A model generated the notes under the pieces. That model did no database searches. It was not told the origin of the DNA and worked only from the letters and a program-made list of their open reading frames with translations. A stretch of 64,000 nt of DNA, taken from positions 62,001 through 126,000 of the forward strand of contig WION01000086.1 in assembly GCA_015039365.1 (NCBI GenBank), in the 5' to 3' direction. Positions 1 to 64,000 of this stretch are shown here, in pieces. Every line of letters starts with the position of its first letter. Position 1 is the first letter of the stretch. A program made the position numbers and the translations under genes. Origin of the DNA: Amanita rubescens (lineage: Eukaryota; Basidiomycota; Agaricomycetes; Agaricales; Amanitaceae).

Positions 1-640
1 AGGAATATCCAGTATTAAGGGAGATATTGCATTTTCTTGCTGCTCCTCATCACCAACAGTGAGCAGATATTTCCCAAAATGGCAATCCCAAAGTGCACTA
101 TTTCCATTTTTGGAAATATGCCACGATCCATTACATTATCAATTTCCTTTTTTAGAAATTTGACCCTGAAAATCAATCAGCAAATATCTCAATGAAATCA
201 GCACCAAATGCTGTCATACAACCAGATTTAGAAAGCCACTGACCAAGGCTACACAATTGATTGACCCTGAAATTACATAACCATTTCCTTTTTAGGAAAT
301 TTGACCCTGAATGACCATTTTCTGCCTTATTTGGAAGTTTGACACTCTTTCCAAAAAAGGAAACTATCAAGTGTTTGTGTCATAAACATGTACAAACATG
401 TACAGACAACCTCATAACCTTCTAAATATGGTATCCCAGCTTGCTTACCTTATTTGGAACTTGTCTATCTTACCAAATAAGGCAATCATCCCCTTGTTCC
501 TAAGTTGTGCTCAAATTCCCATGTCAGAAACATGTACAAATACATCCCCCACCTTCCAGAAATGGCAATATGTCTGGGTGTGGGAAATTTGACTTGTAAA
601 AATTTTTCAATGGAGATATTGTCTGCAATATCCACTGCAG
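1..640. repeat. AT-rich region of palindromic TTTCC...GGAAA words
   Basis: No gene is recognised. The stretch is dominated by degenerate inverted words of the form TTTCCTTTTTAGGAAA followed by TTTGACCCTGAA (near 146-180, 263-312), and by related CCAAATAAGG/TTATTTGG words further right (about 330-360, 450-485). The left edge is cut by the window, so no terminal repeats can be matched. The layout resembles the word-filled ends of the DNA elements found elsewhere in this window. That is inference. Confidence 0.4.
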
Positions 641-667
641 CCCATTAGCTCTTTTTGTGCCTCTAAC

Positions 668-700
668 TAGAGGTGGACACATGCGCTGTGTCCAGCTCTA
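668..700. repeat. 33-bp near-perfect hairpin (TAGAGGTGGACAC)
   Basis: TAGAGGTGGACAC at 668-680 faces GTGTCCAGCTCTA at 688-700 across a 7-nt loop. The TAG start resembles hAT-type terminal inverted repeats, so this could be two element ends fused after an internal deletion. No 8-bp target duplication is evident. Confidence 0.4.
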
Positions 701-715
701 ATTAGAAGTTTTTTA

Positions 716-895
716 TTGGCTGATCAGGTGGGGCTTGGGCTTGGCCAAGGGCGGCTTGGGCTTGTAAAAAGCACAGGCCAAGCCATGAGCCCAAGCCTTA
801 GCCAGCTCAAAGCCTGGCGCAGCGGCCAGGCCTGTAGTGGCTGTGCTGCTCTCTTTATCTCTCTTTATCTCTCTTTATCTCTCGCTCTCTCAAAT
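716..895. repeat. GGGCTTGG word array and TCTCTTTA microsatellite
   Basis: About 725-830 carries repeated GGGCTTGG and its complement CCAAGCCC. About 846-890 is a TCTCTTTATC microsatellite. ORFs through here are compositional artefacts. Confidence 0.6.
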
Positions 896-957
896 TTGCC
901 AACACTGCAGTTTAGCTACAAAATTATGTATGTACAGGTGGGTCAACAGCGTATGGG

Positions 958-1181
958 TAGGGGTGTACGCCATCCGTCTTACGGGTACGGCCGTACAATC
1001 GACGGTGACAAGACGGTAACGGTCCACCCGTCCACCGTCCGTCACACTTGGTCCAGAAATGCCTGACCCCATCCCGTCTGCCGTTTGTCTCAGCACCCAC
1101 TACAAGTCGCAACGGCACTGGTACAGCAACCGTACAACGGAGCCGTCGCGCCGTAATGTACGGTAACGGTGTACAGCCCTA
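958..1181. mobile_element. possible short hAT-like element with ACGGT/GGTACGG words
   Basis: The left end reads TAGGGGTGTACGCC and the reverse complement of the right end reads TAGGGCTGTACACC, so imperfect inverted termini bound 224 bp. The interior is filled with ACGGTAACGGT, CCGTCC and GGTACGG words on both strands. I could not find a matching 8-bp target duplication, so this may be a relic. Confidence 0.4.
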
Positions 1182-2280
1182 GTTGCAGGTGGGATGGTTG
1201 AGTTCGACAGGTGGGTTATTGCGCTGTGAGGGTGCCAGGGGGCGTGCGTGGGATGTACGTGTTTGCGTTGCGAGGGTGAGGGGGACACGATGGCGACAGA
1301 TGGGTTGTGGCAGATTATGGTCAAGTTGCGACGAGCGCTAAGCGGGACGGGGTGAGGTGTCATGTACCCAAACAACAGGCGTTGGGTGAGTGGTCGGTGT
1401 TGAACTCGATGATGAGGACAGTAGTATGGTCCGGAGGTGGCGTGTGCTGAAATATCTTGAGTCGTGCCAACCACAGCTGCGAGCTACTTAGAGTAATCGT
1501 GCTGACGCGTGTCATCAGAATGCGAGAAAAAAGAAAAGAAAAGACCTCACCTGAAGGCGTTCGTGCTGGGTCAATCCCGCGTATGTCGCAGGTGATGGCG
1601 TCGAACTGGAGGGAACAACGGGAGTCAAGATGTGGGACGCGTTGAATGCAAGTGATGTTGGTGAGAGTGGCCACTCGGAGTTGGTGATGAAGGACTTGTT
1701 GAAGGTATCGTTGATGCAGGAGACACCTCGATAGGTACGTCGTGAAAGATCAAGTTCGGCCATGATGATGAATGTGAGGATGGACCGCCATCAAGAGGTG
1801 TTCGCCTCTCGGATGCGGACTGGTAGTATGCCGTAGAGGAGGGGCCAGGAGTACAGGGCCCCGTGTTCCATCGTTGGGACATTTCAGTAGCGGGGAGTAA
1901 TCGTTGTAGGCTTGCAATCGAATGGGTCGTTGGGGGTTGAGAACGCGTGTGAAGTTGTAACCAAGTGCAAGCGGGAGATGTTGCTCCAAGTCTTCAACGA
2001 AGCTGGCAACGTGCAGCTGTTCCCTAGCGCATGGGCCCTGCACTTGCGCGCGTCGAATAACCTAAACTTTGCATCGATAAATCAGCCAACTACCCAATTG
2101 ACCAGCGACAAGACTTACCTGATTCCTCTACCGCCCTCATGCGGTTTTTTCCTCCTCTCCTCTCCTCTCCCATTTGTTAGGCTGGGAATTAAAGGTGTGA
2201 TGATTCGATGAAGTCAATTGCGTCAAGTCCATTGTTTGGTCAGTAACCAAACAATGCCTTGCCCTTAACCCCGCATGTTG
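1182..2280. other. no recognisable gene
   Basis: Several ORFs of 80-125 codons overlap on both strands, but none shows a recognisable domain, conserved motif or clear exon structure. GT/GA-rich composition on the plus strand explains the long minus-strand frames. Nothing is supported here. Confidence 0.3.
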
Positions 2281-2283
2281 CTC

Positions 2284-2337
2284 CCAACCACCATCACCAC
2301 CACCACCGCCATCACCACCATCACCACCATCACCACG
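2284..2337. repeat. CAC/CAT trinucleotide microsatellite
   Basis: A (CAC/CAT)n run creates poly-His and poly-Gly shadow ORFs on the two strands. Confidence 0.9.
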
Positions 2338-2564
2338 AAGGGGTACAGCGTTCATCATCGATGTCCAACTACGCCAAGCCCACATGCCTGGCAAAGGGCT
2401 TCTCCTTGTCCAAGAGAGCGTTGACTGTATGCGTCACCTCCCTTTCCGTCAAGTCATCGCCAATCTACTCACCACCTCAACGTTCTCAGTCAGCGGCGAC
2501 AACACCCATGAAACGGTGATGAAGGCGAGCATGCTTTCACTTTGGCACACATTACGCGCCCAGG

Positions 2565-3060
2565 TGAGCAACTTGAATACCATTTTTATGGTTTTTGACG
2601 TTATTGCCCCTCTCTTGCCCTCCGCCGCTCAACCACGCCCCGTCGCATCCCACCACATCCGCATCACCCTCTCGCACCCTCACGCACCCCACCAAACCCC
2701 AGGTAAGTCACATAAACATGTATTTCGACGCTACTGACCCACCAACCCCTCCCTCGCCCTCCTGGCACTCAACCACGCACCGTTGCACCCTCCCGGACCC
2801 TGTTGGACCCTGCCGAACCCCAGGTGAGCCCATAAACTTGGATTTCGACGTAGCTGACCCACCCCTCTCCACGAGATACGTGAACACTGTTTTTGACCTC
2901 CACCCCCTTCCCTCGCACTCCACCACTCAACCAGCTCCGTTGCCCCCCACCACACCTCCTGGACCCCGTCGGACCCCGCCTCACCCAGGTGAGTCCATAG
3001 ACCCAGATTTCGACGATGCTGACCCACTACCCTCGCCCTCCTGCACATTGCCTATCTATG
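2565..3060 (+). repeat. tandem minisatellite with splice-site-like units
   Basis: Four degenerate units begin near 2569, 2698, 2820 and 2984. Each carries CCCAGGTRAGY followed 20-35 nt later by TTTCGACG and then GCTGACCCAC, after which comes a pyrimidine-rich CCCTCGCCCTCC tract leading into the next CAGGT. Unit length is roughly 120-165 bp. Each unit thus has a donor-like GTRAGY, a branch-like CTGAC, a pyrimidine tract and an acceptor-like CAG directly abutting the next donor. A diverged relative lies at 48345-48660. Confidence 0.6.
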
Positions 3061-3129
3061 CGAGAAACATGACTTTCACACCTGCACGTCGGTAAGTACA
3101 ATCTCGCCAATGTCTCGCATCAGCGTCTG

Positions 3130-3472
3130 AAGAACGTTGGTGTCTTTTGCTCTCGGGGTCATTCTCTCTCGACGCACTCGCTCTCGGCACCTCACTCTCG
3201 GCGTCTTTTGCTCTTCGTGTCCTCCTCTCTCGGCGTCATTCGCTCTCAGCATCATTTGTTCTTGGCATCAAGAATGTTGGTGTCTTCTGCTCTTGGCATC
3301 ATTCTCGGTGCAGCGGTCACTTTTGGCATCTTCCTCTCAATGTCTTTTGCTCTCGGCATCACCCTCACCCTCTATCTCACTTGCTCTTGGCGTCATTTGC
3401 TCTCGGCATTATTCTCTTGCATCATCACTCGCTCTCAGCATCCTTGGCACTCAGTGGCTTTGGTCATTGTCT
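3130..3472. repeat. minisatellite of GCTCTCGGCATCATT-type units
   Basis: Roughly 15-25-bp units such as TTTTGCTCTCGGCATCAT recur many times with substitutions. Several overlapping ORFs in all three plus frames are by-products of the repeat. Confidence 0.7.
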
Positions 3473-3589
3473 TATGAATATAGGTACAGGTAAGACTATT
3501 ATTGTGGCTCGTTTGCCTGTACATCTCTTGTATCTACTGTGTAGTGTATTTTATTTGATTAAATATATGCAATATTGATCTGAATATTA

Positions 3590-3776
3590 TCTGAAAGCTT
3601 ATGATGGCAAAGCACTTTGAGTACTTCAAAAGGTAAAAAAGATGCTTTGAAAGGTGTCAAAGACAATATGACCTTTCTTTGAAAGGGTGTAAAGTACTTT
3701 GGGCTCTTTGGGGTGCTTTAGGTACTTTACAAAGTACCCAAAGTACCCAAATCAAAACCTGATGTTTCCCTGATGA
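3590..3776. repeat. AAAGTACTTTGGG word array with CCCTGATG end
   Basis: The segment is built from AAAGTACTTTGGG/CTTTGGGG words. Its right end, CAAATCAAAA followed by GATGTTTCCCTGATG, recurs at 56308-56335, so this is the terminus of a repeated element. The left end was not identified. The copia LTR begins within or directly after the last bases. Confidence 0.5.
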
Positions 3777-4373
3777 ACGCAGCAGCGCAGCGCATGGTAC
3801 TGAGTAAGGAACCTACTTACTAAGAAGGTAGGTGAGTGTGTTGAGGGACTTTATAGGAGCTGAGGCTCAACTATAAGATGTGTGGATGAGAGTAAGAAGT
3901 TAGGAGGATACGACGAATTGTCCCTCCTTATATATTGTCTGAGATACAAATAAGTGTAAACTATGCTATCTACGGACCTTATCCTATTGGATGATAAGGT
4001 GTGTATTGTATTACACAGCTATCGTCATATAGACTCATCATATGACAATATGTGAGTCATAACATATCATATGATCTATTCCTAGTCATAATGATTGACA
4101 GAAATTATAGGGTTCTGTCATATCTGACATATTGCTGTATGACAGATATTATAGAGTTCATTCTTGACAGATTGCTGTAGAATGACGATATATGATTCAT
4201 AAGGAATCATATCTAGTAACTATGACGCAAGCGTATTTATATCTACTTAATCTATACTAATGGAGATAGATAAGATCATACTATCTTATCTTCAGATAAG
4301 ATAAGATAATCTGATAAGATAATATCTATGATATATTATCATTTATAATATATGGTTTTATATATTTTCATCA
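3771..4373 (-). mobile_element. 3' LTR of the Ty1/copia element
   Basis: About 600 bp with short inverted ends (TGATGAAC... on the left, ...TTTTCATCA on the right). On the minus strand it follows the end of the copia RNase H frame by about 160 nt and is directly preceded by a polypurine tract (AGCAAAGGGGTGTGA, 4371-4385 on the minus strand). A minus-strand TATAAATA lies near 4237. The exact left boundary is uncertain by a few bases because TGATG is shared with the neighbouring repeat. No second copy (5' LTR) is recognisable in the window. Confidence 0.65.
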
Positions 4374-4533
4374 CACCCCTTTGCTAAGTACATAGGTACT
4401 TATCCTAATGCTGCTTCTTTAATTCTTTTTCATAATATTGCACAAGTTCTTGAAAATAGCTGGTAGCATCAACATCACGAATGCGTTTGAGCATTCTGTC
4501 ATGGTGATCATCTGCCTTGGATTGGCGGAATTC

Positions 4534-4927
4534 TTAAAGGCATTTCTTATCAACTTGTGACATATTATTTTGATGTCTTTTTAAGAATATTTGGGAATCA
4601 TCAAAGACAATTCCCATTCTTTGTCTGAACTGAACTACTTTATCATAACACAAATTCTTTGTCATGATATCTGCTACCTGTTCATTAGTTGGAATGTATG
4701 TAAGTCGAACTTTGTTATCTTCAACACATTCTCTAATGTAATGATAGCGTATATCTATATGTTTACTTCTATGTTCTTGAGCTGGATTGGATGCAAGAAA
4801 CATAGCTCCTTGATTGTCACAGCAAAGATCAATTGTTTTGATATCAAATGAAAATTCTTTCATTAATGATTCAATCCAAGCAATCTGATGTGAACAATCT
4901 GACATACACATATATTCAGCTTCAGTT
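4534..4927 (-). pseudogene. copia RNase H, C-terminal fragment
   Basis: The minus-strand frame continues the copia RNase H. It contains LCCDNQGAMFLASNP, HRSKHIDIRYHYIRE and the terminal YIPTNEQVADIMTKNL, all typical of copia RNase H ends. It joins the fragment at 6972-7207 in frame once the 2036-bp insert and one copy of CTTCAGTT are removed, giving SSTEAEYMCMSDC. The stop lies at 4534. The element cannot make an intact polyprotein because the insert separates the two parts. Confidence 0.85.
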
Positions 4928-6963
4928 CAGTACTTTACACTCCCCCCCCCTTCCCTGTGGATTCCGCACGGATTCCACACATATTCCACACACATTCCAC
5001 ATGATTTCAACAAATGTTAACATATGTTACATATGTAATCCTACATGGAATCTGTGTGGAATCTGCATGGAATCTATGTGGAATCTGCATGGAATCTATG
5101 TAGAATGCATGTATATATATGGAATTGACTACTCTTTCATTTCTGATAAATGTGGTTGATTGTTTGGCATTGTTTGGCACTGTTTGCACATGGAATAAAA
5201 AAATACTTGAAAATACCAAAAAATCATGCCATCAAGGTTATTTGGTGTTATTTGGCATTGTTATACTTGAGATAAAATCTCTAAAAAATACTTAAAAAAT
5301 GCAGAAAAATCATGTGATCCTGGCCATACAAGAATTATGAGTCCAAATGAGGTCAAACTTGATCTATTTGTCAAATACATTTTCAGATGTGAGTGTAAGA
5401 AATTTGAAAAGTCTGCAAAAAATCTCACACAATGTGCAAAAATCATGTGATCAAGGTCATGCAAGAGTTGACACCAAAGTAAGCCAAACCATAGGTAAAT
5501 GCAAACAAAAAAAAACTTTGTCTCTTGGTATCACTATTCCATGTGTGACCACCTGCAAAGCCACAACTCACACAATTTCAGAGGCATCCAGTAGTGTGGT
5601 TTTGTCAGTTTTAGGAATTTGGGATTACTGGTGATGATGAATGGCTGCTGGTAGTGGAAGCAAGTAGTTGCAACCACAAGTTGTGCAATGTGACTTTAAT
5701 GTGCAATGATGAGTAGTTGCTGAGGTCAGTCACTCCTGTGAATGTAGCCAGGGCTATCAAATCTCATGCTCATCATGGGCAGTGGGCTGCTATTAGCTGT
5801 TGGTTGCCAGCAACAACCAATGACCACCAATTGCCCATGACAAGTTCAAGAGTTGTCAGATCATGAATAAATGTGAGAGGGTTAGAGGTTGTGAGGAATT
5901 TGAGATATGTGTTTCAAGGGGAGGAAGGGGGGCTGAGATGAGTGCTTGCCAGTAATTTGGTGATAGTAATACATGGTGGTGATGGTTAAGTCATTAGTAG
6001 CATATTGGTGACAGTCAGTCCATTATGATGATCATGTCAGTCTCTGCTTAAAGTTAGTAGTAAGCTCCCATGCGATTGTTGATATAGACTAGTACTAACA
6101 CTAATACAATAGGATACTGAGTCTTAATATTGAGACACCCATTGAACACAATGCTGATGGGATAACATTGTTTAGGCAAGACCTAGTGATAGAACACTAA
6201 GTTGAACTTGGGGTTCAACTTCTACTGAATACTAGTATAGGCCTTTAACACATATGGAGATAACTGCATAAGGTATCATAGGAACTTAGAGAGGGAATTG
6301 GTAACTAAGTATGACTCAGAGTCAGTCATATAAGATGAGTACATATAGAAAGTAATTGGGCCTGTCCAACTAAAAGTACAGGTGTGCATAATGTGGGAGT
6401 CCATACCAACACAGTGATCAAGGTTAACTTCCACCTCTCATCACCATCACAAGAAACCACTTGTATGTAACCACCTGCTCCCTGACAGGAAGGCTGGACA
6501 TCTACATAGCAGTATAAGACAAATGGCTGATGATATAGCCTGAACAGCACTGGCAAATCAAACAAGCACCCATTACAACATCAATTAGCTTTCATAGCAT
6601 TCCTTATCACATACTTTTTAAAGATTTTCTATAACCTTTCAATTTGAAAAGAACAACACAACTATCTTGAGTTTGACTTCACTTGAAATCATGATTTTTC
6701 CTTTAAGATTTTTAACTTGCCCAAATTTGCAGGGAATCTGTGTGGAATGAGTGTGGAATCCGTGGAATGAGCGTGGAATGAGTGCGGAATCCGCGGAATG
6801 AGTGCGGAATATTCCGAGCGGAATGGGTGTGGAATGAGTGTGGAATGGAGATAGTGTTACAAAAAAAGACTACAAAGACTACATTAGCAGTGCGGAATGA
6901 GTGCGGATTCCGTGGAATCCCTGTGGAATCCGTGCGGAATGGGGGGGGGAGTGTAAAGTCCTC
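4928..6963. mobile_element. 2-kb non-autonomous hAT-like element, copy 1
   Basis: Terminal inverted repeats CAGTACTTTACACTCC (left) and GAGGACTTTACACTCC (right, reversed) each lead into a run of C or G. The element is bounded by an 8-bp target duplication CTTCAGTT (4920-4927 and 6964-6971), the length typical of hAT transposition. Next to each end are arrays of GGATTCCRCAC/GGAATSYG words. The interior has no transposase-like ORF and is very poor in CG dinucleotides. A near-identical inverted copy lies at 43921-45945. It interrupts the copia RNase H. Confidence 0.85.
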
Positions 6964-6971
6964 CTTCAGTT

Positions 6972-7207
6972 GAGGAAAGTGCGACTGTCTTCTGTTTTCG
7001 TGAAACCCATGATATGGCTCCTCCAGCTAATAGCATAACATATCCAGTAACAGATTTTCTTGTTGTTTTATCTGCTGCCCAGTCTGCATCAGCAAAGGCG
7101 AGAAAACCTAATTTTGAAATTCCGTTAAAAACTATTTTAGCTTTATCAGTTGTATTAACATGGCGTATAATGTAAAGGGCCATGTGAATATGAATTTCAC
7201 TAGGGTT
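6972..7207 (-). pseudogene. copia RNase H, central fragment
   Basis: The minus-strand frame encodes MALYIIRHVNTTD, then FADADWAADKTTRKSVTGYV and ISWVSRKQKTVALSSTE, the start of copia RNase H with its catalytic DADWA motif. Upstream it continues in frame from 15348 (SQFCANP joined to SEIHMALYI) after Gypsy-1 and one copy of GGGTT are removed. Downstream it is cut by the hAT-like insert. Confidence 0.9.
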
Positions 7208-7658
7208 TGTTACAACACGGTACGGACTCCCGCATTATGCTTACATGATACGTCGGACATGTTCATTTCTTTATGCCTACCTTACTCGTCGTCTCCCTTA
7301 TGCTCGATTCATACGGACAAGCTCGTTTCCTTACTTATACCATTCCTTGTTCCACATATGACGCCGTCCTTATACTTACTTCCGTACTTACCATTATTCA
7401 TTAATTAGTACGTCCCATTGTACTTGCTAGTATAAGTACTGCCTGTATTCTAGAGTAGAACCCTAAGTTCGACTTAGCTGTTTATTGTCGTCTGGCAATA
7501 CAACCTTACTCTTAACTCATCTACCACAATCGTCCTCAGATCCTAAGTCAACGCCTTGACTTAGTATTGAACTTATAATCTTAACGTTTGACTTAAGACT
7601 TGTAATCGTGACTAGAGTTGCCGCTGCAACTTAGGTTAAGGTTAACGAGTTCGTAACA
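7208..7658 (+). repeat. Gypsy-1 5' LTR
   Basis: Starts TGTTACAACACGGTACGG and ends AACGAGTTCGTAACA, with 6-bp inverted termini TGTTAC/GTAACA. A TATA-like TATAAGTA at 7431-7438 sits about 30 nt before AAGTTCGACTTA at 7465-7476, a plausible transcription start region. Confidence 0.95.
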
Positions 7659-7660
7659 AT

Positions 7661-7672
7661 TAAGTCGAACTT
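7661..7672 (+). other. candidate self-priming primer-binding site
   Basis: TAAGTCGAACTT lies 2 nt after the 5' LTR. It is the exact reverse complement of AAGTTCGACTTA in the LTR (7465-7476), about 30 nt after the TATA-like box. This is the arrangement known for Tf1-type elements, where the 5' end of the transcript folds back to prime reverse transcription. A tRNA-type site starting TGG is absent here. The priming role is inferred. Confidence 0.6.
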
Positions 7673-8433
7673 CTCAATAAGCCTGAACATCGATTCATTG
7701 GCATTTGATAACACACACTTCGACGAACTTCCGGAAAGCCAGCCCGTAGGTTACTGGCCACGTTGTCAAAACGGATTGGAGAGCTCCACCAAATAGAGCT
7801 ACACGAGATCGTAAAGGGAACTACGTTCTTGACGGATACTACATCAGACTAAACGGTGCAAAACGAATCTGGGAAGATTTAGGAGGAAATCCAGTTAAAG
7901 AACAAGAATTCTGGATACCACAAAAAGAAACTAGACCTCCGAACGAATCATACTATTATTTCGCAGATCTATATCTTCAGGAACAGCACATCAGATTCGA
8001 TCACCTCACAGAACGTTGGATAGCATCCGAAACACAAGACTTTGTCCCTAACGAATATTTCAACACCCCTACTTGGATAAAAGGGACTGTTGACGCTCTA
8101 CCAGAGAACTTAAGACCAAGAACTCCCCTTTCCACGTCAACAACTACAAAAGGCAAAAAGAAAGCAAACTTTGGCCTAAACGATAGTGAATCCGAGAAAG
8201 AAGGAGATACAGATCAAGAACCCGATCTATCCCTTGATTTTCTCAGTGACCTTTCAGTTGGAACGACACCAACACCTGCCCAACAACCGACCAAACCCGA
8301 ACCAGGTCCTTCGAACCCTAAAGAAGAAAAGGACGACGAAGACCCGTTTGACCCTGACAGAATCGAAGTAGACGAACCTAAACCCGACCCAACTCCACCG
8401 CGTAGAGATCCATCACCCCCACCATCACCAAGA

Positions 8434-9378
8434 ATGTCTGGAGGAAGTACAGACCCTATACCCAACCCACGAACCCCTAGTCTCATCGGAGATCTTCCTG
8501 AATTCAAAGGGAAGCGAAAGGATGCCAATACATTCATAGAAGACATCGAAATTTTCTTTGACATGAATCCTGAGCGGATGAATACCGACCGCTTAAAAAT
8601 CCTTGCCGCCCTGAATAAGATCTCGGATGGAGCTAGACAGTGGAAAAAGAATAAATTAGCAGAACTACGAAAATCTCGCGCCACCACCGAAGGAGGCATC
8701 ACGAGACCTGCTTTATTCGATGATTGGGAAGCATTTAAACTGTCATTCTTGACAGATTGGGGAGAAGTTGATCCGAGTGGAAACGCATACACGAAAATTC
8801 TCAATCTACAGAACAGATCGTCTATGAAAGGAAAGAAACAGATGACCCTACCTAATTACGTAAATCAGTTCAAGGAACAAATTACGAAAGCCGGAATCGA
8901 AGGAGAAGCAGCATTCCATATGTTCGGAAAAGGACTTACAGCACCAGAGTTCGAAAAAGCAATGCTCATGAACCCAAAAATGTTACAAGACTGGTACGAC
9001 ATTGCTATCAAACTCGACAATATCCGAACCCGTTCATATGCCTATTCACCTCGATCTGGAAATGGTCATTCATCATCCTCCCACAACGACGAATCTTGGG
9101 CAATGCAGATTGATCATAAATATCTAGAAAAAGATGAAGATCCAGAATTGGAACTTATGATCAGATCTATGACCAAAGAAGAAAGAGAATGCTACATCAA
9201 AGAAGGTTTATGTTTCATCTGCGGAATCAAAGGACACATGTCAGGGCAATGCCCGAAGAAGAGAAGGAACAAAGGGAAAGGCCGATTTAGAGGAGGAAAG
9301 AAAAGAGGATTCACGCCCAAACGTCACATTCGAGCCACATCAGATAATGGTGATGGAAATTGGGAAGAAGAAGTCTGA
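8434..9378 (+). CDS. Gypsy-1 gag (capsid/nucleocapsid), with in-frame TGA before the C-terminal tail
   Basis: Structural Gag, expected to form virus-like particles and bind element RNA. The retrotransposon gag domain spans residues about 20-200 (FKGKRKDANTFIEDIEIFF near the start), followed by a CCHC zinc knuckle CFICGIKGHMSGQC at about residues 259-272 and a basic tail. 8434 is the first ATG, but the frame is open from 7750 and the upstream part (7801-8433) reads like gag N-terminus (YYIRLNGAKRIWEDLGG and a long acidic/proline linker), so the true start may be further upstream or damaged. After TGA 9376-9378 the same frame runs 36 more codons to TAA 9487 with a gag-tail-like sequence (IRALMKGMSIDEKNDLLL). 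The TGA is therefore probably a mutated CGA codon or a readthrough stop. Confidence 0.85.
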   Translation: MSGGSTDPIPNPRTPSLIGDLPEFKGKRKDANTFIEDIEIFFDMNPERMNTDRLKILAALNKISDGARQWKKNKLAELRKSRATTEGGITRPALFDDWEAFKLSFLTDWGEVDPSGNAYTKILNLQNRSSMKGKKQMTLPNYVNQFKEQITKAGIEGEAAFHMFGKGLTAPEFEKAMLMNPKMLQDWYDIAIKLDNIRTRSYAYSPRSGNGHSSSSHNDESWAMQIDHKYLEKDEDPELELMIRSMTKEERECYIKEGLCFICGIKGHMSGQCPKKRRNKGKGRFRGGKKRGFTPKRHIRATSDNGDGNWEEEV

Positions 9379-9480
9379 GAGTCTAAACCGAATTACACCA
9401 AGAACATCCGAGCGCTGATGAAAGGGATGTCAATCGACGAAAAGAATGATCTATTACTATCTCTTGCCGACGATAACGAG

Positions 9481-9489
9481 GATTTTTAA
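9481..9489 (+). promoter_or_regulatory. possible -1 frameshift site at the gag/pol junction
   Basis: In the gag frame the end reads G GAT TTT TAA; the pol frame is -1 and opens at 9477. GGATTTT is close to the X XXY YYZ slippery consensus and abuts the gag stop, the same layout as in Gypsy-2 (GGGTTTT TAA). Reinitiation at ATG 9501 is the alternative. Confidence 0.35.
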
Positions 9490-9500
9490 CAGTGGGACTC

Positions 9501-12500
9501 ATGACAGTGGATGAAGTTCCAGAAACATCAGATCCAACTCTCGATATATCTTATGTAACAGTACAATCTATTTCAAAACGAAGATTATCTGTCCCCATCA
9601 AAGTTGAAACTGAAAACGACACTGAAAACCTCATTGCCCTTATCGACTGCGGAGCCGAAGGGATATTTATCGACAAAAGGATAGCACACAAATGGAGAAA
9701 ACGAAAAACTCCACGACCAATTAGAGTTTATAACGTCGATGGCACCATAAACAAAGAAGGAGAAATTGATGAACAATGTCTAATCACCTTCGAAATGAAC
9801 GGAAAACGCATGACCGAATGGTTTTACGTATCAGCAATAGGAAAACAAGCGATTATACTGGGGCTTCCTTGGCTAGAGAAGCATAACCCTGACGTAAATT
9901 GGAGAGAAAAGACTCTAGAGTTCCGAGACTCTGAACAGGACAAGATCAAGGCATCACTTCGGAGCATCTGTCAACAGATTGACAGAATAGCTATGCCTGA
10001 ATGGGAAGAAGATCTCGTCATCGGATATTTGATGTCACACAAAGGATCACAGACGACAGATCACAGATGGAACGCGCATACATTTGAGGATATAGGAAGC
10101 TGGTCAGAAGACGAATACGACCAAGTAACTATCTCACGATATACACCAGCTCAACAAATGGAACACAAATACCATCAAACAGAGGAGGTTTACACGCTCC
10201 CTCCTGAATACTCGGCATGGAAAGATGTATTCGAGAAAAAAGCAAGTGAACGATTCCCAGAAAGCCGATCTTGGGATCACCAGATAGAACTTTGCGATGA
10301 TTTCATACCAAAAAGAGGAAAAATCTATCCCTTATCTCCAAAACAGCAGAACACACTGGATGAATGGATTAAAGAACACGTCGAAAAAGGCTACATCAGA
10401 CCATCGAAATCACCGCAGGCATCACCTTTCTTCTTCGTAGAAAAGAAAGAAGCACAAAAATTACGACCCTGCCAAGATTATCGATATTTGAACGAATATA
10501 CTAAACCAAATGCATATCCACTACCTCTTATCTCCGATCTTATGATCAAACTCAAAGATTCGGAATACTTTACGAAATTGGATATCCGATGGGGATATAA
10601 TAACGTTCAAATCAAGGAATCTGACAGATGGAAAGCCGCTTTTATCACCAATCGAGGTTTATTTGAACCTAACGTCATGTTCTTTGGATTACGAAATTCA
10701 CCAGCAACGTTTCAAGCTATGATGGACGATTATTTCAGGGATTTTACAGAAAAGGGATGGCTCGTCATCTACATGGATGACATGCTAATACACGCGCACA
10801 CTAAAGAAGAACTCGAGATTCGAACAAAACAAGTACTTGAACGATTACAGAAACACGATCTTTACCTCAAGCTTGAAAAGTGTAAATTTGCTGCCAAAGA
10901 AGTTGATTTTCTAGGCACCGTCATATCCAAAAATACAATAAAAATGGATCCGATCAAACTTGCCGGAATCAGGGACTGGCCAACCCCTACTACCGTTAAA
11001 CAAGTTAGATCCTTTTTAGGATTCGGAAATTACTATCGAAGGTTTATTTTCGGATTCGCCCACCTTGCACGACCCCTGCACGACTTAACAAAGAAAAACA
11101 AATTATGGACATGGACCGCAGAATGCCAAGTCGCATTTGACCTATTAAAAGAACGCTTCACATCCGCACCTGTCTTAATGATGCCCGATGTTAACAAACC
11201 CTTTATTCTACAAACGGATGCATCAGACCGTGCTATCGGAGCAGTTCTCATGCAGAAAGATGACAATGGCGACTTACACCCATGCGGATACCTATCCCAT
11301 GCTTTAACACCGACTGAAACACGATGGCAAATCTACGACCGAGAGTTATTTGCCATTTACTACGCTCTTTACAATGAATGGAGATACCTACTTGAAGGAG
11401 CAGAACACCCTGTCATTATTCACTGCGACCACAAGAATCTACTCTACTATCGAGAACCACAACGTCTTACGAACCGCCAAGCACGATGGTGGAACGACTT
11501 GTCTCGATTTAATATTAAATTAACCCACGTCCCTGGAGCAAAACTAATAATAGCGGACGCCCTATCCCGCCGACCCGATCATATGACAAAAGACGAACCA
11601 GAAGAGTTAATAACGATGCTCCCAAAAGAACTCTTTGTTCGCACAATCGCCAAAGATCTCCGTGACAGAGCAATAGAAATAACTGTCAAAGATGAATTCG
11701 CTCAATCAATCAAGAAATGTCTAAAAGAAAAAGGAACACCGCCCTTACGCACAGCCCTGTCTGATTGGACCCTTGACGATGAATTAATCCTATACAAAGG
11801 GAAATCTTTTATCCCTCCTGACGCCGATCTTCGCCGAGATATTATTAGAGATTTTCATGAATCACCAACAAGCGGACACCCCGGTTTCTTCAAAACACTT
11901 GCCTTATTAAAGGAATATTACTGGTGGCCATTAATGTCTAAAATGGTTAAACAGTTCATTGACGGATGCACTGCATGTCAACAAATGAAATCGAATACAC
12001 ACCCTACTGCCGCACCTCTGATGCCAATCAAGTCTCACGCACACCGACCCTTTCAACAAATAACTATGGATTTCATAACCGATTTACCCATAAGCAACGG
12101 TTTTGATTCTATCTTTATCGTGGTCGATCAAGGACTTACAAAGGGAGTAATTCTCATGCCTTGTAATAAAACTATTACCGCCGACGAAACAGCCGACCTC
12201 TACATTCGGAATGTATTCAAAAACTTCGGTTTACCCGACATCATGATCTCCGATCGAGGACCACAGTTCGCATCACATGTCTTTAACGGCATAATGGACT
12301 CATTAAAGATCAAACACAAAATGAGTACCGCCTTCCATCCACAGACTGATGGACAAACGGAGCGATATAACGCCGAATTAGAAGCTTATCTCCGAATATT
12401 CTGTGCCTATGAACCAGATACTTGGAACAAGATGATACCAATAGCACAATTCGCGCATAATTCACGCACTCATGAAGCATTGAAACAATCGCCCTTTCAA

Positions 12501-13097
12501 TTGATGTATGGAACATCCCCGGTTGCACTTCCCCTTGTCTCAAATAAGACAAATACACCAACCGCCGATAACCGCATCAACTCCTTGTTCCGCGCACGAG
12601 AAGAAGCACTCGCCGCACATGATCTAGCACGAGCTAAGATGATGGAAAGAACAACGAGAAAGACTAAACCATTCAAAGTCAACAACAAAGTATGGTTAGA
12701 GTCTAGGAACCTGAAGATTCCTTATCAGAGCAGAAAGCTCGCACCTAAACGAGAAGGTCCCTTTTCCATTAAAGAAGTCTTAGGACCAGTGACATATCGT
12801 CTCACGCTACCAAGACAATGGAAAATTCATAACGTATTCCACGCCGCCTTACTAACGCCGTTCAAAGAAACTTCCTTTCATGGAACAACGGAAACGAGGC
12901 CCCCTCCCGATCTGATCGAAGGAGAACAAGAATACGAAGTAGAAGCACTGCTTGCACATCGCAAGTTTAGAGGGAAATTACAATTTCTTGTAAAGTGGAA
13001 AGGCTATGACACCAGCGAAAACACATGGGAACCAGAAAATAACTTGACGCATATGGAAGACCTCCTTCTAGAATATAAAAGACGAAGGAAACTCTGA
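9501..13097 (+). CDS. Gypsy-1 pol: protease, RT, RNase H, integrase, chromodomain
   Basis: Makes and integrates element cDNA. Residue numbers count from GTG at 9492; 9501 is the first ATG. Aspartic protease LIDCGAEG at about 50-57 (Cys replaces the usual Ser/Thr after Asp). RT has PCQDYRYLN and YMDD at 427-430. RNase H has LQTDASDRAIGAV. The integrase zinc region GHPGFF...CTACQQMK is at about 794-833, with the catalytic core MDFITDLP, ISDRGPQF and HPQTDGQTERYN. A C-terminal chromodomain (about 1145-1196) has the aromatic residues FLVKWKGYD and NTWEPENN, expected to bind histone H3 methyl marks and steer integration. All catalytic motifs look intact. The frame is -1 relative to gag and overlaps the gag tail at 9477-9489. 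Confidence 0.95.
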   Translation: MTVDEVPETSDPTLDISYVTVQSISKRRLSVPIKVETENDTENLIALIDCGAEGIFIDKRIAHKWRKRKTPRPIRVYNVDGTINKEGEIDEQCLITFEMNGKRMTEWFYVSAIGKQAIILGLPWLEKHNPDVNWREKTLEFRDSEQDKIKASLRSICQQIDRIAMPEWEEDLVIGYLMSHKGSQTTDHRWNAHTFEDIGSWSEDEYDQVTISRYTPAQQMEHKYHQTEEVYTLPPEYSAWKDVFEKKASERFPESRSWDHQIELCDDFIPKRGKIYPLSPKQQNTLDEWIKEHVEKGYIRPSKSPQASPFFFVEKKEAQKLRPCQDYRYLNEYTKPNAYPLPLISDLMIKLKDSEYFTKLDIRWGYNNVQIKESDRWKAAFITNRGLFEPNVMFFGLRNSPATFQAMMDDYFRDFTEKGWLVIYMDDMLIHAHTKEELEIRTKQVLERLQKHDLYLKLEKCKFAAKEVDFLGTVISKNTIKMDPIKLAGIRDWPTPTTVKQVRSFLGFGNYYRRFIFGFAHLARPLHDLTKKNKLWTWTAECQVAFDLLKERFTSAPVLMMPDVNKPFILQTDASDRAIGAVLMQKDDNGDLHPCGYLSHALTPTETRWQIYDRELFAIYYALYNEWRYLLEGAEHPVIIHCDHKNLLYYREPQRLTNRQARWWNDLSRFNIKLTHVPGAKLIIADALSRRPDHMTKDEPEELITMLPKELFVRTIAKDLRDRAIEITVKDEFAQSIKKCLKEKGTPPLRTALSDWTLDDELILYKGKSFIPPDADLRRDIIRDFHESPTSGHPGFFKTLALLKEYYWWPLMSKMVKQFIDGCTACQQMKSNTHPTAAPLMPIKSHAHRPFQQITMDFITDLPISNGFDSIFIVVDQGLTKGVILMPCNKTITADETADLYIRNVFKNFGLPDIMISDRGPQFASHVFNGIMDSLKIKHKMSTAFHPQTDGQTERYNAELEAYLRIFCAYEPDTWNKMIPIAQFAHNSRTHEALKQSPFQLMYGTSPVALPLVSNKTNTPTADNRINSLFRAREEALAAHDLARAKMMERTTRKTKPFKVNNKVWLESRNLKIPYQSRKLAPKREGPFSIKEVLGPVTYRLTLPRQWKIHNVFHAALLTPFKETSFHGTTETRPPPDLIEGEQEYEVEALLAHRKFRGKLQFLVKWKGYDTSENTWEPENNLTHMEDLLLEYKRRRKL

Positions 13098-13098
13098 A

Positions 13099-14856
13099 AT
13101 GTCATTCACATACCAAGTTACTATGCAGAATGGAAACGACACCACCGACGCCGTTCAGCACTTCCCCTGGTCCGAATTTTATGCTGGAGAGACCATCGAC
13201 ACTCAATTCACCACCGCCGCCAGACCCCACCGACCTCGACTCGTTCTTCATACCACCGACACCGACGAAGAAGACGCTGACCCGAACGACTTCGTTGATG
13301 TTCCCCACGGATCTCCCAATCAAACCTCGTCTCAGACGATCCCGATCACTCCCACCGAAACCCAGGAAACCCACCACGGAACATCAGAAACTCTGGCTGT
13401 ACCTGGACGAATTACGGAAGATCGCAATAGCCGACCGATCCCACCTAGAAACGCTGAAGACATTAGCGTTACCTTACATAGAGAGACGGTACTTGCCGGT
13501 CACGCTTCGACTCAATCTCATAACGAATCTATTCGAGGCAACGACCAGAGTCACGGTACAGATGGGACTAACCGCGATATGGCTGGCCCCATCATACGAA
13601 CCACCCCCGATCTCTATCTCAGTTATCACGGAATTACTACTTACACCAAGGTTAGAGACCGCGTCACTCTGATCTGTAACGCCGCTAGATTACAGGTCGA
13701 CATCTTTGACCAAGAAAGGATAGCTCGAGTCTGGCGACTCCTCATGGACTTCCGAACCGCCACTACCCTTGCCGGTCAAGCCCGAGATCAGTACAACTAT
13801 CACTGTGCCGATTTAATCGAAACATTTGTAAACGTTACATCACTATATTGGGAAGACGTTCATCCAAAAGGAGGAAATCTAGATCAACTGGCGATAGATC
13901 TATTACGATGACTTCTCACAGCTGACGTCGAGCGCTATATCATCCTTGCTATAGAAAGCATCGACGATCAAAGGTTTGGACTAAAAATACAGCCTCACGA
14001 TCAGAATAACCGCATCGCTGCCAACCATTGGTTTCGCGCTACCGAAGCTACACCCGACCGACACCGAGCAACTAGATGCATTATGGAGACAGATCGTAAA
14101 TCAAGAGAAATCTGGTGCCTCACCGGAAAGATCCGAGATCTCTTGTCCAGTATCCAAGGAGACACGGAATGGACCACAGCCGAATTCGCAGACGGAGTTC
14201 CCTTGCATCAACTCACTAGCGACCACATTGCGCAGATCAATAATGCGATCAGCGATCTCGATCTTCATCGCCGAATCCATACAACAGGCGATCTCATTGA
14301 GGAAGAACCGAAACGAGATAAGAAGGCTCCTCCTCCTCCTCGATCCGCATCACCCCCAACCACCACCGTTATTCGCCACGGAGTCTGGAATATTCCTGTC
14401 CCCACTTCTCGACGAAACGACTCTCCGCCTTCTCGACGACCTACGACCCGCAGTATGACTAATGCTGCCAACCAACGCCCCCACCGCTACAACCGCTGCA
14501 TTCACTGCCGAGGTAAACATGCCTCTGAGGATCACCATCTCGCTACTACAATTCCTCCTGTGTCTACTCTATCTACACGCGCTCCCACGCGCCGACACGA
14601 TCCGACGCCCGGTCCTTCCACTAAGAAGAAAGGACGTTCTCGAGTTACCACAGATACCGCCAATACCCCCGCTTCCACTAGCCGCCGCCCTCATCAGCCG
14701 AAGAAGAAGGGAAAGAAGAAGGCACACCACGCGTCACAGTGTCAGGCATGTGTCAATGGACGACAATGTGACGGAGCCGACGACGACGCCTGCGACCTTT
14801 ATGGCGACTACAGCTATCAGCACGACGACATCGCCATGCACAACATGAACACTTGA
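13099..14856 (+). CDS. Gypsy-1 third reading frame, unknown function (TGA- and possibly frameshift-broken)
   Basis: Chromoviruses usually end with pol. Here about 1.75 kb of coding-like sequence follows. The frame starting at ATG 13099, which overlaps the pol stop by TGAAATG, runs to TGA 13909 and then continues open in the same frame through 14856. The CGA TGA context suggests a C-to-T change. At 13130-13672 a second frame (+1) reads more protein-like (helical, Leu/Arg-rich: WLYLDELRKIAIADRSHLE), so a frameshift near 13.6 kb is possible. The C-terminal part has a proline/serine/basic region, CIHCRGKHASEDHH, a Lys-rich stretch and a terminal Cys cluster CQACVNGRQCDGADDDAC. It may be a nucleic-acid-binding accessory protein. 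I do not recognise a family. Confidence 0.55.
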
Positions 14857-14881
14857 ACGTCTTGTTGTTGCGGTCAACAAT

Positions 14882-14896
14882 GTAGGGGAGAGCTAG
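14882..14896 (+). other. Gypsy-1 polypurine tract
   Basis: GTAGGGGAGAGCTAG immediately precedes the 3' LTR, as expected for the plus-strand primer of reverse transcription. Confidence 0.75.
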
Positions 14897-15347
14897 TGTT
14901 ACAACACGGTATGGACTCCCGCATTATGCTTACATGATACGTCGGACATGTTCATTTCTTTATGCCTACCTTACTCGTCGTCTCCCTTATGCTCGATTCA
15001 TACGGACAAGCTCGTTTCCTTACTTATACCATTCCTTGTTCCACATATGACGCCGTCCTTATACTTACTTCCGTACTTACCATTATTCATTAATTAGTAC
15101 GTCCCATTGTACTTGCTAGTATAAGTACTGCCTGTATTCTAGAGTAGAACCCTAAGTTCGACTTAGCTGTTTATTGTCGTCTGGCAATACAACCTTACTC
15201 TTAACTCATCTACCACAATCGTCCTCAGATCCTAAGTCAACGCCTTGACTTAGTATTGAACTTATAATCTTAACGTTTGACTTAAGACTTGTAATCGTGA
15301 CTAGAGTTGCCGCTGCAACTTAGGTTAAGGTTAACGAGTTCGTAACA
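14897..15347 (+). repeat. Gypsy-1 3' LTR
   Basis: Near-identical to the 5' LTR at 7208-7658 and followed by the target duplication GGGTT at 15348-15352. Confidence 0.95.
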
Positions 15348-18274
15348 GGGTTTGCACAAAATTGAGACATTAATATTACTTGATAAGTAATATCTGGTCT
15401 AGTTCCTAATGCAAGATATAACAATGATCCTATTATTTGTTGAAATAAAGATATTGTTTCAGGCGAAGCTTGTTTATCATTAGGTACTGGTACATAACCA
15501 GCAGGGAGTGCTGTACGAGTTGGCTTAGCGTTTTCTTGACCAAAACGCTTAACGATTTTCTTGGCATAATCTTCTTGGTCAATAATAAGGGTTCTTCCTT
15601 CCTTATTGTAATTGACTCTCATACCAAGATATTCTTTTACTTTACCAAGATCTGAACATTCCCAAAGTTTCATAAAAGCATCTTTGGCCTTTTTAACTTC
15701 TAAAGAATTAGATCCCATGAAAAGTATATCATCTACATATAGTACTATAACTATAATAGATTTATTATCTTTTCTGATGTAAATACCAGAATCAGATAAG
15801 CAACGATCAAATCCTAAACTTTTGAAGGATTTGTCTGCTTGTTTATTCCAAGCCCATGAGGCTTGTTTAAGGCCATAAATAGCCTTTTTAAGTCTATATA
15901 CCTTCTTTTCTTGATTTTTGATTACATAGCCTTCCGGTTGTGTCATGTATACATCCGCTTCAAGATCTCCGTAAAGAAAGGCAGTCTTGACATCGAGTGC
16001 TTCTATATCCCAGTTTTCTAGCACTGCAATGGCAAACAGAAGGCGAATGGTCTCATATCGAGCCACTGGTGAAAATGTTTCATTGTAATCAATCCCAGGT
16101 CTTTGCAAAAATCCTTTGGCTACTAAGTGAGCCTTTTTTCTGCCGTCGGATTTTAGTACGAACACCCATTGACATCTGATGGCTGTTCTACCAGGAGGAA
16201 GATCTGCCAGTTCCCATATATTCCTAGCATTTAATGATTTAATCTCTTCATCCATAGAAACTTTCCATTTCTCATAGTTTGAAGGATTATTGATGCGCAT
16301 TTTACTAATGTCTCTATAGTCATATGGAACAGTGTCATCATCTTTTGCATATATTGCCTGAGCAAATAAATGATGGATCAGTTCTGTACCATTTTCTTTA
16401 ACTATTTTTTGTGTCCAAGTATTCATTGCCTTTTGGTGATATTCTTTTAAGATGTGTATACTGGTAACAGTATGTGTGATTTGAAATCTTAGAATATCTT
16501 CAACTTCTTTATCAGAAGAGGAAGATTTTTGTTCTTCTAAGTCTTTTAATAAATCAAACATAACATCTTTTTTATCTGAGATTTCTTTCTCTATCTCAAG
16601 AATTGGTTTATCACCATAAACATTATCAGGTTGAATAACTGGAACTTTGAGACAATCAGATCGACGAGGTGGAATGTCAGGATCTCTGACAGTTCTAGTT
16701 CGACGAGTTTTTGGTCTAGGAGGTGGAGAAGGAGTTTTATTCCTTCTTGATCCTATGTAAGCATCTTCAAGATCCAAGTGAGGTTTGTCAATGGGTTGAT
16801 CTGATTCAACACCCCTTGATTTGGTATCCTCATCTTTTTCTGATTTAACTGATTTAAAGGATTCTTTATCAGAACCATCATGATCAGAAGGATCATCATT
16901 ATCGCTATTGTAAGGTCCAGAAGACTTATTTTCTGGAAATGTCTTCCTTTTATCAATCTCATCTGAATCGATAAATGGGTTAAGATCTTCTTCTTCCTGA
17001 ATAGGACTGAGTTTATCAAGATTCTTGGTTGCTATATTTTTAGTTTTGCTCTCTCTAGGGAATTTGGATTCATTGAATTGTGCTTGGGTGGATATGACGA
17101 GTTTGTTTTCATGTGTCATGAAGCGGTATGCTTTTGCATTCGGTTCATATCCAATAAATGTCATCTCTTCTGATTTTGGAGACAACTTGTGTTTGCGCAA
17201 TTCTTTTGGGATAAAGACCCAAGCAGTGCATCCAAATACTTTGAAGTATGAAACGTCAGGTTTATCCATTGTTAGATTTTGTACTGGTGTAGACCAGTCT
17301 GTACGTCTAAGTGGAGTACGATTGTAAATGTGTACGGAGGTTTCAATCGCAAAATTCCACCAAGACTGTGGACATGAAGCATGTAGACGCATTGCTTCAC
17401 TTTTCTCTCTAAGTGTTCTATTAATCCTTTCTGCACGACCATTTTGTTGATGTATATGTGGTGTGCTGAGTTGATGTGTAATACCATTGGTTTTTAAGTA
17501 TTCTTCAAACATCTTTGATGTAAACTCCCCCCCTCGATCAGAACGGAGTGAAACGATTGAAGTAGAATACATATTTTGAATATAAGTATACCAATGTTTA
17601 AATGAGGTGAAAGCATCTGACTTCTTTTGAAGTAAAAGTGTCCATACATGAGATGTATAATCGTCTAATAAGACCATTATATATATATGTTTATTATATG
17701 ATGGAACAGGCATTTCCATCAAATCGGTATGAACAAGCTCAAATGGTTTCGAAGCTCTTTTATCTGTATCAGGAAAGCTTTGTGAAACAGCTTTACCTTT
17801 AACACATCCTTTACAAGGATCATTAGTGGTGGGTAAGGGTAACCTGGGTGGGAAACCCTTAAGAGATTTATTGCCCATTTTAATTATTTGTTTGGAAGGA
17901 TGTCCTAGACGTTGATGCCAAATTTCCCAATTGATCACATTATGCATCGGGACTAGTAAGCTCCAAGCTTTTGGCTTATAAATATTGCCATTAATCCACA
18001 TTAATGTGTCATCGCCTAAGGCGGGTGTTCCTTCGATGTAAGGAACATCAGGAGAACGTTTGAGACTAAAAATAATTTTCTTGTTATCTTGTCTTGCAAT
18101 TAATCCTTGTTTACACAAGGTTCCATTGCTTATTAATCTAAGTATTGCGCTTGGCATGTAGAGAACAGGATGTAATCGAATTTGGTTCACTGTGCCATTT
18201 GATAGTTCATGTGAAAGTATGACAGTACCTTCACCTAGTATTTGTGATTGTGAATCAGTGGTTATTGCCATACG
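15348..18274 (-). pseudogene. copia integrase and reverse transcriptase, main fragment
   Basis: The minus-strand frame of about 970 codons starts MAITTDSQSQILGEG, joined in frame to the linker at 18727-18762. Integrase: EIWHQRLGHPSKQI...CKGCVKGKA zinc region (near 17930-17800), then HTDLMEMPVPS, LRSDRGGEF and NGRAERINRT for the D, D, E residues. A long charged linker follows. RT: WVFVLKSDGRKKAHLVAKG, DVKTAFLYGDL and LYVDDILFMGS (near 15745-15715). The frame runs into Gypsy-1 at 15348, so its last codons are LTR-derived. Catalytic residues look intact; the break is due to insertion, not decay. Confidence 0.95.
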
Positions 18275-18726
18275 TGTTACAAACTCATTAATCTCAACCT
18301 AAGTTGCAGCGGCAACTCTAGTCACGATTACAAGTCTTAAGTCAAACGTTAAGATTATAAGTTCAATACTAAGTCAGGACGTTGACTTAGGATCTGAGGA
18401 CGATTGTGGTAGATGAGTTAAGAGTTGGGTTATATTGCCAGACGACAATAAACAGCTAAGTCGAACTTAGGGTTCGACTCTAGAATACATGTGGTACTTA
18501 TACTAGCGAGTACAATGAGACGTACTAATTAATGTATAAAGGTAAGTACGAACGTAGATATAAAGATGGCGTCATATGGGGAACAAGGGATGGTATAAGT
18601 AAGTAAACGAGCTTGTCCGTATGAATCGAGCATAAGGGGTGAGACGGATAAGGTATACATAAAGAAAATGAACATGTCCGACGTGTCATGTAAGCATAAT
18701 GCGGGAGTCCGTACCGTGTTGTAACA
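18275..18726 (-). mobile_element. solo Gypsy-1 LTR in copia pol
   Basis: An inverted copy of the Gypsy-1 LTR (TGTTACAAACTCATTAATC... to ...CGTGTTGTAACA) with the 5-bp duplication ATACG at 18270-18274 and 18727-18731. Removing it restores the copia frame DTPRMAITTD. Confidence 0.95.
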
Positions 18727-18762
18727 ATACGTGGAGTATCATACTCTGTATAGTCTACAAAA

Positions 18763-20162
18763 TAGTGTTTCTATTTCCAGTCTCTCAGGACCGAAAAAGA
18801 CTGGAACTGGACTGGACCAGGACCGATTTGGACCGGACTGCAGTCTCAGGTCTTAGGAGGTCCAAGGGCAGTCTGGTTCCGGTCTTTTTAAATTTTTAAA
18901 ATCAAAAAAACCACAAAAGACCGGTCTAGACCGGTCCTAGACCGCTAATTGTCACATGTGACCAACACAGTCATGTTCTCCTATATTTTAGCTTTTTTTT
19001 GAGTATTGAAACATAAAAAACGGTTGAGATTTGAGTTCACAGTAGTAAAGTTTGTATCACACCCCTTGTTTCACTCCTTGACACACCGCATGTTTCGCGC
19101 ATGCTGGACTCATGTAGATAACCCTGTACCCCGATGAAGTCATACCCTTACCCATACCCTGTAGTACCCTGTATAGTATATAAGTAGAACAATTGTAGTA
19201 GGTAGACTAAGCAACAAGCTCGTCTTTCCTTGGACAGTTTAGTTGTGATCCCTATCCAACTTGCCTTGAACCTAGACAGTTCTTGTATCATTCTCATCGC
19301 TTGACATTGTCAGCGATATCCTCCAAGAGTATTGAGTCTTGTGTTGTGACGCCTGTCTAAGGCTCGTGACAGTTTGTCAAAAGTTATATATAACATGTGA
19401 ATTTTGAAATCATCTGTTGTTGCAACACTCCAGGTAAGGTATTCTGAAATTAACTAATCTAGGTATGCTCTAGTACATCCAATGGAACATAGTTGAACAG
19501 TGGGAGGGTGAGGGTCAGCAACACTGGGCTTCATTCTCTCTTTGGTGATCTCTTTGGCAATCTCTTTGGCAATGTTTGGCAGTCTCCTGGCATCATTAAA
19601 AATGGTTTAATGTGGCTTATCTGGAGTGCAACTGGGTGTGAGATGATGTGAGGGGGTGGAGTGGGGTCTAATGGGACAAGCTGAGCAGTGGGAGGGTGAG
19701 GGTCAGCAACACTGGGCTTCATTCTCTCTTTGGTGATCTCTTTGGCAATCTCTTTGGCAATGTTTGGCAGTCTCCTGGCATCATCAAAAATGGTTTTATG
19801 TGGCTCATCTGAGTGCAGCTGGGTGTGAGAGGGTGTGAGAGGGTGAGGGTTAGGAACATATTGATATTTATGAAGTTTTGTAGTTTTAAATTGTTGTATG
19901 GGAGACATAGGGACATAGAAACTAATGTAAGGACTGGTCCAGACCAGTCCAAGACCAGTCCAGACCAGTCCAAGACCAGTCCAGATCAGGACCAGTCCTG
20001 GACCAGTCTTAACCGGTCTTTTTTTTAAATTAAGACCGGTCTTGCGGTCTTAAGCGGTCCGGTTCCGGTCTTTTCGATATCAGGGACACCCTGAGACCGG
20101 TCCGGTTTCGGTCTTTCCAAAAAAGGAAAAAAAACCGGACCGGACTGGACCTTGAATCACTA
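18763..20162. mobile_element. non-autonomous hAT-like element A with GACCGGTCC arrays
   Basis: Starts TAGTGTTTCTATTTCC and ends CTTGAATCACTA. The outermost TAGTGNTTC is inverted at the other end, and the 8-bp target duplication CTACAAAA (18755-18762, 20163-20170) matches hAT transposition. Both ends are filled with GACCGGTC, CTGGACTGG and CCGGTCCGG words. The middle is AT-rich, without a transposase ORF. It contains a solo LTR (19055-19371) and a roughly 180-bp tandem duplication (about 19499-19678 and 19679-19850). Element B (20226-21117) is the same family in inverted orientation. Confidence 0.85.
19055..19371 (+). mobile_element. 317-bp solo LTR inside hAT-like element A
   Basis: Element B lacks this block, and the empty site there (reversed) reads AGTTTGTCAAAAG. 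In element A the block is bounded by GTTTG on both sides (19050-19054, 19372-19376). It has TATATAAG near 19177 and ends CTCGTGACA, like an LTR. The exact edges are ambiguous by 1-2 bases within AGTTTGT. No full-length relative is in the window. Confidence 0.65.
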
Positions 20163-20225
20163 CTACAAAATCACTCTTATTGAAAGTAAAGTGATCTGAT
20201 GCACCGGAATCACACATCCAAATAC
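20163..20225 (-). pseudogene. 63-bp copia protease island between two hAT insertions
   Basis: On the minus strand this island reads WMCDSGASDHFTFNKSDFV, which is the DSGAS active site of the copia aspartic protease. It joins gag (…RNDCIW) upstream and DYTEYDTPR downstream when elements A and B and one copy of each duplication are removed. Position and sequence prove that A and B are separate insertions rather than one palindrome. Confidence 0.9.
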
Positions 20226-21117
20226 TAGTGATTCAAGGTCTGGTCCGGTCCGGTTTTTTTTCCTTTTTTGGAAAGACCGAAACCGGACCAGTCTCAGGGT
20301 GTCCCTGATATCGAGAAGACCGGAACCAGACCGCTTAAGACCGCAAGACCGGTCTTAATTTAAAAAAAAGACCAGTTAAGACCGGTCCAGGACTGGTCCT
20401 GATCTGGACCGGTCTTGGACTGGTCTGGACTGGTCTTGGACTGGTCTGGACCAGTCCTTACATTAGTTTCTATGTCCCTATGTCTCCCATACAACAATTT
20501 AAAACTACAAAACTTCATAAATATCAATATGTTCCTAACCCTCACCCTCTCACACCCTCTCACACCCAGCTGCACTCAGATGAGCCACATAAAACCATTT
20601 TTGATGATGCCAGGAGACTGCCAAACATTGCCAAACTTGAGATTGCCAAAGAGATCACCAAAGAGAGAATGAAGCCCAGTGTTGCTGACCCTCACCCTCC
20701 CACTGTTCAACTATGTTCCATTGGATGTACTAGAGCATACCTAGATTAGTTAATTTCAGAATACCTTACCTGGAGTGTTGCAACAACAGATGATTTCAAA
20801 ATTCACATGTTATATATAACTTTTGACAAACTTTACTACTGTGAACTCAAATCTCAACTGTTTTTTATGTTTCAATACTCAAAAAAAAGCTAAAATATAG
20901 GAGAACATGACTGTGTTGGTCACATGTGACAATTAGCGGTCTAGGACCGGTCTAGACCGGTCTTTTGCGGTTTTTTGATTTTAAAAATTTAAAAAGACCG
21001 GAACCGGACTGCCCTTGGACCTCCTAAGACCTGAGACTGCAGTCCGGTCCAAATCGGTCCTGGTCCGGTCCAGTTCCGGTCTTTTTCGGTCCTGAGAGAC
21101 TGGAAATAGAAACACTA
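20226..21117. mobile_element. non-autonomous hAT-like element B with GACCGGTCC arrays
   Basis: 892 bp, starts TAGTGATTCAAGG and ends GGAAATAGAAACACTA, with the 8-bp duplication CCAAATAC (20218-20225, 21118-21125). It is collinear with element A in reverse but lacks A's solo LTR and carries only one copy of the roughly 180-bp tandem unit. There is no transposase ORF; matching ORFs in A and B are non-coding shadows. Confidence 0.85.
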
Positions 21118-23064
21118 CCAAATACAATCATTTCTGAATGCGCTAAAGCATTTATAACAGTTGCATGATGATGTTTTCTTACAAAGGGTAAGCTCAGGAT
21201 CGAACATTTTCCCCAAGTTTATACTTGGAAATGCAGAATAACCATTATTTATAGAATTTTCATCTATATAAGATAAAGGACTAATAGATCCAGGGGATCT
21301 ATCGTCTACAATTGGAAATTCTATGTAATTTAAACTATTACGATGAGGAAATTCTTCAGAACTTGGTGAAAATTCTATTAAATCGACTTCAGAACTTGGA
21401 GTAAGTTCTATTGAATCGACCAAGGTTTCTTCTTCATCAGAAAAACCTTGAGAATCACTGTTTTCGAAATTAATTTGAATTTCGTCAGAAGAATTACTAT
21501 TACCTTCATCGTTTGTGAGGTGTATTACCTCATCGTTAAGGAGTGCATTGATCATGTCAATTACCCCTATAATAGTATTTTTGTTAGTTCGATCATATAA
21601 AGCCTGTTGTTTACAATATTTGGTGTGAGCCTTTAATTGTTTCACATACCCTTTGTAATCATATTGGAAATCTTGGTCATTTCCTAATGATATTTGATCA
21701 TCATCATCTTCGACTGTTGCGCGTGCCTTTCCTTTGTCCTTAGGAAGGTTGACAATTGGAAGTGTATTAACATCCAAGTCAGCATTAATATCTGACACTT
21801 GTCCGTTGTCAGATTGAGGTGGAGTAGGCCAAACTACTTTCACCCTTGTACCTTTGTAAGTCCATTTTGGTTTGGACTCACTTTCTGTATCAGCATAATT
21901 AGGATCACCTAATTCTTGATTCCAAGAATTTTCATATTCGTTAGGTAAATTATCATTATCCTGAATAGGATAATAAGTCCTAACGTTTGGTGGTTCTATA
22001 CGAGATTTCAAAGGGAAAGCTATGGCAGGTGATGCCATTGAAGAACCACTGGCAGCTTGTGCCATTGCAGCTCTTTTAGTCATTCTTTGCTTTAACTTTG
22101 TTTCTTTATTACACTCATTATTAGGCCCTTTCTTTTGATTAGGCATTTGGCCATGCCATTGTGCATGAGCCTGAGGTACAGGTGGTTGAGGTTGACGAGT
22201 TTTTGGCCAGAAGTTTGGTTTAAAACCTCCACGACCTCGTCCGCGACCTCTATTACCGGTATATGGCCTATAGGATCCTGATGAGGATCCTCCTGTGTTA
22301 GAACTATTACCATAGTTTTGTCCTTGCCATTTAGGGCGAGGATGTCCTTGGTTTAAGTTAGTTCTAGCCATATTAGCTGTAATAGTTTTGTTGCTACTGA
22401 AAGATTTCTTTCTGCGCCATTCTTCTACTATTCTAGGTATTATTTTAGCCATTGAAATATCTTTTGGTTCAATGCTTGCTAATAATACCGATGACATGTT
22501 ATCCCAATGCTTTCCTAGAGCATTAAGGAGTAACATACATTGCATGTCATCTGGGATAGTTATTTTATGTGTAGAAAGTTTACTAAGTGCATCCTGGAAT
22601 TTTTGGATTGCAATTGTAGGATCATGTCGGTCATCAAATTTCCATTGAAGGACTTCTTTGAATTCGACATATATGCCAGCTAATCCTGGTGTTCCAAACT
22701 GTTTTTTAAGTTTAGCCCAAAAGGATTTAGCTGTGTCAACAGGATCTTGGAGATGACGGAAAGTCGGACTGAGCTTAAGTGTTATTATACCTAAGGCTTC
22801 TTTATCATCTTTGAGATCCTGTTCGTAATCTTTCTTTTTATCTTTAATAATATCCCTGGTGACTGCTGTCATTGCGGCATTGGAGAGAGCAGTGACCTCT
22901 GATTCCGTGGGGGCTGGTGCCATTTCGAAGGTAGTCAAAATGACTCCATCAATTCCTCGAGTCTGTAAATATGGGATGATATTTGTCTCGAAAGTGTGCC
23001 AGTTTGTTCCATTGAATACTGGAACTGAGTCTGCAATGCTACGAGTTGAAGTAGAAGCTGACAT
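21118..23064 (-). CDS. copia gag (UBN2-type), 3' end cut by hAT-like insert
   Basis: The capsid-like protein of the copia element. It starts at ATG 23064 (MSASTSTRSIADSVPVFNG). Residues about 15-220 follow the copia gag fold pattern (FNGTNWHTFETNIIPYLQ, AKSFWAKLKKQFGTPGLAG, IPDDMQCMLLLNALG). No CCHC zinc knuckle is visible. In its place is an RGRGRGRGG region near residue 275, likely RNA-binding. A long acidic Ser/Asp-rich tail follows. The frame ends in RNDCIW at the target duplication and would continue into the protease island at 20163-20225. Confidence 0.85.
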
Positions 23065-23313
23065 TGTATTGCTAAGATTTCTTCGGTTGTTAAAATTTTT
23101 CTAAAAAGACAGAAATAATTAGCATCTATACTTTACAATTGGCGCTTATGTTGATGACAAGTTCTTTGAAATTTCTTATCAATTTTCATATCCATGTCCA
23201 AGTTTCCAAAAGGTAAGGCTTAATTTACTAGATACTATTACAGTTTCTCTACTATTTAGTATCTATAAATTATTCGGCCTTGAGTCAAAAGATATAAATA
23301 TCCTTTATTCTCA

Positions 23314-24639
23314 TCAAAGTTCATTTATTAAACTTTGTACAAAAATAAAGGCCCGACGAATCTTCCTCACTTGTTCTTCCCTTACCTTTTCAGGATTGGG
23401 AATGCAAGTGTGAATATTCTTTTTCCCTTCTCTGGGAGTCGGTCGTATTTGATTCCACCGATCTGGATTTGATCTGGTGGGTTCCTTTCGATGCTCGGCT
23501 GTACAAGACTTTAGTGAATTTGTATAAGTCTCTCTATAAGGTTTATTTACCTTAGTAGATGCCTCTTTTGCATGTACCGGATTTTGCTTTGGAACAAAGC
23601 GTTTGTTCTTGTTCCCTTTAGACTGCGAGTACTGGTTCCCCTTAGCATAATGCCTTTGGGGCCTTTCTGCGACCGGTAATCCGCAGGAGGCTCTCCAAAG
23701 CTTGTAGGAATCCAAATCATTTGGGTTCGGATTGTAGACGAATCTTTCCCATAAATGGGTGTTCCATCCTCTACGCATTTGCTCAGTAATTGGTTTCCTA
23801 ACTCTGAAGATAATAATTGGGGTGAATTGTCCCAATTTGACAGTATCTTCGGAATCAAGGTTCCAATTACCGCATGTGGTTCCGCCCAACTTAATTCCAT
23901 GGGGACAGTTCTGAACTTTGCTCCAAGTTGGAGTATGATGAACCTTGGGGAATGATCGATTAGATCCTCCCTCTTTAAGGATCTGTGCAAAATTAGGCAC
24001 AGTCACTTTCTGAACACTAGGTACCGACCTAAGTGGCATCATCTCAATTGGTGATTGAGACGACGACGACGATTCAGAAGTAGTAACAATAGGGTCATCA
24101 TTTCTTCCTAATGGAGAAGGAGAAGGTGTAAACCTTCTCTTATTTTCCATATTCCTGAATTCATCAAGAATATGGTTGTTCAGAGTTTTAGGACCAGAAC
24201 GTCCTACCCAAGATGGAAACATACTATTATAATGACGTATTTCATTATATAGTATTGGGTCAGAAGCCTTCAGGTTTTTAACCTGAGGAAGGGGAGCAGT
24301 GGGACACAGAATCTTCGGTTTATTATCCGAAGGGGAATCAGCAAAAGTAACTTTTTTCTTTCCTTTGGTGACGACGGTAAAACCATCATCACCTTGACCT
24401 AAGACTTTCTCCATGATTTGGACGAATTGGTCATTAGGCATATCAACCAGTTGGTCTTGTGGGTAGACCTGGAATGTATTTCCACTGGCAAAATCATGGA
24501 AAGAATATTTAGCAGGCTCAGCGGCCTGCTTAGAGGAAACCGAAACAAATTTTCCAAGCTCAGGAGCTTGGACGGCAACTGCCGAAAAAGATTTGGCCTT
24601 GGAGCCAGATGCGACTTTGGAGTTTGCGGAGGGGGACAT
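23314..24639 (-). CDS. unidentified ORF upstream of copia gag
   Basis: About 441 codons from ATG 24639 (TTTACCATGTCC context; a longer frame opens at 24687). It is Ser/Lys-rich with no recognised domain. Notable segments are FTVVTKGKKKVTFAD near residue 87, a Cys-containing stretch NCPHGIKLGGTTCGNWN near 240, and a basic Arg/Lys tail. It lies 250 bp upstream of gag on the same strand with similar AT-rich codon use, so it may be an extra 5' ORF of the copia element. Ty1/copia elements normally begin with gag, and without a 5' LTR membership cannot be proven. It could also be an older neighbour gene. Confidence 0.45.
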   Translation of the reverse strand: MSPSANSKVASGSKAKSFSAVAVQAPELGKFVSVSSKQAAEPAKYSFHDFASGNTFQVYPQDQLVDMPNDQFVQIMEKVLGQGDDGFTVVTKGKKKVTFADSPSDNKPKILCPTAPLPQVKNLKASDPILYNEIRHYNSMFPSWVGRSGPKTLNNHILDEFRNMENKRRFTPSPSPLGRNDDPIVTTSESSSSSQSPIEMMPLRSVPSVQKVTVPNFAQILKEGGSNRSFPKVHHTPTWSKVQNCPHGIKLGGTTCGNWNLDSEDTVKLGQFTPIIIFRVRKPITEQMRRGWNTHLWERFVYNPNPNDLDSYKLWRASCGLPVAERPQRHYAKGNQYSQSKGNKNKRFVPKQNPVHAKEASTKVNKPYRETYTNSLKSCTAEHRKEPTRSNPDRWNQIRPTPREGKKNIHTCIPNPEKVREEQVRKIRRAFIFVQSLINEL

Positions 24640-24689
24640 GGTAAAAATTTGATAAAAAACTTCTAAAGAAAAGTATGTCAGCAACAAGA

Positions 24690-25990
24690 ACGAAACGGCA
24701 TTTTAAGGCAGTTGTTCTCTAATTAAGGAAAAGGACTCAATCAAGTATGGACTTGACCAGGCCAATGCTGGGCTTATAGCCAATCAGCTATCTTGACACA
24801 CATGAGTCTTGGTTCGATTACTTGATGATGATGTTTGGGTTTGATGATTCATTTAAGAGTTAGAATGCACCGCATTATGTAGTGTTGCCCAAAGGAGAAT
24901 ATAGGTGGATCATGCCATGATGTAGAAATCATATCAACATGTCCGTGGAATGACCATTGTAGGTGTCAAACCGCCTATCATATTATCTGTCCACACTCAT
25001 GGAGGCAGCGCCAAAACATTTATTCCCAGCAAATGAGATCTACAAGGTAAAAACCTTCAGGTCAAATGCCACGACATCAATTTTGAACGCTGTCAGCTCT
25101 CTCCGTATAGAAGGGTCCAAATAATATGAGTTTTTCGTATTCTCCATCAGTGCTAAGACTATTTTGATGTGCAACTAGGTCGCGTGTCTTTGCTAGGGAC
25201 ACTATATGACGACATCAAAAAGGAAGTCTATCCTATAGCACTGGCCACTAGTCGTTATATCATTTAATCGAATGGCCAACTCGTGACTCGCATTCGTAAT
25301 GAATCTAACATCCTAGCAGTTGGGATAATAGCATAACTTTCTAACATAATCTCTATGATGAATCATCCCTCTCTAACAACCTATTGGGTCTCAATCCCCA
25401 ACTAGGTATCTAGGTATGCGGACGTATTTTAACGATAGTTATACTAATAACCGCTGGGTTACAGCTGAGTTATTCTGGCTATAGAAACTCCTTAAGGGGT
25501 AGTTTCTGTTCGGCAGAGTGTACTATCCACAATGGGATATCATCTCACCGCTATACTAGAATCTATTTAACTATTTATGTATATAAGGGATCGAAAATCC
25601 CTATGATGATATATACTGGTTTCAAATACGTCCAATCACATCACATAGTCCAGATAAACTATGTGGGACGCCGAAGTTGCTATGTTCAACTTCGGAAAAC
25701 AACCCATGGGATCATTCCCCCATGGTAGTACCCTATTTTATCTCCAGATAATAGGGAATCTAACCGGTGTCCTTTTAGGAGGACAAGTCCAAGTATTGTA
25801 ACCGCTCTTCAGCGTCTGCCTTGGACAGGCATACCCTTATCTCTGGGTGTAGAGAGGTCCCCATTAGCCCTTGGGTCCGGGCATCATCATCGTTCTCTTA
25901 ACCCATCGACGCAGAGTCGAAACGGGGGTTAGCCAAGTACCAATATTAGATATACAGGATACAAGGTAGGTAACATCATCCACGCCTTGT
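24690..25990. other. no recognisable gene; copia 5' LTR not found
   Basis: About 1.3 kb with no long ORF and no similarity by eye to the copia 3' LTR at 3771-4373. A TATATAAG-like box occurs near 25580. This could be the copia leader, an unrelated LTR or intergenic DNA. Confidence 0.3.
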
Positions 25991-26300
25991 TTCTTCAATT
26001 GTGCTGCCCAGGGGAAGCCATTAACAGCATGTAGAAAGGGATGTGAGCCTAGAGGCAGGCATCAGAGCTTACTAAAGTGTTCTCACGGCTACCTTTGGCT
26101 ATTACAAGTGGGGAAACAGCTTTCTTGGTATTCTGACCAACCTTCCTGCACACCGGGAATGAAATAAGTTCTTATGCATATTTATTCATAATCCAGCCAG
26201 GGGGGTAATTGGCTAGAAGGAATAGCACAAGCCTGATGTGTGCATCAGGGATTACTAAACTATTCCCACAGGCCCCTGACTGGCCTACACAATTGCCTCA
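25990..26300 (-). repeat. exon-intron-like tandem unit, about 1.5-2 copies (inverted)
   Basis: The reverse complement matches the tandem units at 49440-49960: GGTCAGAATACC..., ...CATTATGAATAAAT..., and GCTTACTAA/GTAAGC next to CATCAGAGC/GCTCTGATG. Two partial units of about 160-180 bp are seen. See the 49.4-kb entry for the splice-like anatomy. Confidence 0.55.
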
Positions 26301-27332
26301 AAGGTGAAGTGCGCAGAGACATGTACTCAAGTTTTTTTAGGTCAATGAAGGGCAGCACTTTTGATCCCATCATATGCTGAGCAAACCCTTTCCCACACCA
26401 CATTTGAGCATGATATTTGCCAAAGATACTGATGAGATTTGTAGCTTATACCTCTGGTTATGCTTCACAGTATACACACTTTAGTTGGAAGGATTTAGCA
26501 GTGGGAGTGATCAAGGACAGTGCCAGCACGTGCACCTTCCCAAACCGGTAGGTCCGCCCCTACCAAAGAGAGCGTAAAGAGAGACTCTGAGAGAGTAGTA
26601 AAGAGACGGACAAAGAGAGTGCTGCAATTCAATGCTCACCAAAAAATGTTTGCAAACACATAATAAGCATTATGTATATATTAAGAAAGTATTTCACCAT
26701 TCATGTAACTAGTACATTATTAGTCTGAACAATATAGTATGCCCCGAGACGTTGCTGATTGAATTTGGTGGGATTACGGTATTTTGTTGTTGAATTAGAC
26801 AAATTATGTGCAGTTCTAGTAAAGTATGTTCAAGACTGCCATCAATCTCTTCGAGCACGAGCAACATCAACAGTGGGTTGCTCACTTTATTATGATTACC
26901 GACAGCGCGCACGGACTTTAGCGATCAACGAGGCTCACCCGCTAATCAAACGAGTTCAGACGGTCTTCTTTTGGCAGCAGCCTGCGCATCGAACGTTCGT
27001 CAGTCATCCATTTAATGCAGTCGGATATGTTCATATTTGCCTTCTAGTCGCACACGTTCACAAGAAATCTGAGACGACCGTATGTATTATCAAGCACTTG
27101 CTCACCTGCTCGCTCTCCCTGATCTATTCCCACGCACATTCAGCTTATCGATACAGCAGGGCTGATCTCCGTCGCCAATCATCGCCCAGCGAGCCGCTCG
27201 GATTCCTCAGCCATGAGCCGATGAACGACCACAACTCGACATCTGGGCCTCAGTTCATCCAGTGTCAGCCACACCGGCCGATGCTTCTCCCGAGACACGC
27301 AGGTATTGAAAGCTGGGAGACAAGATGAACGA
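26300..27332. other. no recognised gene; KDZ upstream region
   Basis: Contains an AAAGAGAG-rich tract (about 26558-26620) and a 189-codon frame at 26759-27328 with no recognised domain. It may hold the promoter of the KDZ gene starting near 27333. Confidence 0.3.
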
Positions 27333-28343
27333 ATGTCAGCCACTGAGACAAAGCGGTGCAGACTCATAGAAGGTAAGTATACGATCATATCAACAAGTTT
27401 ACTATTCTAACTTGGTTTAGAAATGACTTACGAAGAGCGACGCAATGTTGCTTCTATGGACATGGATAGCGGCATCGGTACTGAAGACGTTATGGTTGCG
27501 GACATGGCGGCTCCGCCAATAGACGTGGCTATCGATGTGCCACAGCCACGAGGGAGGAGAAGTTGAGGTTTTTTCTGAGTTGGCGAACAACATCGCTAAC
27601 ATAAGTGGGAAGTAGTAAGTTCTGTTATCAACCTGTCCTAACTGAACATACTACTTGCTAAATGATTGCAGTCGTCGGAAAGACGATCGAGATCGGCATG
27701 ACCGCGTTGAGCGCAATACCGAAAACTGGAAGATTCAAATGGAATATCTTGTTGAAGCATACCTTTATTTCCGCTCTGTGCAGGGTGTAGATGGCCTAAA
27801 TGATGACTGGGTGGGCAACGAGGATCCGGAGGCACCATCTATAGAAGTTGTAGACATGTTTTGTGAGTCTATTTCACCTCCATCCAGCATTTGTGCGAAA
27901 TGATATATTGATTCCAGTCCGACGACGCCAACACTTGAAAACGACTAGCACTGACAAATTTCCCAACGAGACGCTTATTCGGAACGGTCTCCTGGGCTGT
28001 GCCCCCTTAAACCCATCCGTTGCTTTGACCATTCGCACGCTACATGCATTTCGCCAAATGCGAAGAAATTGCCCCCGATTGAGCATATCAGGCTTTTGCA
28101 AGGCGTTGTGCCTTATCCATTCTGTACGATTGGTTTCCATAATCGTGGATTCCTATTTGATGATCATGTTTTAGGTACCCTATCAGCCATACCTTGCAAC
28201 GCAATTTTCAGATGTATATGATGTTTATCTTCAAATCTGTAGGACGATCGATCATCAACTCAATGAGAAACTCGGCATTGTTGATGGGAAATCATGGTTA
28301 CAGTGGATCTGCCCACCTTGTTTTTACCGTCTTCAAGATGAAC

Positions 28344-28795
28344 TGTTACGAACTCGTTAATCTCAACCTAAGTTGCAGCGGCAACTCTAGTCACGATTAC
28401 AAGTCTTAAGTCAAACGTTAAGATTATAAGTTCAATACTAAGTCAGGACGTTGACTTAGGATCTGAGGACGATTGTGGTAGATGAGTTAAGAGTAGGGTT
28501 ATATTGCCAGACGACAATAAACAGCTAAGTCGAACTTAGGGTTCGACTCTAGAATACATGTGGTACTTATACTAGCGAGTACAATGAGACGTACTAATTA
28601 ATGTATAAAGGTAAGTACGAACGTAGATATAAAGATGGCGTCATATGGGGAACAAGGGATGGTATAAGTAAGTAAACAAGCTTGTCCGTATGAATCGAGC
28701 ATAAGGGGTGAGACGGATAAGGTATACATAAAGAAAATGAACATGTCCGACGTGTCATGTAAGCATAATGCGGGAGTCCGTACCGTGTTGTAACA
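28344..28795 (-). mobile_element. solo Gypsy-1 LTR in KDZ-1
   Basis: A 452-bp inverted LTR, with TGAAC duplicated at 28339-28343 and 28796-28800. It differs from the 18275 copy at only a few sites. Confidence 0.95.
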
Positions 28796-29526
28796 TGAAC
28801 CTGATCTAACTTTTTCCGCTCTGGTGTCAATGGATGGGAACAACTCCCTGAAGAGAATCAGAGCATCCGTTCGTGCTCATAATGAACGGTTGGACTCACG
28901 AGCGATTATTTCAGACCATTGGATTACACCCGACGAAGTTGACAAATTTGCAAATGAGGTATGCAGTTTCACATGAGAAATACTTTGCTTATCATTGCTC
29001 TAGGTTACTGATGCTGTACAGGACGCGCCGGAGAAAGATCAGGTATGTAAACAATATTCATTTCAGGGCCAGGTCTCATGTTGCCCCCTCCGCTCGCTAG
29101 TTTGATGAAAACACAGTGGACACTCAAGATCAAGACGAGAGTTTAACGACTTGTACCGATCATTGGAAGAATGCAAGGTCCGATGAGTGCAAGTCAACGC
29201 TCCCAATGTTTGATGAAACTGGCATATTTATTTCCTCTTGCCGTCATCGTATTATTTTATATTGTTGTGACATGATCCAGAGCAGAGAGCTGTAGGTTTT
29301 TTCCTCCGCCACAATAGGCTAACCGAACTTAGAAGTTTCTAGATCAAAATACCCCCTTTCAATTGTCAAACGCTTACTCCGAGACACCGGTGAGAGAGTT
29401 GGCTGTGCTTACGACATAGGCTGTGTCTTCCAGAAGACCCTTGCCGAAAGTAGCATTGGCTCTGAGGCAAAGGAGAAAAACTTCCAAATGATGGTAGGAG
29501 CCTTTCATGGCCATGCACACAACCGC

Positions 29527-30013
29527 TGAAACAATAAAGAGAAGGCCGACGTGGAACAGTGTTCGGCCAAAGGGGCTACGGAGGTCTGACCGATGTGCTT
29601 AAGTGCGATAGAGTGCCGAGAACGAAGGAGAAGGAACGGAACGGTGACCGAGTCACCGAGCGAGAAGGAGAACGGAAATCGGACGCAAGGGAACGAGAAA
29701 GAGAGCGGAAGTGAGACCGGCTGTATATTCAATGTCCAACTACTACAGACAATGCCGTATATATACTACGAGGACATGAGGCTTACCTGCGACGAGCCTT
29801 CCTCCGAGTCCGTTGGTCCGTGCGCGTCTAGGTGCCCCGTTGCGTTCGAATATCGCTCAAGTTGCGGGAATGGCCCTGTCGGAATGTGGCCGAAGGTCGT
29901 TGGCGCGAAGGTTTGACTTCGGAAGCTTCCGTGATGCGTGATGTGATGCCGAGAATCGGAATGCGGTGCGCTTCGGTGTTCGGTTCCAACGTAGCCGGAA
30001 CCGGCTCGTTACA
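29527..30013 (-). repeat. Gypsy-2 3' LTR
   Basis: On the minus strand it starts TGTAACGAGCCGGTTCCGG and ends TTTATTGTTTCA. A minus-strand purine-rich stretch, AAAAGACCCCGGGAGG (30014-30029), immediately precedes it and is a probable polypurine tract. Confidence 0.95.
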
Positions 30014-30123
30014 CCTCCCGGGGTCTTTTAATACTGACCTCCTGGTCAGGTCCGAGGAGATAAGAGGGCGATAAGAGATAGAGGGGAGTGGAGGGTGGGT
30101 TCTTCTCTTCCTCTTCTACAATC

Positions 30124-31314
30124 ATGTCGGCCGTATCCGCAGGCGGTGGGAGCAGTGTCACGAAGCTGATAGCGCGCAAGCTGGACAAGCACGTCGAGGC
30201 GTTTGGCGAGCGGTTGCTGGATGTGCCAGAGGGGGAAGTAAACTTGAGCAATGAGGGGGATGTCCGGAAATGGCTAGAGCTGGCGAAGAACGACGTGGTG
30301 AGTAAGGGGTACGTTGTCGTTGGCGGAAACTAATCGTGTCCAGGAGAAGATCCGGACGTATAGCCGGGAGCTTGCAGATGCGGGGTCAACGACAAAGCTT
30401 GTTTCAGTCATCACGGATGGCCTCGTCCAGTACGATAAGCTCGGCGTCGGTCTACGAGAACTTAGTACAACGGTGAACCTGGCAAGGTCCTCCTCCGGGG
30501 CGAGTTTGCGTCCAGAGGACTCTGCGAGCCATATCAGTTCCGGTTCGGTTGCGCGAAGTAGCGTCCTAGAAAGGTCGTCGCATGCGGGTGCGCCTGCTGG
30601 CCGTCAAACTGTCCCAGAAGTGCCAGTCGTCGATTTCAAGAGACCTGCGCCGAGGCCTCGTACTACACGCAGTAAGGTCGCTCCGGCTGTCGGTTCAGAG
30701 TTGATTTCCCTTCAACAGGTACGTTGGTGATGGACTATGTCGCGGTCCCTCAGCTGATGCCCGAATCGCAGCGCTGCGAAACTTGCGTAAGGCTGAATAA
30801 GGCCTGTGTCTTCTCCGGTGACCATACGGCATGCGATCTCTGTCGAGCGAAGAAGGTAAGGTGCGCCATGCCCGGTGCGGATGCTCCTGTCGTGCGATCC
30901 TCAAGCGTCGCGTCGTCGGCTGCTAAGAGCATTCCGTCGTCTTTGGCGCGAGGTGTAGGCGCACTTGGGGTATCGGGCTCGTCGGTGAAGACGCCGTCTC
31001 GGTCGGATAAACGGAAGATCGAGGTTGGGAGTAGTCTGGAGGAGCAACCTCCGCGTAGGCGTAGCAAGACGGATCTGAAGGAGGCCGGTGACGTGGAGAC
31101 GGGTTCTGAAGGCGGTTCGGGAGCGGGTAAGACGAAGGCGGGCTATGAGGATCGTATCGGCAGGCTGGAGAGGAAGCTGACGAGATTCCAGGACCTTTAC
31201 AAGCGGTCGGTGGAGGACCTGCAGGCAGACATGAAGGAGCTAAGGGAGGAGATGGCCGAGGAGGTTCCCCAGGCGAAGAGCAAGGGCAAGGGCAAGGGCA
31301 AGGGCAAGGCGTAG
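30124..31314 (+). CDS. antisense spliced gene in Gypsy-2: Cys-cluster, coiled-coil protein
   Basis: Three exons on the strand opposite gag-pol: 30124-30297, 30344-30718 and 30772-31314. The introns are 46 nt (GTGAGT...CTAATC...CAG) and 53 nt (GTACGT...CTGATG...CAG), and splicing preserves the frame to give about 363 residues. Exon 3 opens with RCETCVRLNKACVFSG then CDLCRAKKVRCAMPG, i.e. C-x2-C-x6-C-x8-C-x2-C-x6-C, similar to basidiomycete Zn-cluster (Zn2Cys6-like) DNA-binding motifs. A basic patch (KRKIE...PPRRRSK), a predicted coiled coil (RIGRLERKLTRFQDLYKRS) and a (KG)n tail follow. It is likely nuclear and nucleic-acid-binding (inferred). It could instead be a captured host gene. Confidence 0.7.
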
Positions 31315-31424
31315 GATTCGGAGGACTCGGGTTCGGTGCTCGTCGCGGGCTCCTGTAATAAGAAGTGATTAAACGAATGTACCTGTACTTTGTAGCGAAA
31401 ACTATATGCATATCCTCGGAGCAT

Positions 31425-34400
31425 TCAGAGTCCAGACTCAGGTAGGTCATCGACCTCCGTTAGTGCCTCATCAATGAAACCATCACCATCGCCGTCAGCG
31501 AGGGAGGCTTCGTCGGGCGAGTCGTGTGTCATCGTATAAAGCTCCTCATCGGATCTATTAAGTAATTGTGAAAGCCGCTCACCCGGTGCGATACTGCGTG
31601 ATCGGTAAGGAATTAAACGTTTGGCTGCGTACCGTAACTTAGAAAGGGCCCCATCGGTCTCGGCGAGTATGTACGATCCTCCTTGGGTTTTCCGGATAAC
31701 GACCATCGGTCCGAGGTACCGGGGTTTTGTTTTACGATCGAGTTCCATATCGATCTTGTTATTACGGACGAGGACTAAATCTCCCTTCTTGAAGCGGAAG
31801 TTCTTGATCGTATGCTGGAAGCGCTGCTCAAGCTTGCGCACGGCGTTAAGCCGGGACTTGTAGACTTTGTCGCGGATGATTTTGAGATCGGCCGGACGTT
31901 TCTGTAGCTGTCGGGCACGGTGGGCGAGCAAGTCCTGTCTCGAGAGCTCGGATGTAATCGGCGGGCAAAGGTAAGTGGCTTCCGAGATGTCGAGGGGCAG
32001 CGTCGGCTCGGTTCCGTGGGCGATGAAGTATGGGCTGTAGCCGGTAGATGGGTGTATCGTAATGCGCTCGGCCCAGAATATGGATGGCGCGACTTGACTC
32101 CACTTCTCGGTTTTGCCGTCGGCTGCTTTGATGAGAGATTCTCGGACGTCAAAATGTCGGCATTCAACGATGCCATTGGCCTGTGAGTTGTACGGGGATA
32201 TTCGGATGTGGTTGATACCGTATCGGTGGCGGAGGACTTCTAGAGCAGCTACATATGGCGTTCCGTTGTCGGTGACAATGACTTCTATGGCTCCGTGGCG
32301 GCAGAGAATATCTTCGAATATGAACTTGGCGATAGCTGTTGCGTTTTCGGAGCGGAGCATTTTGTATTCGGGCCATGCGGAGAGGGAGCATCTTGCTTGC
32401 GTGATGTAGGTAAATCCGCCGGATGCTGGCATCTTCATGGTGTCCATGTGTACGATTCGGAAGAGACCTCCAGGCTCTGGAACAGTCGGCGGAATGTGTA
32501 GGCGTTGGGCGTTTCGGATCTGGCAGTTATGACACGTCCGGACGTACCATTTAACGTCGTAGTCAAGGGAGGACCACCAGAAACGGTCTCGGATACGAGC
32601 GCGAGTCGCGAAGATGCCTTTGTGTCCGGTGTCATCGTGTGCTTCCTGTATGATCTGTAGTCGCTTGGAGTCGTTGAGGATGACGAGCTTGTGTCGGCGG
32701 TGATCGTCTCGGTACCAGAGCCGGTCGCCTTGAATAAAGAATCGCTTGGCCTTGTTGAGCCATTGTCGGAATCGATCGGCTGACATGTCGGGCGGCCGTT
32801 GCGGGTTTTTGAGGTAGGCTTCAATCCTGAGTATGTCGGCGTCTCGGGCTAGCTGTTTTTCGGATCGGGAGAATATGTCGGGGCCGTCAGTTCCGGTGGC
32901 ATAGCATGCGGCGGTGAGGTGCGGCTTGAAAGTCCAGTTGGCGGCCTCGATACAGAATGCGTTAGCTTCGTCAATCCAGTCGTCCGGGTCGGAGTCGTCT
33001 GGAGGCTCGTCCTCTTCGGATGCTCGGCGCCTAGATAATCCGTCGGCGGGAGTGTGCTTCTTTGCGGAGACGTGGCGAAGTTTGAAGTCGAAGAGGAGGA
33101 TTCCTGCTATCCATCTGTTAATCGTGTTATTCGGCTGGATATCCGGGTTATTGATCATTCCTTTAATATACTTAGCGTCCACCTCGACTACAAGATTTTT
33201 GACGCCGATGATGAATATCCGGGTAGCTTTGAGCGCGCGGAAGAGTCCGTAAAGCTCGAGTTTGGCCTGGGAGTATCGTTGTTCTCGCTCGTTGAAGGTA
33301 ATAGATCCATAGCGGTTCGGATAGCGCTTCTTGTCGGGACCGATCTGTGATAGCCAGTATCCGACAGCGTACCAGGATGAGTCGACGGCTAGGATAACCT
33401 CGAGAAGTGATTCGTAGTCGATGCCTCGGATGGCGTTGCAATTGATAGCGATGAGCTTGAGGTTCTCGAAGGCGGCGATATGGTGACCAATAAATTCGAA
33501 CTCGACGCCCTTCCGTAGGAGTTCCGAGAGTGAGCGAGCGTGTTCGGCATAGTCTTTGACGTAGATGCGGATGGTGCCCATAGTTCCTAGAAAACCTCTA
33601 ACTTCGGTGATAGATTCGGGGATAGGCCAGTTCCTGATCTTTTCGATTCGTGAGTCGTCCGGAAGGCGTCCTTCGTAAGTGCATTTGTGTCCGACGACGA
33701 TAGCTTCTGGAATACAGAAAAATGACTTCTTTCCGGAAAAGGTACCGCCGGCGTGTTTGACGCGTTGGATAACTCGGTTAATGTTCTGGATGTGTTCCCA
33801 TACGAAGCGTCGGATGCCAGAATTTTCGGGGATGGTCTCGAAGGTTCCGTCGGGGAGCTCGTAGCGGGTTTTCGGTCCTTTACAGGGGCAGTCGTCGACG
33901 AAGGGTTTGGTGACATGCGGAATTTCATCTTGAAGGATATAGGTGAGGTCGCCGTGCTGGATCTGCATCGAGTTGGTGTATCCCATCGGAATAGACGTGA
34001 GGCGGAAGGTACCGAGAGGCGTTTGGAAGGTCGTAAGGTCTCGGGATTCGGTGGCAAGGCGGCGCTGGTCAAAACCGACGAACAGATCAAAGGTAGCGTA
34101 ACATGAGTACCCACCAAATGACTCGGCGAGCAGTTCTACGTTCGGCGGTTGTCCAGAGTCTTTGATAGTGACGGCGTTAAGCGGCTGTAGGTCGTGGACG
34201 ATGCGCAGTGATTTCCCATCTTTCTTGTAAACGCAGAACCAGCGGGACCGATAGGATGAGCTGGACGGTTCGTAGACTCCGGAAGCGATTTTGTCTTTGA
34301 TGATGCGTACGATCTCGTTGTATTTGCCAGGCGGAATCGGCATGTTCTTTAGCGTCCAGGGCACGTGTTCAATGGTCGGAATCACCACGGGGTCGAAGTA

Positions 34401-35105
34401 GTCGTCGGAGAACTTCCCTTTCTCTGCTTCAGTCCATGCGAAGCCTTCTTCGTGTATGCGGATCAGATGGTGGATGAGCTTTTCTTCTTCGGCGGTTAAG
34501 AATCCAGTGGGGTTGATATTTTGTGCCTTCATTCGTTCTTCGGTGTATCGGGTTCCTGGGGCAAAGTCCGGTGGCTGTGTCGGAAGGGTAGGGAGATCGG
34601 CGAGGGGATCGGATGGTATGCGGCGGATAATTCGGAATTTCTCGGGTAGCGTGGTAGCGACTGGCTTAATTCGGTTGGCGACTTTCTTATATGCTAGTGT
34701 TTCGGCGGCGGGGACAAAATTAAATTCGAGCTCTGTAGTACTGATATGTCCGTTGTAAGGTAAGAGTATATTACCGATCATTCTGGGCGCGGTCAACATG
34801 TCCAAGAAATGCTCCTCCGACAAGTGGTATGGGTTGTCTCCCTTTCCAACTGTGTAAACGGTCGGCGCGTCGGTAGTTTCGGGCGTTGGTGTAGTGGCAT
34901 CGGGGTCAGCGGAATTAGCGATCGTCGGTTGATTAAAGATGGTTGTAGGTGTGATATCGTGTATGTGCGGCGTAGTCGTATGTACGTTTGGCAGTTCTTC
35001 ATTATTGACATGTTTGGTGGGCGACTGCGGATTCCGAGCGTCTCGTCTCCGTGTGGGCGATTCATCGACAATTAAAAACCCGTTTTGACGGTATGTGCTC
35101 CGCAT
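31425..35105 (-). CDS. Gypsy-2 pol: RT, RNase H, integrase
   Basis: About 1226 codons on the minus strand in the -1 frame relative to gag, so its N-terminal residues (MRSTYRQNGFLIVDE) would come from frameshifting. RT: WFCVYKKDGKSLRIVHDLQP and FVDD (near 33895) in place of the usual YxDD. RNase H: LAVDSSWYAVGYWLSQ and a late ADGLSRR. Integrase zinc region: HDDTGHKGIFATRARI...CHNCQIRN (near 32645-32520). Core: IVHMDTMKMPASGG, VTDNGTPY and SPYNSQANGIVE for D, D, E. No chromodomain is visible at the C-terminus, unlike Gypsy-1. All catalytic acids are present, so it is probably functional. Confidence 0.95.
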   Translation of the reverse strand: MRSTYRQNGFLIVDESPTRRRDARNPQSPTKHVNNEELPNVHTTTPHIHDITPTTIFNQPTIANSADPDATTPTPETTDAPTVYTVGKGDNPYHLSEEHFLDMLTAPRMIGNILLPYNGHISTTELEFNFVPAAETLAYKKVANRIKPVATTLPEKFRIIRRIPSDPLADLPTLPTQPPDFAPGTRYTEERMKAQNINPTGFLTAEEEKLIHHLIRIHEEGFAWTEAEKGKFSDDYFDPVVIPTIEHVPWTLKNMPIPPGKYNEIVRIIKDKIASGVYEPSSSSYRSRWFCVYKKDGKSLRIVHDLQPLNAVTIKDSGQPPNVELLAESFGGYSCYATFDLFVGFDQRRLATESRDLTTFQTPLGTFRLTSIPMGYTNSMQIQHGDLTYILQDEIPHVTKPFVDDCPCKGPKTRYELPDGTFETIPENSGIRRFVWEHIQNINRVIQRVKHAGGTFSGKKSFFCIPEAIVVGHKCTYEGRLPDDSRIEKIRNWPIPESITEVRGFLGTMGTIRIYVKDYAEHARSLSELLRKGVEFEFIGHHIAAFENLKLIAINCNAIRGIDYESLLEVILAVDSSWYAVGYWLSQIGPDKKRYPNRYGSITFNEREQRYSQAKLELYGLFRALKATRIFIIGVKNLVVEVDAKYIKGMINNPDIQPNNTINRWIAGILLFDFKLRHVSAKKHTPADGLSRRRASEEDEPPDDSDPDDWIDEANAFCIEAANWTFKPHLTAACYATGTDGPDIFSRSEKQLARDADILRIEAYLKNPQRPPDMSADRFRQWLNKAKRFFIQGDRLWYRDDHRRHKLVILNDSKRLQIIQEAHDDTGHKGIFATRARIRDRFWWSSLDYDVKWYVRTCHNCQIRNAQRLHIPPTVPEPGGLFRIVHMDTMKMPASGGFTYITQARCSLSAWPEYKMLRSENATAIAKFIFEDILCRHGAIEVIVTDNGTPYVAALEVLRHRYGINHIRISPYNSQANGIVECRHFDVRESLIKAADGKTEKWSQVAPSIFWAERITIHPSTGYSPYFIAHGTEPTLPLDISEATYLCPPITSELSRQDLLAHRARQLQKRPADLKIIRDKVYKSRLNAVRKLEQRFQHTIKNFRFKKGDLVLVRNNKIDMELDRKTKPRYLGPMVVIRKTQGGSYILAETDGALSKLRYAAKRLIPYRSRSIAPGERLSQLLNRSDEELYTMTHDSPDEASLADGDGDGFIDEALTEVDDLPESGL

Positions 35106-37243
35106 GTGCTGCGGGACGATCTCGGGCGTGTGACAAGGACGGCGGAGGTTTTAGATTCGGGGCAGGTGATCGTGATGTCCTGGTTGCCATTGGGGTAGTC
35201 GCGGGTGACGGCAGAGAGCAGGGTGAAGAATGGGCGGCCGAGTAAAACTTCGTAAGGTGCGTCTTCCACGATGTATGCCTGGACTTGGACCGGTAATCCG
35301 CCGATAGTCAGGGTGAGGTTTTCGGTGATGCCAAGGGTCCAGTTCGATGTGCCGTTAGCGGTTTCCATCATGATGCGTCTAGAAGCGGAGTAGCCGGAGC
35401 CTGTGCGTTCCCATTTGTCCTTTCTGATGACGATAATCTGAGAGCCGTTGTCGACGACGCATTCGCATTTGACGGATCCGCTGAAAGTACCGTCTACGAC
35501 TCGGAGGGTCTCGATAGGCTTAGTAGTGGCCATGAGAACATCGATCGGATCGTCTTCCGGGGGCTCGGTTTCAGTGGCGGAGACCTCATTGCTAGATGCG
35601 GATTCAATGCGTTTGGCGGTAACCAATTGACGTAAGTCTTTTTGGACGGCCGGGGATATTGCAATGAGGTCCTTAGCGGCTAGGGTCACGGGTAGGCTGA
35701 GAAGATGGTCTATGATTCGCTGGGCGGCGGTCGTGTCATCGATCGGCGAGCGAAACTTGAAAGCGGGAGTATCTTTTTCTTTTCCTTTGGACGTGGAAGC
35801 GACGGGCGGTGTCGTGGGCTGTGGCGGAGCGGGGGTCTGCTTGGATCGGGGCATAGCGGTAGAGTTTTTCTTTTGTTCGGCTGCGAATGTTTCGGCGTGA
35901 TCGGAGATCTCCAGCAGGTTGGCGGAGGCTACGCGTGGCTGCGGCGTGTTCGGCTGTGGATTGTCCTGAAGCCATTTATCAACACGTTCTTTGAACCATC
36001 GTCCGTGCATTCGGTATTTATCCATATTCGGTTCCTCGCCATTCAGGAGCTGTATGCGGCCATCAACTAGCCTGATCTTGCCTTGTCTGAAGTATTCGTC
36101 CCTGACTCGGCACCAAGGAGTTCGGTGCTCTGAATCTCCACAGAAAACGCATCCGTTGAAGAGTCGTTGGGCGAAAGTTTCTGCTGCCTGTGCGGTCGGA
36201 GCGGCGGTTGGATAGGAAGGGGCGACTGGCGCAGGCGCGGGTGCAGGCGTGGGAGGCGTGGTAGCTGCAAGGAGTGCTATCGCAGGTCTGGAGCTGATAA
36301 CGAATTGTGCGGCGCTGTTCATTTCCTTTAGATCGTAGCCGTCGTCGGGTCTGACGTCCGGGCACTTGATCGTGAGCCGAGTGGTAATATCGGGTCTGAT
36401 GTCGGAAGCGAACGCTGACATGTACATAATGCTTGCCTCGCGGCCGGTCATGCGGTGTTTGGTTATGAGGTACTGAGCAGTGCCGGAGAACTCCCTGTGG
36501 TATTCGGCTAGAGTAGTCTCGGAGGTAATGGTCTGGGATGAGTAGCGATCGGTGATGGTACGCAATGCTGCAATGGTGTGGCGTCGATCGGGCTGTGCCT
36601 CGGGGTAGATCTCGCGGATCGCTTTCTTAAAGTCGTCCCAAGCTTTTGGTTCCGCTAGCGCGTCCCTGGTGGCTGTCCAAGTTTCGGAGGATTTCTCGTC
36701 TGTGTAATAGATCGCCCATTTAACAAGCTCGGCGTCTCCGGAGCGTTCTCGATCTTCGCAAGTCATCTCGATGTCCTCGAGGTAGCGTTCAAGACCGCTT
36801 GCGGCACCCTGAAAACGGGGCGCCTCTTTGCTAGTCCGGATAGGCATACGGGTCGGGGTAGCCATGTTGCTTTTGGTAGGAGGAGGTGAGGGAGAACGAG
36901 ATGGTGTAGGCGGAGGCGGTGTAGGGGTAGGCGAGGTAGGACGGGATGCAGGACGAGGTGAGGCAGGACGAGGTGAGGCAGGACGCGGTGAGGCAGGACG
37001 GGTTGGCTCAGGGGTAAGCGGATCAGGTATCGGTGTCAAGGGCGAGAGCGGTGGCAAGTTCGGAAATAGACTAAAAGCAGTGGGCACGTGCTGTGAATGA
37101 GCCGGTTGAAGCGATTTCGGAGTCGAGGTGCCAAGGAGTGAAGGAGACTGCGGTGCAAGGAGTGCGGATAGGTCTAGAAACGAGGAAAGGTCGGCAGGTG
37201 TTGGATCTCTGATCGGTAGGGGAAATGTTCCCGGAAGGTGCAA
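35072..37243 (-). CDS. Gypsy-2 gag-protease
   Basis: The minus-strand frame opens upstream of 37243; the first ATG is at 36865 (MATPTRMPIRTSKEAPRF), matching the start of the related gag at 52730. The part before it is a Pro/Ser/Arg repeat region (RPASPRPASPRP). Capsid-like region: LERYLEDIEMTCEDRER, WDDFKKAIREIYPEAQPDRR. CCHC knuckle: CVFCGDSEHRTPWC (near 36160-36115). Aspartic protease: CVVDNGSQIIVI (near 35460-35425), with Asn after Asp. The frame ends TAA at 35072 directly after a slippery heptamer, so RT and integrase should be made only by -1 frameshifting. Confidence 0.9.
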   Translation of the reverse strand: MHLPGTFPLPIRDPTPADLSSFLDLSALLAPQSPSLLGTSTPKSLQPAHSQHVPTAFSLFPNLPPLSPLTPIPDPLTPEPTRPASPRPASPRPASPRPASRPTSPTPTPPPPTPSRSPSPPPTKSNMATPTRMPIRTSKEAPRFQGAASGLERYLEDIEMTCEDRERSGDAELVKWAIYYTDEKSSETWTATRDALAEPKAWDDFKKAIREIYPEAQPDRRHTIAALRTITDRYSSQTITSETTLAEYHREFSGTAQYLITKHRMTGREASIMYMSAFASDIRPDITTRLTIKCPDVRPDDGYDLKEMNSAAQFVISSRPAIALLAATTPPTPAPAPAPVAPSYPTAAPTAQAAETFAQRLFNGCVFCGDSEHRTPWCRVRDEYFRQGKIRLVDGRIQLLNGEEPNMDKYRMHGRWFKERVDKWLQDNPQPNTPQPRVASANLLEISDHAETFAAEQKKNSTAMPRSKQTPAPPQPTTPPVASTSKGKEKDTPAFKFRSPIDDTTAAQRIIDHLLSLPVTLAAKDLIAISPAVQKDLRQLVTAKRIESASSNEVSATETEPPEDDPIDVLMATTKPIETLRVVDGTFSGSVKCECVVDNGSQIIVIRKDKWERTGSGYSASRRIMMETANGTSNWTLGITENLTLTIGGLPVQVQAYIVEDAPYEVLLGRPFFTLLSAVTRDYPNGNQDITITCPESKTSAVLVTRPRSSRSTCGAHTVKTGF
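35075..35081 (-). promoter_or_regulatory. -1 ribosomal frameshift heptamer GGGTTTT
   Basis: In the gag-protease frame the minus strand reads ACG GGT TTT TAA. G GGT TTT fits the X XXY YYZ slippery consensus exactly and sits right against the gag stop. The pol frame is -1 and overlaps gag only across about 34 nt containing this site (it then reads GGG TTT TTA ATT). A downstream RNA structure was not assessed. Confidence 0.7.
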
Positions 37244-37497
37244 GTCTTCGTCGGCTGAACTAGTAGAGAGATCGGATGACGGAGGATCTGTCGGTGGTTC
37301 GGGCTGAGGCTGTTTAGGAGCAGGGGGTGGAGGCTGAGGAGTAGTCGGCTTCCGAGAAGACCAAGGAACGTGTGGTCGGCTGGATGGTCCTGGCTGAGGT
37401 TCGGCGGGCCTAGCTCGGCGTGGACCTAACTGAGATGGAAACTTTTCCGATGCCTTCTGCGCTGCAGGACGGTGAGGACGAATGGCTGGGGCACAGA

Positions 37498-37526
37498 CCT
37501 AAGAGCCCCTCGCGGTGGGCTCCAGT
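37498..37526 (-). other. Gypsy-2 primer-binding site region
   Basis: Just inside the 5' LTR the minus strand reads ACTGGAGCCCACCGCGAGGG. TGGAGCCCACCG has the form of a tRNA 3'-end complement (TGG first), offset 2 nt from the LTR. The identical sequence follows the LTR at 52342 in the gag-only relative. The tRNA cannot be named by eye. Confidence 0.6.
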
Positions 37527-38013
37527 TGAAACAATAAAGAGAAGGCCGACGTGGAACAGTGTTCGGCCAAAGGGGCTACGGAGGTCTGACCGATGTGCTT
37601 AAGTGCGATAGAGTGCCGAGAACGAAGGAGAAGGAACGGAACGGTGACCGAGTCACCGAGCGAGAAGGAGAACGGAAATCGGACGCAAGGGAACGAGAAA
37701 GAGAGCGGAAGTGAGACTGGCTGTATATTCGATGTCCAACTACTACAGACAATGCCGTATATATACTACGAGGACATGAGGCTTACCTGCGACGAGCCTT
37801 CCTCCGAGTCCGTTGGTCCGTGCGCGTCTAGGTGCCCCGTTGCGTTCGAATATCGCTCAAGTTGCGGGAATGGCCCTGTCGGAATGTGGCCGAAGGTCGT
37901 TGGCGCGAAGGTTTGACTTCGGAAGCTTCCGTGATGCGTGATGTGATGCCGAGAATCGGAATGCGGTGCGCTTCGGTGTTCGGTTCCAACGTAGCCGGAA
38001 CCGGCTCGTTACA
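37527..38013 (-). repeat. Gypsy-2 5' LTR
   Basis: 487 bp, TGTAACGAGCCGG...TTGTTTCA on the minus strand, followed by CCGC at 38014-38017. It contains TATATATAC (37756-37765), a likely TATA region. Confidence 0.95.
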
Positions 38014-39879
38014 CCGCGCCTGCCAGCTCAAGTGGCATCCGTTATACATACGAGGCACCGGCAAGAGTGAAGGCGAAGGATGTGAGCACGTGTTTTCAGC
38101 AACGAATGATCTTGCACGCACGGTGTGGTATGCAAGCCGTTTTCATCGGCGCCAAGCCATTGAAGAATACTTTACCTTTTGGGACGAAGAAAAATATGCA
38201 TTGCTCTGTACGTACTGGGTCATCTTTTGATTGACAAGGGAGCTAATTTCTAAACATGAAACGGCAGCTAAATTTATCTCAAATCATTACCGTGAGGCAG
38301 CTGAAGACATTCGCTTATTGGAAAAGGAACTGGCGGAGGCATGTTCTCGGTTCGAAATTAACACTGATGATTTCGTCCAGCACATTGATGAAGAAAGGGC
38401 TTATCTAGAAGGCCTAAAGAAGCCGCCCCCTGAGGTTGAAACTAAAGGGTGTTATGTGGAGGCCCTAAACGAATTATACAACTGTAGGTACGTAAATTCA
38501 GGTACAGATCATAAGTTGAGAGTACTCACTTTACGGAAAACAGACAAGAATGGGAAAATGCATGTGCGAATGTCAACCGAACGTTGGAAAGGGTTGCACC
38601 TGTCAACGCACTTGCAGCTGTTGCTCAGGCCCGCAAGCACGTGGAGACGACTTACACTAAGTTACAGAACACCGAAACCTTAGTTGGCACCCTCGAGCAA
38701 ATCCTCAACATCTCAGAACGATGGTCCACCGAATCCTCAGATTACAAGAAGTACCATCAAGAAAATATAAAGACCAAGTATCAGGCGGCCATCGACAACC
38801 TTGAGAGGCTTGTCATCATGCGCCTGTTTGAGCTCACAAAGCTGTGCTCGTCTGGAACAGGTACAGTATTATTCCTTTTATGGTCTAGCATATGTATTCA
38901 ATTGGATTACCATTAAAGGGTACAAGCTACATCGCCAAATTAGTAGGGCACTTCAAAGGAGGTCAGAGGCCATCTGGAAGGCCATCAGCAGGTACAATGC
39001 CGAGGCTGCAAAACTTAACCCGCCACACCAACCACTGTCATGGAAAGACGTTGTCGACTTCAGTTTCCTGGGTGAATTCGACGTCTTGCGCTATTTTAAA
39101 TTAAAATCGGCCAAATGGATGAGGCCGGCAGTTCGGGAAGCGATGGTGAAATATCTCAAGCTGGAACGTGCACGCGAGGAAATAGATCGCCTGAATGTCG
39201 AAGTGCGCCGCCTTCGGACTTCAATAGAACACGAGGAGAAAAGGGTTGAACAAGTTTTGCGGCATCTAGAAGCACAAGGGTTGCCGCTGCTTGGCGGGGA
39301 GCTTCAGCGGCGATGGAGTTCACGCTCAGCAGTGAACCAAATTCATTTGAAATTGCTCGATAAACTGGAATCATGTCCGTACTTTACAGGAAAATGTGGA
39401 TCAGGTGTGTATGAGGATGCAAATCCTGGTGATAATCTAGATCTAGCGGAGGGAATTGAGGATGAGAACAGGAGGCAGGAGGATTTTGAGGTGGTAGCGG
39501 AATTCGTGCTAGGTATTGATGATTGATTTGTGGATATGCTGCAGACGTTGCGAATGAATGTCATACTCGTGCGGGAACTGAAGTACACAATTAGTATCAT
39601 GATAATAAGATTGGAATTGGAAAGATACGGAAGTTGACTTAAACAGTGATCGAAGCTGCCATGCGTGGGGCGAAAACATGTGTAATAGAACATAGGAGAA
39701 CTATTGAAAGTAACTGTAGATGTGCGGCCCGAGTCATGAAAGGACTTGGAGTGTGGATTGTCAAGACTTGGACTTGTCTTAATCCGATCTGTGTTTAGCG
39801 TCGCTAACTTGTTCAATCTGGCTTCTTGTACGCCTTGCTTGACTCCTTCAGAGCCTATGCATCACACTGATTGATATTC

Positions 39880-40325
39880 AATGCGGTTACTGCAGTGAAT
39901 ATGATCCATTCACGTTCCTGAGCTTCGTCGAGATCGGTGCATCTGGATGTAGTATTCAGGTCTCCACATTCTGTGGTATGGCAAAGTTGAACTCACTCTG
40001 AACCAGCTGCAGCTTTCATTCTGCCACCCGCATTCCTTCTGCGCCTATCATCATGCCCAAGCAACTTGAATGCGATAGTGCCGTGATCATGATCCATTCA
40101 TGTTCCTGAGCTCCGTCGAGTTCAACGCAGCTGAATGCAGCTTCACTATCTGTCGTGCGATTGCTGCGATCATGATCCATTCACGTTCCTGAGCGTTGTC
40201 AAGTTCGAGGCATCTGAATACAGCATCGCTTTCAACAGTCGCACGATTGCTGTGATCATGATCCATTCACGTTCCTGAGCTCCGTCGAGTTCTAGATTCA
40301 ACTCAATTGCTTTCAACAGTCGCGC
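39880..40325. repeat. about 85-bp minisatellite (CATGATCCATTCACGTTCCTGAGC)
   Basis: Copies start near 39900, 40086, 40170 and 40256, each carrying ATGATCCATTCACGTTCCTG, GAGCTCCGTCGAGTTC and a GCGATTGCTGTGAT spacer. The last copy resumes at 40655-40725 after a solo LTR. It lies between KDZ-1 and the gene at 41154 and is not coding. Confidence 0.8.
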
Positions 40326-40650
40326 TGAAACAACGCAAGGGAGGCTGACTTGGGTGCAGCCTCCGAGATGCGATGCGGCCGGTGAGTTCGGCAGCACCGA
40401 AAGGTGCTCGTCCGAGCTCGGTCGCACTTGTTGGCTCTCGGAACGTAGATGCGCAGTGCGGGGGAGAAGAAGATATATAACTAACTAAGTACGACATGCT
40501 ATATACTGTGTACCTCGTGTACTACGTGCGCTACTCGGTCCGAGACGTATCCGATGCCGAGGTTGGGGGTCCGAGGTGTCGGAGGTCCGAGTCCGGAAGA
40601 CGGAAGGGTTTCAGTATCGATTCCAGCATAGCCGGAATCGATATGTTACA
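40326..40650 (-). mobile_element. solo LTR related to Gypsy-2 (LTR-C)
   Basis: 325 bp, TGAAACAACG... to ...TATGTTACA on the plus strand. The ends resemble Gypsy-2 LTRs (TGAAACAATA...GTTACA), and the inner CCGGAATCGAT corresponds to CCGGAACCGG. 4-bp duplication GCGC at 40322-40325 and 40651-40654. It splits a minisatellite unit. Confidence 0.8.
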
Positions 40651-41153
40651 GCGCGATTGCTGTGATTGGCATGATCCACCTGAGCTCTGTCGAGTTCTAG
40701 ATTCAACATTCACCTCTCATCTAGTCAATGTTCTGTACTATGGCAAGTTGGCAACTCACTCGGAACCTGGCACTGGCACTCGTCAACAAGCGGAAAGCAC
40801 CTTAATTATGATTCTATGATGAAGACGCATCGCATCGCTCGAGCAGTATGTTGATCGTTCTATCCGTACTATACCCAACACCGACTGATAACGACTATCA
40901 AATCAAAGGCAATTTCAAGTATACGTTCTAGGACACAGCTGAGCATCATGATTGCCAAGCCAGTTTCTTCCAAGTTCAACGACTTTTTGTGCTGAGGTCG
41001 ACGATCGGCCATTGCCAACTTGTCTCACGCTTATCTAACCGATGATATTTCCAAATGAGGTAAGGCTCCTTGCCAGGCCTTTTAATATCTCCCACCCAAT
41101 GACGGACTCTGTTATCCCCAAGTCTCCCCCGCGGAACGGGAAGCGCTGAAAAA

Positions 41154-44100
41154 ATGAGTCACATCTACACTCCATCCAACATTTCATTTATTTCAGCTCA
41201 TTTCACGGAGACTTCTCCCTCGCAACGCCTCGCGGCTGCTTGGGCTGCAATTTGCCATCAGCTTCATTCCGATGGGTCTGATCTTGCAACCCAAACCCCA
41301 AATGGGCTTCATCCTATGTATATTGCATTGCATGGACGCGGAGATGCGAATGATGTTGAGATCAAGGCGCAGCAGGAAGTCCTCAATGACACTTTCAATG
41401 ATGTACTTGATGCAGTGAGTTCACATATTTAATCAAGTGCAGTCGACTAACATCTCGTTCTAGCTCACTACATTAGACCGCATAGATGGAGGAATATCGC
41501 TCCTCATCCGGTCTCCCGGTTTTACTGTCTCAACTGATTCCGGCATGAATGATATCACCCTGTCAACATATCTAACCTCTCGTGCCATGACGGCTGTCGA
41601 TGCCAGAGACATGCTTCAAGAAGTCCTCGTGGCATTTACTCAGATCTTCGGGAAGGAGGTTGTTCTTCCACACCTCCATCAATTCACCAAACGGTGTGAG
41701 TTGGAAGGTGTCAATGCCACGTTTGAACCCAGTATGTGTAATTATTGCCTAAAAAATCATTGTTACTGATATCTGCTGACTGTAGTTCCTGGAATTCGTC
41801 TGCGCGCAGCGCGCCCCTACATTCGCTTCCCCAAAGAGCATAGTACCGGATATAACGCTATTGAATGTGTCCCGTTTGATTTTTTGCCGGTCAGGATCGA
41901 GTCCAGGAAGCCTCTCCCTTCTCGTCAGCGGTTGAAATCAATTATTGGGGCCGCATTTCAACTTTGTCAACTAGGTCCGATGGTCAGCAGTGGGGCTCAA
42001 ACAGGGGGTAAGTTCAGATGCCGTCTCCAGTTCCTGTAACCCAAACACTGACAAGCTCCAGATTCCGATCCCACACCTGTGTCTGATCAGCCCATCCTTC
42101 GTTTCGGTGCAGAAACTGACATAGCTTTGGATTATCTCGAGCTCCCGGACATCTTAATCCCTCATCTTCACAAACTTGCACGCACAGTCCGCAGTAGCAA
42201 ATGGGAGAAAGAACTTCATCGGCCTGAGTGGGGACTCAGTTTGGAACAAGCAGGAATGCTTTCATGGGCAATGATTCAAGACTCGACTGTTGAAGATCTC
42301 AAGGTACGCGACCTTTTTCCCCACTAGGCTAAGGCTAACAGAATCTGTCAGCGCAATATCCATTCAAACTCCTCCGTTATTTCCGGCGCCAAAATCATTG
42401 TTTATTCCAGTATCATCACTTTCTGCTTATCTATATTTTTTTATGTAATTTCCGCATAGCTCCTAGATTTTTCACAAGCTGTTGTCAACCCTTTTCAAAA
42501 CATTTGTAGCCAGGAAATAAACTGGTCCTTGACGGAGTAAGCGTCATTGGCCCTGATAAATCAGACACTAAAGCCGCCAATCACAGCACAGGCGTGCAGC
42601 AATACCAGCGACAACTGTTGCTAAACAAAATACAGCCACACCTGGACCATTTTATGGATCGGCACCCATTATCGTAAGTTGTTGCTATGCTGCTGCGTAA
42701 ACTAAGACAAATGATATATTTGTTTACTGCTAAGCCATGGCACAAGCGTGCGACGATACCAGCGGCAAGTGTTACTAAACCAAATTCAGCCAGATCACCG
42801 CTCCCGGATGATCTTATAGATCGGCACCAATTACCGTAAGTTGCTGACCATGCTGCGTAAAATAAAACTCAAATAATATATTTGTTTAATGCTAAGCCAC
42901 GGTGATGATGCCAGGGGCAAGCGTTGCTAGACCAAATGCAGCCGCGCCCAAACGATCTTACAGATCGGCTCCCATTCCGTAAGTTGTTGACTATACTGCA
43001 TAAAATACAACTCAAACAATACATTCGTCTGCTCTTACTCATGCGAGGCAGATTCTACAAGGCACAACAACACCCGGCGACGACAAACCCGCCGCGTCGA
43101 ATTAATCCTGGCCTGAAGCTAACTCGAGAAGGGTGGGCGGAATTAAATGCACGCCGCAAAGAGTTGAAATTGGATTATGACGCAGCACTTGAAAAGGCAT
43201 GGAAAAACATTGAAGAAACAATTGCTCAGATTGCTGCTGACCATAAAAAAAGTATACGACGTATTGAGTCGGACCTTCGGCTCAGCCGTCCGGTTTCTTT
43301 GCGTCGGCACAGCAGAGTAAATGCATGGAATGCCTTTTCTTGGAAGAAATGCAAAGACGAGAAAGAAAATCTAAACACGGATGGCACGTAGCTCCAACCT
43401 ATAAATTAACATAGTGAATAACTAGCATACTTAGGTCCCGCACGATTCAAGGCGCAAGGGAAGGATAGGCTTCCCGAGGTTTCAAGAATTCTGGGGCCCG
43501 AATACAAGATGCTGACCCAAGAGGAGAAAGACCAATTAGTTTCTGAGATGGAGCAGGCCAGGGCGACGAAGGCTAGGGGCCGCCGAGTCTCAGCGCGGTC
43601 AAAGGTTAATGACATGATCACGAACTCAATTGCTGTGATTGAAAACGAGGTAATCCATTGCCAAAAGTATCTATACTAGCTCCGCTTACTTTTCTGCAGT
43701 TTCTCAACTTAAATGCACGCACTGGCGCCGAAGCAGTGTTTTTCATTACACGTGGGACCTCAGATGTAGCCTTCCGGAACGTTTCTTTCAAGACTCCCGG
43801 CGTAACCAACTTTTTGGAAACAACAATGAAAATTGACAGCAACCAACTTCTGTCAAAGATGGAGGGTTATGCCCTCAGCGGGTTCAAAGGTAACTTTACC
43901 ATTGAATTATCTCATGCAACAAGGACTTTACACTCCCCCCCCCATTCCGCACGGATTCCACAGGGATTCCACGGAATCCGCACTCATTCCGCACTGCTAA
44001 TGTAGTCTTTGTAGTCTTTTTTTGTAACACTATCTCCATTCCACACTCATTCCACACCCATTCCGCTCGGAATATTCCGCACTCATTCCGCGGATTCCGC

Positions 44101-46446
44101 ACTCATTCCACGCTCATTCCACGGATTCCACACTCATTCCACACAGATTCCCTGCAAATTTGGGCAAGTTAAAAATCTTAAAGGAAAAATCATGATTTCA
44201 AGTGAAGTCAAACTCAAGATAGTTGTGTTGTTCTTTTCAAATTGAAAGGTTATAGAAAATCTTTAAAAAGTATGTGATAAGGAATGCTATGAAAGCTAAT
44301 TGATGTTGTAATGGGTGCTTGTTTGATTTGCCAGTGCTGTTCAGGCTATATCATCAGCCATTTGTCTTATACTGCTATGTAGATGTCCAGCCTTCCTGTC
44401 AGGGAGCAGGTGGTTACATACAAGTGGTTTCTTGTGATGGTGATGAGAGGTGGAAGTTAACCTTGATCACTGTGTTGGTATGGACTCCCACATTATGCAC
44501 ACCTGTACTTTTAGTTGGACAGGCCCAATTACTTTCTATATGTACTCATCTTATATGACTGACTCTGAGTCATACTTAGTTACCAATTCCCTCTCTAAGT
44601 TCCTATGATACCTTATGCAGTTATCTCCATATGTGTTAAAGGCCTATACTAGTATTCAGTAGAAGTTGAACCCCAAGTTCAACTTAGTGTTCTATCACTA
44701 GGTCTTGCCTAAACAATGTTATCCCATCAGCATTGTGTTCAATGGGTGTCTCAATATTAAGACTCAGTATCCTATTGTATTAGTGTTAGTACTAGTCTAT
44801 ATCAACAATCGCATGGGAGCTTACTACTAACTTTAAGCAGAGACTGACATGATCATCATAATGGACTGACTGTCACCAATATGCTACTAATGACTTAACC
44901 ATCACCACCATGTATTACTATCACCAAATTACTGGCAAGCACTCATCTCAGCCCCCCTTCCTCCCCTTGAAACACATATCTCAAATTCCTCACAACCTCT
45001 AACCCTCTCACATTTATTCATGATCTGACAACTCTTGAACTTGTCATGGGCAATTGGTGGTCATTGGTTGTTGCTGGCAACCAACAGCTAATAGCAGCCC
45101 ACTGCCCATGATGAGCATGAGATTTGATAGCCCTGGCTACATTCACAGGAGTGACTGACCTCAGCAACTACTCATCATTGCACATTAAAGTCACATTGCA
45201 CAACTTGTGGTTGCAACTACTTGCTTCCACTACCAGCAGCCATTCATCATCACCAGTAATCCCAAATTCCTAAAACTGACAAAACCACACTACTGGATGC
45301 CTCTGAAATTGTGTGAGTTGTGGCTTTGCAGGTGGTCACACATGGAATAGTGATACCAAGAGACAAAGTTTTTTTTTGTTTGCATTTACCTATGGTTTGG
45401 CTTACTTTGGTGTCAACTCTTGCATGACCTTGATCACATGATTTTTGCACATTGTGTGAGATTTTTTGCAGACTTTTCAAATTTCTTACACTCACATCTG
45501 AAAATGTATTTGACAAATAGATCAAGTTTGACCTCATTTGGACTCATAATTCTTGTATGGCCAGGATCACATGATTTTTCTGCATTTTTTAAGTATTTTT
45601 TAGAGATTTTATCTCAAGTATAACAATGCCAAATAACACCAAATAACCTTGATGGCATGATTTTTTGGTATTTTCAAGTATTTTTTTATTCCATGTGCAA
45701 ACAGTGCCAAACAATGCCAAACAATCAACCACATTTATCAGAAATGAAAGAGTAGTCAATTCCATATATATACATGCATTCTACATAGATTCCATGCAGA
45801 TTCCACATAGATTCCATGCAGATTCCACACAGATTCCATGTAGGATTACATATGTAACATATGTTAACATTTGTTGAAATCATGTGGAATGTGTGTGGAA
45901 TATGTGCGGAATCCACAGGGAAGGGGGGGGGAGTGTAAAGTACTGCATGCAACTGACAAGTTGCTCAGGTGCTGCGAAGAATTATCAGGCGCAAAAGGCA
46001 GAATTACGCGCAGACCTTCGACGCGAGATCGGGGATCAATTGCGTATGTAACACGTTTCCTCGCTATATTCTGTTTTGCTAATATAATACTAGGATCTAT
46101 CACTGGTGATGTCAATGCTCGCATGCAATGGAAACATTATTGGCGCAACGTCGTGAAACACTACTTGGTAAAAATAGAAGGGTGGCCCGAGGCTACAAGT
46201 ATCGAGGGATTCAACATTGCGTCATACCCAATTGATGATCTTACCAGCATGTTATGCAAATGGCGCGCCGGGGCCATCTTCTGGAGGGCTCTTGACCGGG
46301 CCGAATTGAAGGATCTGCAGCAGTCACGGGACTCACTAATTGCTGACGGCAAGATACAGGAACCAGCACCACGCAGACGAAGATCTGATATCAGGAAGAA
46401 GAGAAAACGAAGAAACGAAGCGGGACCTCCAACGAAGCGCCGCTGA
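41154..46446 (+). CDS. multi-exon hypothetical gene with hAT-like element in an intron
   Basis: Exons: 41154-41414, 41464-41731, 41787-42001 (approx.), about 42061-42303, then a repeated middle, 43050-43391, 43434-43651 (approx.), 43701-43889, 45969-46043 and 46094-46446. Introns are about 46-60 nt with GTRNGT/AG ends. The intron at 43890-45968 shrinks from 2079 to 46 nt when the hAT-like element and one TSD copy are removed, and the frame is intact across it (FKG|AAKNYQ). The C-terminal half (GPEYKMLTQEEKDQLVSEME, KHYLVKIEGWP, basic RRRRSDIRKKRKRR tail) resembles a large family of Agaricomycete hypothetical proteins often near KDZ elements (from memory). N- and C-terminal halves could be two genes. 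Likely nuclear; function unknown. Confidence 0.6.
42570..43020 (+). repeat. three tandem exon-intron units of about 160 bp
   Basis: Units near 42590-42690, 42735-42860 and 42900-43000 each have a coding-like block (YQRQLLLNKIQP..., YQRQVLLNQIQP..., QALLDQMQP...) ending in GATCGGCNCCCATTNCCG directly followed by GTAAGTTGTTG, then TGCTGCGTAAA and an AT-rich intron-like tail. Unit 2 has an in-frame stop in its coding block. It appears to be a tandem duplication of one exon plus its intron within the gene at 41154. Confidence 0.6.
43921..45945. mobile_element. 2-kb non-autonomous hAT-like element, copy 2 (inverted)
   Basis: Near-identical reverse complement of 4928-6963. Ends are AAGGACTTTACACTCC and, reversed, CAGTACTTTACACTCC, with the 8-bp duplication CATGCAAC (43913-43920, 45946-45953). 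It lies wholly inside a 46-nt intron. The high identity of the two copies suggests recent mobility. Confidence 0.9.
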
Positions 46447-46581
46447 CAAAGCAGTGTCATAGACGAGGAAGAAGAATTCGAAGGGGAAGACAAAGAGGAC
46501 GAAGGAGAAGAGGAGTGGACAGGATGTCAGGATATTGATGAAGATGCGCCTTCCGACTACGGTGAGGGCGAAGATGACGAA

Positions 46582-47032
46582 TGTTACAACACGGTACGGA
46601 CTCCCGCATTATGCTTACATGATACGTCGGACATGTTCATTTCTTTATAACTACCTCACTCGTCGTCCCCCTTATGCTCGATTCGTACGGACAAGCTCGT
46701 TTCCTTTCTTATACCATTCCTTATTCCACATATGACGCCGTCTTTATACTTACTTTCGTACTTACTCTTATTCATTAATTAGTACGTCTCATTGTACTTG
46801 CTAGTATAAATACCGCATGTATTCTAGAGTCGAACCCTAAGTTCGACTTAGCTGTTTATTGTTGTCTGGCAATATAACTTTACTCTTAACTCATCTACCA
46901 CAATCGTCCTCAGATCCTAAGTCAACGTCTTGACTTAGTATTGAACTTATAATCTTAACGTTTGACTTAAGACTTGTAATCGTGACTAGAGTTGCCATCG
47001 CAACTTAGGTTGAGATTAACGAGTTCGTAACA
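46582..47032 (+). mobile_element. solo Gypsy-1 LTR
   Basis: TGTTACAACACGG...GTTCGTAACA with ACGAA duplicated at 46577-46581 and 47033-47037. It lies just past the stop of the 41154 gene, in its probable 3' UTR. Confidence 0.95.
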
Positions 47033-47039
47033 ACGAAGA

Positions 47040-48235
47040 CTAGAATCATCACACAGGGTCCTCTTGTTTGAAGGTGGTCATCTATCTCTAGTATTCAGTG
47101 TATTTAGTTGTAGCAGCTTTTAATTTGTGGCTTAATATGGTGAACTGCGAAGGAGAAAGACGGCCCACGAGCATTCAACGTTTCAACGTTGCAAGCCGTT
47201 GCCAAAAATAGAGCACGTAAATATATTTGATCGGTGCTGATCAATAAATACCTGAAACGAGCACACATTTCGTGCTCCATTTGATTGTAAAACAGGCCCA
47301 GGCTGTGTAACGATCGTCCAAGATTTGTTCTATGTATTGTTGCATATCACCTTATGTAGGCCAAAGTAAATAGTCTACATCAGGAAAAACGTATCTCGTT
47401 AATTAGACATAATTATATGTTTTTACAGTAAGAAGTCCTAAGATCACATAGTATTACCATATTATTGTTAGTTTCACCTAAATCTACGAAAATCTCCTTA
47501 ATAATGTCTAATTGGTAATGTGATTAAAATAGCATAATATAGCAAATAGGCAGCGCTGGAGCTCCGGGTATTGATGGGCGTGGGATTTGGTTGGGATTCG
47601 AGAAATAGACGCATCTGGGCTGGCATACATTGACGCAAACGGCGAACGCAGAGACAGAGACTGATAAATGACTGACAAATCCGAGCGTGCCTTGCGTTCT
47701 TGATAGAAAGCGGAGATGGCAGGCTTGGTGGGAGGGTGAGCACTCATATCAGCGCTGGTCAATGTCTGGGACCTCGAGGACCAGGCACTCAGCGGAGTTG
47801 AGGGAGGCGTATCAGTGAGGATCAAGCCGAGACGTCGGTGGTGAGGGGCGCCTTCAAGGTTGGGGTTGCTCAGCAGTGCTGGTGAATCATGGAGTCAGGG
47901 TCACCTCCGTAGACTCCCCAGATGCTTCACTTGTCCCATAGGCATGATGATAATGGTGGGATCCAGTATAGTGAATGTGACCGTTGACTGTTGACATCGG
48001 CGCTTGCAAGTATACAAGAGGAATCCGAGAAAACACGAAGTCCACTATTTGCTTATATTTGTGAGTCATGTGACATGTTCAAGTTGTCGTTGATCCTGAT
48101 TCCTGATGCCTCCTGCCTGCTTTAGACTCTCACCTTCCTTCCACCATGGCTTGTCTCATCTCTCTTGTTTAATTCGTTGCCTGCTACAGCCTCGTTTCCG
48201 ATTAGCCCAACAACACGAAGCGGGGACTTATAGGT
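47040..48235 (-). other. possible small minus-strand gene, otherwise no call
   Basis: Minus-strand frames at 48069-47887 (MSTVNGHIHYTGSHHYHHAY) and 47825-47508 could be joined by a GTGACC...TGAAG intron near 47905-47855, but no domain is recognised and the second frame is Ser/Ala-rich. 47040-47480 shows nothing identifiable. Confidence 0.2.
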
Positions 48236-48665
48236 AAGTCACCATTCCACTCCCAACTAGTCAAATTGATGACGACATGTAGGCCTGGCTCTTCGAAGCT
48301 CGTGCCGAATCTCGAAGAGGATTCCAAGTCCTTTCAACCCCACACTCCAAGTAAGTGACCCGAAACGGGTTCTTTATGTTGCTGACCCACTACTGGCACT
48401 CCCGTGCCCTCCTACCACTCAACCACACCCCATTGGGGATGCACTCTCCCGTGCCCTCGCGCACCCTGTCGGACACCACTGCACGGTAAGCCGTGTGACA
48501 TCCGGCTTCGACATTGCTGACCCACCCTTCACAGCTCGCCCTCTTATCAGTCAACTATACTGTTTCACCCTGTTTTGCCCCGCCGCACCCACCTGTAGGT
48601 AAGCTGCACGATACCCAGCCTCGATGCTCCTGACCCACCACGACCGTTTCCTTTGCCCTCCCTTA
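48235..48665 (+). repeat. second array of the splice-like minisatellite
   Basis: Units near 48349, 48484 and 48597 carry GTAAGTGACC / GTAAGCCGTG / GTAAGCTGCA followed by TTATGTTGCTGACCCAC, CTTCGACATTGCTGACCCAC and CTCGATGCTCCTGACCCAC, then CCCTC-rich tracts. This is the same plan as 2565-3060 but diverged. Confidence 0.55.
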
Positions 48666-48802
48666 CCATTCAGGCTATCGATGCTGTGACTCGTGAGTAT
48701 TGCCAACTCCAATGTCTGAAGTAACTTTATATCTTTACCCTGTCACGGTACTGCTATATGTTGTAGAGTACTCTAATCCAATATATTGTATTGTCAACAG
48801 TC

Positions 48803-49253
48803 TGTTATGAACTCGTTAATCTCAACCTAAGTTGCAGTGGCAACTCTAGTCACGATTACAAGTCTTAAGTCAAACGTTAAGATTATAAGTTCGATACTAA
48901 GTCAAGACGTTGACTTAGGATCTGAGGACGATTGTGGTAGATGAGTTAAGAGTAAGGTTATATTGCCAGACGACAATAAACAGCTAAGTCGAACTTAGGG
49001 TTCGACTCTAGAATACATGCGGTATTTATACTAGCAAGTACAATGAGACGTACTAATTAATGAATAATGGTAAGTACGAAAGTAAGTATAAGGACGGCGT
49101 CATATGTGGAATAAGGGATGGTATAATCAAGTAACGAGTTAGTCCGTATGAATCGAGCATAAAGGGAATGACGAGTAAGGTATGCATAAAGAAAATAAAC
49201 ATGTCCGACGTATCATGTAAGCATAATGCGGGAGTCCGTACCGTGTTGTAACA
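48803..49253 (-). mobile_element. solo Gypsy-1 LTR
   Basis: Inverted LTR (TGTTATGAACTCG...GTTGTAACA), with CAGTC duplicated at 48798-48802 and 49254-49258. Confidence 0.95.
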
Positions 49254-49339
49254 CAGTCCTTTGTGTCCTAATAATAAGTGGCGCAGAGTCTCTTTTTGTA
49301 TGTTGAAGTAGGATGTATTAGATCCAATTAGGTATTATT

Positions 49340-49437
49340 ACCGCTAATCTTAAAAATAGGCTAGGTAATATTAAACCTGTCTCTAATGGGCTAATTACAT
49401 GTAATTAGCTCTAATTAACAACATATGTTTTTCCTGA
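49340..49437. repeat. CTAATTAG word array ending in CCTGATG
   Basis: Repeated CTAATTAG, TAATTAGCTC and ATTACATGTAATTAG words end in TTTTTCCTGATG at 49430-49441. The CATCAGG-type end matches those at 3776, 56335 and 61744/62525. Confidence 0.4.
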
Positions 49438-49439
49438 TG

Positions 49440-49960
49440 TACTCAGGTCCTCACACCGGAGCTGCTGCCAAAACTACCCATGGGAATGGTTGAGTAAGCT
49501 CTGATGTGCACCTTCATATGTGCTCATTCCTTGTTTTGCGTAGCCTATTACCCTCCCCTGGGCTGCATTATGAAAAAATAAGCATGAGGACTTGTTTAAT
49601 ATCTTCCAATGTGCAGGAAAAATGGTCAGAACTTTACCAATAAAGCAATCTTCACACTCATAATGGCCAAAACCAACCGTGGGAACAACTTAGTAAAATC
49701 TGATGCGTGTGCTCATGCCTTGTTCCATGTGGCCTATTACCTTCCCCTGGGATGCATTATGAATAAATATGCATGAGAACTTATGTCATGTCCCAATGTG
49801 CAGGAAAGTTGGTCAGAATACTGAGAAGGCTGTTTCACCACTTGTACTGGTAGTGGCCGAAACTAGCCGTGGGAATACGTTAGTAAGCTCTGATGCGCAC
49901 CTCCCTTTCTACACAGTGTTAATGGCTTCCCCTGGCCACACAAATGAAGAAATGAAGCAT
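49440..49960 (+). repeat. tandem exon-intron-like units of about 185 bp
   Basis: Three units share CCAATGTGCAG|GAAAGTTGGTCAGAA, a block of about 75 nt ending CCGTGGGAATACGTTA, then GTAAGCTCTGATGYGCACC, GGCCTATTACC, CCCCTGGG and CATTATGAANAAATA. The block between AG and GTAAGC reads like a short exon (GQNTEKAVSPLVLVVAE). The reverse of the same unit occurs at 25990-26300. Confidence 0.6.
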
Positions 49961-49989
49961 AGGAACTTATTTATGATATTATACAGTGG

Positions 49990-51420
49990 GTCCATGCCAT
50001 ATTAGGCAGCCTGGATGGTTGGAACGACAGAGATATCTCACAAAAGATAAATATCAAGAGATACTTCTATTTTAGGAAGGAAGGTGGTCCATAGCAGCCA
50101 ACACATGCAGTGTGGGAGTCTAGTACTCCATGTGGTATGATGGGAAAATTTTGGATTTAGTCTAAGTCCATCTATTGTTGAGGATTGGGGACATAATTAT
50201 TGGCAAACCCCAGGATTTCGCAAATCAAGCCTAATTATTGCTGGACCTCGAGCGTTTGAGTCCAGCAATAAAAGGCTTAAATTGTGGGCTAAACAGGTGC
50301 ACCAACGGACACAGTGACACCGCTTGCACCAACGTGCTCAATGCATTGACCCAGGGAGACTAGGCGAGGAAAACAGCAGGTGGAGAGCACCAAGACGACG
50401 AGAAAGAGAGCGAGCCAAATAGAGGTAAAGAGAGTCTAACAGAGCCTAACAGAGCTCAAGAGAGCGCTCGAGGAGGCACCACCACACTCACTACTTGGCA
50501 TCAGCATCAATGACCACTACAGCATCTGTAACCAACATTTGCCATGTAGACAACATGACCAACCGCATTCAAAACAACGAAACAGGCATGATACAGGATA
50601 GGTCCATCAGATCATGATAAACTGAACCCAGATCGCAGCGACCAATGGAATGCATCAACAGGAACGTCCAGCATGACATTAAACTGCACCTGATGATGCA
50701 GCAGCGACATGACACACCCGGAGTGGTCCAGTAAGACCACAACTACATCCGACACCATACGCATGCACTCCTGAGCCAACAACGCCTCAAGACAAAAAAT
50801 GAACGACATACAAATGGTACAGCGACCATCAATGGTGCAGCACTTGATGACAACAGTACCACATGGCGACCAAACATGCCAACCATCCAGCATCCATCGA
50901 CGCCTGGCCAGGTGCATCACGCTCGCACTAACAACATGCACGCCACCTCATACAGTGTCTGTCAACACTCGCCACCTGGCATTAGCATTGACAATGACAT
51001 TCAGTGTCCACCAGCACCCAATCGCAACCGTTCAATGCCCGTCGCATACAATGCAGACAGCGCACCTTGATGCCCATTGCGCGCTCATGCACTACACCAA
51101 GAATCGTCAAAAAATGACTTGCCTCACTCATGGTGACCGTCAATGGTGCAACACTTTTGATGTGCATAACCAGAGCACCCAATGCTCACTGACACACACA
51201 ACGTGCTCATCAAGAACCATTTGGGAAACGGCTCGACATCGTGTGCTGATGTGCAATACCATTCATTTCCTCACCCGATATTCCTTTTGAGAATTCAGTC
51301 ATTGAGGGGGAGTATATACTACTCCATTTCATTCATTACCTACATACTTATTGGTCTGAGGGAGAGTGTTGTAATACTTGTTATCCAGACACAATAAGTA
51401 TATAATAATTCATAGTTACA
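49990..51420. other. no recognised gene; CA-rich repeats and AGAG-rich tract
   Basis: 50395-50470 is AAAGAGAG/ACAGAGCC-rich. 50490-51250 is CA-rich with recurring CAATGGTGCARCACTT and long uninformative frames on both strands. TTGAGGGGGAGTATATAC (51303-51320) looks like a polypurine tract, but no LTR pair was found. Confidence 0.3.
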
Positions 51421-51944
51421 TATACAGTAACCCTCAAAACCGTTCCAATGTTTGGCTGTCTTGAAAAGACTGACCAACCACACAATGGGAAACTTTTATA
51501 AAATTAGTAGAAATTAGTAGATGATAGAGTAGCATCTAAGCTTGAATTTGAGCATATACTGATGTCAATTGAGTCAGTGGTCCATGAGATATAAAATGTT
51601 TTGTGAGGCAATGTCATTGGAACGGTTTTGTGGCCGACATGGTGGGATGACAAAACCGGTATCTAGCAATTATATGACAGTGGTGAAAGTCATGCTACAA
51701 TGTTTAATAACTTTAATATGTCTCAGATAAGTGCTTAAAATGCTTACATTGCATCAATGTACCCTCCCAGGTGACCAACTGCCTCCTCTCATACCCCTGG
51801 CTATTCTTGCTATGAAGTCTCAACCATGAGTGGCTACAACATCCAGATTGTATCCAATCTGCATTTAATGCACTTATTCTTCCTCCCAGTAACCACTAGA
51901 GGTGGGCCAAAGCAGCTGATGAGCCAAATTGCCCGGTATCCTGG

Positions 51945-52341
51945 TGTAACGAGCCGATTCCGGCTACGTTGGAACCGATCTCTGAAACCTTCCGAAGCTC
52001 CCCGAAGCACTCCGAGCCTATGCTCGACCCCGGAGGATGATCGTTTGTGTTCGGATGCATGCACAGGCCTCGGACTCGGTGCAGGAATTGTCACATGGTC
52101 ACCTTGTGCCTCCGTAGTATATATACCATTGTGTACATAGTTGTAGTTAGCGAATTATCACCCCAGCTTCGTTCCGAGTTCGATTCCTTCCGTTCCCTTC
52201 GTTCCTCGGTGCTTCGGACACCTTCCACTCGTTCACCTTCGTCTTCAGCACTCTCTCTGCCTCCGAGGCACCCCCAGGACTGACCTCCGAAGCCCCTTTG
52301 GCCGAACGCACTTCCGCATCAGCCTTCTTCTGATTGTTTCA
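51945..52341 (+). repeat. LTR-A (5')
   Basis: 397 bp, TGTAACGAGCCGATTCCGG...TGATTGTTTCA. Both ends match the Gypsy-2 LTR but the middle differs. TATATATACC at about 52117-52126 is a likely TATA region. Confidence 0.9.
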
Positions 52342-52729
52342 ACTGGAGCCCACCGCGAGGGGCTCTTAGGTCAGTCCGTCGGTCATTCCTTTCACCCAAC
52401 TGCTGCACAGAAAGCATCGGACAAGTTCCGGTGTCACTTGGAATCTGCTCCGAGCCACTCCAAGCACTCTGCCGGCCCTCCCATAGCTCAGAGACCATAC
52501 CCCGCCGACCTTTCTTCAATTATACCCTCCCCGCTCTTTACACTGCAGTAGCCTTCACCACTCGGCCCCACAGCACTGACACAGCATCAGCCGAACAACG
52601 CCCACACGTTCCACTACTCCCGATCCAGCTCTGATCAATCAATAGCTTTCATCCCTGAAGCCCCTTGCTTAATCCACCTCGCTTTCCATCAGAACAGCTC
52701 GCTTCGCTTCGACCTGCCAGTAACATCAT

Positions 52730-54197
52730 GACCGAACCAAGCTGCCGCATGCCCATCCAAATGAACAAGGAGGCACCCTGCTTCCGAGGCACTGCCGCTG
52801 GTCTTGAGAGATACCTCGAAGATATCGAGATGATCTGCGAGGATAGACAACGCTCCGGAGATGCCGAACTGATCAAATGGGCTGTCTACTATACTGATGA
52901 GAAATCTTCCGAGATCTGGAGAGCCACTCGAGACACCCTATCGGATCCGAAAACCTGGGACGCATTTAAGAAAGCAATTTCCGAGATCTACCCCGAGGCA
53001 CAGCCCGATCGCCGCCACACTATTGCAGCACTACACGCCATTTCCGGCCACTTCTCAGTGCAAAATGTCACATCCGAGACAGCCCTTGCTGAGTATCACA
53101 GGGAATTTTCCGGAACAGCTCAATACCTCATCGGAAAGCACCGCATGACACGCCGTGAGGCAAGCATCATGTACATGTCCGCATTCCCTCCCGAGCTCCG
53201 ACCCGATATCACTACTCGGCTCACAACCAAGTACCCGGACGTCCACCCTGATGACGGCTATGATCTAAAGGACATGAATAGTGCCGCGCAATTCATTATC
53301 AGCTCAAGGTCTGCTATAGCCTTGCTCATTGCAACCACCCCACAAGCTCCGACGCTTCCGATGCCTCCGACACCTATCCCTACTCCCCCTCCGAGCACTG
53401 CCTTCGCTCCGAGCACAGCTTCCACCCATCTCCTTAGCGGATGCATTTTCTGCGGAGATATCAATCATCGGACGGCCTGGTGCCATATCAGGGATGAATA
53501 TGCAAGGCAAGGGAAGATCAAAATAGTCGACGGACGGATTCAATTTTTGGACGGCAACGAACCAAATGCATTCCAATACCGCCACTTCGGACAATGGTTC
53601 AAAGAACGCATTGATGTATGGCTGCTGAGGTACACACAGCCGACCACTCCGAAGCCATTTGTGTCCTCCAACTACTTCCTGGAAGCTCTAGACCACTCCG
53701 GAACACATACCACCGAGCCTGTCAATACTGAAGCACTGCAAAATGTACATACGACTCCGACGCACATACACATTAGCATCACGATCCCTAATCAATCCAC
53801 GCTCCCTAATACCACCCCCTCCGAACCCTCTGAACCCTCCAGACCCTCCGACGCTCCTACCACTACAACGCATGATACCACCGAGACCTCCGAGGCTTCT
53901 GATGACCCCACCACTGCTACGCCAATTTCTGCCACCCCGGAAACCCTCGGCGACCCCATCGCCAAAGTCTTTATCATTTCCGAGCCACCTGGCATCCCAA
54001 CAGCTGCCATTCCGAGACCTGATTCCGCCGAAATTCCAACTGCCGCCTTGACCGCCTGCACGATCAAAGAAAGCGAGACAAGAAGAACCCACCCACCACT
54101 TCCCTTCTACTTTCTATCACCATCCGACCTCTCCAACCTGACCAGGAGGTCAGTATTAAAAGTACCCAGGAGGTGTAACGAGCCGATTCCGGTGTAA
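52730..54197 (+). CDS. gag of the gag-only element
   Basis: The frame opens at 52665; ATG 52730 (MTEPSCRMPIQMNKEAPC) aligns with the Gypsy-2 gag start. Capsid-like region: LERYLEDIEMICEDRQRS, WDAFKKAISEIYPEAQPDRR. CCHC knuckle: CIFCGDINHRTAWC (near 53449-53490). A Thr/Pro-rich tail follows. The protease segment of Gypsy-2 is absent and the frame ends inside the LTRs. A retained gag with lost enzymes suggests selection for packaging, or simply an internal deletion. Confidence 0.85.
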
Positions 54198-54679
54198 CGA
54201 GCCGGTTCTGGCTACGTTGGAACCGAACACCGAAGCGCACCGCATTCCGATTCTCGGCATCACATCACGCATCACGGAAGCTTCCGAAGTCAAACCTTCG
54301 CGCCAACGACCTTCGGCCACATTCCGACAGGGCCATTCCCGCAACTTGAGCGATATTCGAACGCAACGGGGCACCTAGACGCGCACGGACCAACGGACTC
54401 GGAGGAAGGCTCGTCGCAGGTAAGCCTCATGTCCTCGTAGTATATATACGGCATTGTCTGTAGTAGTTGGACATCGAATATACAGCCGGTCTCACTTCCG
54501 CTCTCTTTCTCGTTCCCTTGCGTCCGATTTCCGTTCTCCTTCTCGCTCGGTGACTCGGTCACCGTTCCGTTCCTTCTCCTTCGCTCTCGGCACTCTATCG
54601 CACTTAAGCACATCGGTCAGACCTCCGTAGCCCCTTTGGCCGAACACTGTTCCATGTCGGCCTTCTCTTTATTGTTTCA
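54193..54679 (+). mobile_element. solo Gypsy-2 LTR (LTR-B) inside LTR-A
   Basis: 487 bp, near-identical to 29527-30013 in reverse. It splits LTR-A after GATTCCGG. Flanking 4-mers are CCGG (54189-54192) and CTGG (54680-54683). Confidence 0.9.
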
Positions 54680-55061
54680 CTGGCTACGTTGGAACCGATC
54701 TCCGAAACCTTCCAAAGCTCCCCGAAGCACTCCGAGCCTATGCTCGACCCCGGAGGATGATCGTTTGTGTTCGGACGCATGCACAGGCCTCGGACTCGGT
54801 GCAGGAATTGTCACATGGTCACCTCGTGCCTCCGTAGTATATATACCATTGTGTACATAGTTGTAGTTAGCGAATTATCACCCCAGCTTCGTTCCGAGTT
54901 CGATTCCTTCCGTTCCCTTCGTTCCTTGGTGCTTCGGACACCTTCCACTCGTTCACCTTCGTCTTCGGCACTCTCTCTGCCTCCGAGGCACCCCCAGGAC
55001 TGACCTCCGAAGCCCCTTTGGCCGAACGCACTTCCGCATCGGCCTTCTTCTGATTGTTTCA
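54680..55061 (+). repeat. LTR-A (3'), distal part
   Basis: Continues LTR-A from CTGGCTACGTTGGAACC to TGATTGTTTCA. It matches 51960-52341 with few differences. The proximal 19 bp are at 54174-54192. Confidence 0.9.
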
Positions 55062-56088
55062 CCGGTTGCCTCTTTGCCTCGAGGAGGGTGGTGTCAGGTG
55101 TAGAAGTGACTAGGGCACTTCAAACTATCATGAATGGGTACCTCTCCACAAGTGCAACAAGGGGGAATGTAAGGAGGACAGAGATAAAGGCTGTGGTGGT
55201 GTCTAAGAAGCCATTACTCACTGCAAAGCATACAGTGGAGATGCCTAGCTGTGATTAGCACATAAGGATTGGACAATTGAGGGCCAGAACAGGGTCATTT
55301 AGTGATATATGACCAAAATCAATTGTCTAGAGTCAAATGAGGGGATATGAGCCTGGATGGGGGGAAGGGAGGAGCTGAGTGACAGGTGGGTATGGGGGAT
55401 GTCAAAGTTCACAGGTGAATCAACATTTCTATGAGGACATATGTTATAGGAGGGACCCATACTTGCTTACAGGATGGATGGGGGGAGGGATAGGCAACTT
55501 TATATCACCATTCTGAAGGATAGCTTTGAAGCCAGCTTTGATTACTAAGGCAGGAATTTTGAAGTCAGCAGGACAGTGATCAAAAACACACTTGTGAGAG
55601 GTCAAGAGCTGGTCTAGTGAACACAGAAATGCAGGGGAAGTGTTTTTAGTACAATTTGAGGATGGTACCGACATTGTGACTAGCCCTGGCTGACACTTCA
55701 TATGCAGAATGACAAGATGCAAGAATACAGGATGACATCCACCTGGGAGGGTACATTGATGCAATGTAAGCATTTTAAGCACTTATCTGAGACATATTAA
55801 GGTTATTAAACATTGTAGCATGACTTTCACCACTGTCATATAATTGCTAGATACTGGTTTTGTCATCCCACCATGTCGGCCACAAAACCGTTCCAATGAC
55901 ATTGCCTCACAAAACATTTTATATCTCATGGACCACTGACTCAATTGAGTTCAGTATATGCTCAAATTCAAGCTTAGATGCTACTCTATCATCTACTAAT
56001 TTCTACTAATTTTATAAAAGTTTCTCATTGTGTGGTTGGTCAATCTTTTCAAGATGGCCAAACATTGGAATGGTTTTGAGGGTTACTG

Positions 56089-56336
56089 TAAAGCTGTCAT
56101 ATGGAGTATACAATTAAGCCTGAGCATCATCTCATCCTCTTGAGAGCAAAGGACTCAATCCCAATGTCAGATAGTGTCACAAAGAAGAGTTGGAAAGTCA
56201 AAGGTCATAAATTCCTGACCTCCAAAGCCAAAACACCCAAAGGCTGTCAAGCCAAAGTACTAAAGTATTCAAAGTTTCCACACCCAAAGCTAAAGCACCC
56301 CAAAGGCCCCAAATCAAAATATGATGTTTCCCTGAT
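56089..56336. repeat. CAAAGC/CCCAAAG word array with CCCTGATG end, truncating KDZ-2
   Basis: Words such as CACCCAAAGC and CCAAAGG fill the segment. Its right end, CCAAATCAAAATATGATGTTTCCCTGATG (56308-56336), is shared with 3753-3775. The long-TIR element sits in it and the other end was not located. KDZ-2 coding ends at this border. Confidence 0.5.
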
Positions 56337-58500
56337 GTAATCCATCATCTCCGCCAGTTTATGGAATTTCTGATACCCATCAGAATTTGATGTCCACCAG
56401 TTCTGAATGTTGAGCATTTTCTCAAGGTTCATGACCTGTGTTTGGGCATCCTGAAATTTTGCAAAGGCGGTGTCAAGCCATTCCTTGGTTTGCGTAATAG
56501 CAAAATAGATCTTCTCATGCGCAACTCTGTTAAAGACATTGTTGGCCTCTTCCTTGGCTGCCCCCCATTGGAGCCTGCAAACATCAGGATCCAATCTTAT
56601 CCCAATCCAGAAAATGCTCACTTCCACTGCGCCATTTCGTTCAAGGCATGAATATATTTTATTTTCATCTCGTTTGTCTTGGGCATCTGCTTGAGATTAT
56701 CTAGATACTTCTGTTCTTCTTCAAAAAAATGTTCGAAATCGCCGTCAGTCAGACGCAATTGTTCCTTGATTACAGAAAGTTCTTGTTCTAACGTGTGAAT
56801 CAGGTTTGTGGCCTCCCTGTAATGGTTAAGTATAAATTTGCCTAAAAAGGAGTTAGCAACTTTGCGGTACTGATAAAAGCAACGGTGTTATACTTAAAAG
56901 GGCATATTTGTCCTGGTCCCAGAATTGAAAGTGATCTTCAATAGCTTGGTGATGGTGGAACCGGCTGCAGTGTCGCGTTGATCGCGCCAATTCGTTTGAT
57001 GAAGAAAATACGTGCTCACATCCCTTGCCATCCGTCAAGCTGGTCCCTTTAATGTACATGGGGTGCTGGCAAGCTAGTTGACATGCTCGATTATGTGCAT
57101 GTCCATGGAAGGTGCCTACCATCATCCGAAGCTGTTTCTCCTTTGCCATAAGGCCTATGGAACTTTTTGCCAGCATTTTGCTAAAGACACAGTCAATATC
57201 GTAAGCGCATCCAATGCGATTGCTGATGTTTGCCATTAGTCAATCTGTTATGGCTATGGGGTACTCTGCCCTATAAAGGTTGGTCAATATCTCACACAAC
57301 AAAAAAGAGTTAAAAATATACAGTTCACCGCTCTGGATCATATCACATGTGTATAGAACCATTCAATGTCGACAACTGGCAATAAAGATTCCCGTCTCAT
57401 CGAATAGATCAAACATTTGTTTGCGGGTATTAGATCCTGCATTTTTCCAGCGGTCTGTGCATTTGAAGCCTGCATTTGTTGATTCTGTAACATCCATTGA
57501 TTCCGGCGACTCTGCTTCTGTTGATTCATTTGATTGAGTTGGGGCATCATCAGCATCCTCAAACGCCTGTTTCACACACAATAGGTAAGGGTCTTGATCC
57601 AATTATATTAAATGATGCTCACTGTATCCTGGGTTTCATCTTTGAACTTGTTTACCTCAGCAGCCGATAGCCAACGATCAGATACAACTTCATGTGAATC
57701 TGGCCATTCTTCCTGTCCCCGTATAGAAGATTTAACTTGCTTGAGGGAATTGTTGCCGTCCATGGACACAAGGACTGCAAATTCTTGTTCGGCTTCACCC
57801 AGGACCCAGAAAAAACACGGCGGACACAAGCGAGCTAGGCGGTTTTCTGAATTATACCCAAGCGAAGAATTTATTTGCCGGTCGACATGTTGACAAATCA
57901 GGAGGTACACATCAAAGGCTGTAGAGAGTTGATTACAGAGGTATCTATGGTATGGTACCTGTAATTTATCCATATGAGAATATGTTCCTAGAAAGGTAAT
58001 AATATGCCTTTTGGCAACGTACGTTATGCATATGACACAGGGTTTTTGTTATGGCTTCAAAGCTAAAATGCAGGCAAGTCCGATGCATTTGGCGATACGC
58101 AAATAACATGCGAAGAGAAATGGCAACTGTAGGATAGACAGGCGAGCAGCCGAGATACCCATTCCGCAGCAAGGTCTCATTTGGGTATAGGTCAGTTTCA
58201 GTCGTAAGGGAGTCGAAGCAAATCTTCCTGCGAGCTAATTGTGAAAGTGAAGGGGGGTAAATGCAAATATATCCGTACAATGGTTTGAACTGACATACCA
58301 AATAAATCGACTGTTTCCACTGCTGGTATGCTCAGATCAACTTCGTCAGGAGCTTGGCCTGCTTGCGGCATCCCTTCAAGGCCGGCTGTCAACCTAAAGG
58401 AAAGATAGGCAGTGACAAGTTGTTCAAGTTGCATCTCCCATTCATCAGGGATTTGGCCGGTGTCTGGTATAACTAGATAGAACTGATCAATGGTTCCCAT
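56337..58500 (-). pseudogene. KDZ-2: KDZ-type transposase, C-terminally truncated
   Basis: Minus-strand multi-exon KDZ transposase. WEMQLEQLVTAYLSFRL (near 58440) aligns with KDZ-1 WKIQMEYLVEAYLYFRS. Then YPNETLLRNGYLGCSPV (near 58165), a CPPCFFW segment, SMDGNNSLKQVK (near 57765), CTDRWKNAGSNTRKQMFDL, YDIDCVFSK (near 57207) and GKGCEHVFSSSNELA (near 57030) holding the three catalytic acids. The coiled-coil region stops at EMMDYI, where a CATCAGGG-type repeat begins, so the C-terminal roughly 200 residues seen in KDZ-1 are missing. N-terminal exons upstream of 58540 are displaced by hAT-like element D. Confidence 0.85.
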
Positions 58501-58539
58501 CCTGCAATTACTATATAAAGTATTATCAGGACTTACCTA

Positions 58540-59910
58540 TAGGGATTGGCATGGGTTGGCTAAACCCGTGCAGGTCAAGTACCCGCACCCATAGAGGGTA
58601 CGGGTAGGGGTCAACACTTTGTGGACCCATGCTCAAACCCGTACCCATGTTGCGGGTACGGGTAAAGCGGGAATACCCATACCTATACCCGGGGCACAAA
58701 GGGCGTGGGAGGGTGCAGGAGCGTGTGGGAGCATGTGGGAGGGCACGGGAGGGTGCAAGACATTGGGTGGCGGATGGCAAGGGAAGGGTAGGTTAGCAAA
58801 ACCTCAGGCCTGGTAGTGGAAGAGGTTGTAGGTGGCACGCTATGAACATCCAGTCTGGTGGTGGGAGAGGTTGTTCCGAGGCCGAGTGAAACGAAGGACT
58901 CGGTTTTATTCCGAAACTTGAGCTGCTTTTATTTCCTTTTTGGTAAGCGCCAGTAATTACCGAATAAACAAATACATGCACATACTAACAAACAGCCTCG
59001 GACCTGCCGTGCACAGCAGCGGCCCATAATTCCAAGTAGGTGGCATGTTAGGAACATCCAGCCTTGTAGTGGGGGAGGTTGTTGGCAGTACATCAGGTTT
59101 AGTAGTGGGAGACGTCGTTGGTGGTACACTGGGAACCTCCGGTCTCGTAGTAGGAGAGGTTGTTGGTGGTACGCTGGGAATATCTGGCCTCATAGGGGGT
59201 GATGTTGTAGGTGGTACACTGGGGATATCAGGCCTCATGGTGTTGCAGCTTGCGTGCGCTGCAGCAAATGCATGAGACTCAGCAGTCATGAGGGCTCAGG
59301 TCTCACCATTTCTTGCTTTGTTTTTGGTCTTCTGGAAAAAGGCTCCGTCGAGGAAACGACGGACAAGCGAAAAACGAGCGTGAGGCCTCGGTGACGCCGT
59401 TGGAGGTACACAGGCCTTGTTGTGGGTGATGTTATTGGCGACATGCTTGGAACGTCCGGCCTCATAGTAGGATGCGGTGGGACATGATAAGGTAGTGGTG
59501 GGGTGTGGCAGGGTTGAGTTGACTGGTGGAGCTAGCAGAGGGCGAGGGAGGTGGGTCAGCAACCGGTTGAAACCCAGCCTGAGGAAAATAGAAACCTACC
59601 ATCCATAACTTCCATTCATAGCCATCCATAAGCACATATCCGCGGTGCTTGCACTGAAGAGATAGGCAGCTCAGAGGGCATGGATGCTGAGCGCTGAGCG
59701 GCGAGCGTGCCTGGGATGTCACATGTCACACGTTATCTGGGTGCAACCCGTGCAGGTATGGGTACAGGTAGGAGGCCGGGTCCGGGTCTGGGTCAGCCTC
59801 TCCTGTACCCACATCCAAACCCGTACCTGGGCAATGGGTATGGGTATGTCATGGGGTATGGGTCCGGGTACGTCCCTGGACACCCAGGGGTTTACCCAAG
59901 CCAATCCCTA
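58540..59910. mobile_element. non-autonomous hAT-like element D with GGTACGGGT arrays
   Basis: Starts TAGGGATTGGCATGGG; the reversed right end is TAGGGATTGGCTTGGG. The 8-bp duplication CTTACCTA is at 58532-58539 and 59911-59918. Both ends (58550-58700, 59740-59905) are packed with GGGTACGGGT/ACCCGTACCC words. There is no transposase. The target straddles a minus-strand GTAAGT donor of KDZ-2. Confidence 0.9.
59035..59250 (-). repeat. about 54-bp minisatellite inside element D
   Basis: Four units of GTAGTGGGAGAGGTTGTTGG-type sequence. On the minus strand they give a repeated RPDIPSVPPTTSPTT peptide in an ORF at 58957-59289. Related single units occur near 58800-58870 and 59400-59470. Confidence 0.7.
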
Positions 59911-59984
59911 CTTACCTACCACTTAAAGACTTACAATGAATGATCATGAAATGATACACCATCCATCATTCTTGTAGGTTGTGA

Positions 59985-60330
59985 CCAACAAACCCCTGTC
60001 TGTAGCTACTATATAAGATATTCTCTGGACTTACAACCAATGTATCTGAATTGTATTGGAGGATCTTGCCTTGACACATTCCATGACAGGCTTGTGGGAA
60101 GTTACCAACAGTTATAATTCTGCCACTGCTAGATAAGATATTGTAATCTGTTTGTCAGGATTTTATTGTTGTGATCAATGAATTCCTGCCTGCAGCTACA
60201 TTATCAGGACTTACAACTAATATATCTGAATTGTATTGGAGGATCCCATCACATGACAGGCCTGTGGGAAGTCATCAATAGTTATAATTCTGCCACTGTG
60301 GGATAAGATATTATAATCCATCAGCAATAC
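59985..60330. repeat. about 175-bp tandem duplication
   Basis: GACTTACAACCAATGTATCTG...GCCACTGCTAGATAAGATA (60022-60135) recurs as GACTTACAACTAATATATCTG...GCCACTGTGGGATAAGATA (60209-60312). It is non-coding. Confidence 0.75.
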
Positions 60331-60339
60331 CTGCTTCAG

Positions 60340-61740
60340 CTTATGTGATGATCTGGAGCACTCCCAAGCAATTACCATAATTGGTATCTCTCAATGTTGT
60401 TATGACACGACAAAATAATTCTGTTAAATGGCTAAATACAATACTACTGAAGCTGGCACAGCACTACCGGAAATTTGCATGATGCAGGACAAGTTGACAA
60501 GGTATGGTTCAATGGTGGCGCAGCACAGCATATGTTGGCGAAGGCTGGTTTGGCACAGATATTAGAAAACAATTAGAAATAATAAAATAAAAGGAAAATG
60601 TACCACAACGATACATTTCAGGGGTGAAGGTGAACGGGCCTGGGTTGCGGTTGTGGAGGATCTTCGTCTAAACCTTAAGGTGCAGGTGGAACAAACGAGG
60701 GTGATATATACTTGAACAACCATGATTGAAGCATACGGGACGGGTGTCGCTTGAAACATATTCTAGAAAAAATTGTGAGTTGAGGTTTAGATTAGGAATG
60801 ACTGGTTACTTGCATCGATCTGATCTTCCCAATGATGATCAAGTTCCTTTTGCTGAGCTAGTTGACTCTCAATTTGCTCACAGATAAGTGCAGTGCGATC
60901 CTTTGGCCGCATCGCCACCTCGACACATGCAGGAGGTAAACCTGCATCGTGTGTCCTGAGCTTGAGGGGTACATGTCTGCAAGAAATGGGTCAGAGAAAG
61001 TGGGAAAAGAAATAAAGGAAAGACCTCTAGTCTCTTCGCCGGGCATTCTTTATTGACCAGAAGTTCTTCGTCATTTTTGTCGCCGAGCGAAGGACATTTC
61101 ATTTTCAGATCAGCCAAAGTGGCTCACTTCTCAGCACGTTCAAAACGAGGGGGCTCAATTGAAGGGGAGACTCACCAGAAATTCAATCAACCCTCAAAAT
61201 CAGTCAACCCTGCAGAACCTCAAAAATTGTGCAAGATCAAAGATGCTACTGGTCAACCGGAGAAACCTGCATGCTGGTAAACTTTTGCTCACATCCACTG
61301 TGAAAGAGCCTCAACAGTCAAATCGAGCTGACTCTCATATGAGACTTTCAATGGACCACCCTTGTCATTGGGCATCCTTGTGAAGGCGAGATGTTGTTAG
61401 ATGGCTCGGGGATGTTCTTTTGTCGAAATGGTGGTGGTGGTACTAACAGTGTGAGAAAGGTTTTCCAACACATCAAATAGGGTGACTGTCATTGGGATTG
61501 AGTCCTCTATCCTCACTCCCCCTGGACTCATCCACAATCAAGTCCACAATCGGTAAGTCTGTTTCTTTAATAATAACTTTGAATTTTTCTCTGATGCTAA
61601 CAGAGCCTTTTTCATGCCTATAGATATTGCGTTCAACAAATTTTAATTTTGGTGGGAATAATGGAGTTTCAGAATGGCTATATCCCCTCTCTTCAATACT
61701 TATACATTCAGCAGCCTTTGCAAAATGGACATACAGGACA
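60340..61740. other. no firm gene; possible minus-strand coding around 60.8-61.1 kb
   Basis: The minus strand near 60965-60815 reads VPLKLRTHDAGLPPACVEVA and IESQLAQQKELDHHWEDQI, ending at GTAACC. It could be an N-terminal exon of KDZ-2 or another gene, but no domain is recognised. 60480-60640 is a diverged relative of 63120-63300 (GGTTTGGCACAGATATTAGAA versus GGTATGGCACAAAAATTAGAA). Confidence 0.25.
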
Positions 61741-61743
61741 AGG

Positions 61744-62525
61744 CCATCAGGAAAACGGGTTCCGACTTAATTGACTTATATTGGACTTAAACTACTTGCA
61801 CAAGTAAATTAAGACAAGATTAAGTAACATTTTTTTGTCTTAGGTGACTTAGAAATTAAGACATTTAAGACACTTTAAGACAGGTCTTGTACTTTTTTTA
61901 CTTAAATATGCACTTATTTGACTTAAAGTGCCTTATTTTTCGGTGCTACAAGCCTGTTCACAATAAGAATTAAGCCATATAAGGCAGTATAAGTCAGATA
62001 AGTCGCTCCAGTCAGATAAGTCACTCCAGTCCGTTAAGTGACTTAAGTAAATAGAAGCAAAATTTCATTAAATGGTTAACTACTTTTCTACTAGTACTTC
62101 AATACTACTACTTATACTACTTATACTACTTATTTAATGCCCTATGAGATGTGCCTGGGGGGGCAAGTGGTGTAGAGGCCCTCCTTATATACCTGGGGCC
62201 CTGCGCACGGACCATTTTGACCGTGGGAAATATTATGTAAGCATCACGTGACATCAAAATGGTACTCTTGATGTTGAAAAACTCGAATCTAAAATTAGAA
62301 TTACCAAATATGGCTTAGTTAATGAGATATTCGTGTTTTTTTAACTTTCCCACGCTGGACTTAGTGACTTAAAGTACTTAAGTGGCTTGGCTGCTCCTCC
62401 CTTGACTTAAATCTTCTTAGTTGGCTTAGATGTAAATGTAGTGACTTAATGAAAAAAAGTTGTAAGTAAAATAAGACACAAAAGGTGTCTCAAGTAGAAA
62501 AAGTCAGAACCCATTTTCCTGATGA
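61744..62525. mobile_element. GACTTAAG word element with CATCAGG inverted ends
   Basis: CATCAGGAAAACGGGTTCCG at the left end is matched by the reversed right end CATCAGGAAAATGGGTTCTG. Both ends are dense in ACTTAAG, GACTTA and TAAGTC words. About 780 bp, no ORF. A target duplication could not be identified. Confidence 0.65.
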
Positions 62526-62629
62526 GGAAGCAGAGCTTGAGGATGAACTGGTGGCAACAGATGTAGATAACATTGAAGGTGGGTTTACATAGGACCAGCT
62601 GCTTGTACTAGACAAGGAGTAGGTACATC

Positions 62630-62870
62630 AGCAATCCTGGGGGTTGCTCTGGAGGTCTCCAGAGCACTCCGGAGTGCAATGAGGTGCTGAAGTTCGTGTA
62701 GCATGGGTCCTGGATTACATAGTGCTCCAGAGTTGAGGATTAATTTATGTTTCTCTTGTTATAGCTCTGGAGTGCAGCTAAATTCAACATGCTGGCGACA
62801 GCAGCTGCTTCAGTTCACATCATCTGGAGCACTCCAGAGCACTCAGAAGTTGGTCTCAATGTCTATTAGT
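62630..62870. repeat. CTCCAGAGCACTCCGGAG palindromic word array
   Basis: CTCTGGAG, CCAGAGCACTCC and GCTCTGGAGTGC recur on both strands. The block probably has inverted ends (GTTGCTCTGGAGG... and ...CACTCCAGAGCACTC). No target duplication was found. Confidence 0.5.
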
Positions 62871-62879
62871 TACCATGCA

Positions 62880-63600
62880 ACAAAAACAATCCATTAAATG
62901 GCTAATTTATACTACAATGCTAGCATGACAGCACTCATCCTGAACGACCCAAACAGCTCGTTGACCAGCTGCTCGAAATATGACGCATCTGATGCCGCTC
63001 CGTGCAATCTACCAGTCCACACCTGTCCCATCCAAATCTCTCGTCCTCGGTCACTCCTACCATAAATCGGCATCACTCTTGCACCTAACCTCAGTTCCAT
63101 TAGATTAGAAAAAAAATTGAAAAGAAAAACATACTGTGACTGTGGTACATTTCAGCGGCCGATGATTGGGGAGCATTGGTAGTGCAATGCAAGTTGAGGA
63201 GGTGGTGCAGGAGTGGGTTAGTGGTGCAGCGTGCATTGGTGAAGGGTGGTATGGCACAAAAATTAGAATACAAAGAGAAAAAAAGAAAAGAACAACGGAC
63301 CAACGGACCAACGGGTCCGTTGCGGTACGCTAGTGCTGGGAATTTGGACCAACGTGGTGCAGAGGAGGGTTGGTGATGTAGGGTGATGGTAGTGGCAGGG
63401 AGGGTTGGTGGTGGATGTACAATTCAGCGGCCTGTCGCTGCAATGGTGGGGAAGCTGAGAGTCTAAGTGCGTAGGAGGCCACGTCATATATCAAGTTGAA
63501 CATGTCACGTGTCATAAATAGAAGCAAATAGTGGACTTGGCCAGATTCCCCTCGCATATGTCGAAAGCACAACAACCACCAGCTACTGCCACCAGTTTCC
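62880..63600. other. no recognised gene
   Basis: Short uninformative frames. Contains GGTGGTGCAGGAGTGGG-type repeats and the diverged relative of 60480-60640. Confidence 0.3.
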
Positions 63601-63609
63601 CATTCAACC

Positions 63610-63850
63610 CCTCCTCTCGCCCTCCTATGCACAAGACCATGTTGTTCGCCTTGGTCGCACTGCGCTCTCATTTTATCACACGCGGAAAAAAAGGTGCAGA
63701 AACGGATAGAGTGGCTCGCCAAGGATCATCCCAAGGCTCTCAAAGCTGACGATGAAGAGGCATACATGAAACTCATTGACGCCGCCAAGGATGCTCGCAT
63801 TACCCATCTTCTCAGACTAACGGACACCTATCTCGACCCGCAGAAAGACG
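63610..63850 (+). pseudogene. SNF2/STH1-type chromatin remodeller fragment
   Basis: RLGRTALSFYHTR (about 63640-63686) followed, one frame over, by KKVQKRIEWLAKDH, ALKADDEEAYMKLIDAAKD and ARITHLLRLTDTYLD (to about 63836) matches the conserved segment between the HSA region and the helicase domain of Snf2/Sth1-type ATPases (from memory). The frame changes near GCGGAAAAAAAGG (63681-63693), and the similarity stops after TYLD, where SLAQAV would be expected. No helicase motif is present before the window ends. It is probably a captured or decayed fragment, or the start of a gene with unrecognised introns. Confidence 0.6.
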
Positions 63851-64000
63851 GGAAGATTGACTATTACACTGTCACTCGCTCTGAGGATTGCGCACCAACC
63901 GAGATTGTTGGTTGGTGCCAGTTGATGATTCCCCTACTCTATTCGAGTATCTATCTACAAAACATTAAACTACAATAATACATTTTTGCTTGCACGCTGA

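Follow-up and report, generated by a model that had tools for sequence, protein, structure and literature searches.

Antisense accessory proteins are known from HTLV and from plant gypsy retrotransposons, and in the plants their function is an open question. Antisense open reading frames in plant gypsy elements are already known: passages of PMC11963269 and PMC7264820 describe additional frames of this kind, located between pol and the 3' LTR, in the Ty3/gypsy elements Retand, Grande (gene23) and RIRE2, and in Retand most of them code for TRP28. Neither paper uses the word 'intron' or 'zinc' in its text (0 occurrences), and one passage of PMC7264820 calls for spliced antisense transcripts to be examined. 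In HTLV-1 to HTLV-4, as excerpts of PMC10186651 state, the antisense genes HBZ and APH give rise to spliced transcripts and lower transcription from the 5' LTR or viral expression.

Here we describe a Ty3/gypsy element of the basidiomycete Amanita rubescens which, like Retand, has an open reading frame antisense between pol and the 3' LTR that is conserved in its lineage. The element lies in a stretch of 64,000 nucleotides of contig WION01000086.1, to which all positions refer and which we call the window. On balance, we regard its antisense gene as probably an accessory gene of the retrotransposon, spliced and encoding a DNA-binding dimer that would act on its own element.

The host element and the structure of its antisense gene

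The host element occupies the minus strand of the window and consists of two LTRs, a gag-protease frame and a pol frame; its LTRs, its target duplication and the order of gag followed by protease, reverse transcriptase (RT), RNase H and integrase identify it as Ty3/gypsy. The 3' LTR (TG...CA; 29527–30013, minus strand) and the 5' LTR (37527–38013, minus strand) were delimited by self-comparison and a boundary check, differ at 2 of 487 bases and are flanked by the 4-bp target-site duplication CCGC (29523–29526 and 38014–38017); the element is young. The gag-protease frame (35075–37498, read from 37498 to 35075 on the minus strand) comprises 808 amino acids from stop to stop, with the first methionine at residue 212 and a match to gag-asp_proteas at 4.8e-08; its sole D-[TSN]-G match is DNG, i.e. 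neither DTG nor DSG. The pol frame of 1241 amino acids (31428–35150, read from 35150 to 31428 on the minus strand) contains RT, RNase H and the zinc domain of integrase. RNase H and Integrase_H2C2 exceed their Pfam cut-offs, and RVT_1 falls short of its own (20.7 bits against 29.6); of integrase, the zinc domain alone was matched, the core (rve) being absent from the Pfam matches to this frame. What reads as a probable polypurine tract lies beside the 3' LTR (30014–30029, minus strand).

The antisense gene, with three exons, occupies plus-strand sequence between the end of pol and the 3' LTR and starts from the LTR side. Exon 1 (30124–30297; 58 codons) is followed by an intron of 46 nt (30298–30343), exon 2 (30344–30718), an intron of 53 nt (30719–30771) immediately before a cysteine cluster, and exon 3 with the stop codon (30772–31314). 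Both introns are GT-AG introns of phase 0, both have lengths that shift the frame and each contains an in-frame stop when unspliced; the predicted spliced product has 363 amino acids. That the gene is spliced we infer from the conservation of its sequence among the copies described below. Introns in this orientation can persist because retrotransposition copies the sense RNA, where they read backwards and stay unspliced.

The leader between the LTR and the antisense ATG (30016–30123 in the window) contains two GATAAG motifs (30059–30075, plus strand), a count reached by 12 of 5000 shuffles. The corresponding leader of the related family B (L039:913–1024) has three, reached by 0 of 5000. These repeats are perhaps a feature of an antisense promoter.

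Further repeats lie elsewhere in the window. At 51962–55061, an LTR-like pair (51962–52341 and 54682–55061, 98% identical) flanks a gag-like piece (52745–53705) with 72% identity to the gag DNA of the window element, and an LTR plus leader of the window element's own family A (54081–54683) lies inside the same region, as in nested or non-autonomous elements. A repeat of about 450 bp occurs at six places in both orientations (7208, 14897, 18275, 28344, 46582 and 48803; 92–99.8% identical), and a 2-kb inverted duplicate is found at 4928–6962 and 43922–45945 (99.5% identity). On the minus strand, a 661-residue open reading frame (21118–23100) has a copia-type gag domain (Retrotran_gag_2, 8.6e-16); its 462-residue neighbour (23317–24702) matches nothing in Pfam at E<=0.01. 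Rfam and tRNA scans of the window gave no matches.

Copies, related families and selection

A DNA search of the genome returned at least 30 matches to the gene, and 22 of 30 extend over the full query length with 93–100% identity, the window copy included. The copy alignment comprised 25 rows including the window, leaving aside a copy split by an insertion (L021 on C126), C588 (for which no locus was given), short fragments and loci repeating the same places; these rows are not independent, because a single locus may be represented by more than one contig as haplotypes. GT-AG is kept at both introns in every row, and start codon, open frame and stop codon in 17 of the 25. In-frame indels occur in open copies, i.e. 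a 39-base deletion in L031, 3-base deletions in L025 and L026 and a 6-base insertion in L023; the eight broken rows include L027 to L030 with one stop each.

Comparison of the window gene with the copies L025, L026 and L027 gave dN/dS ratios of 0.37, 0.33 and 0.34 (Fisher p from rounded counts 3.4e-5, 3.0e-5 and 0.0016, respectively), and over 15 pairs among six representatives the ratio runs from 0.08 to 0.49, a range that counts against our main reading. Differences from the window are piled up at 30544–30663 (30 of 85 in L025, 29 of 68 in L026), and this concentration of divergence in one patch suggests recombination between subfamilies. L027 lacks the patch (1 of 42) and yields a similar ratio, but is one of the copies with a stop. 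In L025 and L026, divergence of the introns (3 and 4 of 99) is lower than synonymous divergence (0.147 and 0.119). The substitution pattern indicates that the antisense gene is under purifying selection.

A protein search of the genome revealed nine further places, here termed family B, with 44–47% identity in exon 3. Pol is present at all nine (the long stretches are about 75% identical to that of family A, and L042, L046 and L047 have it split or partial), gag at eight, with main pieces 54–58% identical to those of A, and an LTR pair at seven, one of these partial. As in A, the gene is placed antisense between pol and the 3' LTR; its introns are GT-AG in 9 of 9 loci, and 8 of 9 have an open frame. 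The protein of 350 residues is identical to that of A at 131 of 336 aligned positions (39%) and has the same cysteine spacing, and in both families the introns fall at columns 63 and 188 of the alignment. Differing synonymous sites between A and B are near saturation (0.73), and the nonsynonymous difference is 0.44 in the antisense gene versus 0.16 in pol, a pattern indicating that the antisense gene evolves faster than pol while its core is kept.

The sequence-only reading of this DNA, which had proposed a spliced antisense gene within a gypsy element, is borne out by the introns, the open frames and the dN/dS ratios given above and by the conservation of the gene in family B: other copies of the element do carry the gene, and its substitutions relative to three diverged copies are not neutral. 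A chance open reading frame is ruled out by dN/dS, by intron conservation and by family B.

In a search with pol for more distant relatives, the best 118 of 422 candidates were scored. Family C is represented by an element at C160. A 1.8-kb direct repeat, 97.8% identical, is interpreted as its LTRs; its gag pieces are 27–36% and its pol pieces 45–49% identical to those of A, and two of the pol pieces are separated by about 1.2 kb. C157, which has no LTR pair in the stretches examined, was rejected as a whole C element and C160 used instead. Family C also has an antisense Cys6 gene between pol and the 3' LTR, for which splicing into four exons is predicted (460 residues in L049, 461 in L048). 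As in A, its exon 1 has 58 codons and its intron 2 directly precedes the cluster, which reads C-x2-C-x8-C-x10-C-x2-C-x7-C. A profile comparison of A/B with C/D aligned part of the helix only (probability 5.7%, E 0.0067) and left the cluster unaligned; homology of the A/B and C genes by sequence was therefore dropped, and only their place and structure suggest a common origin. In family D (C50 and C777), the gene is 45% and 41% identical to that of C, and neither the window pol nor the window gag had a match in the stretches read, 8 kb at C50 and 4 kb at C777. No such cysteine motif was seen in the approximately 3.1 and 1.8 kb following pol at C769 (pol 32%) and in a chromodomain element at C25.

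Several further frames were noted at these loci. One of 249 residues (L049:2538–3284, plus strand) lies within the 1.8-kb repeat of family C, one of 343 residues (L053:2292–3320, minus strand), with no Pfam match at E<=1, is convergent with the zinc-cluster gene of family D, and one with a KDZ-linked CxC6 domain (L052:2848–3756) stops about 350 bp before the gag match at C157.

Metagenome proteins matched exons 1–2 (P0001–P0003), exon 3 (P0004–P0014) and family C (P0015). Among the exon-3 proteins, P0004 is 99% identical and the other ten 40–60%, with P0005 and P0010 of the family B type; six of the eleven span the cluster, and all six cysteines are kept in 6 of 6. Scans of viral contig and genome contig collections found no relatives.

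The predicted zinc cluster and a candidate target at the LTR tips

Exon 3 has six cysteines spaced C-x2-C-x6-C-x8-C-x2-C-x6-C (30775–30864, plus strand), a pattern that is unique in the six frames of the 64-kb window even when relaxed. This spacing belongs to the fungal Zn2Cys6 cluster (PF00172), for which we take the rule to be C-x2-C-x6-C-x5-12-C-x2-C-x6-8-C; the window and family B fit, and families C and D, with x8, x10 and x7, have no exact fit. The predicted model shows a Zn2Cys6-like cluster and then a long helix (31135–31263, plus strand; exon 3 residues 122–164), which is probably a coiled coil and for which block mean pLDDT is 94–97 at residues 121–160; the N-terminal model, with a pLDDT of 43, is unusable. 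Two results count against our main reading: the window protein scores 18.4 bits against Zn_clus (PF00172), below the cut-off of 21, and no single Foldseek match to the predicted structure is significant (best E 0.56). The Foldseek list consists of Zn2Cys6 domains only, and the absence of other folds from it carries no weight. No other Pfam domain exceeds its cut-off in the window protein, and Zn_clus has no match in exon 3 of family B or C; among the metagenome relatives, P0007 alone is above the cut-off (25.0), with P0006, P0008, P0009 and P0011 below. An integrase-like or gag-like identity was also considered and finds no counterpart among the Pfam matches at E<=1. The earlier remark that no named fungal family of such a layout is known does not survive, given the spacing, the similar predicted fold and the Zn_clus score of P0007.

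The cluster nevertheless has an unusual feature, in that the half that resembles GAL4 by its basic residues appears, as aligned, in second place. Positions 1–15 of the Zn_clus profile align to the second Cys half of the window protein, CDLCRAKKVRC, and the same shift is seen against the GAL4 and LAC9 sequences; basic recognition residues are lacking in the first half. Basic residues are present in both halves of the family C and D clusters.

A candidate target is an everted repeat, GCCGGAACCGGC (CCG-N4-CGG), which occurs at the tip of the 3' LTR (29994–30005), 119 bp before the antisense ATG, and likewise at the tip of the 5' LTR (37994–38005). LTR and leader of A and B align with 347 of 582 bases identical, and the best-kept stretch of 24 bases is this tip (21 of 24, crossing the LTR end), other stretches of leader and LTR reaching 20. 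The repeat reads GCCGGAACCGGC in A and ACCGGAATCGGT in B; the core CCG-N4-CGG is common, and the flanking pair is changed on both sides with symmetry retained. It is unaltered in 21 of the 23 A rows holding the whole site and in 16 of 16 B tips. The only A copies with an altered repeat, L007 and L008, have changes of the C-to-T kind at CpG in the LTR tip next to the gene. The version in A agrees with the Leu3 consensus GCCGGNNCCGGC, as quoted in a passage of PMC2930855. The palindrome was noticed post hoc, after three arrangements at spacings 0–15 had been counted, and several observations count against its being a target: other parts of the LTR are equally palindromic, the 64-kb window has 20 occurrences of CCG-N4-CGG, the repeat is located where integrase also reads the LTR ends, and CCG-N4-CGG is absent from the entire 1.8-kb LTR of family C. 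Binding of the antisense protein to the tip repeat of its own element is a candidate only and unproven.

Possible functions and relation to known systems

Many copies, and at least one further family of elements, keep the antisense gene intact, so that it is probably of use to the element, perhaps for self-control. As an accessory gene, it would have its antisense start at the 3' LTR end or in the leader, and its transcript would be spliced and translated into a nuclear dimer. In this protein, the Zn2Cys6-like cluster of the predicted fold, with its basic residues, would bind zinc and contact DNA, and the long helix predicted at the C-terminus would dimerise. The likeliest target would be the element itself, i.e. 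its LTR tips and/or the gene's own leader, with feedback, in either direction, on sense transcription or on the gene's own expression. The protein may have a role in regulating LTR transcription or targeting, as had been supposed earlier. One can go further and picture a gypsy lineage encoding its own antisense, spliced zinc-cluster transcription factor, basic half second, that binds as a dimer to CCG-N4-CGG at both LTR tips in a feedback circuit paralleling HBZ; with the repeat at both tips, one site would control the genomic promoter in the 5' LTR as well as the factor's own promoter at the 3' LTR. This specific picture is tentative and, in our view, rather doubtful.

The conserved everted repeat is placed 8–19 bp from the end of the LTR, the site of integrase action, and the predicted protein is DNA-binding-like; both would suit a role in steering integration or in chaperoning the pre-integration complex, with the cluster reading host or LTR-end DNA and the helix contacting integrase. 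However, no link to integrase was found and the gene's separate antisense leader points to expression independent of gag-pol, and we consider such a function unlikely. Plant VANC proteins act as anti-silencing factors on element chromatin, and a protein of this kind, binding the chromatin of the element and lifting host silencing, would be expected to change fast in an arms race or by self-specific targeting, as the antisense protein does relative to pol (39% versus 76% A–B identity); we consider this decidedly unlikely. The antisense RNA itself could pair with the genomic RNA and trigger or tune silencing, the protein being secondary. The sense genomic RNA should span the whole gene, and a passage of a review (PMC7264820) raises the idea for plants, but selection acts on the protein, as seen in the dN/dS of 0.33–0.37, the in-frame indels of open copies and the cluster residues kept in B, and makes this explanation quite improbable.

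The alternatives that the sequence-only reading had left side by side were an element-encoded gene and a trapped host gene. Copies and selection favour the former. A host gene caught by one ancestral element and carried passively would account for the host-like combination of introns and a zinc-cluster protein, and C- and D-type copies are also found without a pol of their own alongside (C223, C50). Yet the gene is retained, under selection, in two families with pol about 75% and gag 54% identical, and the genome protein search at E<=10 yielded, among the best-scored candidates and besides element-type copies, one chance-level place (C331, E 1.07). With two element families carrying the gene and no listed host relative better than this, recent trapping is disfavoured, and passive carriage in general has hardly any probability in our judgement.

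We found no fungal spliced zinc-cluster antisense gene in an LTR element among the titles and abstracts listed in searches of the open-access literature. The novelty of this version is provisional, because for other fungi the comparison covered this literature. Self-regulation would be testable in this system, given a compact gene with a recognisable DNA-binding module, introns that reveal the expressed strand, numerous near-identical copies and a candidate binding site at the LTR tip.

As far as the relevant passages of PMC11963269 and PMC7264820 go, the gene resembles the antisense frames of Retand, Grande and RIRE2 in place, in orientation, in its suspected nuclear DNA-binding or regulatory protein and in being kept in its lineage; unlike Retand, it is a spliced Cys6 gene, with no TRP28 (PF04195) among the Pfam matches at E<=1. 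With HBZ and APH it shares antisense orientation and, by prediction, splicing, whereas those genes encode bZIP or unrelated proteins of animal retroviruses and the protein found here is zinc-cluster-like, with bZIP absent among its Pfam matches at E<=1. Its cysteine spacing, predicted fold and probable downstream dimerisation helix resemble those of fungal Zn2Cys6 factors such as GAL4, Leu3 and Pho7, as portrayed in part of PMC5559640; unlike these, it is borne by a retrotransposon, has its cluster in mid-protein and has the GAL4-like basic half second. If our reading is true, it would suggest that retroelements have gained antisense regulators more than once, and with different DNA-binding folds.
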